The translations under genes and the position numbers were made by a program. Shown here in pieces: positions 1 through 64,000 of a DNA stretch of 64,000 nt. Within the stretch, counting starts at the first letter, position 1; each line of letters starts with the position of its first letter. Location of the stretch: positions 23,985-87,984 of the forward strand of contig NW_002476470.1 in the NCBI RefSeq assembly GCF_000189635.1, read 5' to 3'. The notes beneath the pieces were generated by a model. That model was not told where the DNA came from. It worked only from the letters and a program-made list of their open reading frames with translations, and made no database searches. Source of the DNA: Tetrahymena thermophila SB210. Taxonomy: Eukaryota; Ciliophora; Oligohymenophorea; Hymenostomatida; Tetrahymenidae.

Positions 1-780
1 AGCCTTAGCATATTAGGTGCTATTTCCATAACAGGCAAGACAATCGGCATTAGTCCATGTATTAGCAGTTCTACTATCACCACAAGTTGCAGTTGAAGCT
101 ACACAACCAGTTTATGCATTATTAGCAAAGACAGCTTGAACTGAGCCATTAGGAGTTCCAGGACAAGATTGACAGAAGAGATCAGAAGCACCTGTAAGTC
201 CTGATGAAGTACTTGCAGGACAACTAGTAATAGCACATTTTCCAGAATTTGCACCATTCTACCAGGCCAAACCAGCAGGAACAGTTGGAACAGCTGTACA
301 AGTTCCAGCAGTTGTGCATGTTGCAGCAGAGCAACTAACATCGGCACCAGGTGGATTTGCTTAGCAACCATTTTTATCTACTTAAGTATATTAGCTGGAT
401 TTTCCATAACAGGCAAGGCAATCTGAGTTAGTCCATGTATGAGCAGGTCTAGCATAACAATCTGCAGTTGAAGCAACACAACCAGTAAACCCAATATTAA
501 CAAAGACAGCTGCAACTCCATTGACAGTAGGACCAGGACAAGATGTACAGAAGGGATTAGAAGCATTAACAAGTCCTGATGAAGTATTTGCAGGACAGTT
601 ATTAATAGCACAATTTCCATTAATTGAACCATTCTACCAGCTCAAGCCAGCTGGAACAGTTGGAACTTTGGGGCAAGTACCTGTTGAGCATATACTAGAA
701 AGGCAAGTAATATCTGCACCTTGAGCAGCGAATATTTAGCTCGCTAAAAGTGAGGCTATCAATAACTTTAAAATATTCAT
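1..780 (-). CDS. Immobilization-antigen-like GPI surface protein, N-terminal part (C-terminus beyond window)
   Basis: Read in the ciliate code (TAA/TAG = Gln), 260 codons run from ATG at 780 to the window edge with no TGA. Residues 1-20 (MNILKLLIASLLASQIFAAQ) are a signal peptide. Two Cys-rich repeats follow, each with paired cysteines, a W-Q-N-G segment, an FCxSCPG segment, the motif TWTNSDCLACYG or TWTNADCLACYG, and a closing GCQA. This is the architecture of ciliate Ser-type immobilization antigens, abundant surface proteins held by a GPI anchor. The start is fixed because the same ATG, preceded by AAGTAAA, begins most paralogues here. The Ser/Pro linker and GPI tail lie outside the window, so total repeat number is unknown. 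Family assignment is from architecture; function is inferred. Confidence 0.85.
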
Positions 781-1030
781 TTTACTTAATTTTTTTTTTA
801 ATTGTTTTCTTTTTAATTAATTAATTATTATGAAAAAAGGTTGTTTGATTTAAGTATTTATAAAGAAAGATATTGACAAAAAATTTCTTAATTTAACTTT
901 TTCTTCTAAAATATAATAAAATCTATGAAGATATGTACCTATGTACTTTAATTAATTTATTACAAGTTTTAATGAGCATTCTAAATTATAAATAATGAAT
1001 GTATAAAAATAAATAAGGGGCTAATTTATA
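781..1030 (-). promoter_or_regulatory. Conserved 5' flank of antigen gene 1-780
   Basis: The ~250 bp before the ATG match the equivalent DNA of five other antigen genes in the window. Shared, in gene orientation, are a CAAACAACC box (at about 838-846), an AATTAATTAATT tract and a pyrimidine-rich stretch beside the ATG. Conservation of untranslated DNA suggests a shared promoter or 5' UTR, but it may simply reflect recent duplication. The box is degenerate here (CCTTTTTT rather than CCTCTTTT). Confidence 0.5.
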
Positions 1031-1514
1031 TTTTAAAATTTTAAGTAAAATTTTATAAGTTATCCTTTATATATCTTCATTTTTTTGATGAAAATTTATG
1101 CGCAAATAAAGGGAAGTACAGTGAATTAAAAGTATATTAGTTGAATTTTATATGTTAAAGTATTAAATTCAATATTCAAAGTTTTGCTGAGTGTTTATAG
1201 TTGATTTCAAGCTTAATTACATTGTCATTTTGTTTCTTCAAGTAACAATTATTAATTAAGATTAGCTTAATTTTAGATATGTGTAATCTTAAAAAGAAAA
1301 AATTTATTATTTTATTTGAATTTTTGACAATCTGTATAATTCTGTAAAAATAATTTTAACAAAAAATAATATCATAAACTGACTTAAAAATCACTTATCA
1401 ATAGATTTTATACATAACTAAAAATGCTAAATGAATGTAAGTTTGTTATATTTCTTTATGAAAAAAATATTTATAAACTTTTTTAATATTTTTGAAGGGA
1501 TAGAGGAATCAAAA

Positions 1515-1757
1515 ATGGCATAAATTAAAACAGACAAAGTACAAGAAGAAAGACTACATACTTTTAAATAAATTGGTTTTTTCTTAACAAAATAAAATAT
1601 ATTTTAAGTCAAACAATGACTTAAAATATTTTATTATTTTTCTATTCAGAATGAAATAGGGAATAGATCTTTCAAATTCATTCAAATTATCTAATACAAC
1701 TACAAGATCAAATATTCTGAGTAAATCTTATTTATTAATTAAAAAACAAATTCATGA
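1515..1757 (+). CDS. Possible small two-exon gene (66 aa), unrecognised
   Basis: A plus-strand ATG in the good ciliate context TCAAAAATGG opens a frame (MAQIKTDKVQEERLHTFKQ...) of 31 codons. This would join in frame to 1650-1757, ending in TGA, by removing a 42-nt stretch (1608-1649) that ends in a pyrimidine-rich TTTTTCTATTCAG. The donor GTCAAA is atypical, which weakens the model. The product would be a short basic/glutamine-rich protein with no domain I recognise. It lies between antigen genes where other decayed coding-like pieces occur, so it may be part of a remnant. Confidence 0.25.
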
Positions 1758-2254
1758 ATTTACTTAAATAATATAGATTAACAAACAACTTTGAATAAAG
1801 TAGTACGAGGCAAAAACTATTTATGAAATGAATGTGTATAATGATTAATAATTAAATAAACTTAAGTAGATTTTTTTAGATTAAAATTAGAAAGACTTCT
1901 TGAAACAGCATATAAATTAAAATGGTTTGTAAATACTTAGCCAATAAATTAGTGTGTAAATATACTAAAATGTTTCAATAATTTAAAAATTAATAATTCT
2001 TAAGAAGGAAAATTTCATTTGATATATAGTAGAATCAATTAGTTTCTAATTAGCTTTGTTCACAAATATAAATCAGCAAAAAAAATTCTCAAGTCAATTT
2101 ATCAATTAGTCTATAAAATATCTATTTTGTGTAATATGCTTGTGTGTTTTCAAAAATGTTACAAAGATATTTTGATTATTAATTTTTGGTAATTATTTAC
2201 TGTAAAAAACATATTAAATTATGTAACCTTAATTAATTTAATAAGGAAAAAACA

Positions 2255-2660
2255 GTAGTAAAATAGTAAAAACCTAGGGTCAGATTTCCTAAATCCGAAG
2301 TCTAAGGTAAAAGATAATATGGTTTATCAATAACTGTCGAATTAAAAAATGGTACATCCTTATTCTGTATCATATGCCTTAGTTGCAATAAAAAACAGCT
2401 TAATCTTATGCAAAGCAAAAAAAAAGAAATATCAGTTTGTTAGACTTCTAACAATAACTATTTATCAAGTTAATTTCTCAATATCAATTAGAAAAAAAGC
2501 ATTAAAAAGATAAATCTGAATATAAATACTAATAAGAAAAAGAACTGATGAATAAGTGCTTAAAGAGCATGAAATAATTTTTTGAAGGAATTGTTTCTTT
2601 GTAAAGAAAAAGGGATAGTTAAAAAGTAACATTTTACTGGTAAGTATGATAGAATTAATG
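2255..2660 (+). pseudogene. Decayed coding-like segment, paralogue of 35300-35940
   Basis: Roughly 130 codons without TGA can be read. The part at about 2410-2510 aligns with 35335-35440: in one frame both read YQFVRLLT followed by conservative changes (I/V, Q/E, N/D), while the two DNAs differ at many sites. This looks like protein constraint in the past. Later parts shift frame. A helix-turn-helix-like N-terminus of a mobile-element or DNA-binding protein is possible but unproven. It lies about 0.8 kb 3' of antigen gene 3421-4333, as its partner does for 36405-37265. Confidence 0.3.
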
Positions 2661-3289
2661 TTTGTGTTGTATGTTATGGTTTACATGGAAATAATGTAAT
2701 TTTTCATAACATATTTAATCAAAATTTAATTTTTGATAAGGAAATCTAAATTTTTCTATCAAGAATTGAATCTTGAATTATAAATTTATTTTTTTACATA
2801 AATAATAAAAAAATGAAAAAGATTTTAATTTCAATATTAAATGTTTGGTATAAAAATTTAGATTTCTTAGTCAAAAATTAAATCTTTGATTAAATTTTTT
2901 ATTTTTTGTTTATTTAGTCAAGTTCCTTTGTTTTCTAATTCGATACCTTTTTTTAATTATTTTTAAATTTTCTATTAATTTATAAAGAAATATTTATTAT
3001 TCTACTACTAAATACATATTTCTGACTTATGCACGAAATAATTAGTTAATTATTCATGAATAGCTAGCTAGCTTTTGTACAAATTTAACTTTTTTCTATT
3101 AAATATAAAAAGTCCCTAAAATTAAAAAAGATTAAAAAGAGTAATATAAAATTTTAATAAAAAGTATGTATGTGAGATAGATAATACATACTAAAAAAAT
3201 TTTTTTGATAAATTATTAAAAATGAAAAGAATATGTTTATGAGAAAAGAAAAGCATAAATGAAATTTTATTTTAATTAACTAAATGCAC

Positions 3290-3420
3290 AATAAATAATA
3301 CTTTTCAATCAAATCAGTATACATATATAATATAAATGTTAAGTAAGAACTCTACTATATTGAGATCAAAATCAAATCAGTATTATAATAATCTTTTTTT
3401 TGAATGAATAACATAAAAAA
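3290..3420 (-). promoter_or_regulatory. Conserved 3' flank of antigen pseudogene 3421-4333
   Basis: The first ~130 bp after the stop match the 3' flanks of five other antigen genes. The shared core on the plus strand is TTTTCAATCAAATCAG, followed by a TATATAATATAAATG-like tract. It probably corresponds to the 3' UTR and polyadenylation region. Confidence 0.45.
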
Positions 3421-4333
3421 TCAGAAAAGATATGAAATTAAAAATAAAATTGAGCTCAAAATTATCATTGAGTTTGAGTAAAAAGAAGGAGAAGGAGAAG
3501 AAGTAGAAGAAGGAGCTGTTGCTTAGCAACCAGATTTATAAGCCTTATCATATTAGGTGCTTGTTTCATTACAGACAAGGTAATCTTTGTTAGTCCATGT
3601 ATTAGCAGTTCTAGTATTACCAAAAGTTGCACTTGCAGCAACACAATCAGTTAATGCAGTATTAGCATACCAAGCTATAATATTGCTATTACTATTGATT
3701 CCAGGACAAGAGTGACAGAAGAGATCAGAAGCACCAATAAGCCCTTATGAACTATCTTCAGGACAACTAGTAATAGCAAATTTTCCACAACAATTACCAT
3801 TTTACCAGGTCAAGGTAGCAGGAGCAGTTGGAATATCTGTACAAGTTCCAGGAGTTGTGCATGTTTCAGTAGAGCAAATAACACTGGTACCAGGTGGATT
3901 TGTTTAGCAATCAGAACTATCTAAGTTAGCATATTATCTGGAACTTCCATAACAGGCAAGCCAATCTAAGTCATTCCATGTATTAGCAGGTCTAGAAAAA
4001 AAACAAACTGCTTGTGAAGCAACACAACCAGTCAAATCAACATTAGCAAAGACTGCTGCAATTCCTTGGATAGTAGTACCAGGACAAGATTGGCAGAAGA
4101 GATTAGAAGCATTAACAAGTCCTGATGAAGTATTTGCAGGACAGTTATTAATAGCATATTTTCCATTACTTGAACCATTCTATCAGCTCAAGCCAGTAGG
4201 CAAAATTGGAGGGAGGATGTGTGCAAGTTCCAAGTGTTGTGCATGTATTATAATTGCAAATAACATCGGCACCTTAAACAGCGAATATTTAGCTTACTAA
4301 AAGTGAGGCTATTAATAATTTTAAAATATTCAT
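3421..4333 (-). pseudogene. Two-repeat immobilization-antigen pseudogene
   Basis: The usual ATG at 4333, the signal peptide (MNILKLLIASLLVSQIFAVQ) and a full GPI tail ending in TGA at 3421 are all present. The span is 913 bp, not a multiple of three. The frame is lost in the first repeat (about 4195-4225), where the sequence reads into LELIEW instead of the family's GLSWQNG. Even in the restored downstream frame, the Trp codon TGG of that motif is TGA. Several conserved cysteines are also gone: DCLAC appears as DWLAC and DYLVC, and ATCG as ATFG. Two independent lesions plus relaxed cysteines point to a true pseudogene rather than a sequencing slip. The C-terminal Ser/Pro linker and the SNSMIILSS tail are intact. 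Confidence 0.8.
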
Positions 4334-4550
4334 TTTACTTAAATTTATTTTTTAATTGTTTTCTTTTTAATTAATTAATTATTATGAAAAAAGGTTGTTT
4401 GATTTGAGTATTTATAAAGAAAGATATAGACAAAAAAATTTCTTAACTTAAATTTTTCTTTTAAAATATAACAAAATCTATGAAAATATGTAGTTATGTA
4501 CTTTAATTAATTTATTACAAGTTTTAATGGCATTCTAAATTATAAATAAC
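4334..4550 (-). promoter_or_regulatory. Conserved 5' flank of pseudogene 3421-4333
   Basis: Matches the 5' flanks of the other antigen genes, including the CAAACAACC box (about 4391-4399, degenerate downstream) and the AATTAATTAATT tract. Retention upstream of a broken gene fits recent inactivation. Confidence 0.45.
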
Positions 4551-4555
4551 GAATG

Positions 4556-4618
<63 letters not shown>

Positions 4619-4619
4619 G
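4556..4619. repeat. (TAAA)n microsatellite
   Basis: About 15-16 uninterrupted TAAA units. The corresponding place upstream of the gene at 1-780 has only a few such units, so the tract expanded here. Confidence 0.95.
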
Positions 4620-4759
4620 GGTTAATTTATACTTTAAAATTTTAATAAATATTTGATAAGATAAGTAGTAATTAATGTACATATACTTTTTGCTACAAAA
4701 AGCAAGCAATATGATTGATTAATAAAAAATTAGTTTATAAATAACATTTTTTAATAGAA

Positions 4760-6824
4760 AAAAAGATGATCTTTGATAGTCATATTCACTTAAGTTCTTA
4801 AGATAGATAAGCGAGTAGGTTGAGAATATCAGTTATTAGCTCTCTCTTAAAAACTAAATAAATTTCTTCACTTTTGATTTTGATACCTTACCCTATCAAA
4901 CTTTAAAAAAATATCTTACAGTATCTATTATATTATTTTTCTTATTAACTATCAAAGTTAATGTATTTTAATATGAAAAATAATTGAAAATTTACAAAGT
5001 ATATATGATCTGAGAATAACTCACTTCATACAATAAATAATAAAAATGTGATTAAAAAGGTTGCTGAAAGATAGATAAAATGTAGTTAATAAGAGTATTA
5101 TATATTTACATTCATATAATTTTGATGATTAAATCAATTTAATTTATATGAATAATTATTATGAAAATAGTAAATTTATTATTTAAATATCTTTCTTTTG
5201 CTTTATTGATTTTTTTCAAAGTATAAATGTTAAAAAATACTGAATGAAGTAGTGAGAGAATCTAGCTATATATATAGTTAAATTTATGGAGAAAACTATT
5301 TTAAATAAATGTATACATGTTATTTAATTTATAAAACATTAGAGTGTTAATCTATAAAATATTTTAATGATTATTACATAAAAAGTAAAAAAATGTATTC
5401 AAAATATTCTTAATTGATAAATCAATATATAAACAAATCAAGTATTTTATTTGCTAAATTAAGTAAAATATATAAATAAATATTCTGTTAATACCAATAT
5501 TGTTATCCATCACATCCCAAAATAATTGTCTTTGTAATATGAAATAAATTGACTAAAAAATTTGAAAGGTGTTGAAAAATAAAAATTGTAATTTTAGATG
5601 GATGGAATTCATTAAAAGATTTAATAATATTCATCTATCAACAAAAAAAATTTCTAAATATAATTTTTAGAGGCTTATTTTTGTAATTTGCAACTGTGAA
5701 AATTTATGTTCAAAATATTATCGTATTATTTTTTTTGATCATTAAATAGTTAATATTTTCTTTTAAAATAATTAAGCATATTTATTATATTATAAAATAA
5801 AAATCTATTTTAAATTAAAAATTTTATATTTAGTTAAAATATGTACAATAATAAAATTTAATATTTAATTTTAATATTAATATTACAAAAAATAAATAAA
5901 TTAATTAGTAAAGCACTTCCAAGATTATAAATCTTGTAAAGTTATATCTCAAGAAATTTAATCCTCAAAGTGCTATAAAAACCTACATCATCAATATTAT
6001 AAAAGGAATATGATAAATAAAACAGTCTGTTAAATAAATGAATTTTGACTATAAAGGTGAATAACATTGTTATTAACACTCAAATGCATGCATGCTTTGA
6101 TTATATATTGAAAATTTTTTTGATATTATTTGAATTCTTAATAATATTAAAGAAAATCAGTTTTTAATCAAAATAAAATACACACCTTTTTATCAATTTT
6201 TATCAATAATGAAATAGGTGATTTCAAAAAAAATTAAATCTTAGGTTTTGTGTAATGCACTACCAAATCTATGAAAAAGAGAGAAGTTACTCCTATTAGG
6301 AGTGCTAGTGATATATTTCATTGCTTAAATAACTATAAAGTTTATTAAAAAAACCATAAAAATAGAGAAAATAAAATGCACAGAACTCATAAATCTTTAT
6401 ATAGGTGATCAATCAAGAAAGTTTAGAAAAATTAATTTAGTAGCTGAAATACTATGAAAAATTGCTGTATTATGTGGTGTAAGAAGGACTCTATTGTTTT
6501 TAAATTTTCTTTTAATTTATAAAAAAATATTTATTATTCTACTACTAAATAAATATTTCTAACTTTGAATGATATAATTAATTAATTATTCATGAATAGA
6601 TAGCTAGTTTTTCTAAAAATTTTAATTTTTCTATTAAATAAAAAAAGTCCCTAATTAAAAAAGATTAAAAAGAGTAAAATAAATTTTAATAAAAGGTGTG
6701 TTAGAAAATTGATGTTAAAAAAAATTGTTTTGATAAATAATTAAAAATGTAAAAAATTTGTTTATGAGAAAAGAAAAAAAGAAATTAAAAGAAAAGAAAT
6801 TTTATTTTAATTAACTGAATGTAC
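4760..6824. other. AT-rich spacer with cassette DNA and decayed coding remnant
   Basis: Positions 4790-5090 match upstream DNA of other antigen cassettes, with the shared TACCTTACCCTATCAAA at about 4886-4902. Positions 5890-6490 on the plus strand carry coding-like, TGA-poor stretches (for example SMKKREVTPIRSASDIF, then DQSRKFRKINLVAEIL before a TGA) in more than one frame. This is consistent with a decayed gene I cannot identify. Nothing else was seen. Confidence 0.35.
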
Positions 6825-6964
6825 AATAAATAATACTTTTCAATCAAATCAGCATACATATATAATATAAATGTTAAGTAAGAACTCTACTATATTAAGC
6901 TAACAATCAAATTAGTATTATAATTAATCTTTTCTTTGAATGAATTTAATTCAAACATAAAAAA
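6825..6964 (-). promoter_or_regulatory. Conserved 3' flank of antigen gene 6965-8968
   Basis: Carries the shared TTTTCAATCAAATCAGCA (plus strand) and following AT tract of the antigen 3' regions. Confidence 0.45.
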
Positions 6965-8968
6965 TCAGAAAAGGAATGAAATTAAAAATAAAACTGAGCT
7001 CAAAATTATCATTGAGTTTGTTGAAGAAGAAGTAGAAGAAGAAGAAGAAGAAGAAGGAGCTGTTAAAGAGCAACCAGATTTATCAGCCTTAGCATATTAG
7101 GCGGTAGTTCCATTACAGGCAAGGCAATCTGCATTAGTCCATGTATTAGTAGTTCTAGTATTACCACAAGTTGCACTTGCAGCAACACAACCATTTTATG
7201 CAGTATTAGCATAGATAGCTTGAACTTAGCCATTAGGAGTACCAGGACAAGATTTGCAGAAGAGATCAGAAGCACCAGTAATTCCTGATGAAGTACCTGC
7301 TGCAGGACATCTATTAATAGCACATTATCCAGGAACTGAACCAGTCTACCAGGTCAAGGTACCAGGAGCAGTTGGGCAACTTGCGCATGCGTTAGTAGAG
7401 CAAGTAACATCAGCACCAGCACCAGGTGGAATTGCTTAGCAATCAGATCCATCCCCCTTAGCATATTAGGCGCTAGTTCCATGACAGAGAAGGCAATCTG
7501 CATTAGTCCATGTATTAGTAGTTCTAGAATTACCACAAGTTGCACTTGCAGCAACACAACCATTTTATGCAGTATTAGCATAGATAGCTTGAACTTAGCC
7601 ATTAGGAGTACCAGGACAAGATTTGCAGAAGAGATCAGAAGCACCAGTAATTCCTGATGAAGTACCTGCTGCAGGACAGCTATTAATAGCACATTATCCA
7701 GGAACTGAACCAATCTACCAGGTCAAGGTACCAGGAGCAGTTGGAGCAGTTGGGCAACTTGTACATGCATTAGTAGAGCAAGTAACATCAGCACCAGGTG
7801 GAGTTGCTTAGCAATCAGATCCATCCCCCTTAGCATATTTGGCGCTAGTTCCATGACAAATAAGGCAATCTGCATTATTCCATGTATTAGGAGTTCTTGT
7901 ATTACTACAACTTGCACTTGCAGCAACACAAGCATTTTATGCAAAATTAGCATAGATAGCTTGAACTTAGCCATTAGGAGTACCAGGACAAGATTTGCAG
8001 AAGAGATCAGAAGCACCAGTAATTCCTGATGAAGTACCTGCTGCAGGACAGCTATTAATAGCACATTATCCAGGAACTGAACCAATCTACCAGGTCAAGG
8101 TACCAGGAGCAGTTGGAGCAGTTGGGCAACTTGTACATGCATTAGTAGAGCAAGTAACATCAGCACCAGGTGGAGTTGCTTAGCAATCAGAACCATCCCC
8201 CTTAGCATATTAGGCGCTAGTTCCATGACAAATAAGGCAATCTGCATTATTCCATGTATTAGGAGTTCTTGTATTACTACAACTTGCACTTGCAGCAACA
8301 CAAGCATTTTATGCAAAATTAGCATAGATAGCTCGAACTTAGCCATTAGGAGTACCAGGACAAGATGCGCAGAATAGATCAGAAGCACCAGTAATTCCTG
8401 ATGAAGTACCTGCTGCAGGACAGCTATTAATAACACAAAATCCAGTAGCTGAACCAGTCTACCAGGTCAAGGTACCAGGAGCAGTTGGAGCAGTTGGGCA
8501 ACTTGTGCATGCGTTAGTAGAGCAAGTAACATCAGCACCAGGTGGAGTTGCTTAGCAATCAGAATAATCCCCCTTAGCATATTAGGCGCTAGTTCCATGA
8601 CAAATAAAGCAATCTGCATCATTCCATGTATTAGGAGGTCTAGTATTACTACAACTTGCACTTGCAGCAACACAAGCATTTTATGCAAAATTAGCATAGA
8701 TAGCTTGAACTTAGCCATTAGGAGTACCAGGACAAGATGTGCAGAATAGATCAGAAGCACCAGTAATTCCTGATGAAGTACCTGCTGCAGGACAGCTATT
8801 AATAGCACAAAATCGAGTAGCTGAACCAGTCTACCAGGTCAAGGTACCAGGAGCAGTTGGAGCAGTTGGGCAACTTGTGCATGCGTTAGTAGAGCAAGTA
8901 ACATCAGCACCTAGTGCAGCTATTTAGCTTACTAAAAGTGAGGCTATAAATAACTTTAAAATAGTCAT
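6965..8968 (-). CDS. Five-repeat immobilization-antigen-like surface protein (667 aa)
   Basis: ATG at 8968 to TGA at 6965 is exactly 668 codons, open in the ciliate code. The signal peptide is MTILKLFIASLLVSQIAALG. Five tandem repeats of 369-372 bp (123-124 residues) follow. A typical unit starts GADVTCST, passes APGTLTWQTG, CAINSCPAAGTSSGITGASD, an FC.SCPGTPNGQVQAIYAN segment and NTW.DADC, and ends GCQATPPGA. Each has about 12 cysteines, expected to pair as disulfides. After the last repeat come ~10 Ser/Thr codons and the tail TNSMIILSSVLFLISFLF, a classic GPI-attachment signal. It should be secreted and anchored on the cell or ciliary surface. It has the most repeats of the cluster. Adjacent units are highly similar, indicating unit duplication or gene conversion. 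Confidence 0.92.
7070..8915 (-). repeat. Tandem array of five ~372-bp coding units
   Basis: The same landmark (gcagaagagatcagaagcac or close variants) recurs at about 7254, 7623, 7995, 8367 and 8739, giving periods of 369, 372, 372 and 372 bp. All are multiples of three, so units can be gained or lost without breaking frame. Confidence 0.9.
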
Positions 8969-9200
8969 TTTACTAAAATTTGTTTTATTATTTTCTTTTT
9001 TAATTAATTAATTATTATCAAAAGAGGTTGCTTGATTTAGGTATTTATAAAGAAGAATATAGACAATACAACTTCTTAATTAATTTTTTTCTTCTAAAAT
9101 ATAATGAAATCTATAAATATATGTAGGTACTTTAATTAATTTATATGAAGAAAAAAAATTAATAATGAGCATACTAAATTAAATAAAGAATAGATTTATC
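8969..9200 (-). promoter_or_regulatory. Conserved 5' flank of antigen gene 6965-8968
   Basis: In gene orientation it contains CAAGCAACCTCTTTT and the AATTAATTAATT tract, as in the paralogues. This ATG is preceded by TTTAGTAAA rather than AAGTAAA. Confidence 0.45.
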
Positions 9201-9585
9201 TAATTTATATTTTAAAATTAAAAAAAAATTTATAAGAAAAGTAGTAATGTACACATTTATTTAGAAAAACCAATCAAGCTGATTCATTAATAAATACTTA
9301 ATTTTATAATAACACTTACAAAGATGATTTTTGATAGTCATATTTACTATTTATTAAATTAAAAAAAATCTTTTAAAATTTTTAAACCAAACAACGAGTA
9401 GGTTGAGTATATCAGTTATTAACTCTTAAAAACTAAATAAATTTGCTAGCTTTTCATTTTGATACCTTACCCTATCAAACTTTAGAAAATATATCTTTCA
9501 TTATCTATTATATTATTTTTTTAAATTGTATGAAAAAATGGAAAAATTAATCTTAAACAATCAAAAACGTGTTTGAAATAGAGTA

Positions 9586-9608
9586 ATCACCCATAATTTA
9601 TAAGTGGG
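9586..9608. other. Small hairpin, arms CACCCA/TGGGTG
   Basis: A six-base perfect inverted repeat around an 11-nt AT loop, in the upstream cassette where paralogues read ATCACCCTTGAT without the second arm. Role unknown. Confidence 0.4.
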
Positions 9609-9723
9609 TGTTTTTAATTTTGATTAATAATTTTTGAAGATTTACTTAACTTATTGGAAGTCAGAATACTTTTACAGAAAAGTCAATAGATGATTTAATG
9701 TATCTACCAAAAATAAAATAAAG

Positions 9724-10541
9724 ATAAAAACTCAAAAAATTAATATACCAGGTAAAATTATGGAAGCTTAAAAAGATAAATATAAAACATTTGTAAATTA
9801 TTGGTTTATAAATAAAAAAATGGGTTCTAACTAAGTAATAATATTTGAATTTCATTTACAAATTTCTGATATTAAATTCTTACTTGCTTGATTATAATTG
9901 CTGGTATAAAAATTGATTATTTAAATCTTTTTTAACGTGAATTATAGACTTACACTGAAATTAATTTAAAAAAGCCTTAATTAATTAATTTCAAGGAAAT
10001 TTAAATTAAACATTTTTGAAGATTTACTTAACTTAATTATATCTAAAAACTGATTAATCACTTACGGGATGGGATGGATTCCAATCTTACTTTTTAAAGC
10101 TTTTTCAGATTGCTATCAAAAATAATTAAATGTTAAAAACTCAAAAAATTAATATACCAGGTAAAATTATGGAAGCTTAAAAAGATAAATATAAAACATT
10201 TGTAAATTATTGGTTTAAAAATAAAAAAATGGGTTCTAACAAAGTAATAATATTTGAATTTCATTTACAAATTTCTGATATTAAATTCTTACTTGCTTGA
10301 TAATTATTGCTGGTATAAAAATTGATTATTTAAATCTTTTTTAACGTGAATTATAGACTTACACTGAAATTAATTTAAAAAAGCCTTAATTAATTAATTT
10401 CAAGGAAATTTAAATTAAACATTTTTGAAGATTTACTTAACTTAATTATATCTAAAAACTGATTAATCACTTACGGGATGGGATGGATTCCAATCTTACT
10501 TTTTAAAGCTTTTTCAGATTGCTATCAAAAATAATTAAATG
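9724..10541. repeat. Direct tandem duplication, ~409-bp period
   Basis: 9724-10132 and 10133-10541 are almost identical, including CACTTACGGGATGGGATGG in both. The few differences are single bases, so the duplication is recent. It lies in the upstream cassette of antigen gene 6965-8968. Confidence 0.9.
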
Positions 10542-10946
10542 GATGACATACGATGTGCATGATACAAAGTATAGCCAATAATAATTCTTTCATAATAATT
10601 TTGTAGGAAAACAAGCAATTTAAAATTATAAATGGGTTAGTGCCAAAAAATAAAATCTATTTTTTCATATATTTATTTTTAAAAAAGTCACAAACAGCTT
10701 ATTCTTCAATAATTTTAGTGATGCTAAGATTATGTTACTTATTTTAAACTCATATTTATTTTCAAAACCATCTTTCATAAGGTTATTTTTTGAAATTATT
10801 TTTAGTTATGAATTCAATTTTTGTTTGAAAGGTTTCATTAAAACGTTCTTCAAATTTAAATAATTTAAATAGAAAGCAAAGGAATTTTGATTGATAAATG
10901 ACAATAAAAATTGAAAAATGACAAATAAGTCAAAATTAATAGACAG

Positions 10947-11890
10947 ACAATAAATTAATAATAAAATTTATTAAATTAAGCATCCAACCAACTTATATGC
11001 TTTTTATTGATTTTAATTAAATCTATTCGCTTACATAAAATAATATTTCCATGTACTTCTTAATATATTTATATAAGAATTAATATTGACAAAGAGTGGA
11101 GTTAAGAATTTTTACTCACTTATATACATACATATATTTATAAAATCATTTATTCAAGTTTTTTTTGAAAAATTATTTAAGCTTCCATGTATTTATGTAT
11201 GTATATTCTTACATTTATACAAAATACACAAGTAACTTGCTTATAAAAAATAAATTATTTACTTAATAAATTAATGCATTTATATTGATTGATTAGATAA
11301 CTTATTACCCTGAATTAATTTAAATGTATTCATTCAATCAAAGATTATCAATTATTTTTTAGTAACATGACTTACCTTAAATCAATTATTAAAGACAATA
11401 AATTAAGAACAAAATTTATCAAATTAGATCATACAACCAACTTATATGCTTTTTTATTGATTTTAATTAAATCTATTAGCTTACATAAAATAATATTTCA
11501 ATTTACTTCTTAATAGATTTATATAAGAATTAATATTGACAAAAAGTGGATTTAAGAATTTTTACTATAAAATTAAATATATACATACATACATTTAATA
11601 CAATAATATATTCATGTTTTTTTAAAAAATTATTTAAGCTTCCATATATCTATATATGTATATTCTTACATTTATACATAGATACACAAGTCACTTGCGT
11701 ACAAAAAATAAATTATTTACTTCATAAATTAATTTATTTATATTGATTGATTAGATAACTTATTACCCTGAATTAATTTTAATGTATTCTTTCAATCAAA
11801 GACTATCAATTATTTCTTAGTAACATGACTTACATTAAATCAATTATTTAAAATAATAAATTAATAACAAAATTTATTAAATTAATGCAT
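10947..11890. repeat. ~450-bp direct repeats in cassette DNA
   Basis: Two copies (10947-11394, 11395-11852) plus the start of a third, marked by CCAACTTATATGC and TAACATGACTTACC. Related DNA recurs at 25680-26050 and, in three shorter copies, at 39929-40930. No gene is seen. Confidence 0.75.
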
Positions 11891-12332
11891 CTTACCATTA
11901 TTATTATCCCAATTAATTTTTATTGATAGTAATATCAAATCAAATTTAGATAGACAAATAAAATAAAAGTATTACTAACATCTGACTCTCTGTCTGTCTA
12001 TAACCTTTAATGGATGACATAAGTAATTTTAAATATGAAAATGGCATATAACAAAAAAAATAAACAACAAAAAAGTGTACTAACTAACTAAATAAATAAA
12101 TAAACAATATACTTACTAAAAATTAATCAAAGTAAAAAATATTTTGTTTTCATTTTTAAGTTAATATTTTATTTTAAATAAAATGTAAATCCCTAGAAGA
12201 GACAAAGAAAGCACTTTCACATATTTGTAAATATTTATATTGAGTGTAACTATCTATCTTTTAATAAATATATACAATAAGTAATAAGGATTTGACAATT
12301 TTTTTATTCAATTAAAGGTATTTGGATAATCG

Positions 12333-15144
12333 TTTTTATTTAAAATAGAAGAATTTCAAAAAATCAGCTGTCAATACATTTTTTAATAGATTAATAGATG
12401 CGTTTATTTTTTTATTTAAAAAATTTGTTAACTAGTAATTCTCTATAAGCATTTAAAATTTAAAAAGAAAATTAAAATATATATAAATTTTGTGTAAATC
12501 AAGTTAAGAATAATAATATGATTTTATTCAATTCAAAAATTCAAAATCAACACTTACTTTTAGAAGAATAATTTAAAATTATTAATAGCTTAATGCCAAG
12601 AAAATAAAAGCAATTTTTTCCATATATTTATTTGCAAGCAAACAGACAAGCAAATAGCAAACAGTTTATTCTTCAATAATTTTAATGATGTTAATATAAA
12701 ACTGCTTATTTTAATGCTAAACGCATATTTATTTTCAAAACCATCTTTCATATTTAAGGTAATTATTTTGAAATCATTTTTAGTTATGAATCTAGTTTTT
12801 GTTTGAAAAATTTCATTAAAACTTTCTTCAAATTTGAAATAATTTAAATAAAAAGCAAAGGATTATTGATTGATGAATGCCTATAAAAAAATTGGAAAAT
12901 CACAAATAAGTCAATATTAGTAGACACAAAAACAGACAAAGAGAAAAGTTGATTTTTTTTAATTAAAAAGGCAAATAAATAATTAATTAATTTATTTGTA
13001 AATAATCACATCAAAATCAAATTAATACATTCAATCAAAGATTATCAATTATTTTCTCATAATATGATTTACCTTAAATTAACTATTTAAGAATTTATCA
13101 GTGGATCGTACCATAAATATGTTTTTTCATAATTAATTAAATTCATTAACTATAAAAAATAATATTTCTGTTTACTTCTCAATATATGTATAAAAGAAAT
13201 AATATCAACAAAGAGTGGAGTTTTGAATTTACTATAAAATTAATCGCATATATACATACATACAATTTATACAATTAAATAAATATTCAAGTTTTTTTTT
13301 AGAAAAATAATTTAAGCTACCATGTATCTATGTAACAGGAGATGACAAAAATTTGAGGCAAAATGCTGATAAAAAATATTTAAGTAAACCCTAGCATGTT
13401 TGTTTTTTTGCTTGTTTGTATACTTATTCACATATTTAAGGTATATAAAGAATCTTCATAATTTTAACTAGGGTAATAATGTTGATTGAATCATAAATTA
13501 ATTTTGAGTTGTCATGTTTATTCTATTTTAAATTCTGATGTAACTATCAATCAATTTATAAGTGCATAATTACATTAATAAAAAGATCGATCTTGATATA
13601 TCTCAAGATTTTTTTAATAATTTAATTAAATAATACTTCTATAAATATTTTAGATTCACCTACCCGCTAAGTTTATTTTATTAAAGATTTTACCTAAAGA
13701 TATTTATTTATTTACATACTTCAACCAAAAAATATCTATTTCTATTTAGTCCATATATATATTTAAATATTTTATTTAATAATTTATTTGTCTTAATGAA
13801 TGACAATTAATCTTGTATAAAAAAAGTAAAAAACAAACGAAAAAAACAATATTTTATTAAATGAATATTTTACAAAAAACTACAACATCACAATCAATCA
13901 ATTCTTTCAAATTTACAATATATTGCTACTAAGATTGAATTATTTTTCTTTTAGTCTAAATGAATTTGTTTGTTTATAAATAAACAACTTTTAAAATAAT
14001 TTTATATTTTAACCATCAAACAAATAAATATCATAAATATAAATCTGTTAATTATAAATGACACCCATCTACTATTTTTTTTCTAAATTTTTTCTATACA
14101 CTATTTTCTAAATATCAATTATTGGGAGGTACTTTTATTTAACAAACTCCAAACATTTTTTATTTAAAATAGAAGAATTTCAAAAAACCATCTGTCAATA
14201 CATTTTTTAATAGATTAATAGATGCGTTTATTTTTTTATTTAAAAAATTTGTTAATTAGTAATTCTCTATAAGCATTTAAAATTTAAAAAGAAAATTATA
14301 TATATAAATTTTGTATAAATCAAGTCAAGAATAATAAAATGATTTTTTTCAATTCAAACATTCAAAATAAACACTTACTTTTAGGATAATAATTTAAAAT
14401 TATTAATAGCTTAATGCCAAGAAAATAAAAGCAATTTTTTCATATATTTATTTGCAAGCAAATAAAAAACAGTTTATTCTTCAATAATTTTAATGATGTT
14501 AATATAAAACTGCTTATTTTAATGCTAAACGCATATTTATTTTTAAAACCATCTTTGAAATTAAAGGCAATTTTTTTGAAATCATTTTTAGTTATGAATT
14601 AGGTTTTTGTTTGAAAAGTTTCATTAAAACTTTATTCGAATTTGAAATAATTTAAATAGAAAGCAAAGGAATATTTATTGATGAATACCTATAAAAAAAT
14701 TGGAAAATCACAAATAAGTCAATATTAGTAGACACAAAACAGACAAAGAGAAAAGTTGATTTTTTTTAATTAAAAAGGCAAATAAATAATTAATTAATTT
14801 ATTTGTAAATAATCACATCAAAATCAAATCAATACATTCAATCAAAGATTATCAATTATTTTCTCATTATACGACTTACCTTAAATTAACTATTTAAGAA
14901 TTTATCAGTGGATCCTACCATAAATATGTTTTTTTATAGACTTTAATTAAATTCATTAACTATAAAAAAATAATATTTCTGTTTACTTCTCAATATATGT
15001 ATAAAAGAAATAATGTCAACAAAGATTGGAGTTTTGAATTTACTATAAAATTAATCGCATATATACATACTTACAATTTATACAATTAAATAAATATTTA
15101 AGTTTTTTTTTTGAAAAATTATTTAAGCTACGATGTATCTATGC
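12333..15144. repeat. ~1-kb direct repeats 1.82 kb apart
   Basis: 12333-13333 and 14156-15144 are homologous along their length (start TTTTTATTTAAAATAGAAGA, end near AAGCTACNATGTATCTATG). The DNA between them (13334-14155) resembles 26480-27200 and 41340-42060. The whole is a third, rearranged copy of the large upstream cassette. No coding sequence recognised. Confidence 0.75.
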
Positions 15145-15309
15145 ATGTTTTTTCTTACATTTATTCTACTCAAATTAGAAGACAGTCTTAAATTAGAATC
15201 GGCTTAAGATAGAGTATTTATTTACGGTATATTGAAAAATATTTTTTAATAATAAATTTAAAAATGAAAAGAAATATTTTCAGAGAAAATAAAATCAAAA
15301 AAGAAATAT

Positions 15310-15453
15310 AAATAATTGAATGTACAATAATGCTTTTCAATCAAATCAGCATACACAATATATAGGTTAAAAGCTTATATAATAGAGCTAACAATTTAAT
15401 AAGTATTATTAAAAATATTTTTTTTTGAATGAATTTAATTCAAACATAAAAAA
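15310..15453 (-). promoter_or_regulatory. Conserved 3' flank of antigen gene 15454-15978
   Basis: Shared antigen 3' region. Further out, 15160-15240 (ATTAGAATCGGCTTAAGAT) is closely matched only at 20445-20560, so this gene and 20744-22402 are sister copies. Confidence 0.45.
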
Positions 15454-15978
15454 TCAGAAAAGGAATGTAATTAAAGATAAAACTGAGCTCAAAATTATCA
15501 TTGAGTTTGAGTATAATGAAGGAGAAGGAGAAGAAGAAGGAGCTGTTGCTTAGCAACCAGATTAATCAGTTTTAGCATATTAACTAGTATTACCATTGCA
15601 AGCTAAGCAATCTGCGTCAGTCCATGTATTAGCAGTTCTACCAGAACCACAAGTTGCACTTGCAGCAACACAAGCATTTCCTAAAGTGTTAGCATACACA
15701 GCTGGGGTGTTGGTAATAGAAACACCAGGACAAGATTAACAGTAGATATCAGTAGCACCAGTAAATGTATCAACACCTTCAGGACAAGCGCTAAGCATAC
15801 AAGTTCCAGGTTTTATACCAGTACCCCAAGTCATAGTCAAATGAGGAGTGACAGTAGGAGGAGTTGGGCAATTAGTAGGAGAAGCGCATCCAGAACCAAG
15901 GCAGTTAACACTACCACCACCTATTGCAAATATTTAGCTTACTAAAAGCGAAACAATTAGAAACTTTAAAATATTCAT
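15454..15978 (-). CDS. Single-repeat immobilization-antigen-like protein (174 aa)
   Basis: ATG at 15978 to TGA at 15454 is 175 codons in the ciliate code. The signal peptide is MNILKFLIVSLLVSQIFAIG. There is one repeat: VNCLGSGC, NCPTPPTVTP, MTWGTG, CMLSACPEG, DIYCQSCPG, NACVAASATCGSG, TWTDADCLACNGN, SGCQA. A short Ser/Pro linker and the GPI tail SNSMIILSSVLSLI follow directly. It is the minimal form of the family: one Cys-rich module between the fixed ends, shorter than known Ser antigens. The repeat is of the same subtype (TPPTVTP, MTWG) as the four-repeat gene at 20744-22402. Either it is a functional short antigen or a contraction product. Confidence 0.88.
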
Positions 15979-16230
15979 TTTACTTAAATTTTTGTTTTTA
16001 TGATTTTCTTTTTTTATTAATTAATTATTATGAAAAGAGGTTGTTTGATTTAGGTATTTGAAAGGATAGATAGATAGAATAAAATTTCTTAATTTAATTT
16101 TTTTCTTCTAAAATTTAATTAAATCTATGAAGGTAGGGAATTTAATTAATTCGAACAAAACAAGTTGATAAATAATGAACATTCTAAATTATAAATAATA
16201 AATGGTCTTAATAAGGGATTGACTAATTTA
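15979..16230 (-). promoter_or_regulatory. Conserved 5' flank of antigen gene 15454-15978
   Basis: Nearly identical to 22403-22660. Contains CAAACAACCTCTTTTC, the AATTAATAA tract and GATAGATAGAATAAAATTTC (plus strand). Homology to the cassette ends near 16260, beyond which the DNA is different and then inverted. Confidence 0.5.
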
Positions 16231-16424
16231 TTTTTTTATAAAGGAAATTAAAGAGGATTTTTTGAATTACAAAATCATGAAAATATATTTTATTTTTTAT
16301 ATAATTGCCCTCCTTTTTTAAATCTTAAAATATTCCATTGTGCCCTCATTTTACAAATTAAATTTGATTCATAAATACATATAAAAAAATTAAAAAAGAT
16401 ATTTTCTTTTTACTTTTAAAACCT

Positions 16425-16458
16425 AATGGCTATGTGCTGTTTAGCAGCAATAGCCATT
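16425..16458. other. Strong hairpin (14 paired bases, one bulge)
   Basis: Arms AATGGCTAT and TGCTG pair with CAGCA and ATAGCCATT around a TTTAG loop, with a single unpaired G. A second small hairpin (ATAGCA/TGCTAT) follows at 16466-16480. It sits at the boundary between antigen flank and the inverted cassette element. It does not resemble a tRNA. Confidence 0.6.
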
Positions 16459-16479
16459 TTTTAAAATAGCAAAGTGCTA

Positions 16480-17325
16480 TATTATTAGATATAATTAAGT
16501 TAAGTAAGTCTACAAAAATGATTAATTAAAATTTCAATTAAAATAACTTTCTAGCAAAGCACGAGAAGACAAATTCACAAAATTTGAATAGATCTATAAA
16601 TTTTTTAATCTAATATTACAAAATTTAAAAATTAAAGTTTAGCTTAATAAAGACTTAGTCATTTACATAATGTCATCAGCGCTTAAATAACATTTTGTTG
16701 AAATAAACATGAAAATATTCAAATACATACAATTCAAAAATACTCAGAAATATGAATTTAAAGTAAAGAAAATATGATTGAATTTATTTCCGTCTAATAA
16801 ATTATTATTCATAGAAATATACTCACCACTAGAAATTAATAAATTAATGAATTAAAAATTTTAGGCTCTGTGAAATAAATTTAGATGTAAGCCTAAATTT
16901 CACACAAAAACAAGACTTGTATAATTAATTTTTGACAATTTTTTAGGCATGGATATATTATTAAGGATGTGACAAATTAATATCAACTATTTGTAAATGA
17001 AATTCAAATATTATTACTTTAAACATGTCATTTTATTTACGAGGCAACAGTTTATAAATTTTATACAATTATCTCTTTAAGTTACTATAATTTTACTTAG
17101 AATCTTTGAAAAAAAAATGCAATTGTTGGAGTTTTAAGTTTATTTATTAATTGATAGAAACATTAAATCATCTATAGAATTTTCTGTAAAGTCATAGGAC
17201 TTTCAATATATTGATTGACTCACTAATAAACACAAACACTTATAAATCAAGGGTGATTACTCTATTTTACAATTTATAGGGTACAAAAGATTATTTTTCA
17301 ATGTTTTTGTTAAAATAATAAATTT
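16480..17325 (-). repeat. Inverted copy of upstream cassette element (arm 1)
   Basis: Reverse-complement match to 23490-24345: for example CATTTACATAATGTCATCAG here and CTGATGACATTATGTAAATG there, and GGGTGATTACTCTATTTTA versus TAAAATAGAGTAATCACCC. Diverged direct copies lie at 37970-38740 and partly at 9560-10130. The arms enclose the gene at 17417-19385 and antigen gene 20744-22402. Confidence 0.85.
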
Positions 17326-17416
17326 AAAAAAAAAAAATGTCTTATTCATTAAATATTTTAATATAGAATATAGTAAATAAATTAATATTTTAGAAAACAA
17401 ACATTTATATTTTATG

Positions 17417-19385
17417 TCAAATTGAGAGGTTAGGTTCTATGTATGCAGTATAATAATATCTACTTGTAAAATCCTTACAAAAAAAAAATAAACTTTCAAA
17501 ATACTCATCAGGTTATTCTAATATTTTCCTCATTTTTTTATTATCACAGTTACAGTATTCTTATGCATTGATTCTGCATAAATGATCGTTATGATCGATT
17601 AAGAGATAAGCAAAATGAGCTTTACCATATTTTTGATAATTATTTCGTACATTTTTTTGATATTTCAAGTGATAGTGAAGAAGATCATCATGCTACGAAT
17701 GATCATAATTATCAAAATAGTATTTATTTTTTAAATAAGAATACGAGTCTTCTGAAAAATAAATGTTTGCAAGTCTTTGATACTTTAAAAATTAGTGTAA
17801 AACTAATTTAAACAAATGATCAATATTAAAGATATTTAAGCTAGCAATTCTGTTGTAATCACTAGATTACAATTTTTTTAAAGTATTTAAAATCTATATA
17901 GTTTACTATTATTCATATCCTATATATTCTTTACTTTTTAACTCAACACCCAAATGTAAGTAATTATTTGTATTCATCTTTAAATGCTTTCTATTTTTTA
18001 GTAAGAAATCTAATAAAGAAAAAATATTCCTTAATTTAAGCTAAATTCTTTTAAGATGTTTTATATTAGAGATAAATGGGTATTCTTCAATAAAACTTTC
18101 ATAATTTTAATCAAGAGAGAATTTTGTTATATTTTATTTTTAAAAGCAAACAATTTTATTTATTTGGTCTAAAAATGTTTAATTTATTTTTTCTTCCAAA
18201 CAAAATAGTTTTATTTTAATCTCTTATGTTTTGAGATATTGAATTTCATCAAAATATTTTTAAAATACTTCAGCAGGATAGTTTATGTTTTCTAAATTGA
18301 TTTATATGGTATTTCTTTTATTTTTAACATCTTTCTTGTAGTTAATACTTGCTAATTTTTAGTAGTAATAATTAAAAAAACATAAATTAATTATATAGGC
18401 ATTTTATTCATTGTATTTAATGTAGTCAGGTAAAATATATTCTTTGAAAAATTACAGCTTAAACTAAGAATTCAAAGTCATATTAATATTTTTATTTAAC
18501 AAATCTTAATTTTTAATGACCTCTTATAATTATTTTTGGCATTTATTTTTGAATATATTTTCTGAAATAAAGCTTAAAATTGTTATTTTTTTGCCTACTT
18601 CATAACTAAAGTTGTGTCTTTATTTTATTTTTTCTGAAATATTTCTTGGCAATTAACGAATAATATCTTCATTTTTTATATCTATAAAAAACTCAACCAA
18701 CTAGGCTAATTGCCTTTAATGAAATAGCACTAAAATCAAGTCGTTAATATCTTAAAAAATAAGTTTTATATGTTTTTATTTAAACATGAAAACATTAGAT
18801 AATCTGCAAAGTAGCTAATTTTGCCATATTAATTCAATTTTGAATTTGTCTAAATTGTTGCTAATCATTTTTTTTAGTACTTTAATAAACTCTTTCTAAT
18901 TTGAATTAACAATTACATTATATTCATTAAATAAGCTTCTTTTAATCCACACAGACGGATCAATATCAAGCTCATCTAAGCTTATTTTGCAATGACCCAA
19001 AGCTATTACCAATCTATCATTAACAAAATTAAATTATATAGATTGATCACTGTAAAATGTATTTTATAAAAATTATATAAATGATAAGATCTATTTCTTA
19101 GATTAACATTTGATTCTTAAAAATTAAATAAATAATTTCTTAATTTAACTCTGTTTTACTAAAGTTCTTTGCAAGCTCTTAAGAAAATTTCCATTCAAAA
19201 AACAATGATTAATTTTTAAGACTAATTCATGAATATTTGGAAAAATCTTATTGAGAATATTATCAAAGTCAATTTTATCTAAAATATTTTCACTTATTTC
19301 TATTTTTAAAATATTCCCTGTGGTCTTACTACACTTAGCTGACTAAGACTCTTTTTAAATCTTTTAATGGATTAAAATCCTTCAT
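17417..19385 (-). CDS. Long unrecognised protein (~655 aa) with a single-base frameshift near the N-terminus
   Basis: In the ciliate code one frame is free of TGA for about 640 codons down to TGA at 17417, far beyond chance at this base composition. The only start is ATG 19385 (MKDFNPLKDLK) in another frame. Removing one T from the T5 run at 19352-19356 (A5 in the gene) joins it to KESQSAKCSKTTGNILKIEI. So it has one extra base (assembly or allele error, or an inactivating slip), or an unrecognised first exon. The product is K/N/Q/I-rich and soluble-looking, with an N-terminal LVLKINHCFLNGNFL segment, Asp/His-rich patches (YDHSQHDDLLHYHLKY) and C-terminal CRINAQEYCNCDNKKM. No transmembrane segment or known domain was recognised. 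It resembles large uncharacterised ciliate proteins. Confidence 0.75.
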
Positions 19386-19489
19386 TTTATTTTCCCTGAA
19401 AGAATAAAGCTTTATTATTTTTTGAACAAAATTTTTTACCTTAATATTTATTTAGTTGTTTATTAATTAATTAATTATAAAAATTTTAG

Positions 19490-20270
19490 AAAAGCTAACA
19501 AGTATTTGATTGTATATCTTTAGTTAATTAGTCTAAAAGAATACTTCTAATTTATCATTTTTTTAAATTTTTTATTAATTTGAAGAAATAAACAAAAATA
19601 GACTCTTTAATTCAACTTTAAAAATTTCAAGCAACTAGTTTGAAAATATTTCATCAGAAATCAAGTGTTTAAAGACACAACATTATTAATTATTCGAGAA
19701 AATATCGAATTGTAGACACTTTAATTCAATTTAAAACAAGAAAAAATAACAAGTACAAACTTTAATTATCAAAAATCAACTATTTAAAGAAATGAAACTA
19801 TTATGAATTTGAGAATATATTAAATAATAGGTTATTTAATTAAATTTAAAGGAATTCATGAAACTAGCTTAAATCTAATTTATCATAAAAAAACTGTTTA
19901 TAAACATTAAATTATCAAAGATTTGAGAAAATAAATATCCAATTAGATGAATTATAAACTCTCTTGTTCATTTTAAATAAACTAAAAAACTAATTTGAAA
20001 ATAATATTTTCTTTCAGTTTGAGGAAATAAATATTAAAATATAGACTCTATAATTTAATTTAAAATAATTAAAGCGTCTGTTTTAAACATAATTTTTCAG
20101 GTATTAACTTATAGAAGACATTATATTGACATAAATCAGAGGAAATATAGAAAGATAGACTCTTTAATTAAATTAAAATAATTAACCAGTTTGAGAATAA
20201 TTTATCAGAAATCAACTGATAAAAGAAAGACACTATAAAAATTTGAAATAAAATAAAAAAATAAATTCCT
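19490..20270. repeat. Degenerate ~120-130-bp tandem repeat
   Basis: Six or so diverged copies share TTTGAGAAAATA, TAGACTCTTTAATT and ATCAGAAATCAACTGTTTAAAGA in the same order. It lies just upstream of the gene 17417-19385 and ends near its start. Origin unclear. Confidence 0.55.
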
Positions 20271-20609
20271 TAGGTATTATTACTTATTATTAAAAAGAAA
20301 AAATTTGATTTAATATAATATAATAGAAGCAATATTTATTTGGTTTTAGTATTTTTTATTTAGATCCATTTATGATTTTATATTTCTTAATTTCTTATAA
20401 AGAGAATTATAACTTTTTCCTCTTTATTATTATTTTTTCTTTCCATAGTCTACTCAAATTAGAAGACCGTCTTAAATTAGAATCGGCTTAAGATAAAGTA
20501 TTTATTTACGGTATATTGAAAAATATTTTTTAATAAGAAATTTAAAAATGAAAAAAAAGAATTTTATTTTCAGAGAAAATAAAATCAAAAAAGAAATATA
20601 AATAATTGA

Positions 20610-20743
20610 ACGTACAATAATACTTTTCAATCAAATCAGCATACACAATATATAGGTTAAAAGCTTATATAATAGAGCTAACAATCAAATAAGTATTATT
20701 AAAAATTTATTTTTTTGAATGAGTTTAATTCAGACATAAAAAA
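20610..20743 (-). promoter_or_regulatory. Conserved 3' flank of antigen gene 20744-22402
   Basis: Almost identical to the 3' flank of the gene at 15454-15978, including the shared CAATCAAATCAGCATACA block. Confidence 0.45.
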
Positions 20744-22402
20744 TCAGAAAAGGAATGTAATTAAAAATAAAACTGAGCTCAAAAATATCATTGAGTTTGA
20801 TGAAGATGAAGAAGTAGGAGCTGTTGCTTAGCAACCAGATCTATCAGTCTTAGCATATTAACTAGTATTACCATTGCAAGCTAAGCAATCTGAGTTAGTC
20901 CAGGTATTAGCAGTTCTACCATTACCACAAGTTGCACCTGCAGCAACACAAGCATTTCCTGCAGTGTTAGCAAACACAGCTTGAACGCTACCGTTAGCAG
21001 TACCGGGACAAGATTGACAGAAGAGATCAGTAGCACCAGTAAATGTAGCACCACCTGTAGGACAAGTGTTAAGTGCACATTTTCCAGAGTTTACACCATT
21101 ACCCCAAGTCAAAGTCATGGTAGGAGTGACAGTAGGAGGGGCTGGGCAATTAGCAGGAGAAGCACATCCAGAACCAGTGCAGGTAACATCAGCACCAGGA
21201 ATAGGATTTGCTTAGCAAGCAGATCTATCAGCCTTTGCATATTGTTAAGTATTACCATAACAGGCAAGGCAATCTGAGTTAGTCCAGGTATTAGCAGCTC
21301 TACCAGCACCACAAGTTGCACCTGCAGCAACACAAGCAGTTCCTGCAACGTTAGCAAACACAGCTTGAACGCTGCCACTAGGAGTACCAGGACAAGATTG
21401 ACAGAAGGGATCAGAAGCACCAGTAAATGTAGCACCACCTGTAGGACAAGTGCTAAGTGCACATTTTCCAGAGGTTACACCATTACCCCAAGTCAAAGTC
21501 ATAGAAGGAGTGACAGTAGGAGGGGCTGGGCAATTAGCAGGAGAAGCACATCCAGTACCAGTGCAGGTAGCATCAGCACCAGGAATAGGATTTGCTTAGC
21601 AAGCAGATCTATCAGCCTTTGCATATTGTTAAGTATTACCATAACAGGCAAGGCAATCTGAGTTAGTCCAGGTATTAGCAGCTCTACCAGCACCACAAGT
21701 TGCACCTGCAGCAACACAAGCAGTTCCTGCAACGTTAGCAAACACAGCTTGAACGCTGCCACTAGGAGTACCAGGACAAGATTGACAGAAGGGATCAGAA
21801 GCACCAGTAAATGTAGCACCACCTGTAGGACAAGCGCTAAGTGCACATTTTCCAGAGGCTACACCATTAGCCCAAGTCATAGTCATGGTAGGAGTGACAG
21901 TAGGAGGGGCTGGGCAATTAGCAGGAGAAGCACATCCAGTACCAGTGCAGGTAGCATCAGCACCAGGAATAGGATTTGCTTAGCAAGCAGATCTATCAGC
22001 CTTTGCATATTGTTAAGTATTACCATAACAGGCAAGGCAATCTGAGTTAGTCCAGGTATTAGCAGCTCTACCAGCACCACAAGTTGCACCTGCAGCAACA
22101 CAAGCAGTTCCTGCAACGTTAGCAAACACAGCTTGAACGCTGCCACTAGGAGTACCAGGACAAGATTGACAGAAGGGATCAGAAGCACCAGTAAATGTAG
22201 CACCACCTGTAGGACAAGCGCTAAGTGCACATTTTCCAGAGGCTACACCATTAGCCCAAGTCATAGTCAAAGGAGGAGTGACAGTGGGAGGGGCTGGGCA
22301 ATTAGCAGGAGAAGCACATCCAGTACCAGTGCAGGTAGCATCAGCAGCTGCAAATATTTAGCTTACTAAAAGCGAAACAATTAGTAACTTTAAAATATTC
22401 AT
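20744..22402 (-). CDS. Four-repeat immobilization-antigen-like surface protein (552 aa)
   Basis: ATG at 22402 to TGA at 20744 is exactly 553 codons. The signal peptide is MNILKLLIVSLLVSQIFAAA. Four repeats of ~128 residues each carry 12 cysteines: DATCTGTGC, NCPAPPTVTPPLTMTWANG, KCALSACPTGGATFTGASD, an FCQSCPGTPSG segment, TACVAAGATCG, TWTNSDCLACYGN and a closing AC or GC before Q-A. A very short Ser stretch and the family GPI tail (NSMI/NSMII type) follow. Ala/Thr/Gly-rich, GC-richer coding stands out from the AT-rich flanks. Repeats 1-3 are almost identical in DNA, while the last differs more. The expected location is the cell surface as a disulfide-rich GPI-anchored coat protein. Confidence 0.92.
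21115..22266 (-). repeat. Three near-identical 384-bp coding repeats
   Basis: Boundaries at 21115, 21499 and 21883 give a 384-bp (128-codon) period. Only a handful of bases differ between units, including silent sites, which indicates very recent duplication or gene conversion. Confidence 0.9.
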
Positions 22403-22660
22403 TTTACTTAAATTTTTGTTTTTATGATTTTCTTTTTTAATTAATTAATTATTATGAAAAGAGGTTGTTTGATTTAGGTATTTGAAAGGATAGATAGATA
22501 GAATAAAATTTCTTAATTTAATTTTTTTCTTCTTCTAAAATGTAATTAAATTTATGAAGGTAGGGAATTTAATTAATTCGAACAAAACAAGTTGATAAAT
22601 AATGAACATTCTAAATTATAAATAATAAATGGTATAAATAAGGGATTGACTAATTAATTT
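22403..22660 (-). promoter_or_regulatory. Conserved 5' flank of antigen gene 20744-22402
   Basis: Contains CAAACAACCTCTTTTC (gene orientation), the AATTAATTAATT tract and a pyrimidine-rich leader next to the ATG, as in the paralogues. Confidence 0.5.
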
Positions 22661-23004
22661 ATATACAATTTAAGTAGTAGTGTATGATTTTAGTTTGTAA
22701 AAGCAAGCTAATTCATTAGTAAAAATAAAAAGATAGATTTTTTATGAAAAGCATTATTTAAAGGAAATTAAAGAGGATTTTTTGATAATCATATCAATTA
22801 AATAAAAAAAATATCTTAAGTTTGTCGAGCATATTATTTATTAGTTATAAAAGACTAAATAAATAAATAACTAACAATTTTTGATTTTGATTGATACCTT
22901 ACCCTATTTGATTTAAAAAAAAACATCTTTATGTATCTATTACTTTATTTTCCTAATTAACTAATTAAGTCTATTAATTTTTGTATCAAAAATAATTGAA
23001 AATT

Positions 23005-23104
23005 NNNNNNNNNNNNNNNNNNNNNNNNNNNNNNNNNNNNNNNNNNNNNNNNNNNNNNNNNNNNNNNNNNNNNNNNNNNNNNNNNNNNNNNNNNNNNNNN
23101 NNNN
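23005..23104. other. Assembly gap (100 N)
   Basis: A fixed-length N run in cassette spacer. The paralogous stretch at about 4990-5040 suggests only some tens of bases are missing. Confidence 0.95.
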
Positions 23105-23489
23105 AAAAATATTAATTTAATTAAAGTGTGATCAAAAAAGTTTCTGAGAGATAGATAAAATGTAGATCTTATTAATCCATTTTTTGTTAAAATTTATAAT
23201 TAGAAAATCAATAAATACGCCAAAAGAATGAAAGATACTTAAATTATACATTTATTTGAGTATGTATTATTATTTACAATTTAAATTAATTTAATCATCA
23301 AAATTATATGAATGTAAATAAATAATAATGTTTCTTAAATGATATATCTAAAAATAAATAAAATAATAAATAAAATTGTTCATTTATTTGAACTAAACTA
23401 AGTTATATAAACACAAAATGTTAATAGCAATTTTTTTATACCGCAAATCCGTAAGTGTTTGGCTTGAACCATATTAAATAAATTGACTG

Positions 23490-24345
23490 AAAATAAATTT
23501 TAACAAAAACATGGAAAAAAGAATCTTTTGTACCTATAAATTGTTAAAATAGAGTAATCACCCTTGATATATAAGTGTTTGTGATTATTAGTGAGTGAGT
23601 CAATCAATCAATATATTGAAAGTCCTATGCTTTTACAGAAAAGTCTATAGATGATTTAATGTTTGTATCAATTAATAAATATACTTAAAAACTCCAACAA
23701 TTGCATTTTTTTTCAAAGATTCCAAGTAAAATTATAGTAACTTAATGAGATAAATGTATAATATTTATAAACTGTTGCTTCGTAAATAAAATGACATGTT
23801 TTAAGTAATAATATTTGAATTTCATTTATAAATAATTGATATTAATTTGTTACATCTTTAATAATATATCCATGCCTAAAAAATTGTCAAAAATTAATTA
23901 TCCAAATCTTGTTTTAGTGTGAAATATAGGCTTACATCTAAATTTATTTCAAAGAGCCTAGAATTTTTAATTCATTGATTGATTATTAATTTCTAGTGGT
24001 GAGTCTATTTCAATGAATAAGAATTTATTAGACGGAAATAAATTCAATTATATTTTCTTTACTTTAAATTCATATTTCTGAGTATTTTTGAATTGTATAT
24101 ATTTGAATATTTTCATGTTTATTTCAACAAAATGTTATTTAAGCGCTGATGACATTATGTAAATGACTAAGTCTTTATGAAGCTAAACATTCATTTTCAA
24201 ATTTTGTAATATTAGATTAAAAAATTTATAGACCTATTAAAATTTTGTGAATTTGCCTTCTAGCGCTTTGCTCGAAAGTTATTTTCATTGAAATTTTAAG
24301 TAAACATTTTTGAAGACTTTCTTAACTTAATTATATCTAATAATT
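23490..24345 (+). repeat. Upstream cassette element (arm 2 of inverted pair)
   Basis: Direct-orientation partner of the inverted copy at 16480-17325. It lies 1.1-1.9 kb upstream of antigen gene 20744-22402, as its relative 37970-38740 lies upstream of 36405-37265. Confidence 0.85.
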
Positions 24346-24889
24346 GATTAATCACTTACGGGATGGGGATTTCAAAATTTTTTACACTTTTTCAGATTGC
24401 TATCAAAAGAAAATGAATCAATGTAGGACATTCTATACGCGGTGTTACAAAGTATATCCATAATAATTTTGTAAATCATTTTATAATTTTTTAAAATAAA
24501 TAAATTTGAATAAAAAATATTTTTTTTTTGAATGCAATTTGTTAAATATTTTTTGGATAATAGATAGACAAATCCAATCAATTATCTTCCCTAAAATCTT
24601 AAAATAAACAAATAAATTATTAGCATCATGCTTTTTTGCTAAAAATTTTACTTACTAATCAACAAGCGAAAATATTTTCTTTTTTTAGATTAAAATAATT
24701 TAAAAATCTAAAAGCTAAATTTTTTAAAGCTATTTTTGAAGAATTTAAATAAGGAAACTAACTACATATTTTTTATCCTTTGTAATAAAAATTATTAAAA
24801 AATAAATACTTCTTTACTTTTAATTGGAAATGAATGACTACATATCCAAAAATTAAAAGATGAAAATCCTTGTTTGATTGTTATTAGCC

Positions 24890-27800
24890 AATATATTTTT
24901 TTTATTTAAAATAGAAGAATTTCAAAAAATCATCTTTCAATAAATTTTTTAATAGATTAATGGATGTATTTATTTTTTTATTTAAAAAATTTGTTACTAA
25001 TAATGCTCTATAAGCATTTAAAATTTAAAAAGAAAATTATTCATGTTAATTATTGTGTAAATCAAGAATAATATGATTTTATTCAATTCAAACATTCAAA
25101 ATCAACAATTAGTTTTAAGATAGTGCGAAAAAAAATAAAAGCTATTTTTTCATATATTGATTTACAAGTAAGTAAATAAGCAAGTAACAAATAGTTTATT
25201 CTTCGAAAATTTTAGTGATGTCAATATTATGCTGCTTATTTTAATGCTAAACACATATTTATTTTCAAAACCATCTTTTTAATATATTTAAGGCTATTTT
25301 TTGAAATCATTTTTAGTTATGAATTAAGTTTTTGTTTGAAAAGTTTCATTAAAGCTTTCTACAAATTTGAAATAGTTTAAATAGAAAGAAAGCAAAGGAA
25401 TATTGATTGATAAATGTCAATAAAAATTGAAAAATCACAAATAATTCAATATTAGTAGACTTTAAAATAAATAAGGAGAAAAGTCTAAAAGATATCCTTA
25501 TAAATTTTCAAATGTAGACTAATTTGTTTTAATTAAAAAGACAAATAAATAATTAATTAGTTAATTAGTTTGTTTGTTTGTTTGTTAATAATCTATGATT
25601 AAAATCAAATTAGTTCATTCAATCAATCAAAGATGATCAATTATTTTTTTAATATATGACTTACCTTAAATCAATTATTTAAGACAATAAATTAATAATA
25701 AAATTTATTAAATTTACTCCCAACATTCTTATATATTTTTTTATTGATTTTAATTAAATTCATTCACTTTAAAAAATAGTATTTCAATTTACTTCTTAAT
25801 ATATTTATACAAGAATTATTGTCTACAAAGAGTGGAGTTAAGAATTTTTACTATCAAATTAATCACATATATACTTACTTACATTTTATACAATTTATAT
25901 ATCCAAGTTTTTTAAAAAAAATTATTTAAGCTACAATGTATCTATGTATGTATATTCTTACATTTATACATAGATACACAAATCATTTGTGTATAAAAAT
26001 ATATTATTTACTAAATAAATTAATACATTTATATTCATTAGTACATTTATTACTCTCAACCAATTTTTATTGATATTACTATCAAATCAAACTTAGATAG
26101 ATAGACACACAAAAGGAAAGTATTAATAACAGCTGGCTGTCTATCTATAACCTTTAATGGATGACATATATAATTTTAAATAAGAAAATGGCATATAACA
26201 AAAAAAAATAAACAATAAAAAAGTGCGCTAACTAACTAATTAACTAAATAAATAAGCAATATGCTTACTAAAAATTAATCAAATTAAAAAATATTTTGTT
26301 TTCATTTTTAAGTTTATATTTTATTTTAATTAAAATGTAAATCCAAGGACGGACAATGAAAGCGCTTTCTCGAATTTGTAAATATTTATATTAGGTATAA
26401 CTATCTATTAACCAATATATACCATATATAATAAGGATTTGACATTTTTTTTATTCAATTAAAGGTATTTAAATAATTAATTTTTTAGCATGTTTGCTTG
26501 TTTTTTTGAATGTTTGTTTGTATATTTATTTGCGTGTTTAGGGTATATAAATAAGAATGGTTGTTTGAATAATTTTAACTAGAGAAATTATACTGATTGC
26601 ATCATAAATGAATTTTGAGTTGTTATGTTTATTCTATTTTAAATTCTGATGTGACTATAATCTATAAGTCCATACTTACACATCTAAAAAGATAGATTGG
26701 ATCTGAAGACTTTTTGTATAATTTAATTAAATAATACTGATATAAATATTTTAGATTCACCGACCCACTAAGTTTATTTGAATTTTATTAAAGATCTTGT
26801 GTAAAAATATTAATTTATTTACATACTTCAACCAAAAAAAATCTATTTTTATTTAGTACTTAGATAAATATATTTATTTATTTATTAATTGATTTGTCTT
26901 AAAATGGATGACAATTAATCTTGTATAAAAAAGTTGCAAAGAAAGGAAAAAACAATATTTTATTAAGTGAATTTTTTACAAAAGACTACAACAGCACAAT
27001 CAATCAAATCATTCAAAATTTACTTTATATTGCTAGTTAATAAAATGTTAAGATTGAATTATTTTACTTTTACTCTAAATGAATTCGATTGTTTTTAAAA
27101 AATACATAAACTTCTTTTAAAATAATTTTATATTTTACCTAAGTAAATAAATATAAATCTATATTTTATAAATGGCATCCATACATCCATTATTTTTTTT
27201 CTAAAATGAATTAAATGATTTTTTAACAAAAGACTACAGCAGCATAATCAATCAATTCGTTCAAAATTTACTTGATATTGCTGGTTCAATTAAAATGTTA
27301 TGATCGAATTATTTTTTCTTTTAGTCTAAATGAATTTGTTTGTTTTAAAAATAAATTAACAACTTTAAAAATAATTTTATATTTTAATAAATATCATAAA
27401 TTTAAATCTATATTTTATAAATGGTATCTTCCACTATTTTTTTTCTAAATTTTTTCTTTAATTCTAAAATCAAAAAGCAAGTTCATCCATTTTTTAATTT
27501 AAAAAAAGAAAGATTAATTTCCCTATTTAATACAATTCATTCATGAAAAACTATATTTGAATTAGTATTTAAAATAATTATTTTACTAAGATAGATTTTA
27601 ATTAAATTAATTCATCTTTAATTATTATCAATCCTTTAAATTTATTAAAATTATTTTGTTTGCTAACTAACAATAAGGAGGACATATATTTAGAATTTTA
27701 TCTAATCCATAGTAATCTAAGATTGAATTAATTTGGTTAAGATCAAGATGAAAAAAAATAACTAAACAATTAATTTAATAATATAAATCTGTCTGTCTAA

Positions 27801-29600
27801 ATAATGTAGTACAAACAGAGGAGAATTAAGAAAATTGAATTGTAAGTATTTATTTAATTAAATTAATTGGCTATTTATTTATTTGTATACTTTTCATATT
27901 TCTAAGACTTTAGGGTTTGTTAATTTATTCTGATGAATTACTATTCAAATTCAAAATCAATTAAATTAAATTTCTAAGTTTCTCAATCAGAAAAAAAAGG
28001 CTAAATCAGAGACTTTTTAAATCATACAATTTTTATATATATCCATAAAACATATATGTTAATATTCATTTGTTTTTTAGAAATACTAAAAGGAATTTAA
28101 GTCATTAAAAATGTTTATATTATTTTAATAGATATTAATACTGAGATAAAAAACAAGTATATTCTAATTTATTTTTTCTTACAAATATATATAAAGGGAT
28201 ATAAGATATATTTATTATATTGTATGACTTTCTTAATACTTGTTATTTACTAAATTAATTAAGTAATTTATATCTTTTAGTTACTATTTTCATTCATATT
28301 TTTTAGAGGAGAATTAAAATTGTTAGATTTTATTTTTATTTTTACGCATAAACATTATGAACAATTGAATTTAATACGCATCAAATATATTAACTACTTC
28401 TCTTTTTCTTTATTTAAGACAATTTTAGATTGGTATTTTTCGAAAAACTTATCAATAAAAAAGGAAGCCATAATATCTATTTATTGATACATACATACAT
28501 AAATGCTTATGAATTTATTTAAATTTTTACTAAGTTATTTAGTAAGTTGGTTCATAAATTAGTTTATTAATAAGTTTTTTTTGATTTTCTTTAGCATCAA
28601 GACTAAAAATAAAATGATTATTTTCTATTTAAAAAGTGTTTAAAGCAGTTTTAGAAATCAAACAATACAACTCTTTTTTTAAATAAATGAATGTATTTAT
28701 GAAATAAAAATGTGAAATTATTTAAAAATAGAATAGCATTTTTCTATTTTGAAATTATTTTAGTTTTAAAGTAAAAGTCAAAAATTAATCTAAATCAGCT
28801 TTAATTTCTTTTAAAATTATTTAAATAAGAAAATTTAAAATATATTAAGTCTTTCTGATTTGTTTAAAGTATTCAAAGGCATAAAACATAAAACCACTTC
28901 CAAAATACTTATTATAATAAATCAATTTCTTGAAAAATATTATTTAGATTAAATTTAATAAAATTAATTTTTTAAATTGTCATTTTTTTTCATTAAATTT
29001 TCTATCTGAATAATATTTTATTTTATTTCAAAAAAATTATAATAATTTTTTATAATATTTATTTTCAAATAGAAATACATTGATAACAAACAGCGAAAAA
29101 GAAAAATATATCCACTAAAATGACTCAAAATTATAATTCTCATTTTAATATGAATTATTTTTTACTTTCTTTTCATTATGTAAAACAAAATAATAAGACT
29201 AAACAAAATCATTTCAAAAATGTTTAAAATCAAGATTAGAATTAAATATAAATATTAGAAAAACCAGCAATCACTTTATTATTCATAGACTTAACAATAT
29301 ATAAATGGTGTTATCATTTAACAAAAACATTTATTATTTTTAATCAAATCAAAATTGCTTATAATCATTGTCTATTTATTTTATTTGGCTAAAATAAATA
29401 CTCAAACAAAATATTTATTTTTAATTAGAATATAATAAAAAATAAAATAATTATTTTTTTAAATGCCTTAAATTCTACTTCAAATGTATATTTTATTTGG
29501 ATAAAATTGATAGATAGATATATAAAGAGATAAGTAGAATAAATAGAGAGATAGATAGATAAATAGATAAATAGATAAATAATAGATGCGTGTCCAAAAA
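24890..29600. repeat. Large segmental duplication, copy A
   Basis: Homologous along its length to 39130-44690 (copy B), and its last ~1.1 kb also to 45868-46985 (copy C). Shared landmarks include GTGTTATCATTT, CAAAGGCATAAAA and TTTAGAGGAGAATTAAAATTG. The copies differ by many small indels and both frames are broken often, so it reads as non-coding. It ends in a GATA-type microsatellite (29506-29590). Confidence 0.85.
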
Positions 29601-30002
29601 GTTATTAAAATTGATGATTATTTTTAATTGATTTAAATTTTAGATATACTTATATCTGGCACATTTTTTACAAGCCCAGCCATTTAGCGCATAATGAATA
29701 ATAAATAAAAATATAAAAATATTTAATTTATTAAAATATATTCTGGGATTGTTTGTTCTATTAATTAATCAAGAAAATAAAAAAGGGAGCTTAGCTTTTT
29801 TTTGATTCATTAAAAATAAAAATTAAGAGGTAAATTTTGATTAAACATTTTTTATTTTTTTCTTCTATCAGGTTCGAAACAAACCTGTTTCAAAACCTTT
29901 TTTTTATTTATTTTAATTTTTTTTATATTATATTAAATAATATTTATTATTCTACTAAGTCTGTCTATATTTCTAACTCGAGAAATAATTTTCTGAAAAT
30001 AG

Positions 30003-33000
30003 CTTATAATTGGAATAGCTGAATGCATTAATCTCTAAAGTTTGATAATCAATCTTGAGTAAATATAAAAAAGCAAACTATTTATTTTTTTAACATTTTT
30101 ATTTTATGAAATCAAATAAATAAGCTATTAATTAATTAATTAAATTAACAGTAAGAAAGTATGTAATAAAAAATAATATTACTCATTTCTTAAAATTTGA
30201 TTTATATCAACTTATTTACAAATTTTTTTAATTAGATATTCTAAATTATAATTTTATTTACTTATTTGGATAATTATTTTCCAATTTTATTTTCTTTCCA
30301 ATTTTCATTAATATAAACTCGCATATTCTTATAAATATAATAAGTAAAAACTTAATTGGTGCATAGGGCGCATCAAGCTTGGGTTCTAGTTTAGCTAAAT
30401 GCAGTAATCTCTAAAATTTTACGCTTAGTCTAAAGTAAATTTGTTTTATCTAACTGCTTTAATTAATATTTTTTGCTACTTTTAATTTGATAAAAGCTGT
30501 CTAGAAATAATAAATATATTTAATTGTGATAAACCACTATGATTTTGGTTGTATATTACGTTTGATTAATAACTAAATACAATTCATTTAATCCTTTAAC
30601 TATTTTATCAATATTAAATTTGAATAATTTTAACTTCAACTTTTTCTTTCTTTTTTTTAAGGATTTTTTTAATTTGTGATAAAAACTCACATTTTATTTA
30701 ATATTTAATAGTTCAAATTCAATAGGAGCATAAGGTACTTCTGCTTTATGTTCTAGCTTAGCTAAATGTAGTAAACTCTCTGATTTGTCATTGAATCTAT
30801 AGTAAAAATAGTTTTTTTATCTATTATTGTTAAAGATTAGCGATATATTTTATATTTCAAAATCAAATCAATTATTTTATAACTTAAAAAATTTACAAGA
30901 CAGACATGAAAATAAATCGTTTTATTTTAATTTTCTATCAATTTTGATTATTTATTTTAAATTAGCTTTCTGTTTCTTTTCAAAATTAATATTTTTTTTT
31001 TCACTTTAAATTTCCATTTTAGTTACAAATTTTTAATATAATTCCATTTTTATATTTTAATCGAATAAATTTGTAAACCTTAATAGGTTTAATTATATTG
31101 GGGAATAGGGTGCATCGTTCCTCGGTTCAGGGTTAGCTAAGTGTACTAATCTCTAAAATTTGTCTCTTAATCTTAGGTAAAATATTTCATATGTTTTAAA
31201 GATATATTGGATCATATTTATAATTTGAAAAGATTTTAAGTGTTAATGAAAATTTTTTTATTAATGCTTAATCATGTATTTGTGCTTATTTTTTAATTCA
31301 TTTATTTGCTCAAAAATTATTTATTTATTATATCAACTTTAAATTCCGTTTTGAATTATTTAGTTATCAGTTTTTTTTTAAATAACTTAAGTATTTTTTT
31401 TGATATTAAAATTATATATTATTTCTAAATTTAAAAGTTCTAATTTAATTGGTCCATAGGGTGCTTTAAGCTTGAGTTCTAGTTTATTTTCGTGCTCTAA
31501 TCTCTCAACTTTAAACCTCAATCTCTAGTAAAAATAATTTATTCGATTTTTTATTCAGCAGTAAGTACTACTTTTAAATTTTTTAGATTTTGTATTCAAT
31601 AAGTTTTACTTTTTTTTGGAAATTAATAATAATAAATAATTTACCAACTGACAACTGATGAGTGAAAATGAGTGCAAAGTTTATTATATTATTTTATTTA
31701 AATTTAATTCAAAAGTCATTACTTTTCATTGTTTTTATTTTAAAATATCTCATAATTTTTTATTAATTGGCAAATAAAATTCTAAAAATTAATAGTGACA
31801 ATAAAATTGGTTCAAAGGGTGCATAGAGTTTGCTTTCTTATTTAGCTAAGTGGAATAATCTCACAAATTTGACACTCAATCTCAAGTAAAAATAATTTAA
31901 TTATTTTTGTTAATATTTAATTAATCTTAATCATTTAATATATGTATGAATGTATATTTTGTTTGTTATATTTATTATTAATTTTATTTATTTATTTATT
32001 CATTATTCTTATTTTTATTTTTAACTCTCTTTTTAATATATTTCCCTATGCTTTTTTATATTAAATCGCATATTTTCTTTGTATTAAAAGTTCCAATTAA
32101 ATTGTTGGATTTGGCTTATAAGGTATGTATCCTGGTTTATCTAAGTGCAGTAATCTCTCAAATTTGACAGTCCACCTTAAGTAAGAGCGCTTAATACCCT
32201 TTTATAAAAAATTTTATTTTTTGATTTCTAAGATTAATTAAATACTAAGAAAATATGCAAAATCAACAAATTATTAATTATTTTTAATAATATTCTTAAA
32301 ATTTTTGTTTATTTACTTTTATCTAAATCAAAAAATATTTATTTATTAAACTTTGAATATGCATTTATTTAGTTAGTTAGCTAGCTAGCTATCAGTCTTT
32401 ATTTTTTATTCAAATTTTTCACATTAATTTTGATAAGTTTTATGAATGTTAATAGTAGCAATAAAATTGGGACATAGGGTTCATAAAACTTAGGTTCTAT
32501 TTTAACTAAATATATCAATCTCTCAAATTTAAGAATTAACCTAAGGTAAAAATAGCTTATTTTAATTTTTTAGCATTTCTGCCATTTATTTAATATGATT
32601 AAATTATTAAATTATTAAGAAATTTATTTGTTCTTAAGATAAGTTGTAAAATAATTATTTAATAAGTTAATTAATTGGTTGTTTTTTTTGTATTTTAATT
32701 TTGTTTAATTCCTTATTTACGTTCATTTGCTTAATTTTTATTCTTCTCAAATTTATTCTAAATATAAATAGTTCAACTTCTATTGATGACTTGAGCATAT
32801 CAAGTATATGTACTGGGTTATCTCAATGCACTCAAATTTCAATTTTAATACTTGAACTCTAGTAATTAATAATCGCTTTTTTATTTATTTTTTTTAACAA
32901 CATTTTATTAATTTTGAAGATTAAAAATTATTATATAAAATAAATAGAAAAGTAATAAAAATTCTAGTTGTTTCTTTATGTTTATGTTTTTTTTGTTTAT

Positions 33001-34747
33001 ATAATAATTATTTTTGATAACCTATTTGCAGTCACTAATTTATTTTATCAACTTTATATTTAATTTTCTCAATTATTTGAACATAAACTCACATAACATT
33101 TAAAAATAATAAAAGAGAAAATTAAATTAGCTATAAGGGAGCATCAAGTTTGGGTTTATGTATAGCTAAGTGTAGTAATATTTCATACTTTACTCTCAAT
33201 CTTAGGTAAAACAGTTTACTTATTAATCAGCAGTTAGAGCTTTTTTTTAGCTTGAAATACTAACAAATAATTAATTAATGAAATTTGTTTATGAAACATA
33301 TTAAATAATGAAATCATTATTTGTAATTTCTTTCTAAAAAAAAATTTTTAATACTTATTTTTCAGTTAATTCTTAATCAATTTTGTTCATTAAAGTTTAT
33401 TTTAGATAGTATCAGTTTTATGCAAATTTTCAATATAATTTCTTCTTATTAAGTTTTTCATATTCACTAATATTTTTTCTATATTTTCAAAGTAAAAATA
33501 AAATTGGTCCATAGGGTGCTTTGAGTTTGTTTTCTGGTTTTACTCATGATACTAATCTCAAAACGTTAATACTTGATCTCTCGTAAAAATATTACTTATT
33601 TAAAGAACATTTTGTAGTTATTCTTTTATTTAATTTTGAAAACCTATAAAATTTTAAAGGAATTTGATAGTAAGAAAACATTCAAAATATTTGCATAGAT
33701 ACTTATTTTCTTTAGTCATTTATCTTTTTCCAATATAAATATGACTAGTTAACTTTTTTTATCCTGTTTGATTTTCTTAAAACTTTTCTATTATTATTTA
33801 ACTCACAATAATTTATTGAAACTTAAAAGTAATAACGAAATTAGCTCACAGGGAGCATCAAATTTAAGCTAAGGTTTAGCTAAATGTAATCAACTTTCAA
33901 ATTTGTCTCTCATCCTTAAGTAAAATATTTAATATTCTTTATTTAAATTTTATGTTATCATAACAATCAGTTCATAGATAATTCATAGCAAAATATTTAA
34001 AATATTAATACTATATTTGGTTGTTTTATTTTTAATTTATTTATACTTTATCGCCTATTTTTCTCATTCAATTTTTCACTTTATTCTAAAAATGTTTTTA
34101 AAAATTTAAATTTTCATGTTTTTAATAAATTTCTTTACTTCCAACTTTTTAATAATTAACTAAATATTTTAATAAATATTATAAGTTACAATGAAATTGA
34201 NNNNNNNNNNNNNNNNNNNNNNNNNNNNNNNNNNNNNNNNNNNNNNNNNNNNNNNNNNNNNNNNNNNNNNNNNNNNNNNNNNNNNNNNNNNNNNNNNNNN
34301 TGGGTTCTAATTTAGTTAAATGCACTTATCTTTCGACACTAAAACTTGAGCTCTTGTAAAAAATTTAATTGTTTAATCAGCAATATTTGTTTTTTTTTTT
34401 TAATTTATAAAGCAATCAATTATAGTTCATTAATTTTCATTTATAAAACATACAAAAATAATAATATAATTATTTTTTTGTATCTAAATTGATCACTCTT
34501 AATAGTTTATAATATTCCTTCTCATTATTTTTTATTTATTTTTTCAACTTAAACTTTTATTTTAACTAGCTAACAGCATTTCCTTCATCTTTTTGATTTT
34601 TTCCAAAGTTTTTGCTAATAATTAATTATTTTTATCTAAATAAATAAATAAAGCCATTATAAATTACGTGATTATGGAACAAAATAATTAAAAACTAAAA
34701 TTTTTAAAATGAAGAGATTAGTGGAAAAAACTATATATTGTAGATGA
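30003..34747 (+). CDS. Leucine-rich-repeat protein, one repeat per 90-nt exon (multi-exon; 5' end unresolved)
   Basis: Eleven complete exons of exactly 90 nt lie at 30345-30434, 30712-30801, 31087-31176, 31438-31527, 31796-31885, 32091-32180, 32456-32545, 32772-32861, 33116-33205, 33493-33582 and 33830-33919. A twelfth (34186-34355) is cut by a gap. Each follows TAG or AAG, precedes GTAA, and splits a codon after its second base, so all are in phase. Each encodes one 30-residue repeat of the form xNxIGxQGAxxLxxxL followed by AKCxNLxxLxLxL, for example NLIGAQGASSLGSSLAKCS. This is the ribonuclease-inhibitor-like LRR type common in ciliates, usually a protein-binding scaffold. Introns are 205-287 nt. 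30003-30058 is a partial first repeat (GIAECINLQSL). A final exon 34609-34747 fits the phase and ends KMKRLVEKTIYCR before TGA. The initiator ATG was not found; upstream exons are likely. Confidence 0.8.
34201..34300. other. Assembly gap (100 N) inside an LRR exon
   Basis: 15 nt of exon precede it and 55 nt follow, in the repeat register. A normal 90-nt exon would need 20 missing bases, or 20 plus a whole number of exon-intron units if repeats were collapsed. Confidence 0.95.
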
Positions 34748-34749
34748 TA

Positions 34750-35299
34750 TATAATTAATATATTAAGTTTAATAGTTTATTGTATATGTTTTGTAAAAAT
34801 ATCTTTTAAGAATTTAAAAATATAATGTGAAAATAAAATTTAATTTAAATCTAAATTTATATATTATATATAATTTTTTATTGCATAGCTTATATATTTC
34901 TGTGTTAAGTAATATTAATAATAATTTATGAATATTGATTGATTTAACAATTTTCGATTTCATAATCTTTTTTGATGACATTTTAAAGATAAATAATAAT
35001 ATTTTTTTCTTTTATAAAAAACATACAATTTTGATAAAAAATAATTGTAAATAAAATTATTTCAGTCAAATAACTTTTGAAACAAATTAAAAAGACTGTT
35101 TTAAAAATTTTTATTAAAAATGTAATTTTTTGTTTAGTTATGTTGAGTGATTATGATAGATTTATTAGCGTGATTATAAAAAAATTAATAATCAAATTAT
35201 CTTAAAAAATAAATCCTTAATATTTATATAATTATAATGGATGTAAGAAGCTATTAAAGATAAATTATGATTGAAATACATCTGCATTCACCACCACGT
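34750..35299. other. AT-rich spacer, no gene seen
   Basis: Very AT-rich DNA with homopolymers between the LRR gene and the decayed segment that follows. No coding pattern was recognised on either strand. Confidence 0.6.
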
Positions 35300-35940
35300 G
35301 CTTTAAGTTACAAAAAATAACAGCTTGATCTTATATAAAGCAAAAAAAATTAAGAAATATCAATTTGTTAGGCTTCTAACAGTAACAGTTAATGAAATTG
35401 ATTTCTCAATACCAATTATAAAAATAGCATTAAAAAGAGAGATCTTAATAAATAATAATAAAATTTAGAACTGATTAAAAAGCACTTAAAAAAGCAAATA
35501 TAATTATAACATGATTTTCCGAAGGAATATGATTTCTTTGTAAAGAAAAATGCATATTAAAAAAATGATCATTTAGCTGGTAAAAATTGAAAAAATGAAT
35601 AGAAGAATTCTATTCAAAATAAAATATATTGGAGATAGAGATTTAAGAAGAAATTGTTTAGCTTCCAAATCAAATAATTGAGGATTCTGAATTTATCGAA
35701 ATAGACACACTAACTAATAGATGATGAGAATAGTAATGACAATATTGAGAATTTGAGAAATTTTTAATTAGATTTGGATTATAGTACTGATTTTGATTAA
35801 AGAGAAACATCATCAGACAGACTAATCTTCTTCAGATATCTAACTAGAAAAGGACAATTCATATCTAAATCTAAATAATAAATATGAAAATTTACATTCA
35901 TTATTAAAAAATATTATGTTCATATTTTCTTATTTGTTTG
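35300..35940 (+). pseudogene. Decayed protein-coding remnant with several frameshifts
   Basis: Successive frames give protein-like pieces: KKYQFVRLLTVTVNEIDFSI (35353 on), then FPKEYDFFVKKNAYQKNDHL, EIVQLPNQIIEDSEFIEIDT, DDENSNDNIENLRNF and SSSDIQLEKDNSYLNLNN. They are joined only by frame changes. The first part has a diverged partner near 2410-2510 with conservative amino-acid differences. The acidic C-terminal pieces look coding, but no known family was recognised; a mobile-element or DNA-binding protein is one possibility. It lies ~0.5-1.1 kb 3' of antigen gene 36405-37265. Confidence 0.4.
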
Positions 35941-36269
35941 TATTTATATAAATTAATATTAATTTTAACTTTAATTAGATTGAAAAGTTTGCTCTAAAAT
36001 AAGAAATTCAAATGATCTAATAAAAATTTTATGGTAGTAAATTATTCAAGAAAAGCAAAACTACAAATTTAATTTTTTCTATAAAATAAAGAGAAACTCC
36101 TTAAATTTAAAAGTTATTAATTAGAGTAAAATAAATTTAATTTTAATAAAAGCATGTTAGATAGATAATAGAATATGAAAAATTTTTTTTGATAAAAAAT
36201 TAAAAATAAAAAGAATATGATTATGATTATGAGAAAATAAAAGAAATTTTTGTTTAATTAACTGAATGC

Positions 36270-36404
36270 ACAATAATACTTTTCAATCAAATCAGCATAC
36301 ATATATAATATAAAGGTTAAGAATAATACTATATTGAGCTAACAATCAAATCAATATTATAAAGAATCTGTTTTTTTGAAAGAGTTTTATTCAAACATAA
36401 AAAA
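36270..36404 (-). promoter_or_regulatory. Conserved 3' flank of antigen gene 36405-37265
   Basis: Shared antigen 3' block (CAATCAAATCAGCATACA and the following AT tract). Confidence 0.45.
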
Positions 36405-37265
36405 TCAGAAAAGGAATGAAATTAAAAATAAAACTGAGCTCAAAATTATCATTGAGTTTGTAGAAGAAGAAGAAGGAGTTGTTGCTTAGCAACCAGATTT
36501 ATCAGATTTAGCGTATGAGGCGGTAGATCCATAACAGGCAATACAATCAGCATCAGTCCATGTATTATTACCTCTACCAGTACCACAAGTTGCAGTTGAA
36601 GCTACACAACCAGTTAATGCATTATTAGCAAAGACAGCTTGAACTTTGCCGATAGGAATTCCAGGGCAAGATTGACAGAAGAGATCAGAAGCACCAGTAA
36701 GTCCTGATGAAGTACTTGCAGGACAACCATTAATAGCACATTTTCCAGATACTGAACCAGTCTACCAGGTCAAGGTACCAGGAGCACTTGGAGCAGCTGT
36801 GCAACTTGAGCATGTTGCAGTAGAGCAACTAACATCAGCACCAGGTGGAGCAGTTGATTAGCAACCAGATTTATCAACCCTAGCATATATGTTACCAGTT
36901 CCATTACATATAAGGCAATCTGCATTAGTCCATTAAACAGATCTATCACAATTTAGACTTGAAGCTACACAAGCAGTTTTTGCAGTATTAGCAAAGACAG
37001 CTTGAACTTAGCCGTTAGGAGTTCCAGGACAAGATCTACAGAAGTTATCAGAAGCACCAACGAGTCCTGATGAAGTATTTGCAGGACAGCTATTAATAGC
37101 ACAAGAAAAACCTACACTACCTTACTACCAGGACAAGCCAGTAGGAGTAGTAGGAGCAGCTGTGCAATCACTTGAGCATTATGGACCTTAACAACTAACA
37201 TCAGCACCAGCAGCAAATATTTAGCTTACTAAAAGTAAGGCTAATAATAACTTTAAAATAGTCAT
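36405..37265 (-). CDS. Two-repeat immobilization-antigen-like surface protein (286 aa)
   Basis: ATG at 37265 to TGA at 36405 is 287 codons, open in the ciliate code. The signal peptide is MTILKLLLALLLVSQIFAAG. Two repeats follow. The first has GADVSCQGPQC, TTPTGLSWQQG, an FCRSCPGTPNG segment, ACVASSLNC and WTNADCLICNG. The second has GADVSCSTATC, APGTLTWQTG, an FCQSCPGIPIG segment and TWTDADCIACYG. A short Ser linker and the tail TNSMIILSSVLFLISFLF follow. All conserved cysteines appear present, so it should be a functional GPI-anchored surface protein. The two repeats differ more from each other than those of the four- and five-repeat genes, suggesting an older or unhomogenised copy. The Ser linker is the shortest among the multi-repeat genes. 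Confidence 0.9.
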
Positions 37266-37530
37266 TTTATTTAAATTTTTGTTTTTATTGAATTCTTTTT
37301 TAATTAATTAATTATTATGAAAAGAGGTTGTTTGATTTAGGTATTTATATTGATATTGAGAATAAAAATTTTGAATTTAACTTTTTTCTTCTAAAATATA
37401 ATAAAATATAAGAAAGAAGGTATGTATGCATGTATGTACTTTAATTAATTTATTAGATGAAGAAAAGTTAATAATAAGCATTCTAACTAAATAAAATAAA
37501 ATGAGTGAATGGATATAAATAAGGGGCTAA
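37266..37530 (-). promoter_or_regulatory. Conserved 5' flank of antigen gene 36405-37265
   Basis: Contains CAAACAACCTCTTTTC and the AATTAATTAATT tract in gene orientation, as in the other intact copies. Confidence 0.5.
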
Positions 37531-39129
37531 TTTATATTATCAAATATTAAGAAAAAATTATAAGTAGTAATATACACTTTTAGTTAGTATAAGCAAGCTA
37601 ATACTTTAATAAATATAAAAATTTAGTTTATAAATAACATTTTTTAAAAGAAAATAAAGAAGATTTTTGAAAGTCCAATTTACTATTTATTAAATAAAAA
37701 AATCTCTTAAGCTTCTTTAATCAGGCGAGCTAGTTGGTTGAGTATATTAGTTATTAGCTATAAAAAACTAAATAAATAAGTTAACAATTTTGGTTTTGAT
37801 ACCTCACCCTATCAAATTAAAAAAAAATATCTTTCAGTAATATTTTAATGAATGCTACATAAAAAATAAAAAAATTTATATAAAATATTCTCTTAAATGA
37901 TAAATCAATATACTGTTAAAACCAATTTTGCTATCCGCCACATCTCTAATGAAATAAATTGACTGAAAAAAGTTTTAACAAAAAAATGAAAAGAAAAAAT
38001 CTTTTGTAACCCTTTAATTGTTAAAATAGAGTAATCACGCTTGATTTAGAAGTGTTTGTTTTAAATTTTGATTAAAAAATAGTTTATTAGTGAGTTTGAA
38101 AGTCCAATATTTTACAAAAAAGTCTTTTAATGAGATAAATAGATAACAATTATAAATGATTGAATAGTAAATAAAATGACATGTTTTAAGTAATAATATT
38201 TGAATCTCATTTACAAATAGCTGAGAATTATTTTTTACTTGCTTAGTAAGATTGCGCCTAAAAAATTGTCAAAAATTAATTTTCAAAATCTTGTTTTAAT
38301 GTGAATAAAAGATAGACTTACATCTAAATATATTTCAAAGAGCCTGAAATTTTTAATTAATTAGTAGATAAATTTCTAGTGATAAGTCTTTTTCAATAAA
38401 TAGAATTTATTAGATTGAAACAAATTCAATTTTATTTCCAAACTTTTGATTCGTATTTCTGAGTATTTTGGAATTGTACATATTTGAATATTTGCATATT
38501 TATTTCAGCAAAATGTTATTTAAGCGCTGATGACATTATGCAAATGTCTTAGTTTCTATGAAGCTAAATATTCATTTTCGAATTTTGTAATATTAGATTT
38601 AAAAATTAAAAGATCTATTAAAATTTTGTGAATTTGTCTTCAAATGATTTGCTCTAAAGTTAGTTATTTTGATTGTAATTTTAATTAAATATTTTTGAAA
38701 ACTTACTTAACTTAATTATATCTAATAATTGATAAATTACTTATGGGATGAGGATGAGGATTTCAAAATTGCTATCAAAAGAAAATTAATAAATGTAGGA
38801 ATAATAACGCATGTTAAAATGTAAAACCCTTAACAAATTTTCATAATAATTTATTAAATATTTTTGGATAATAAATAGATGGACAAATTCAATCAATTAT
38901 TTTCCCTAAAATCTTAAAATAAACAAATAAATTATTAATATCATGCTTTTTTGTTAAAAAGTTTACTTAGTTATCAACAAGCGAAAATGCTTTCTTTTTT
39001 TAGATTTAAATAATTTTATAATCTAAAATATAAATTTTTTTAAACTTTAGTTGAATTTAAAATGTTTGACTACATATCCAAATATTAAAAGATCTTTGTT
39101 TATTTGTTTATTTGATTGTTTTTAGTGAA

Positions 39130-42100
39130 TAAGTTTTTTTATTTAAAATAGAAGAATTTCAAAAAATGAGCTATCAATAAATTTTTTTATAGATTAATGG
39201 ATCTATTTATAATTTTATTTAAAAAATTTGTTACTAATAATGCTCTATAAGCATTTAAAATTTAAAAAGAAAATGATTCATATAAATTGCATTTAAATCA
39301 AGAATAATAATATGATTTTATTCAATTCAAACATTCAAAATCAATACTTACTTTAGAAAAGCAAACAATTTAAAATTAATGGGTTAGTGTCTAAAAAATA
39401 AAAGCTATTTTTTCATATTTTGATTTACAAGTAAGTAAGCAAACAAGCAAGTAACAACACATAGTTTATTCTTCAATAATTTTAGTAATATTAAGATAAT
39501 GCTGCTTATTTTAATATTAAACGCATATTTATTTTTAAAACCATTATTTATATTTAAGGTTATTTTTTTAAAATCATTTTTTGTTATGAATTAAGTTTTT
39601 GTTTGAAAAGTCATTAAAACTTTCTTCAAATTTGAAATAATTTAAATAGAAAGCAAAGGAATATTAATTGTACAAACCAATAAAAATAGAAAAATCACAA
39701 TTAAGTCAATATTAGTAGAGTTACAAATAAATAAGGAGAAAAGTTGAAAAGATATCCTTATAAATTTTGAAATGTAAACTAATTTGTTTTAATTAAAAAG
39801 ACAAATAAATAAATAATTACTTAATTTGTTTGTTAAATAACCAATTATTAAAATCAAATTCATGCATTCAATCAAAGATTGTCAATTATTTTCAAATCAC
39901 ACGGCTTACCTTAAATTAATTATTTAAGACAATAAACTAATAACAAAATTTATCAAATTAGAACCTCCAACCAATTTATATGTTTTTTTATTGATTTTAA
40001 TTAAATCAATTCGCTTACATAAAATAATAATCCAATCTACATCTTACCATATTTATATAAGAATTAATATTGACAAAGAGTGGAGTTAAGAATTTTTACT
40101 ATAAAATTAATCATATAAATACATACTTACATTTTATATAGTTAAATATCCAAGTTTTTTTTGTTAAATTATTTAATCTACAATATATTTATGTATGTAT
40201 ATTCTTACATTTATACATAGATACGCAGGTAACTTGTGTATAAAAATAAATTATTTACTTAATGAATTAAAAGATTTATCAATTATTTAAGACAATAAAT
40301 TAGTAACAAAATTTATCAAATTAGAGCCTACAACCAACTTATATGTTTTTTTATTGATTTTAATTAAATCTATTCGCTTACATAAAATAATAATCCAATC
40401 TACACCTCTTACCATATTAATATAAGAATTAATATTGACAAAGAGTGGATTTAAGAATTTTTACTATAAAATTAATCACATTTCTACATACTTACATTTG
40501 ATTCACTTCTATATCCAAGTTTTTTTGTTAAATTCTTTAAGCTGCAATGTATCTATCTATTTATGTATATTCTTACATTTATACCAACTTATATGTTTTT
40601 TTATTGATTTTTATTAAACCTATTTGTTTACATAAAATAATACTTCAATCTACTTCTTACAATATTCATGTAAGAATTAATATTGACAAAGAGTAGAGTT
40701 AAGAATTTTTACTATAAAAATAATCACATTATTACATACTTACATTTGATTAACTTATATATCCAAGTTTTTTTTGTTAAATTATTTAAGCTACAATATA
40801 TCTATGTATGTATGTATATTCTTAGATTTATACATAGATACACAAGTAACTTGTATAAAAATAAATTATTTACTTACTTAATAAATTAATACATTTACAT
40901 TGATAAGTATATTTATTAATCCCAACCAATTTTTTTTGGTATTACTATCAAATAAAATTTAGATAGACACACAAAAGGAAAGAATTTATAACATCTGGCT
41001 TTCTATCTATAACCTTTAATGGATGACATAAATAATTTTAAATAAAAATGGTATAAAACAAAAATTATAAACAATAAAAAAGTGTGCTAACTAACTAATT
41101 AAATAAATAAATAAGCAATGTACTTACTAAAAATTAATCAATATTTTGTCTTCATTTTTAAGTTAATATTTTATTTTAATTAAAATGTAAATCCCAAGGA
41201 CGGAAAAAGAAAGCACTTTCTCAAATTTGTAAATATTTATATAAAGTAATACTATCTATTAACCAATATATACCATATGTAATAAGGATTTGACATTTTT
41301 TTTATTCAATTAAAGGTATTTGGATAATTAATTGTAGGGATATTAAATCCTAGCATATTTGTTTGTTTGTGTTTTTATTCACGTACGCATTTATGGTATA
41401 TAAATAAGAATGGTTGTTTGAATAATTTTAACTAGAGAATTTATACTGATTACATCATTAATGAATTTTGAAATATTATGTTTATTATATTTTAAATTCT
41501 GATTTGACTGTAATCAATAAATATATCCATTACACATATAAAAAGATCTGGATTTGAAGATTTTTTGAATAATTTAATTAAATAGTACTGATATAAATAT
41601 TTTAGATTCACCACCTACCCACTAAGTTTATTTGTATTGTATTAAAGATATTGCCTAAAAATATTTATTTCTTTACACTCTTCAACCAATAAAATCTATT
41701 TCTATTTACTACATAGATAAATATTTTTATTTATTAATATATTTGTCTTAAAATGGATTACAATTAATTTTGTATAAAAAAGTTGTTAAGAAAGGAAAAA
41801 AACAATATTTTATTAAACGAATTTTTTACAAAAGACTACAACAGAGTAATCAATAAATTCATTCAAATTTTACTTTATATTGCTAGTTCAATAAAATGTT
41901 AAGATTGAATTATTTTACTTTTACTCTAAATGAATTTGATTGTTTGTTTTAAAAAATACATAAACTTCTTTTAAAAATAATTTTATATTTTACCTAAGCG
42001 AATAAATCAATATCATAAATAAAGAATATATATTTTATAAATGGCATCCATCCACTATTTTTTTTCTAAATTGTTTCTTTAATTCTAAAATCAATTAAAT

Positions 42101-44690
42101 GATTTTTTACAAAAGACTACAACAGAGTAATCAATCAATTTGTTCAAAATTTATTTTATTATGCTTGTTCAATAAAATGTTATAATTGAATTATTTTTTC
42201 TTTTAGTCTAAATGAATTTGTTTGTTTTAAAAAATAAATCAACAACTTTTAAGATAATTTTATATTTTAATAAATATCATAAATTTAAATCTTTATTTTA
42301 TAAATGACATCCATCCACTATTTTTTTTCTAAATTATTTCTTTAATTCTAAAATCAAAAAGCAAGCTCCTCCATTTTTTAATTTAAGAAAAATTAATTTC
42401 CCTACTTAATACAATTCATTCATGAAAAACTAGATTTGAATTAGTATTTAAAATAATTATTTTACTAAGATGTATCTTAATTAAATTAATTCATCTTTAA
42501 TTATTATCAATCCTTTAAATTTATTAAAATTATTTTGTTTGCTAACTAACAATAAGAAGGACACATATTTAGAATTGTATCTAATCAATAGTAAAATAAG
42601 ATTGAATTAATTTGGTTAAGATCTAGATGAAAGAAAATAACTAATCAATTAATTTAATAAAAGAAGTCTGTCTGTCTAAAAAATGTTATAAAAACAGAGG
42701 AGTTTTAAGAAATTTGAATTGTAAGTATTTATTTAATTAAACTAATTGGCTATTTATTTATTTGTATACTTTTTATTGTTCTAAGATTTTAGGGTTTGTT
42801 AATTTATTATTATGATGAATTACTATTCAAATTCAAAATCAATTAAATTAAATTTCTAAGTTTCTTAATCAGAAAAAAAGAGGCTTAATCAGAGAGTTTG
42901 TAAATCATAAAGTTTTTCTTTATATCCATGTGTGTATATATGTAAATATTCATTTGCTTTTTAGAAATACTAAAAGGAATTTAAGCTATTAAAAATGTTT
43001 ATATTATTTTAATTGATATTGATACAGAGATAAAAAAAAATATAGCTAAATGCCATTCAAAAATTTAGTGAATTGAGATAACTATTTTTTTGAATGGCTG
43101 ACGCATTTGAAGATTCTTTATATAAAAATAAATAATTTTATAATAGAATTTCATTAATAATATTGATAGCCCCAAACAAAATCCTCCACTTACTTCAGAA
43201 AATTTAGCTAAATTTAAAATTTATGATGCAAAAAAATTATTTATTTTTGAAATTATAATAAATTAAATTATTAATTAATTATAATTCTATTATAAAATAT
43301 CAAAATCAAATTTTTTAATAAGTAACTTAAAAAATATATTTCATAATAAGTCACATCCAAAAGACTGAATTTTTGAATGGCATCTTGCTATATATTCTAA
43401 TTTATTTTTTCCAAAAAATATATAAAGATAAAAGATATCTTTATTATATTATATTCTTTTCTTAATATTTGTTATTTACTAAAGTAATTAAGTAATTTAT
43501 CTCCTTTAGTTACTATTTTCATTCATATTTTTTAGAGGAGAATTAAAATTGTTAAATATTATTTTTATTTTTACGCATAAACAATATGAAAAATTGAATT
43601 TAATACGCATCAAATATATTAACTACTTGTCTTTTTATACTCTCTTTTTCTTTATTTAAGACAATTTTAGATTGGTATTTTTCAAAAAACTTATCAATAA
43701 AATGAAGCCATAATATCTATTTATTGATACATACATACTTATGAATTTATTTAAATTTTTACTAAGTCATTTAGTAAGCTGATTCATAAATTAGTTTATT
43801 AATAAATTTTTTTGATTTTTCTTTAACATTATAACTAAAAATAAAATGATTATTTTCTATTTAAAAATTGTTTAAAGCAGTTTTAGAAATCAAACAATAC
43901 AACTCTTTTTTTAAAATAAATGAATGAATTTCTGATATAAAAATGTGAAATTGTTTAAAAATAGAATAGCATTTTTCTTTTTCAAATTATTTAGTATTAA
44001 AGTAAAAGTAAAAAATTAATCTAAATCAGCTTTAATTTCTTATAAAATTATTTAAGTATGAAAATTTAAAATATATTAAGTCTTTCTTATTTGTTTAAAG
44101 TATTCAAAGGCATAAAATATAAGACCACTTTAAAAATACCTATTATAATAAATCAATTTCTTTAAAAATACTATTTAGATTAAATTTAATATTTTTTAAT
44201 TAAATTTTCAAAATGAATAATATTTTATTACTTCAAAAAATTATATTTATTTTTTATAATATTTATTTTCAAATAGAATTCCTTGATAACAAAGAGCGAA
44301 AAAGAAAAATATATCTACTAAAATGACTCAAAATTATACTTTGCATTTTTATATGAATTATTTTACAAATTATGAAATATTTTTACTTTCTTTTGATCAT
44401 GTAAAACAAAATAATAAATAATACTAAACAAAATCATTTTAAAAATGTTTAAAATCAAGATTAGAATTAAATATAAATATTAGAAAAACCAGCAATCACT
44501 TTATCATTCATATACTTAACAATATATAAATGGTGTTATCATTTCACAAAAACATTTATTATTTTTTAATCAAATCAAAATTGCTTGTAATGATTGTCTA
44601 TTTATTTTTTTTGGATAAAATACTCAAAAAAAATATTTATTTTTAATAAATAGAATAAAAAGAAAAATAATAATTTTTTTAATTCTAGTA
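39130..44690. repeat. Large segmental duplication, copy B
   Basis: Homologous to 24890-29600. It is longer because of the element inserted at 43041-43392 and three local tandem copies at 39929-40930 (CCAANTTATATGTTTTTTTA-marked). Together with 36405-39130 it forms a duplicate of the whole 20744-29600 cassette. No gene was recognised within it. Confidence 0.85.
43041..43392. mobile_element. 352-bp TIR element (MITE-like) with an empty site in the paralogous copy
   Basis: The left end TATAGCTAAATGCCATTC continues into AAAAATT. The right end, reverse-complemented, reads TATAGCAAGATGCCATTC and also continues into AAAAATT, so ~25-bp ends differ at two or three bases. The ends are flanked by TA. 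In copy A (about 28160) the same neighbourhood runs straight through (ACAAGTATATTCTAATTT), showing the empty site. The left end also forms a local hairpin (GCCATTCAAAAA/TTTTTTGAATGGC), and internal arms containing TATAATAGAATT pair with AATTCTATTATA. No ORF: a non-autonomous element, plausibly Tc1/mariner-type by its TA flank, or a retained internal eliminated sequence. Confidence 0.7.
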
Positions 44691-44794
44691 TTAAAATATT
44701 TGTAATTTAAAGTTACATTCTTAAAAACTTTGTTATATTAGGGTATACTTTTAATAAAAGATTATATTTTTATAAAAATAAATAGATACTGTTT

Positions 44795-44865
44795 TAATTG
44801 CACACGTGTGCGCACTAAGTGGGTTTTGATTATTTTGCGCAGATGTGCGCATTCTGTACGGATAA
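44795..44865. other. GC-rich palindromic island
   Basis: Contains the perfect palindrome GCACACGTGTGC (44800-44811) and, 30 bp on, GCGCAGATGTGCGC, in otherwise extremely AT-rich DNA. It marks the junction between segmental copy B and the 3' flank of the antigen pseudogene. Function unknown. Confidence 0.6.
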
Positions 44866-44964
44866 TTACCTTAAATTTAAAAGTTATTAATAAGAGTAAA
44901 ATAAATTTAATTTTAATAAAAAATATGATTATGAGAAAAGAAAAGAAATTTTTGTTTAATTAAC

Positions 44965-45108
44965 TGAATGCACAATAATACTTTTCAATCAAATCAGCAT
45001 ACATATATAATATAAAGGTTAAGAATATTACTATATTGAGCAAACAATCAAATCAGTATTATAAAGAATATATTTTTTTTTGAATGAATATAATTCAAAC
45101 ATAAAAAA
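44965..45108 (-). promoter_or_regulatory. Conserved 3' flank of antigen pseudogene 45109-45867
   Basis: Shared antigen 3' block, intact although the gene is broken. Confidence 0.4.
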
Positions 45109-45867
45109 TCAGAAAAGGAATGAAATTAAAAATAAAACTGAGCTCAAAATTATTATTGAGTTTGTTGAAGCAGAAGAAGAAGGAGCTGCTGCTGCTAAGG
45201 AGTAGTAGGAGCAGCTATGCAAGTTCCAGCAGTTTTGCATGTTGCAGCAGAGCAATTAACATCGGCACCAGGTGGTGGAGCTGTTGCTTAGCAACCAGAT
45301 TAATTAGCCTTAGCATATTAGGCAGTATTTCCATTACATGCAAGGCAATCTGCGTTAGTCCATAAAGTAGATCTACTACAATTTCCAGTTGAAGCAACAC
45401 AACCAGTTAATGCAGTATTAGCAAAGATAGCTGGTACTCCATTGACAGTAGCACCAGGACAAGATTGACAGAAGAGATCAGAAGCAGCAACAAGTCCTAA
45501 TGAAGTACTTGCAGGACAATTATTAATAGCACATTTTCCAGAAGTTGAACCATTCTACCAGGACAAGCCAGAAGGAGTAGTAGGAGCAGCTTAACAAGTT
45601 CCAGCAGTTGTGCATGTTGCAGCAGAGCAATTAACATCAGCACTAGGTGGAGCTGTTGCTTAGCAACTAGTTTAATTAGCCTTAGCATATTAGGCAGTAT
45701 TTCCATTACATGCAAGGCAATCTGCATTAGTCCATAAAGTAGATCTACTACAATTTCCAATTGAAGCAACACAACCAGTTAATGCAGTATTAGCAAAGAT
45801 AGCTGGTACTCCATTGACAGTAGCACCAGGACAAGATTGACAGAAGAGATTAGAAGCAGCAACAAGT
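45109..45867 (-). pseudogene. 5'-truncated, internally deleted immobilization-antigen pseudogene
   Basis: Open from 45867 in the ciliate code with the family pattern: an FCQSCPGATVNG segment, TGCVAS, an NCSRSTLWTN segment, ADCLACNGN, SCQA or GCQA, PSGLSWQNG. There is no signal peptide or ATG: the coding frame stops abruptly at 45867, where DNA matching the middle of the large segmental duplication begins. Near the 3' end the third repeat is cut at about 45196. CysIleAlaAlaProThrThrPro is fused out of frame to the Ser-linker/GPI-tail DNA, so translation ends at a TGA inside the tail. The tail DNA itself (frame SASTNSIIILSSVLFLISF) is intact. The two visible repeats are ~97% alike. Two deletion-type breakpoints make this a recombination relic (or partly a misassembly at 45867). 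Confidence 0.8.
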
Positions 45868-46985
45868 ATAATATCTATTTATTGATACATACATACATAA
45901 ATGCTTATGAATTTATTTAAATTTTTACTAAATTATTTAGTAAGTTGGTTCATAAATTAGTTTATAATAAGTTTTTTTTGATTTTCTTTAGCATTATGAC
46001 TAAAAATAAAATGATTATTTTCTATTTAAAAAGTGTTTAAAGCAGTTTTAGAAATCAAAAAATACAGCTCTTTTTTTTGAAAATAAATGAATGAATTTCT
46101 GATATAAAAATGTGAAATTATTTAAAAATAGAATAGAATTTTTCTTTTTTAAATTATTTAGTTTTAAAATAAAAGTAAAAAATTAATCTAAATCAGCTTT
46201 AATTTCTAAAAAAATTATTTAAGTATGAAAATTATAAATATATTAAGTATTTCTTATTTGTTTAAAGTATTCAAAGGCATAAAACATAAAACCACTTCCA
46301 AAATACTTATTATAATAAATTAACTTCTTTAAAAATACTATTTAGATTAAATTTAATAAAATTAATTTTTTAAATTGTAATTTTTTTTCATTAAATTTTC
46401 CATCAAAAAAATATTTTATTTTATTTCAAATATTTATTTTCAAATAGAATTCCTTGATAAAAAAGAGCAAAAAAGAAAAATATATCTACTAAAATGACTC
46501 AAAATTATATTTCGCATTTTAATATGAATTATTTTACAAATTATGAAATATTTTTACTTTCTTTTGATCATGTAAAACAAAATAATAAATAATACTAAAC
46601 AAAATCATTTTAAAAATGTTTAAAATCAAGATTAGAAGTAAATATAAATATTATAAAAACAAGCAATAACTTATTATTCATAGACTTAACAATATAAATG
46701 GTGTTATCATTTCACAAAAGCATTTATTATTTTTTAATCAAATCAAAATTGCTTATAATCATTGTCTATTTATTTTATTTGGCTAAAATACTCAAACGAA
46801 ATATTTATTTTTAATAATAGAATAAAAAGCAAAATAATAATTTTTTTAAATGCCTTATATTCGACTTCAAATGAATATTTTATTTGAATAATATTGATAG
46901 ATAGATATATAGATATATAAAGAGATAAGTAGAATAAATAGATAGATAGATAGATAGATAGTAGATGCATGTCCAAAAATTTTTA
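45868..46985. repeat. Segmental duplication, partial copy C
   Basis: Matches 28472-29595 (closest) and 43712-44660, ending at a GATA microsatellite (46895-46965). It begins at ATAATATCTATTTATTGATA, immediately where the antigen pseudogene is cut. Confidence 0.85.
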
Positions 46986-46989
46986 AAAA

Positions 46990-47854
46990 AATTATTAAAA
47001 AATAAAAGAATGAATTCAGCCAGCTTTTATTAATTTATACTTTTTTTTAAAAATAATTTAAAATAAAATAAAATAAAATCTATTTTTTAAAAATTTAAAA
47101 TTTGAAATTACATAATTAAATTAAAAAGTCAAAAACAAATATTTTAATATTAAATTATTTATTGAGTAATTCTACTTTATTTAAAGTAAATCCAGGAATT
47201 TAATTCTTATGCTTCCGTATCAACAAGAATTTAATCAATACCTGAAATTACTATATTTAAATAGATTTATTGATAATTTATAAAATAGAAATATATTTTA
47301 ATAAATAAATAAATAAATAATTATGCAAATAACAGATAAATTCTTATAGATGGAAAAGTATATTGATGTATTATTAGATATATTTTTTGATAGATATATA
47401 AGTAGATAAATAGATATTTATATAGATATATAGATAGATAGATAATACAGTAATTTCATAATTGTAGTAAAATATTAGAATAATTAATTTATATTTTTGA
47501 AGGATAAGATAATTGCTAAAAGATATTTTTATTTATTTATTTATATTTAATCAAAATTGCATCATCACATTATTGTTATTATTATTATTAATTTTATTAT
47601 AATAGATGGGCAGGTAGGTAGGTGGTATTGGTTGCTAAATTTTTGTTGAGAAGAAAATTAAAAACATATTTTAAGAATTAAATTAATATATTTTGAATTC
47701 CGCTTTCAGAAGTCAATTTTTCTAAAAAGTTTATTTATTTATTCATTCATTCATTCATTTATTCTTACTATTTTTGTTGTTTTTGTTGTTGTTGTTATTA
47801 AAATAAAAAAAATGTTTTTGATTAGTTTTTATTTACATAATTTGTTTTAAATTT
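46990..47854. other. AT-rich spacer with microsatellites
   Basis: Holds AAAT and GATA tracts (about 47300-47450) and a GGTAGGTAGGTGG-like run near 47608. It forms the 3' flank of the following minus-strand gene. No coding signal seen. Confidence 0.6.
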
Positions 47855-50800
47855 TCATTAATTGTTTTTAAGAGTAACATCTGGTTCGTTTGTTAGGTAG
47901 GGTTTTTGAATTATTCCAGAAGTGCTGTGATATTTGAGGTTTTCTTCTAAGATGCTGTGAAGATAATTGTGGTTACTATTTGCTTCTTAATCTACTTATG
48001 AAATGAAGTCATGACTGAAGTCATTTTCAATTTGGCTTGGAAAAGCTAGTTGCGCTGTCGTGTTTTGAGGAGTACTTATACTCTATCTTTTGCTCTATAC
48101 AACCTCAATTTACCTGGTAAGCATGTTTTCTGGTAGACAAAGAGACTGTTGCTATTGCTAGAATATAACAATTTGAGGTTGTTCTTATTGAGAAGAGAAT
48201 TGAGGTGAATTAAGCATTTTTTTGTTTGGCTTTTTTTGAGGATTTAAGAGCAAATGCTGGCTACTTACTTTGTGAATTAGTATCGAAGGACCATTTCTTA
48301 ATTGCTCAGGAGGAGTGGGAGCAGCAGTAATTGTAACTGATTTTTTTCGGTCGCATAGATCTTTGAAGAGACTCATGTAGCTAGGGTCAATTATTTTTAA
48401 TAAGTTGTTATCAACCATTTAAAGTTGATCTTGGTTCATTAGATTTTTGTAAGAATCGATACCTCTTTTGAGTTTTTCGTATTCTTCTTGATAATATTCT
48501 GGCATAGATTTTTCTCCAGAAGAAGAATTGTGGAAAATAACTTCATTTTGGACGATAGAGTAATTTAAGTTGGCTTTTGGTAGGAATTAGAACAAAGCCT
48601 GTTGATCTTCGTTGAGAAGGATTTTTTTGAGGTAGTCAATTTCAGTGAGTTTGCTCATGATCATCTAAACGTCTAAGTTTTAATTCAATTATTTGACTGT
48701 TTTGTCAATGATTTTTGTCTTAGGGTTGGTAAAAAAATATGACTTAACATATTCTGTAAAGTTGCATTTAAAGCTATTATTTTGTTTTTTTAAAACTTCA
48801 GAAATTTTTATTTGAGTTTTTTTGATGTTGTCTCTCAATTGTTTAGCTTTAATGCTTTCCATTAATTTCTGTTTTTGCTCCTTTGACCCTTTGATGAGAG
48901 GTTTCTTCTTTTCTAATTGTTCTTTAGCTTAGTTATACTCTCTAATTTACTCAAGGAGTTGCTTCAATTCTTCATCTAGCATTAATAATAAACAAATAAT
49001 TTAATTAAATGGTTAAATGAAAAATAAATATGTGGGTTATTTTTTTATTCAGTAGATATAATAATTATTGATAGCAAGTAATAAATAAATAAATCAATAT
49101 AATCGTTATAAGTTTTTATAAGTAAATTTAGGAATTACTAAATCAAAATATGATTAATATAATAATTCCAATTATATAAAAAGTAACCAACTAATTTCCA
49201 TTTAAATTTAAACACTGGTCTAATTATTTCTATCACAGAAATTATTATTAAATACTGAGTTCTTTTTTGCCGCTGTATTATTTACTTTATTAATTTTTTA
49301 CAGCTAAAAACAAGCAATAAGCAAATAGTAGTTAGTTAGTGTTTATTGCTTAATAAATGCAATTTTAAATTACTGAATTAATTTTCATTTAAAAGAACGT
49401 CAAAAAAATAAAATAAATCAAACATATTAAAAATATTATGTTTGAATTTCTATTTATTTAATGGCTTAAAATTTAAGAAAATAATAAATAAATACACTAA
49501 AAAGATATTTATTACAAAAATCTTTTAAGAGCCAACCATTTCAGAAAAAAGCTTCAAGCAAAAATACTCGCGTTATTTTATTTTTCAAAAAAAATGCTTA
49601 CAAAAAATTAATAAAATTGCTTTCATCTTTTTCTTGAATATTTAATTTGGAATATTTGAAATGCTTTCTCTTAATTTTTTAGCAAAAATAACTAAACAAA
49701 TTTGCTATTTTAAAAACAACTATACAAATTTGTTATTTTTAAAATAAATAAGCAAATTTGCTATTTTAAAAACAACTAAGCAAATTTGTTATTTTTAAAA
49801 TAAATAAGCAAATAAATATGCTAATTTCTTGTTTGTTTGTTTATTTATTTATTTTTTGTTTAAACAGGTAGTTTCTTTATATTAAACTGTAAGGAAACTA
49901 TTTAACATCAAAAAAAGAAAAAGAAAAAATATTTCGCTTTAATATTTTTGTATTTTTATTAAAAGAGGATTAGTGAAAATTAGCCTGAAATTCTTTTAAA
50001 AAATTCTAAAAATGGACTTTTTTAGTTTGAGAGTAAGAAAATTATTTTGGCATGAAAAATGAAGGAATATTTAATTATTTTAGATGTGGTTAATTATTAT
50101 TTTGATTTATATGAATATTTTAAAGCTTACTTTTATCAGAAGAAGAATGCATTGATTCTGCAGAAGGTTATGATGACTGGACTTGAGTTTCTTTTTACTT
50201 CAAAATAGATTTTACTTTGTTTTCGTTAAGACTGTTGATCCTCAAGCTTTCCTTTTTAGGTATATTGGCAAAAACAGACATAACTGGAATTTTATTGTTA
50301 GATTCTTTATCTTCAGAGACCAGTTCAGCCAAATTTTAATTATTGTTATTGTTGTTAGCAGCGTTTGTGGTTTTGTATTTGTCGTTCGAAGTCTTTATCG
50401 AAGGTTTAATTTCCTAGAAACTGAAGCATTAATTGATTAGATCCACACAAAGATCTGCTTTTGCGCAGAAGGAGCAAATAGGTGAACAAACAAGGCTCAA
50501 AACATAAATAAGAGCACCGAGCTCGCAGATAACACCTATGAATTTTTAATAGGATAAAGAGTAGTAATTTTCTTTTTTCTATTCATATTTTAAGACAATG
50601 CTGGTTATATAATCAGACGTAAAATCAAAAACCTTTTATATTATTCAAAAAGAAAGGTCAAAATAAAAACTTTATTTTTGAATGCAAAACTAATTAAAGA
50701 TACTTCATTCAATACAACTCTAAAAAATAAATAAATAAATTGAGAGGATATAATTCATAGTATTTTAAGAAAATCTAATCAATGAAAATATCGATCAGTA

Positions 50801-52646
50801 AATTCTATCAATTAAACTTCGATAAAAAGGATATTTATTTGTTTCATGTAAAATCTTAGTAATGCATCAATAAATCAATCAACTAATCAATCTATTAATC
50901 AATTTAGTTACATTTCAATTTTGGATAGTGTAAAATTGTGTAAAAATTCTAGTTTTTTGATTGTAATTTATTTTACATAAAATACTTGAGAGGTTTACAT
51001 TATCTTTTATAAATTTTAGAATAGAAAGCTGCTGTGATTAGAATAATTTCTTTTTGCTATTTTACTATGTTAATTTATTTTGATTAAAAATGTTTATTGT
51101 TTAAAATTCAATCTTAGATAAATGGAGTGATTCTAATCATTCTAAAATTTTATCTGTCTTTATAAAATGGAAGACAAAATCTCTCAATTTATGTTGAATA
51201 ATTAAAAAAGGGTTTTATTATAGAAGCTTTCTTTTAGATTTTTTTAGTTTCAGCAGAAGCTTTACTGAAAAAATTTATAGATTATTAAATGAATTCATGC
51301 TTTGCAAAGGAAAAATACTTGAATGATATTTTTTTGTTATTGTAAAATAATACTTAAATCAAATTTGTTTCCGCTATAAATTATATTGAATCTAATTAAT
51401 TCCAGTTTAAATTTGTTTGTTTAGATTTTATTATAATTTGTATTATATCAAGTTAAAATATTTCTAGTTCTTATCGAAGTTTTTTGGATGTTTAATCTGA
51501 ATACTTTTAGAAGTAAATTTGCAATTGAAAAAATCAATTCTGAAGTAACAAATGATAAATTTATCTAGATAGTTTTCAAAATATTTAGGTCAATAATGAT
51601 AGTAAATTTTTATTTATTTATTTTGGATTAATCTACAAATCTCTTGAATAGAAATTAATCAAAAATATGCAAAATTAGATTGCTTTTATTTCTAGTACAT
51701 TTTTAGTAGTGTTTGTTTTTACAAGTTTACATTCCAAATGGGGCTTTTTTGTTTGTTTTTTTGTTTGTTGTTTGTTTGCTTGTGATTTCACTTCTAATCT
51801 TTATATATTTATTTGGTGAATATTAAATACCTGTTCATCGTAGTAAGAAAACGAAGGATTGCTCTTGGAAGAAATACTACTAAATAAGAATCCCTTATCT
51901 GTATCGACTTAATTGTTTCTGAAATAAATGTTAGCTACTTTCGTTTGCGAATAGAGATTTGCTACTCTGAACAGTCTTCCATAATAACTAAAGGGATTGG
52001 AACCTACTGAAGGCTATACTAAAATATCAGATATAAAAACTTCTACAAAATTGGTTTTTATGAAATTTTGTATTGTTTATTCATCAGCACAGCCACTTCC
52101 AGTGCATTTTTAAAGTTGGATTGTCAATGTTGCAAAATTCTAAGCTGTATAATCTCCCGATATTTAAATTGGCTAATTAGACGAAATGCAATACTGATTA
52201 GAGTATTTGCTGCTATCTAATTAAACTCCATCTATCTGAAAATCGCTATATGTGCATTTCTATAGATTAACTTAATACTATTGGGTATTAACTTATGGTG
52301 TTTGAGAGCCGCTATTCTATTTAGTGCTCTAAATTGTGATAAAAGATTTTATATTGAATATCTAGCTATTGATTTGCTAATAATTCTAGCCATCGCTTGT
52401 GATGCCAATCACAAAAGTAAAATTTTAAGGTGTTATTAAAAATGACTAAGATTATGATGATTATCTTTCATACTAATAAACTTAAGGATTTTACTAAGTA
52501 TTGATTTAGTCTATTAAATAGTTTAATCTCAATATAACCACAACTAATATGCCAATTGTCAATAATCCTCCTAACGCTGTCTAATTGTACGTCTGTCCTT
52601 TATATTTCAAAAGCACTTCTTTTCCAAAAACATCAAAATTTCTCAT
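47855..52646 (-). CDS. Two-pass membrane protein of ciliate-expanded type (3 exons, ~812 aa)
   Basis: Exon 1 52646-51831 (272 codons), exon 2 50632-50131 and exon 3 48975-47855 join in phase (0, then 1) through introns with donors GTATTT and GTAAGC. Total 2439 nt ending in TGA. N-terminus MRNFDVFGKEVLLKYKGQTY is followed by TM1 (ALGGLLTIGILVVVILRL, ~24-41). A ~260-residue Q/S-rich lumenal domain holds Cys pairs (LQKCTYSDF, KCTGSGCADE). TM2 (FIGVICELGALIYVLSLVC) is at ~303-321. A long cytosolic tail is K/Q/S-rich, with coiled-coil-like LDEELKQLLEQIREYNQAKE, the block LTEIDYLKKILLNEDQQALF and a Q5 run. This layout matches a large uncharacterised ciliate family, often just called transmembrane protein; function unknown. 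Both introns exceed 1.1 kb; the exon 2 acceptor (AAAAG) is the least certain point. Exon 3 alone could also start at ATG 48982. Confidence 0.75.
49683..49815. repeat. ~31-bp tandem repeat within an intron
   Basis: Four to five copies of CAAATTTGCTATTTTAAAA or the variant with TTGTTATTTTTAAAATAAAT alternate, giving a ~62-bp two-unit period. It is inside the proposed second intron of the two-pass membrane protein gene. Confidence 0.8.
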
Positions 52647-54700
52647 TGATTTTTGTATTGATTTCAATATCACTCACTATATATCTCTCTCTATATATTT
52701 TTTTATTAATTATTGATTACTTCGTAAGTAAGTAAGTCTCTTGGCTATTTTTTTATTGTTTGCTCGCTTACTTTTAATTAATTAATTAATTCACTAACTA
52801 ATTTCTTTTTTCTTTATTTTCTTTTTCTTTCCTTTATTTTTTAACTTTTAACAATTATTTGATATCAAAAAAAATTTTTAGTATTCCTTTTCTCATGCAA
52901 ACAAACAAGAATACAAATAATCTAATTCATTAATTCTTGATCTCAATATTTCAAAAGCCAGCCAAGCCTCTATCTATCTATCAATCAAATCCTTAATCTG
53001 TAGATCTAATTATCTCAATATCTCTATATCTATCTATTTATTTATTTATGCGTATTTTTAAAAGCAAATCTAAATTAATTTCACATTAATTATTTCTTCC
53101 CTTTATTACTTTTTCATTCATTCAATCATAAAAAGCTAATATTATCTATGCCTTCTACCTTGGTTAGGTAAATTGATAATTTAATTTTCTTAAAACTTAT
53201 TTGGCTATTTATATGATTAATTCTACTCAAGATTATCTAAAAAAATAAAGCGTAAGATAGTATCAGATAAATTGTTAATATTTTGATTGTGCTGGCTTTG
53301 TTTTTCTACTTTTATGTTTGAATTTTTCTCTTTTAACTCATTTATTATTTTTTATCTATCTATCTAACAATCAATCAATCAATTAATCAATCTATCTATA
53401 TGTAGATCTATTTATCTATCTATCTATCAATTTATCTATCTATCTATTTATAGGTTTAAATACATTTACTAATTACATGGAATATAAATTTTAGTAAGAA
53501 ATTTAGAATGAGAAAATTAACTTAGTAATTGAGTAGTATAAGACGATATTAAAATTTTATTTTGGCCTATCATTAATAAATATTTTTATATTACTATTTA
53601 AATATTAAATAAATAAAAAGATTCATCTAGTAACTATTTTCTTATCAAATATATTGAATAGACTATAATCAAATTCATTAGTCAATTAATAAAAAAAGAT
53701 TACACATAAATACTTTGAAAAAATTTTCTTAAAATGCAAATACTTTGTTTAAATAAAAGCTTTTCTCTTTTAAAAATGAATTTTTAGTAATTTTTAATAT
53801 TTTTACAATTGATTTCGATCAGTTATTTCAAACAATACCAAAAATTCATGTTTTTATTACAAAAAATTTAAATACAAATACATACAAATCATATTAACTT
53901 TATACAAGAAAATCTAATTTTTTAAATTAATTAAATCTTGAATATTGCAATATATAGTGTAAAGAAAATCAATATTCTTTATTTAATTAATTAATTAATC
54001 GTTTATTATTATCTATATATAATCAGTTTGATTAATGTAATCCAAATTTTAATAATTTTCCTTATTTTTTTAATAGAAAATCATTCATTTACTGTTATTT
54101 CAACAACTTTTAATTCTTTTAAGCACTTAGTCCTAATAGAAATGTATTAATAATTGATTTTATGCATATATATTAAGTAAATTTAAATGATTAATTTAAT
54201 AGAAGATATTTTTATGATTACAGATACAAATTAAGAACCTCTTTTTTAAATAATTGAGTCGAGAGATCTCTTTTCTTGAATTAATTCAAACAAATTATCC
54301 TGACTAAAGTCATTCACACTATTAGTAACTTTTAAATTAAAAATTGTAATCAGTTTTTTTGTTACAGAGAGATCTATCGCTCTCTATTTTCGAAAATAAA
54401 GATTTGAAGAAATCCTCAATTCAAAACGAAATTAATTTCTTATAGATAAACTAATATATTTAATATATGTATCTTTCTATCTGTTTGATTGTCTCTTGAT
54501 TTTACCAGATAATTTAAAATAATAATTTGGGCAAATAACAAACAGATAACAAACAGAATTGCATTTAAAAATTTTTAAGCAGTTAAATCAATCTAAAGTG
54601 TGATTGAAAATCTAAATCAAATTTAAATTTCAAATTTCATGAATAGAAACAACTTTTTTTAAATTAAAGGTTCGAACTGCTTAGTATTTTTAGGCAAAAA
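52647..54700. other. AT-rich spacer with ATCT/ATCA microsatellites
   Basis: CTAT/ATCA microsatellites lie at 52970-53050 and 53355-53455. 53150-53170 has ATGCCTTCTACC running to a GTAAAT, and 54230-54480 a TGA-free stretch (FLELIQTNYPDQSHSHYQQ) after an ACAG. These could be exons of a plus-strand gene, but I could not link them in phase. Confidence 0.35.
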
Positions 54701-54743
54701 TTAAGCAAAAAATAAAAAATCTGAATATCACTTTTTTCTTTAG

Positions 54744-55649
54744 AAAATTACATCTAACAAATAACTACTGATGAAAATTCGTTTGTAAGTTAATACATGA
54801 AGTTTTCGACTCACTTTTATTTGTTTCTTTCTCTATGGATAAAAATCGATTGATAATTACAAACAAAAAATAGCCATAAAATAAATTAAAGAAAAACATA
54901 AGCAAGAAAAAAAACAAATAAATAAATAAACAAATAATCTTTATTTTTAATTAAGGAAAATAAATAGTTAAGATTTACTATATAATTTTTATTTTTACAT
55001 TACCAATTTAATTTTCAGCTTTTCTTCCATTATAATTTAATTTACATCAGCTATAATTAATTTGAACAAAGGACTTTATTAAAACAAATCGTAACAATCA
55101 TATTTTAGACTATTCGCAGATAATTCTAAAGAATATTTATAAAGGCAAATAAATAAATAAGTTATCTTTTTTAACATATTCTATTACATTATTAGTAAAC
55201 ACTAAAACTAATTTCATTTTTAATAAAAATAATTACAGCAAAATAATATTTTAACATAATTTTAGAACATTCAATACATATCCTCAATTATCTTCGGAAT
55301 AATATTCTCTTAGTAATATAATAGATAGTCATTTAATAAAAAAGCATTCATATATATGTATATGCTTAGATTGCATAGATGCGAATTTGATAAAATAAGG
55401 TTAATAAATGAAAAGTTATATTTTCTAATAATAAAGATTTATTTTATAATCTTCTGCGTTATAATTATATATAAGATTTTATAAAAATTAATTACTAATA
55501 ACGCATATCTTCATACTTTCTTTAAAGATTCAATCAATTCTTATCAAAAATAAATATAATAAAAATACTCAAAAGGTATTCCAAACAAGTTATTTTAAAG
55601 TTAAATAATATATTATAGATATATATAATATTATTTTATTTTATTTTGA
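54744..55649 (+). CDS. Possible last two exons of an unrecognised gene
   Basis: A 41-nt candidate exon (54744-54784) has a textbook acceptor (TTTTTTCTTTAG) and donor (GTAAGTT). It joins in phase to 55019-55649, which follows AATTTTCAG and stays open for 210 codons to TGA. The reading (TSAIINLNKGLYQNKSQQ, YFRLFADNSKEYLQRQ, then hydrophobic IIFCVIIIYKIL) is Q/N/I-rich. At this AT content a TGA-free run of 200 codons occurs by chance now and then, so splice signals are the main support. The 5' part was not found. Confidence 0.3.
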
Positions 55650-57755
55650 TTTTATTAATGATAAATAGATTTCGCAAATCCTTAATTGATTTATTCTAAT
55701 CAATTAATCAACGAAATCTAAAGAGTTAGTTAAATTGTCTACTTAATTTCATATATTTATTTATAAATTAATTAGGGTTTCTATTTTTTTATTTTAATTA
55801 AGCATTTTCCCTTTGATTTCATTCTAATCAACTGAACAATTAAACCAAAAAGTAAATTTGTTTAGACTTTAAAAAACGAATTGAGTTGTGTGTATATGTA
55901 GCATGGTGATTAATTTAAGCGTAAATTCAAGCGAATAAATTCTTTTGAGAATAGATTAATTCTTTACTCTTGAAGCTTTACTAGAATGTTAATATTTATA
56001 TTCAAGTATTAATTGAAAAAGTAATTATCGGAATTAATATATTATTATTAATCAATGTATCTATCTATTCTAATTTACATGACGATTAATTAATATATTC
56101 TATTCTAATCTCTTACTTCTTAACGTATTTACAAAATTACAACGGTACGGTATGGCTATAACAATTATTATTGTAATAGAAACTTTTTATAAATTTTATC
56201 AGTTTTTTTTTTGAGCATTTTTTCTATATATCTAAAGCTTAAAAAGCCATTTTTTTATATCTAAAAATTTCTTAATAATTATGTAGATGCTATTATTTTT
56301 ATATTTATTTATTACTTTGTAATTTTGCCATGATATAAATTTTAAATATTATCATTTATATTTTTTATAAAAAAATCTAGCTTTTTTGTCCAAACATAGA
56401 TTGGTAAAGGTGAATTATATCTTAAGCCTACTCACCATTAATTTGATAAAGTTTAAATTGAATATATTAGACATCAAGATATTTATTTATTAATGTAATA
56501 AAAAATATTTGTAATATTGATTTGTTTATATTACTATTTATATACAATAATTTATCACTGGAGATAAACAAAGAATCTTACTATAGCTAAATAAGTTCAT
56601 ATAATGTTATTTATTAAATGTTTATCTTAATTTTTCTTGATTTTTATTTATATCAATTTTTCATTCTTAAGATAAATTAAATATATTCTCTAATCTATGT
56701 TAGTTAATATACAATATTTATTTTTTTTATTACTTCGGTTTGATTTATTGTCTTTCATTTATTGCTTACTTACTAATAAGAAGGTTAAGAGTGTAAATAA
56801 TTTTTAAAAAGTTTAAATTGATCTTCTAAATATAAAAAATAATTTCTTAATTTAATAGATAAGGTATTAATTATAATTTTTAATACATCTTTGAGAACTA
56901 TAAAATATTTTTATTTATTTATTTATTTAGTTAGTTTGTTAGTTATTATTTAAAGGATGGATCAGTATTTAAGAATAATATCTTTCTTTTTTTAAATTTT
57001 AATTTTTAACTGAGTTGTCTCAAAGTTTATTTCTTTTTATCATTTCGGTTTGATTTATTACCATTCATTCATTAATTCATTGATTACTGACTTACTAATA
57101 AGAAGGCTAAGAGTGTAAATAATTTTAAAAAAATTTAAATTGATTTAAAAAATAAATTACTTATTTAATTTAATAGATAAGGTATTATTTAAATTTTTTA
57201 ATACATCTTTTAGGATTAGAAAATATTTTTATTTATTTATTTATTTGGTTAGTTATTATTTATAAAATTATTTAAAGGATGAATCAGTATTTTAAGAGGC
57301 ATATCTTTCTTTTTTTTAATTTATATTTTTAACTGTATTTTACACAAATTTTATTCTACAATTAATTGTATTTTAATTAAAATATCTTAATTATTTTTTA
57401 CTTTTATCTTAGTCCTAGCAAAATAAATAAATAATTAAAAATCTACAGAACATTCATTACTTCTTTATTATATTTGAAACAGAGTTAGTTATTGAAAATA
57501 ATATTTAGTTATATAGCATAATCAAGAAACCAAATTTATTTATTTTTTTGCAAATTATGTTACAATCAATTAAATAAATTTATTCTGATATTTATAATTA
57601 ATTAGAATTTCAAATAAATACTTTTTATTTTTTATCCAACATATACTTACTTGCTTTTTTTTTGAGAAATATAGAAACAAAATTAATTTACACTTTTTTC
57701 CAGAAAAAAACATATTTTAATAAATTTATTTTAATTTTTTTATTCTTTTTTCCTT
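55650..57755. other. AT-rich spacer including a 311-bp tandem duplication
   Basis: 56733-57043 and 57044-57350 are diverged direct copies marked by TCGGTTTGATTTATT and GTTAAGAGTGTAAATAA / GCTAAGAGTGTAAATAA. The remainder is AT-rich with no coding signal I could support. Confidence 0.65.
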
Positions 57756-57937
57756 TCATCTAAATACTTATTTGATGGTATTACTGATGTCAGTCAATAT
57801 ACATTTCATATTTAAATAATTCCTACTGATGCTAAAATGTTGCAATTCTTATTAATTAATTAATTTACTTTATAGCTATTTTATAATGGTTTTATTTTGC
57901 TCAAGTAAAGTCTCCTCTATCTTTTGTTTAGATTCAT
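57756..57937 (-). CDS. Candidate terminal exon encoding a short coiled coil
   Basis: After ACTAACAG at 57938, a frame reads DESKQKIEETLLEQNKTIIK, QLQSKLINQQELQHFS and on to TGA at 57756. The heptad-like hydrophobic spacing and charge pattern are protein-like. The frame just upstream has a TGA, so an earlier exon is needed. An AAAAATG at about 58208 opening MNDLCIHAETINKQIRVMLR is a possible first exon, but no standard donor joins the two in phase. It lies directly 3' of the YeeE-type gene on the same strand. Confidence 0.3.
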
Positions 57938-58672
57938 CTGTTAGTATTTGGAGTTGGCATAATTAAATTCATTGAATTTTCTGATTATTTTAGAATATGT
58001 ACACTTAGAATCTCCTACTATTTATTTCATATGAAGATCATAAATTTATATCAAAAGTTATTTTTTAGATAAAAAAATTATGTACTTGATCAATCACTCA
58101 TTTATTAATTGTGATTAAGAATTTTTTAAATAGTATTGCTATATTTTTTTATCAGTTTTAACCTTAACATAACCCTGATTTATTTATTTATGGTTTCAGC
58201 ATGAATACATAAATCATTCATTTTTATAAACTAAATAGGTTGATTGAGTTACTGAATATTTATATATATAATTTTGATAATATAGCAAATATCTATTGAA
58301 GTTCAATAATTGCTGAATTATATTTCAATCACTTTGAATTCAAATTTATTATTTATTTTAATCAATAAAACAAAGTAGAATCTTTTTTTATATAATTTCG
58401 GATAATAAATATTGGTTGGTTAATTTAATTGAATTGGATAATCCAATAAAATAAGAAATAATGTTAATTTATTTTTAATCTATTAAAATATGATTTTCAA
58501 TGATGTTTTAAACAATTGAACTTAAAACATTTAGTCTTATAAATAATAAACTGGTATTTTTTTTAAGATATAATTTTAATATAAAGAAATATTTTAACTT
58601 TAGTTTGTTTTTTTTTGCTCTATTTAAAATACTAAATTTGAAGCATTTTTATTATTTTATTCGAGCTTTTTG

Positions 58673-59740
58673 TCATTTAGTAGAAATGGTGACTGTACTT
58701 AAAGCTATTACTTTTAATTATTATTTTTTATTACTTTGGTGGTTATCGTAAATGGCTACTAATTTTTATCCTATTAAAAATGAAATAAACCAGCTAATTG
58801 TAATGTGAAGACTAAATATGCTTAGTAAACCCAAGGCACTTCCAGGACAAAGTCCTCCAAAACCCCACGACAAGCCAAATATTATTGAACCAATTATTAA
58901 GCGCAAATCAATTTTAGCATTTTGTGGTAGACTTAAAGATTTGCTCAAAATAGGCTGCTTTTTCTTGAGAATAACAAAATTAAATGATAGCAGATTTAAA
59001 AAGATAGCTGTTCCAAGTAGGACCATAAGAGAAGGATCCCAATTTTCAACTAGAGATAAAAATCCGTAGATTTTAGACCTTCTAAACATCCCACCAAAGC
59101 CAAGTCCTAGACAGAAGATAATAGAAGTGAAGAGTCCTACAAAAACTTCACTCTTTTTCTTAGCAAAATTTGAGAAAATCAAAAGAACTATGATCATTAT
59201 AAAGCTAAGAGCTAAGACGAAATAAGCGATTATTTAATAATCTAAATACTAAGTTATATCTACTTAACTATCTTCTAAGAAGGGGACATAATATCTAAAT
59301 GTGAATATTAAAAAGCCAGAAACCATAAAAAGTAAAATTGAGCACCAACTTCTTTTTGAAAAGCGTGGAAGACCACATACTCCATGTCCGCTTGTACAAC
59401 CGTTAGCCATTTTAGTACCAATCCCTGCAAAAAATCCAGCTATAATAAATCCTGCATAATTAAGATTAGCTACCATTAAATCTAGAGAATCAAACATAGC
59501 AAACGAAGAGTTAAAAATGGGTTAAAACCTAAATATTAAAAACAAAACAGAGGCTGTAGCTAAAAAGCCAAAAAGAAATGTAGCTTTCCAATAGAATTGC
59601 TCAATTTATAGGTTAAATACTGAAAATAAAATGCCTGAAATACCAGTGACTCTGCCCTTCATAATCAGATTAAAGGTAGTTGCGAGACTTATTAAAATTC
59701 CTCCAATAAGAGCAAATAATAAATCTACTCCTTAAACCAT
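58673..59740 (-). CDS. YeeE/YedE (TsuA-like) sulfur-compound transporter (355 aa)
   Basis: A single open frame, ATG 59740 to TGA 58673, with TAA/TAG as Gln. It has multiple hydrophobic segments and both halves of the YeeE/YedE signature: TGISGI (32-37) and NGCTSGHGVCGLPRFSKRS (113-131) in the first half; GLGFGGMFRRSKIYGF (~212-227) and GFGGLCPGSALG (~293-304) in the second. Bacterial members such as TsuA move thiosulfate or related sulfur compounds across the membrane, using cysteines in the NGCTSGHG and CPG loops; C115, C122 and C298 are present here. Length is normal for the fused two-half form, with a ~20-residue extra K/T/S tail. No introns. The family is mainly bacterial, so old lateral transfer is plausible, but the in-frame TAA/TAG show long residence in a ciliate. 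Substrate is inferred. Confidence 0.9.
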
Positions 59741-60560
59741 TGATTGAAGAATGAATGAATGCTAAATTATTTAGATTTTATTTTGATAAACAAAATATTT
59801 TAATAATTAATTAATAAATTAATTGATGATTAATATTTATATAAATTATCAAATACCATTTTTATATTACGATTACTCAAAATTAATTGATTAAGAGCTA
59901 ACTAACTTAACAAATTTCGAATTATTAATTTGTTTACATCTAACAATAATTTTTTTACATTCTTGAAATGTATCAAAATATAGATGACAATATATATTAA
60001 CTTACTTGCCTGCCAATTAATTTTACTATTTTAATTAATAAAATCAAATCTTATCTATTCTGCTGATTTTTTTACTTAATAATTTGATACATCATATTTT
60101 ATTGATTTAAAAACATCAACATATATTAAAAGGTAGATTCTACCACTTTTTATAAAATTTAACTCCTAACTCCAAACGCATCACATTAACATCACTTTAA
60201 AAATATCCCATTAACCCAAATAATCAAGTCAACTCTCTCATATATAAAATACCCAGAATTAAAACTTGGTCCTAACTTATTTTTCTGACAAAAATACTAT
60301 CAAGTTGCTCAATTTTTATTTATCTACTAAAAATAAAACACCATTAAACTTTTACAATAAAACAGTTTTCAAAGCAAAAATGAAGCTAAAGTGCAGTATG
60401 ACTACAGTAAGCTATTAAGTCAAGACCTTTGTATATTAAAATGATATTCTAATATAAAAAAAGTATTATTAAAATAATAAAAAATGAATAAAAATTTTTT
60501 TAATTTTGGACAAAAAAACTTTGTTATTAAATATAATAATTATCACAACATTATTAATTC
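59741..60560. other. AT-rich spacer upstream of the transporter gene
   Basis: No gene is firmly supported. At 60378 the plus strand has AAGCAAAAATGAAGCTAAAG, a good ciliate start context. It opens a 36-codon frame (MKLKCSMTTVSYQVKTF) with GTAAGC after nine codons, so it might be a first exon. No continuation was identified. Confidence 0.35.
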
Positions 60561-60579
60561 TTTGACTGCTTTACTTTTT

Positions 60580-60925
60580 TCAAAGCTATAATCTAAAAAA
60601 TCTTTATTGTAGATCTTATTTATCATCACATTTGATCTTTAAAGATACTATTTCTTACCTTAACCTTGCGATATCATCAAATTTAAAATGATTTTTATAT
60701 TAAATATCAAAAATAACTAATTTGATTAGTTTAAAGTCCATAACATAAATATTTCTTTAGTTTTCTAAAGAGGAGTCATAAGTATTTTTAGGTTTTAAAA
60801 AGACCATCTCTTCATTCAAAAAGTGAACTCATTCATGCTCTACATACTATAGAGCAATCAGATAAAAACATGATTCATCAAAAAGAAAAAAAATTCTACT
60901 TTTTTAATCACAATGCAAAAAGAAA
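60580..60925 (-). pseudogene. Coding-like fragment with an in-frame TGA
   Basis: One frame reads ESCFYLIALQYVEHE, a TGA at 60829-60831, then VHFLNEEMVFLKPKNTYD, DFKLIKLVIFDIQYKNHF and KFDDIARLRQEIVSLKIKCD to TGA at 60580. Composition and flow look like real protein across the TGA, suggesting a nonsense mutation. Alternatively, ATG in NEEMVFLK starts a short exon ending at GTTAAG|GTAAGA. No family recognised. Confidence 0.35.
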
Positions 60926-60929
60926 CAAT

Positions 60930-63900
60930 ACAAAAATAGATAAAATATTTTTTAAAAATAATTTTTTAAAGTTTTTAATAGTTAGTTATATAGGATTTCA
61001 ACATTTTTTTTCATAAAGATAAGTTAGCAATCAAATCCTATTTTAGTTTTCCTTAAAGAGTGATTGGGGTTTAATAGATATAGTTTACAGCAAGTAATAT
61101 GTTGGATATGGTGCGTTGTGGAGTTGTGATTTTTTAAAAACGGCAGATTTTACCTTAAATTTATATTAGCAAGATTCATAATAAAAACCTAAGTTCTGTT
61201 AATAAACTCATTTTTTCATCTAACTAATTCTTTCTATTCTAATAATTTTTCATAGATTAATAGAGAGAAAAATTTTCATTAAAAGCTGTTAAAAAAATGA
61301 TTATGTCTAATTTTTATTATCAATTCAGATTACTCAAATTATGCACTTTTATTTTTAAATATATATCATCTTTAATTGATTATTTTCCAGCTATATTGGA
61401 AAGGATTTTAAATAAATCCTTTCAGTGACTAAATATTTGCTTATTCGAATTACATAATTTCATAAAGATAAATTAACAATTAATTTTCTATCAAAATATA
61501 GATCAAATCTAAATAACTAAGATAATTAAATCTTTTAAAATAAGTAATATATTAATAAATAAAAATTTGATTTAAATTCAGCTAAACAATTGTTAGAAAT
61601 TTATTTAAATATTTAACGTATGTCTTTTCTTTAATTCAATCAAAGCTTTTAATTTTAATCATTTAATAACGCTTTTTTTTGTTTCACTAACGCCTAATTA
61701 ATTAATTAACTTAATATAAGAAATATCTTTAATTAATAACTATCTATTTATAGAGAATATTCTAAGCATCAATTTCGAAACTATATATAAATCACTTGAC
61801 TTAATTCACTGCACATCTAAACCCTCAATTATTTGTCTAATACACTTAGTATTTATTTATTATAATATATTATAATACAATAATCGAAATTAAATTTTTT
61901 ACATTTTTTTGTTTTTTTTAATTATATTTACACAATAATATATACTGCATTAAATTGTATTAGAGATAATAGAGAGTTTTTGTCGTATAAAATGATAATA
62001 AAAAGATAACAAAAAAATATGTTCAAAATTTTGGATAAACTTCAATAATTTATAATGAAAGAATTTATAATAGATCTTTTACAAATCATAAACAATGAAT
62101 AAATAATATTTATTATTCATACAGACAGACGGTCAAATGTATAAATCTGTTTGTTTAGAGAGTAAAAAATACAAAGCTTTTAATGATTTTAATTAATTAA
62201 TAATTGTCCTTGTTACTTAAGTAGAATAAACATTCTTATATATCTATCTACAAGATATTTAATTTAATCATTTTAATTTAAAAATAAAATATTTCTATTT
62301 CTTACTCCTTTTTTTTCCTTCTTCTTTGCATTATTTACTTTTATAGCTTTAATCCTATTTTAAATCACTCTCATTACTTTATAACTTGTAAATTTTTTTT
62401 TAATCATTAGATGTTGTTGCTTTTAAATTTTAAATAAAAAAATAAACTATTGAGATTTTATAAAAATATTTTTTGATTTAGTTTATAATTTTATTGATAA
62501 TAAATAAGTAAATAAGTCATTTTTTTTTATTTTGTTTTCATATTTATTTTTCATTTAAAAAAAAAAAAAATTGTTAATAAAATTAAGTTTACAATATAAA
62601 AATAAAAACATAAACGAATTACATACATATTTATTATATTATAACTTATTTATTTATTTATTTATTCATCCTTTCATTCTAAATTTTTTGTTCATCAATA
62701 TTTATCATAAGGTTTGTGTGTCATAAACAAATTGATTGAGTCTTCTAAATATTTAAGTCTCTTGAAAGTCAACACACTTGTTATACCTGTCTATCTTCCT
62801 ATATTAACTATATATTATTTATTTAATTCTTAGTTAAAACTTCTTAACAAATTAAATTTTACTTTTATTTTTTATTGTGCTATTTATTTATTTTAGAAGT
62901 GTAAATAATATTTTTACACTAATTACAGAATCAATAAAAATAATTTGTCTTTAACCTCAAAATAGATCCAATTTTTTGAAAATTTTACATTCTACAATTG
63001 TTTTATTATTAAAAAATTAATTAATTAATCAATCAATCAATTAATAAATTATTATTTTAATTTTTTAATTTTACCACTTGCTATTTTCCAAATTTAAAAT
63101 GAATCAGCTTAATTTAATTTATAGGTACTGAAATAAATTAATTACTAACTGTTTATATTTAATTAATTATTTTAATCAATAATAAGTTAAGTCTATCTAT
63201 CATGAAAATAAATTAGTAAATAATAAAATAAATATTACAGCCTATTTTATTATGTTTTAAAATAAAATTAATATTTTAATAAAAATTAAATTGAATTTTT
63301 ACTAGCTATTAAAATTAGAGAATGATATTTTTCAACAAAGTGTAAAAGAATTGAAGTTTCTTCAAAAGAGAGGTATTTTAGTTAAATTAATTAGTCATTT
63401 ATTACATCCTTTTTATTATATTTAATTTGTTCATTATGTCTTATTAAATTTCATATTGCAATAATTAAATAAATATTTAATAAATAATAAATTAAATAAT
63501 AAATTAATAAATAAATTAATTAATTAATAAATTAGTTACTCGCTTTTTGGAAATTTTAAGAATTTCATTTAAAATATTTTCAAAGATTTGAAAATGAATT
63601 AATGAATGATTATTTACCAACTATATATTTTAAATTATTAACAAGTTTAAAATCTCTAAGTCTGTCTCAGTAATAAATAAATAAATAATTATGAAAATGT
63701 CTGTTACTTCCTTTTTTAAAATAATATTTAAATTAGTTATTTAATTAATGTATTAAATTACTAAATATTTTATTATCAAAATTAATTAATTTTAAATTAT
63801 TACAATCTATTTTTAACATGAGAATACAATACAATTACCATCTTTCAATTAAAAGTCACTAAAAATATTAATTACCTATTAGAATATTCAATTTAATTCT

Positions 63901-64000
63901 CCGTTATTAAATGCAAAAAGTATTTAAAATGTTATTTACGTCCATCTATTAATTAAGAAAAATAAATTCAAACTATTTGTTTTAATTTATAAGAATTCAA
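60930..64000. other. Long AT-rich stretch without recognisable gene
   Basis: Extremely AT-rich, with AAAT and AATT tracts (for example 62640-62665, 63005-63050, 63470-63535). A slightly GC-richer patch at 61075-61150 (GGATATGGTGCGTTGTGGAG) gave no extended frame. No RNA gene was recognised. Confidence 0.5.

Follow-up and report, generated by a model that had tools for sequence, protein, structure and literature searches.

A leaderless array of 90-nt leucine-rich repeat exons, probably truncated at a dispersed repeat, among SerH genes of Tetrahymena thermophila

According to the main text of Xiong et al. (2019; PMC6564038), tens of thousands of 90-bp leucine-rich repeat (LRR) exons occur across ten Tetrahymena species. 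At least one such exon is present in 1,500 of the 1,874 LRR genes of T. thermophila, where their number ranges from 1 to 51 per gene, and more than 96-98% of them are in phase 2. The genes that contain these exons were assigned to three age groups. The youngest, group III, has introns with a main length peak at about 257 bp in T. thermophila and is marked by masking with one of eight MAC consensus repeats (CRS) and by the Tt.REP retrotransposon, or its 54-bp tail, nearby. The paper proposes that exons were shuffled by unequal crossing over, in which a LINE-like element may have taken part. Its main text does not contain the words "first exon", "N-terminal" or "truncat", and a literature search on LRR pseudogenes and exon shuffling in Tetrahymena returned nothing further on the family among the best 6 of 27 matches.

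An exon scan with the ciliate code was carried out on the window, that is, the whole 64-kb stretch of T. thermophila DNA that we analysed. On the plus strand it found 11 exact 90-nt units of the form AG|exon|GT between positions 30345 and 33919, namely 30345-30434, 30712-30801, 31087-31176, 31438-31527, 31796-31885, 32091-32180, 32456-32545, 32772-32861, 33116-33205, 33493-33582 and 33830-33919. All of them are in phase 2 at both borders and are open under the ciliate code, their frames containing in-frame TAA and TAG codons that are read as Gln. Each exon encodes one 30-residue LRR, with the majority consensus xNxIGxQGASSLxSxLAKCxNLSNLxLNL. Exon 6 (32091-32180) provides the single in-frame Met that occurs when the spliced frame is read from 30003 through exon 11. 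The exon scan and the repeat alignment thus bore out a previous sequence-only reading of this DNA, which had described eleven exact 90-nt exons of the same phase with one 30-residue LRR each, and TAA/TAG used as Gln. Since both borders of every exon are in phase 2, the reading frame would survive the addition or removal of whole exon-intron units, and such changes may have happened as the array evolved.

The span assigned to the gene by that reading, 30003 to 34747, does contain the LRR array, but it also includes a partial first exon and an exon split by an assembly gap. The partial exon (30003-30058, plus strand; LIIGIAECINLQSLIINL) is not a 90-nt unit, and the AG that would serve as its acceptor lies within the end of a repeat. 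The 12th LRR exon (34186-34355, plus strand) is interrupted by a gap of 100 N at 34201-34300, one of two such gaps in the window; 15 + 55 nt of it are known, so that about 20 nt would be missing if it also measures 90 nt. The terminal exon (34609-34747, plus strand) ends with the C-terminus of the family (..KMKRLVEKTIYCR), including the K.KRLV..stop motif, and with a TGA at 34745-34747. A motif resembling K.KRL..stop was found within 900 nt downstream of 18 of the 28 other arrays used for comparison (see below), and four of the ten arrays in which it was missed had less than 320 nt of DNA left. When the 3' end (34500-34800) was used for a DNA paralogue search, it matched only itself.

The coding origin of the array is clear. 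The repeat profile used here comprised 317 exons, of which 306 belong to other arrays and 11 are those of the window; on this profile, to which they thus contributed, the 11 exons scored from 18.3 bits (exon 8, the most diverged) to 69.7 bits. The best of the 72,772 open 87-nt frames located outside 29900-34800, on both strands, scored -25.1 bits. Within the 990 joined exon bases the LRR frame contains no TGA, although 6.1 would be expected, and the two alternative frames contain 7 and 6. These results indicate that the exons of the array are not chance open frames. The spliced translation matched the Pfam family LRR_6 with 46.1 bits (E 2.9e-12, cut-off 23.4), a score that is the sum of the repeats, single stretches alone all being below the cut-off; the sequence-only reading had suggested an LRR profile search as a check, and the outcome agreed with it. 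A search of the PDB with the spliced protein gave 16 distinct chains at E <= 0.01, the best being 9y6s, annotated as "Leucine-rich repeat protein" (2.9e-16). Ribonuclease-inhibitor-like chains such as RanGAP (1k5d and 1yrg), NLRX1 (3un9) and 5irl ("Uncharacterized protein", which we take to be a NOD2) share the type of LRR by sequence, with matches confined to the repeats.

The exons also carry the mark of selection on the protein. With respect to the consensus of the other arrays, 87, 76 and 138 changes were counted at codon positions 1, 2 and 3, respectively. These altered 149 amino acids, as compared to the 183 expected under random placement (z -5.7). As many changes placed at random would be expected to create 3.8 TGA codons, whereas all 11 exons are open. 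The exons were therefore constrained at the protein level over a long time. The z value is similar to those of three old arrays that have either a leader hit or a leader-bearing partner array (-6.0 to -8.1); it reflects the entire history of the exons, without telling when the start described below was lost.

The relatives of the array were searched for in its own genome (101-Mb assembly, 445 contigs). A telomerase (TERT) fragment of this assembly is identical to PDB 6d6v, a T. thermophila structure, over 102 and 135 consecutive residues, and differs from it where the translation runs into introns. At the DNA level the array gave at least 230 matches, with the best 40 of 1,092 candidates scored, and units of the family matched it at 63-83%. 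Twenty loci of the same genome were taken for comparison from among the best DNA matches, so that they do not sample the family at random. On strands with at least two hits, 306 of the 319 LRR hits in these loci are exact 90-nt AG/GT units; the arrays contain 3 to 22 hits each, and their introns have a median length of 251 nt (n=281). The window array is thus one copy of a known family, that of the Tetrahymena LRR genes with 90-bp exons, and a locus of this kind has already been published.

What distinguishes this copy is its 5' end. The comparison set comprised 28 other arrays of at least three units, in 22 of which the upstream DNA extends over 780 nt or more; the remaining six, with 340 nt or less, were not judged. 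A leader exon similar to KKFLNSSLQSHQVLHIDL was found in all 22, by means of a profile whose rows came from seven of these arrays, the other 15 having contributed none. Two of the 22 leaders deviate, one being weak (L041, score 22.3) and one having no GT at the expected donor (L032). The leader exon of the family ends with SHQVLHIDL and is preceded by a short ATG exon, as seen in 14 aligned starts; the ATG is retained in 13 of them and is AGG in one. The leader core, with up to three mismatches, occurs at 482 sites of the genome, as compared to 3 in the reversed control.

A search of both strands of the 64-kb window, with a score threshold of 14, found no leader. The best match of the 54-nt leader exon in the window has 22 mismatches, while family leaders have 0-11 (19 locus-strands) and the background in the same loci starts from 21. 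The 24-nt motif of the ATG exon has one match with 4 mismatches at 23352 on the plus strand, and matches with 5 mismatches elsewhere; because no leader exon follows the match at 23352, we read it as a chance occurrence in AT-rich DNA. A leftover N-terminal half exon was also looked for between 24000 and 30000 on the plus strand, and the best candidate scored -9.8 bits, while scores inside the array reached 36. Compared with the sampled family members, this array is leaderless, and under our own definition of a complete member, which calls for the conserved ATG exon and the leader exon, it is not one. The LRR gene proposed previously has the described structure, with one repeat per exon, but is incomplete as found: it has no leader, and its first exon is truncated where it borders a dispersed repeat.

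The introns had been described as 205-287 nt long, related to one another and, in several cases, beginning with GTAAAA. The ten introns between exact exons measure 277, 285, 261, 268, 205, 275, 226, 254, 287 and 247 nt, exactly within that range, and seven of them open with GTAAAA. Their relatedness is detectable but weak. In fact, the mean alignment z among 13 array introns (78 pairs) is 1.64, with 15% of the pairs above 3. The mean is -0.02 when introns are aligned with pseudo-introns (338 pairs) and 0.26 in the controls (325 pairs); in a run made with no control the mean z of the array introns was 1.54. The claim that several introns share TTNATCAGCA was too strong: the motif is exact in two of the 13 introns (33223 and 34373), occurs also outside the array within the window at 52080 (plus strand) and 13373 (minus strand), and was dropped as an intron signature of the family. 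Introns of young arrays align with one another at a mean z of 24, and with the window introns at 0.91. A profile of 122 young-array introns, searched against the window, found no intron of the array and gave one weak place elsewhere (E 0.51).

Growth of the array by duplication of exon-intron units, as put forward in the sequence-only reading, matches the family history in the main text of PMC6564038, while recent duplication on the spot was not seen. Identity between adjacent exons is 0.50-0.69 and the mean over all pairs is 0.62, the fourth lowest among 25 locus-strands, so exons next to each other show no greater similarity than distant ones. For eight of the 11 exons the closest exon found sits in another array, in a comparison that is biased, having 306 exons outside and 10 inside. 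These data bear on the view that the locus is a complete, newly recognised LRR gene generated by local exon-intron duplication, a view that partly overlaps with the two other alternatives considered below. The eleven identical-phase exons and the weakly related introns would agree with it, but the pattern of exon similarity, the already published kind of the locus and the absence of the start make it hardly credible; as a complete new gene it was rejected because the leader is missing.

The 5' border of the array coincides with repetitive DNA. The partial exon at 30003-30058 starts where a dispersed inverted-repeat element ends (..TTTTCTGAAAATAGCT at 30004). At this partial exon the LRR frame has a TGA at 29994-29996 and no in-frame ATG up to the donor, and its use as an exon from 30003 would require a phase 0 acceptor. 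The sequence at 29818-30004 (plus strand) appears to be the right-end arm of this MITE-like element: when the segment 29700-30434 was searched against the genome, 49 of the 57 matches listed fell on it (best 40 of 493 candidates scored), and the terminal 18-mer of the element occurs with up to one mismatch at 30 genome sites, that of the window included, as compared to 1 in the reversed control. In two of the other loci (L004 and L012) the element measures about 470-500 bp, has inverted repeats at its ends and is flanked by TA left and right, features that we take to be those of Tc1/mariner-type MITEs. The window has the right end alone, followed by TA and without the preceding A seen in the L004 and L012 copies, and a search for the left arm in the window gave no clear one among the matches listed. 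Immediately upstream, 29632-29837 (plus strand) belongs to a different family of dispersed repeats, with matches of 74-84% elsewhere in the genome (about query positions 1033-1231 of the segment 28600-29830, and 3-138 of the segment 29700-30434). A literature search on Tetrahymena MITEs and the macronuclear genome surfaced only a paper on Blepharisma.

These observations suggest that insertion of a repeat, or a rearrangement at it, may have taken away the 5' end of the array. The best-scoring copies of the element are 88-94% alike; if an insertion was the cause of the damage, it would therefore be young with respect to the exons. A copy that has lost its 5' end at a repeat would most likely be a pseudogene of recent origin or a reservoir of exons, and the fact that all 11 exons are open, with canonical splice sites, counts against a long-dead copy. 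From the sequence, we consider it probable, at roughly two chances in three, that the locus is an old, 5'-truncated array of the known family, which has most likely ceased to be a working gene and recently become a pseudogene or a reservoir of exons.

The same open and historically constrained exons would also be expected of a working gene with a replaced start, producing an LRR protein with an unrelated N-terminus. A new exon such as 30106-30158 (MKSNKQAINQLIKLTVR, donor GTATGT) could be joined in frame to 30345. It is one of two ATG exons that can be so joined (ATGs in 29501-30330), and the sole one with a common donor tetramer. Yet this candidate has no support from the family, is located inside what would otherwise be the first intron and is unremarkable as a chance event in AT-rich DNA, and for the partial exon at 30003 the search (ATGs 29301-29990, exons shorter than 200 nt, GTA donors) gave no ATG exon that could be joined to it in frame. 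We regard a replaced start as unlikely. That the leaderless array has remained under selection since its start was lost, whether by acquiring a new first exon and working as a gene or by serving as a silent exon reservoir that recombines with complete members in a surface-antigen cluster, is distinctly unlikely.

The surface-antigen cluster is represented by SerH genes on both sides of the array, all on the opposite strand (20744-22990, 36405-37811 and 45144-46439). The nearest occupies 36035-37839 on the minus strand, as supported by its open frame (36405-37811), a Pfam SerH match (3e-44) and self-similarity. Intergenic DNA of one SerH unit (24796-29462) matches that of another (39024-44682) piecewise and in the same order. 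About 6.8 kb (29462 to 36222) separates the matched ends in the unit that contains the array, as compared to 242 bp (44682 to 44924) in the paralogous unit, a difference that may stem from insertion of the array into one unit or from its loss from the other. No domain was found when 10 ORFs in the vicinity of the array were compared with Pfam, an Rfam scan at gathering scores gave no hit, and a tRNA search found none.

This arrangement is relevant to a further explanation, namely that the border is an assembly artefact produced by a wrong join inside the repeats at 29632-30004, the real gene being complete elsewhere, with its leader and perhaps more exons. A junction at repeats with dozens of similar copies, in a window that has two assembly gaps, could arise in this way. 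Nevertheless, the junction lies at the end of the repeat rather than in its middle, as a real insertion predicts, and the DNA downstream of the array also enters SerH-cluster sequence, so that both sides of the array fit one cluster. For these reasons a wrong join appears distinctly unlikely, and a genuine 5' truncation remains our preferred reading.

Taken together, the analysis mainly confirms published work, starting from raw sequence. The added detail is the two-exon start common to the sampled members of the 90-bp exon LRR family, by which arrays that lack it can be recognised as truncated. Gene counts resting on 90-bp exons alone may include truncated fragments, and the leader motif, with its 482 sites, offers a quick first tally of the members that are probably complete.

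The closest known systems are the Tetrahymena 90-bp exon LRR genes of groups II and III, as characterised in the main text of PMC6564038. The window array shares with them exact 90-bp exons, phase 2 introns and one LRR-sized unit per exon. It has 11 consecutive exact exons, where at least three define an array of this type, and its introns of 205-287 nt are long ones, around the group III peak of about 257 bp. It is unlike the young arrays in that its exons are more diverged (0.62), its introns barely match and its leader is missing. Outside the ciliates, excerpts of PMC11378527 describe ROCO genes of brown algae that are organised in a similar manner, with one LRR per exon, a uniform exon length, phase 2 and shuffling. 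They differ in having 72-bp exons that encode a 23-residue LRR in the context of a ROC-COR GTPase, and in belonging to an unrelated lineage. As far as those excerpts go, the brown algal arrangement works alike and is a separate family from that of Tetrahymena.

Since the conserved start ATG of the LRR family leader reads AGG in L045, one of the comparison loci of the same genome with arrays of 90-bp LRR exons, the L045 array may be another family member without a start codon.

A dispersed inverted-repeat element is located at 29818-30004 of the window (right arm only) and in two other comparison loci (1204-1679 of L004 and 1176-1674 of L012), and occurs in dozens of places in the T. thermophila assembly. 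The L004 and L012 copies are about 470-500 bp long and have TA on both sides.

Three SerH immobilisation-antigen genes, all on the minus strand, lie at window positions 20744-22990, 36405-37811 and 45144-46439 (Pfam SerH 8e-73, 3e-44 and 1e-22, respectively). They form a cluster in which both genes and intergenic DNA are segmentally duplicated, and further stretches resembling it were observed near 1-1060, 3043-4923 and 6613-9503. Within such a SerH-like stretch, at positions 7069-8928, a unit of about 370 nt is repeated in tandem almost without change, with 95% in a self-comparison shifted by one unit.

An ORF at 58673-59848 (minus strand) matched DUF6691 (1.1e-23) and Sulf_transp (1.3e-6), families known mainly from bacteria.
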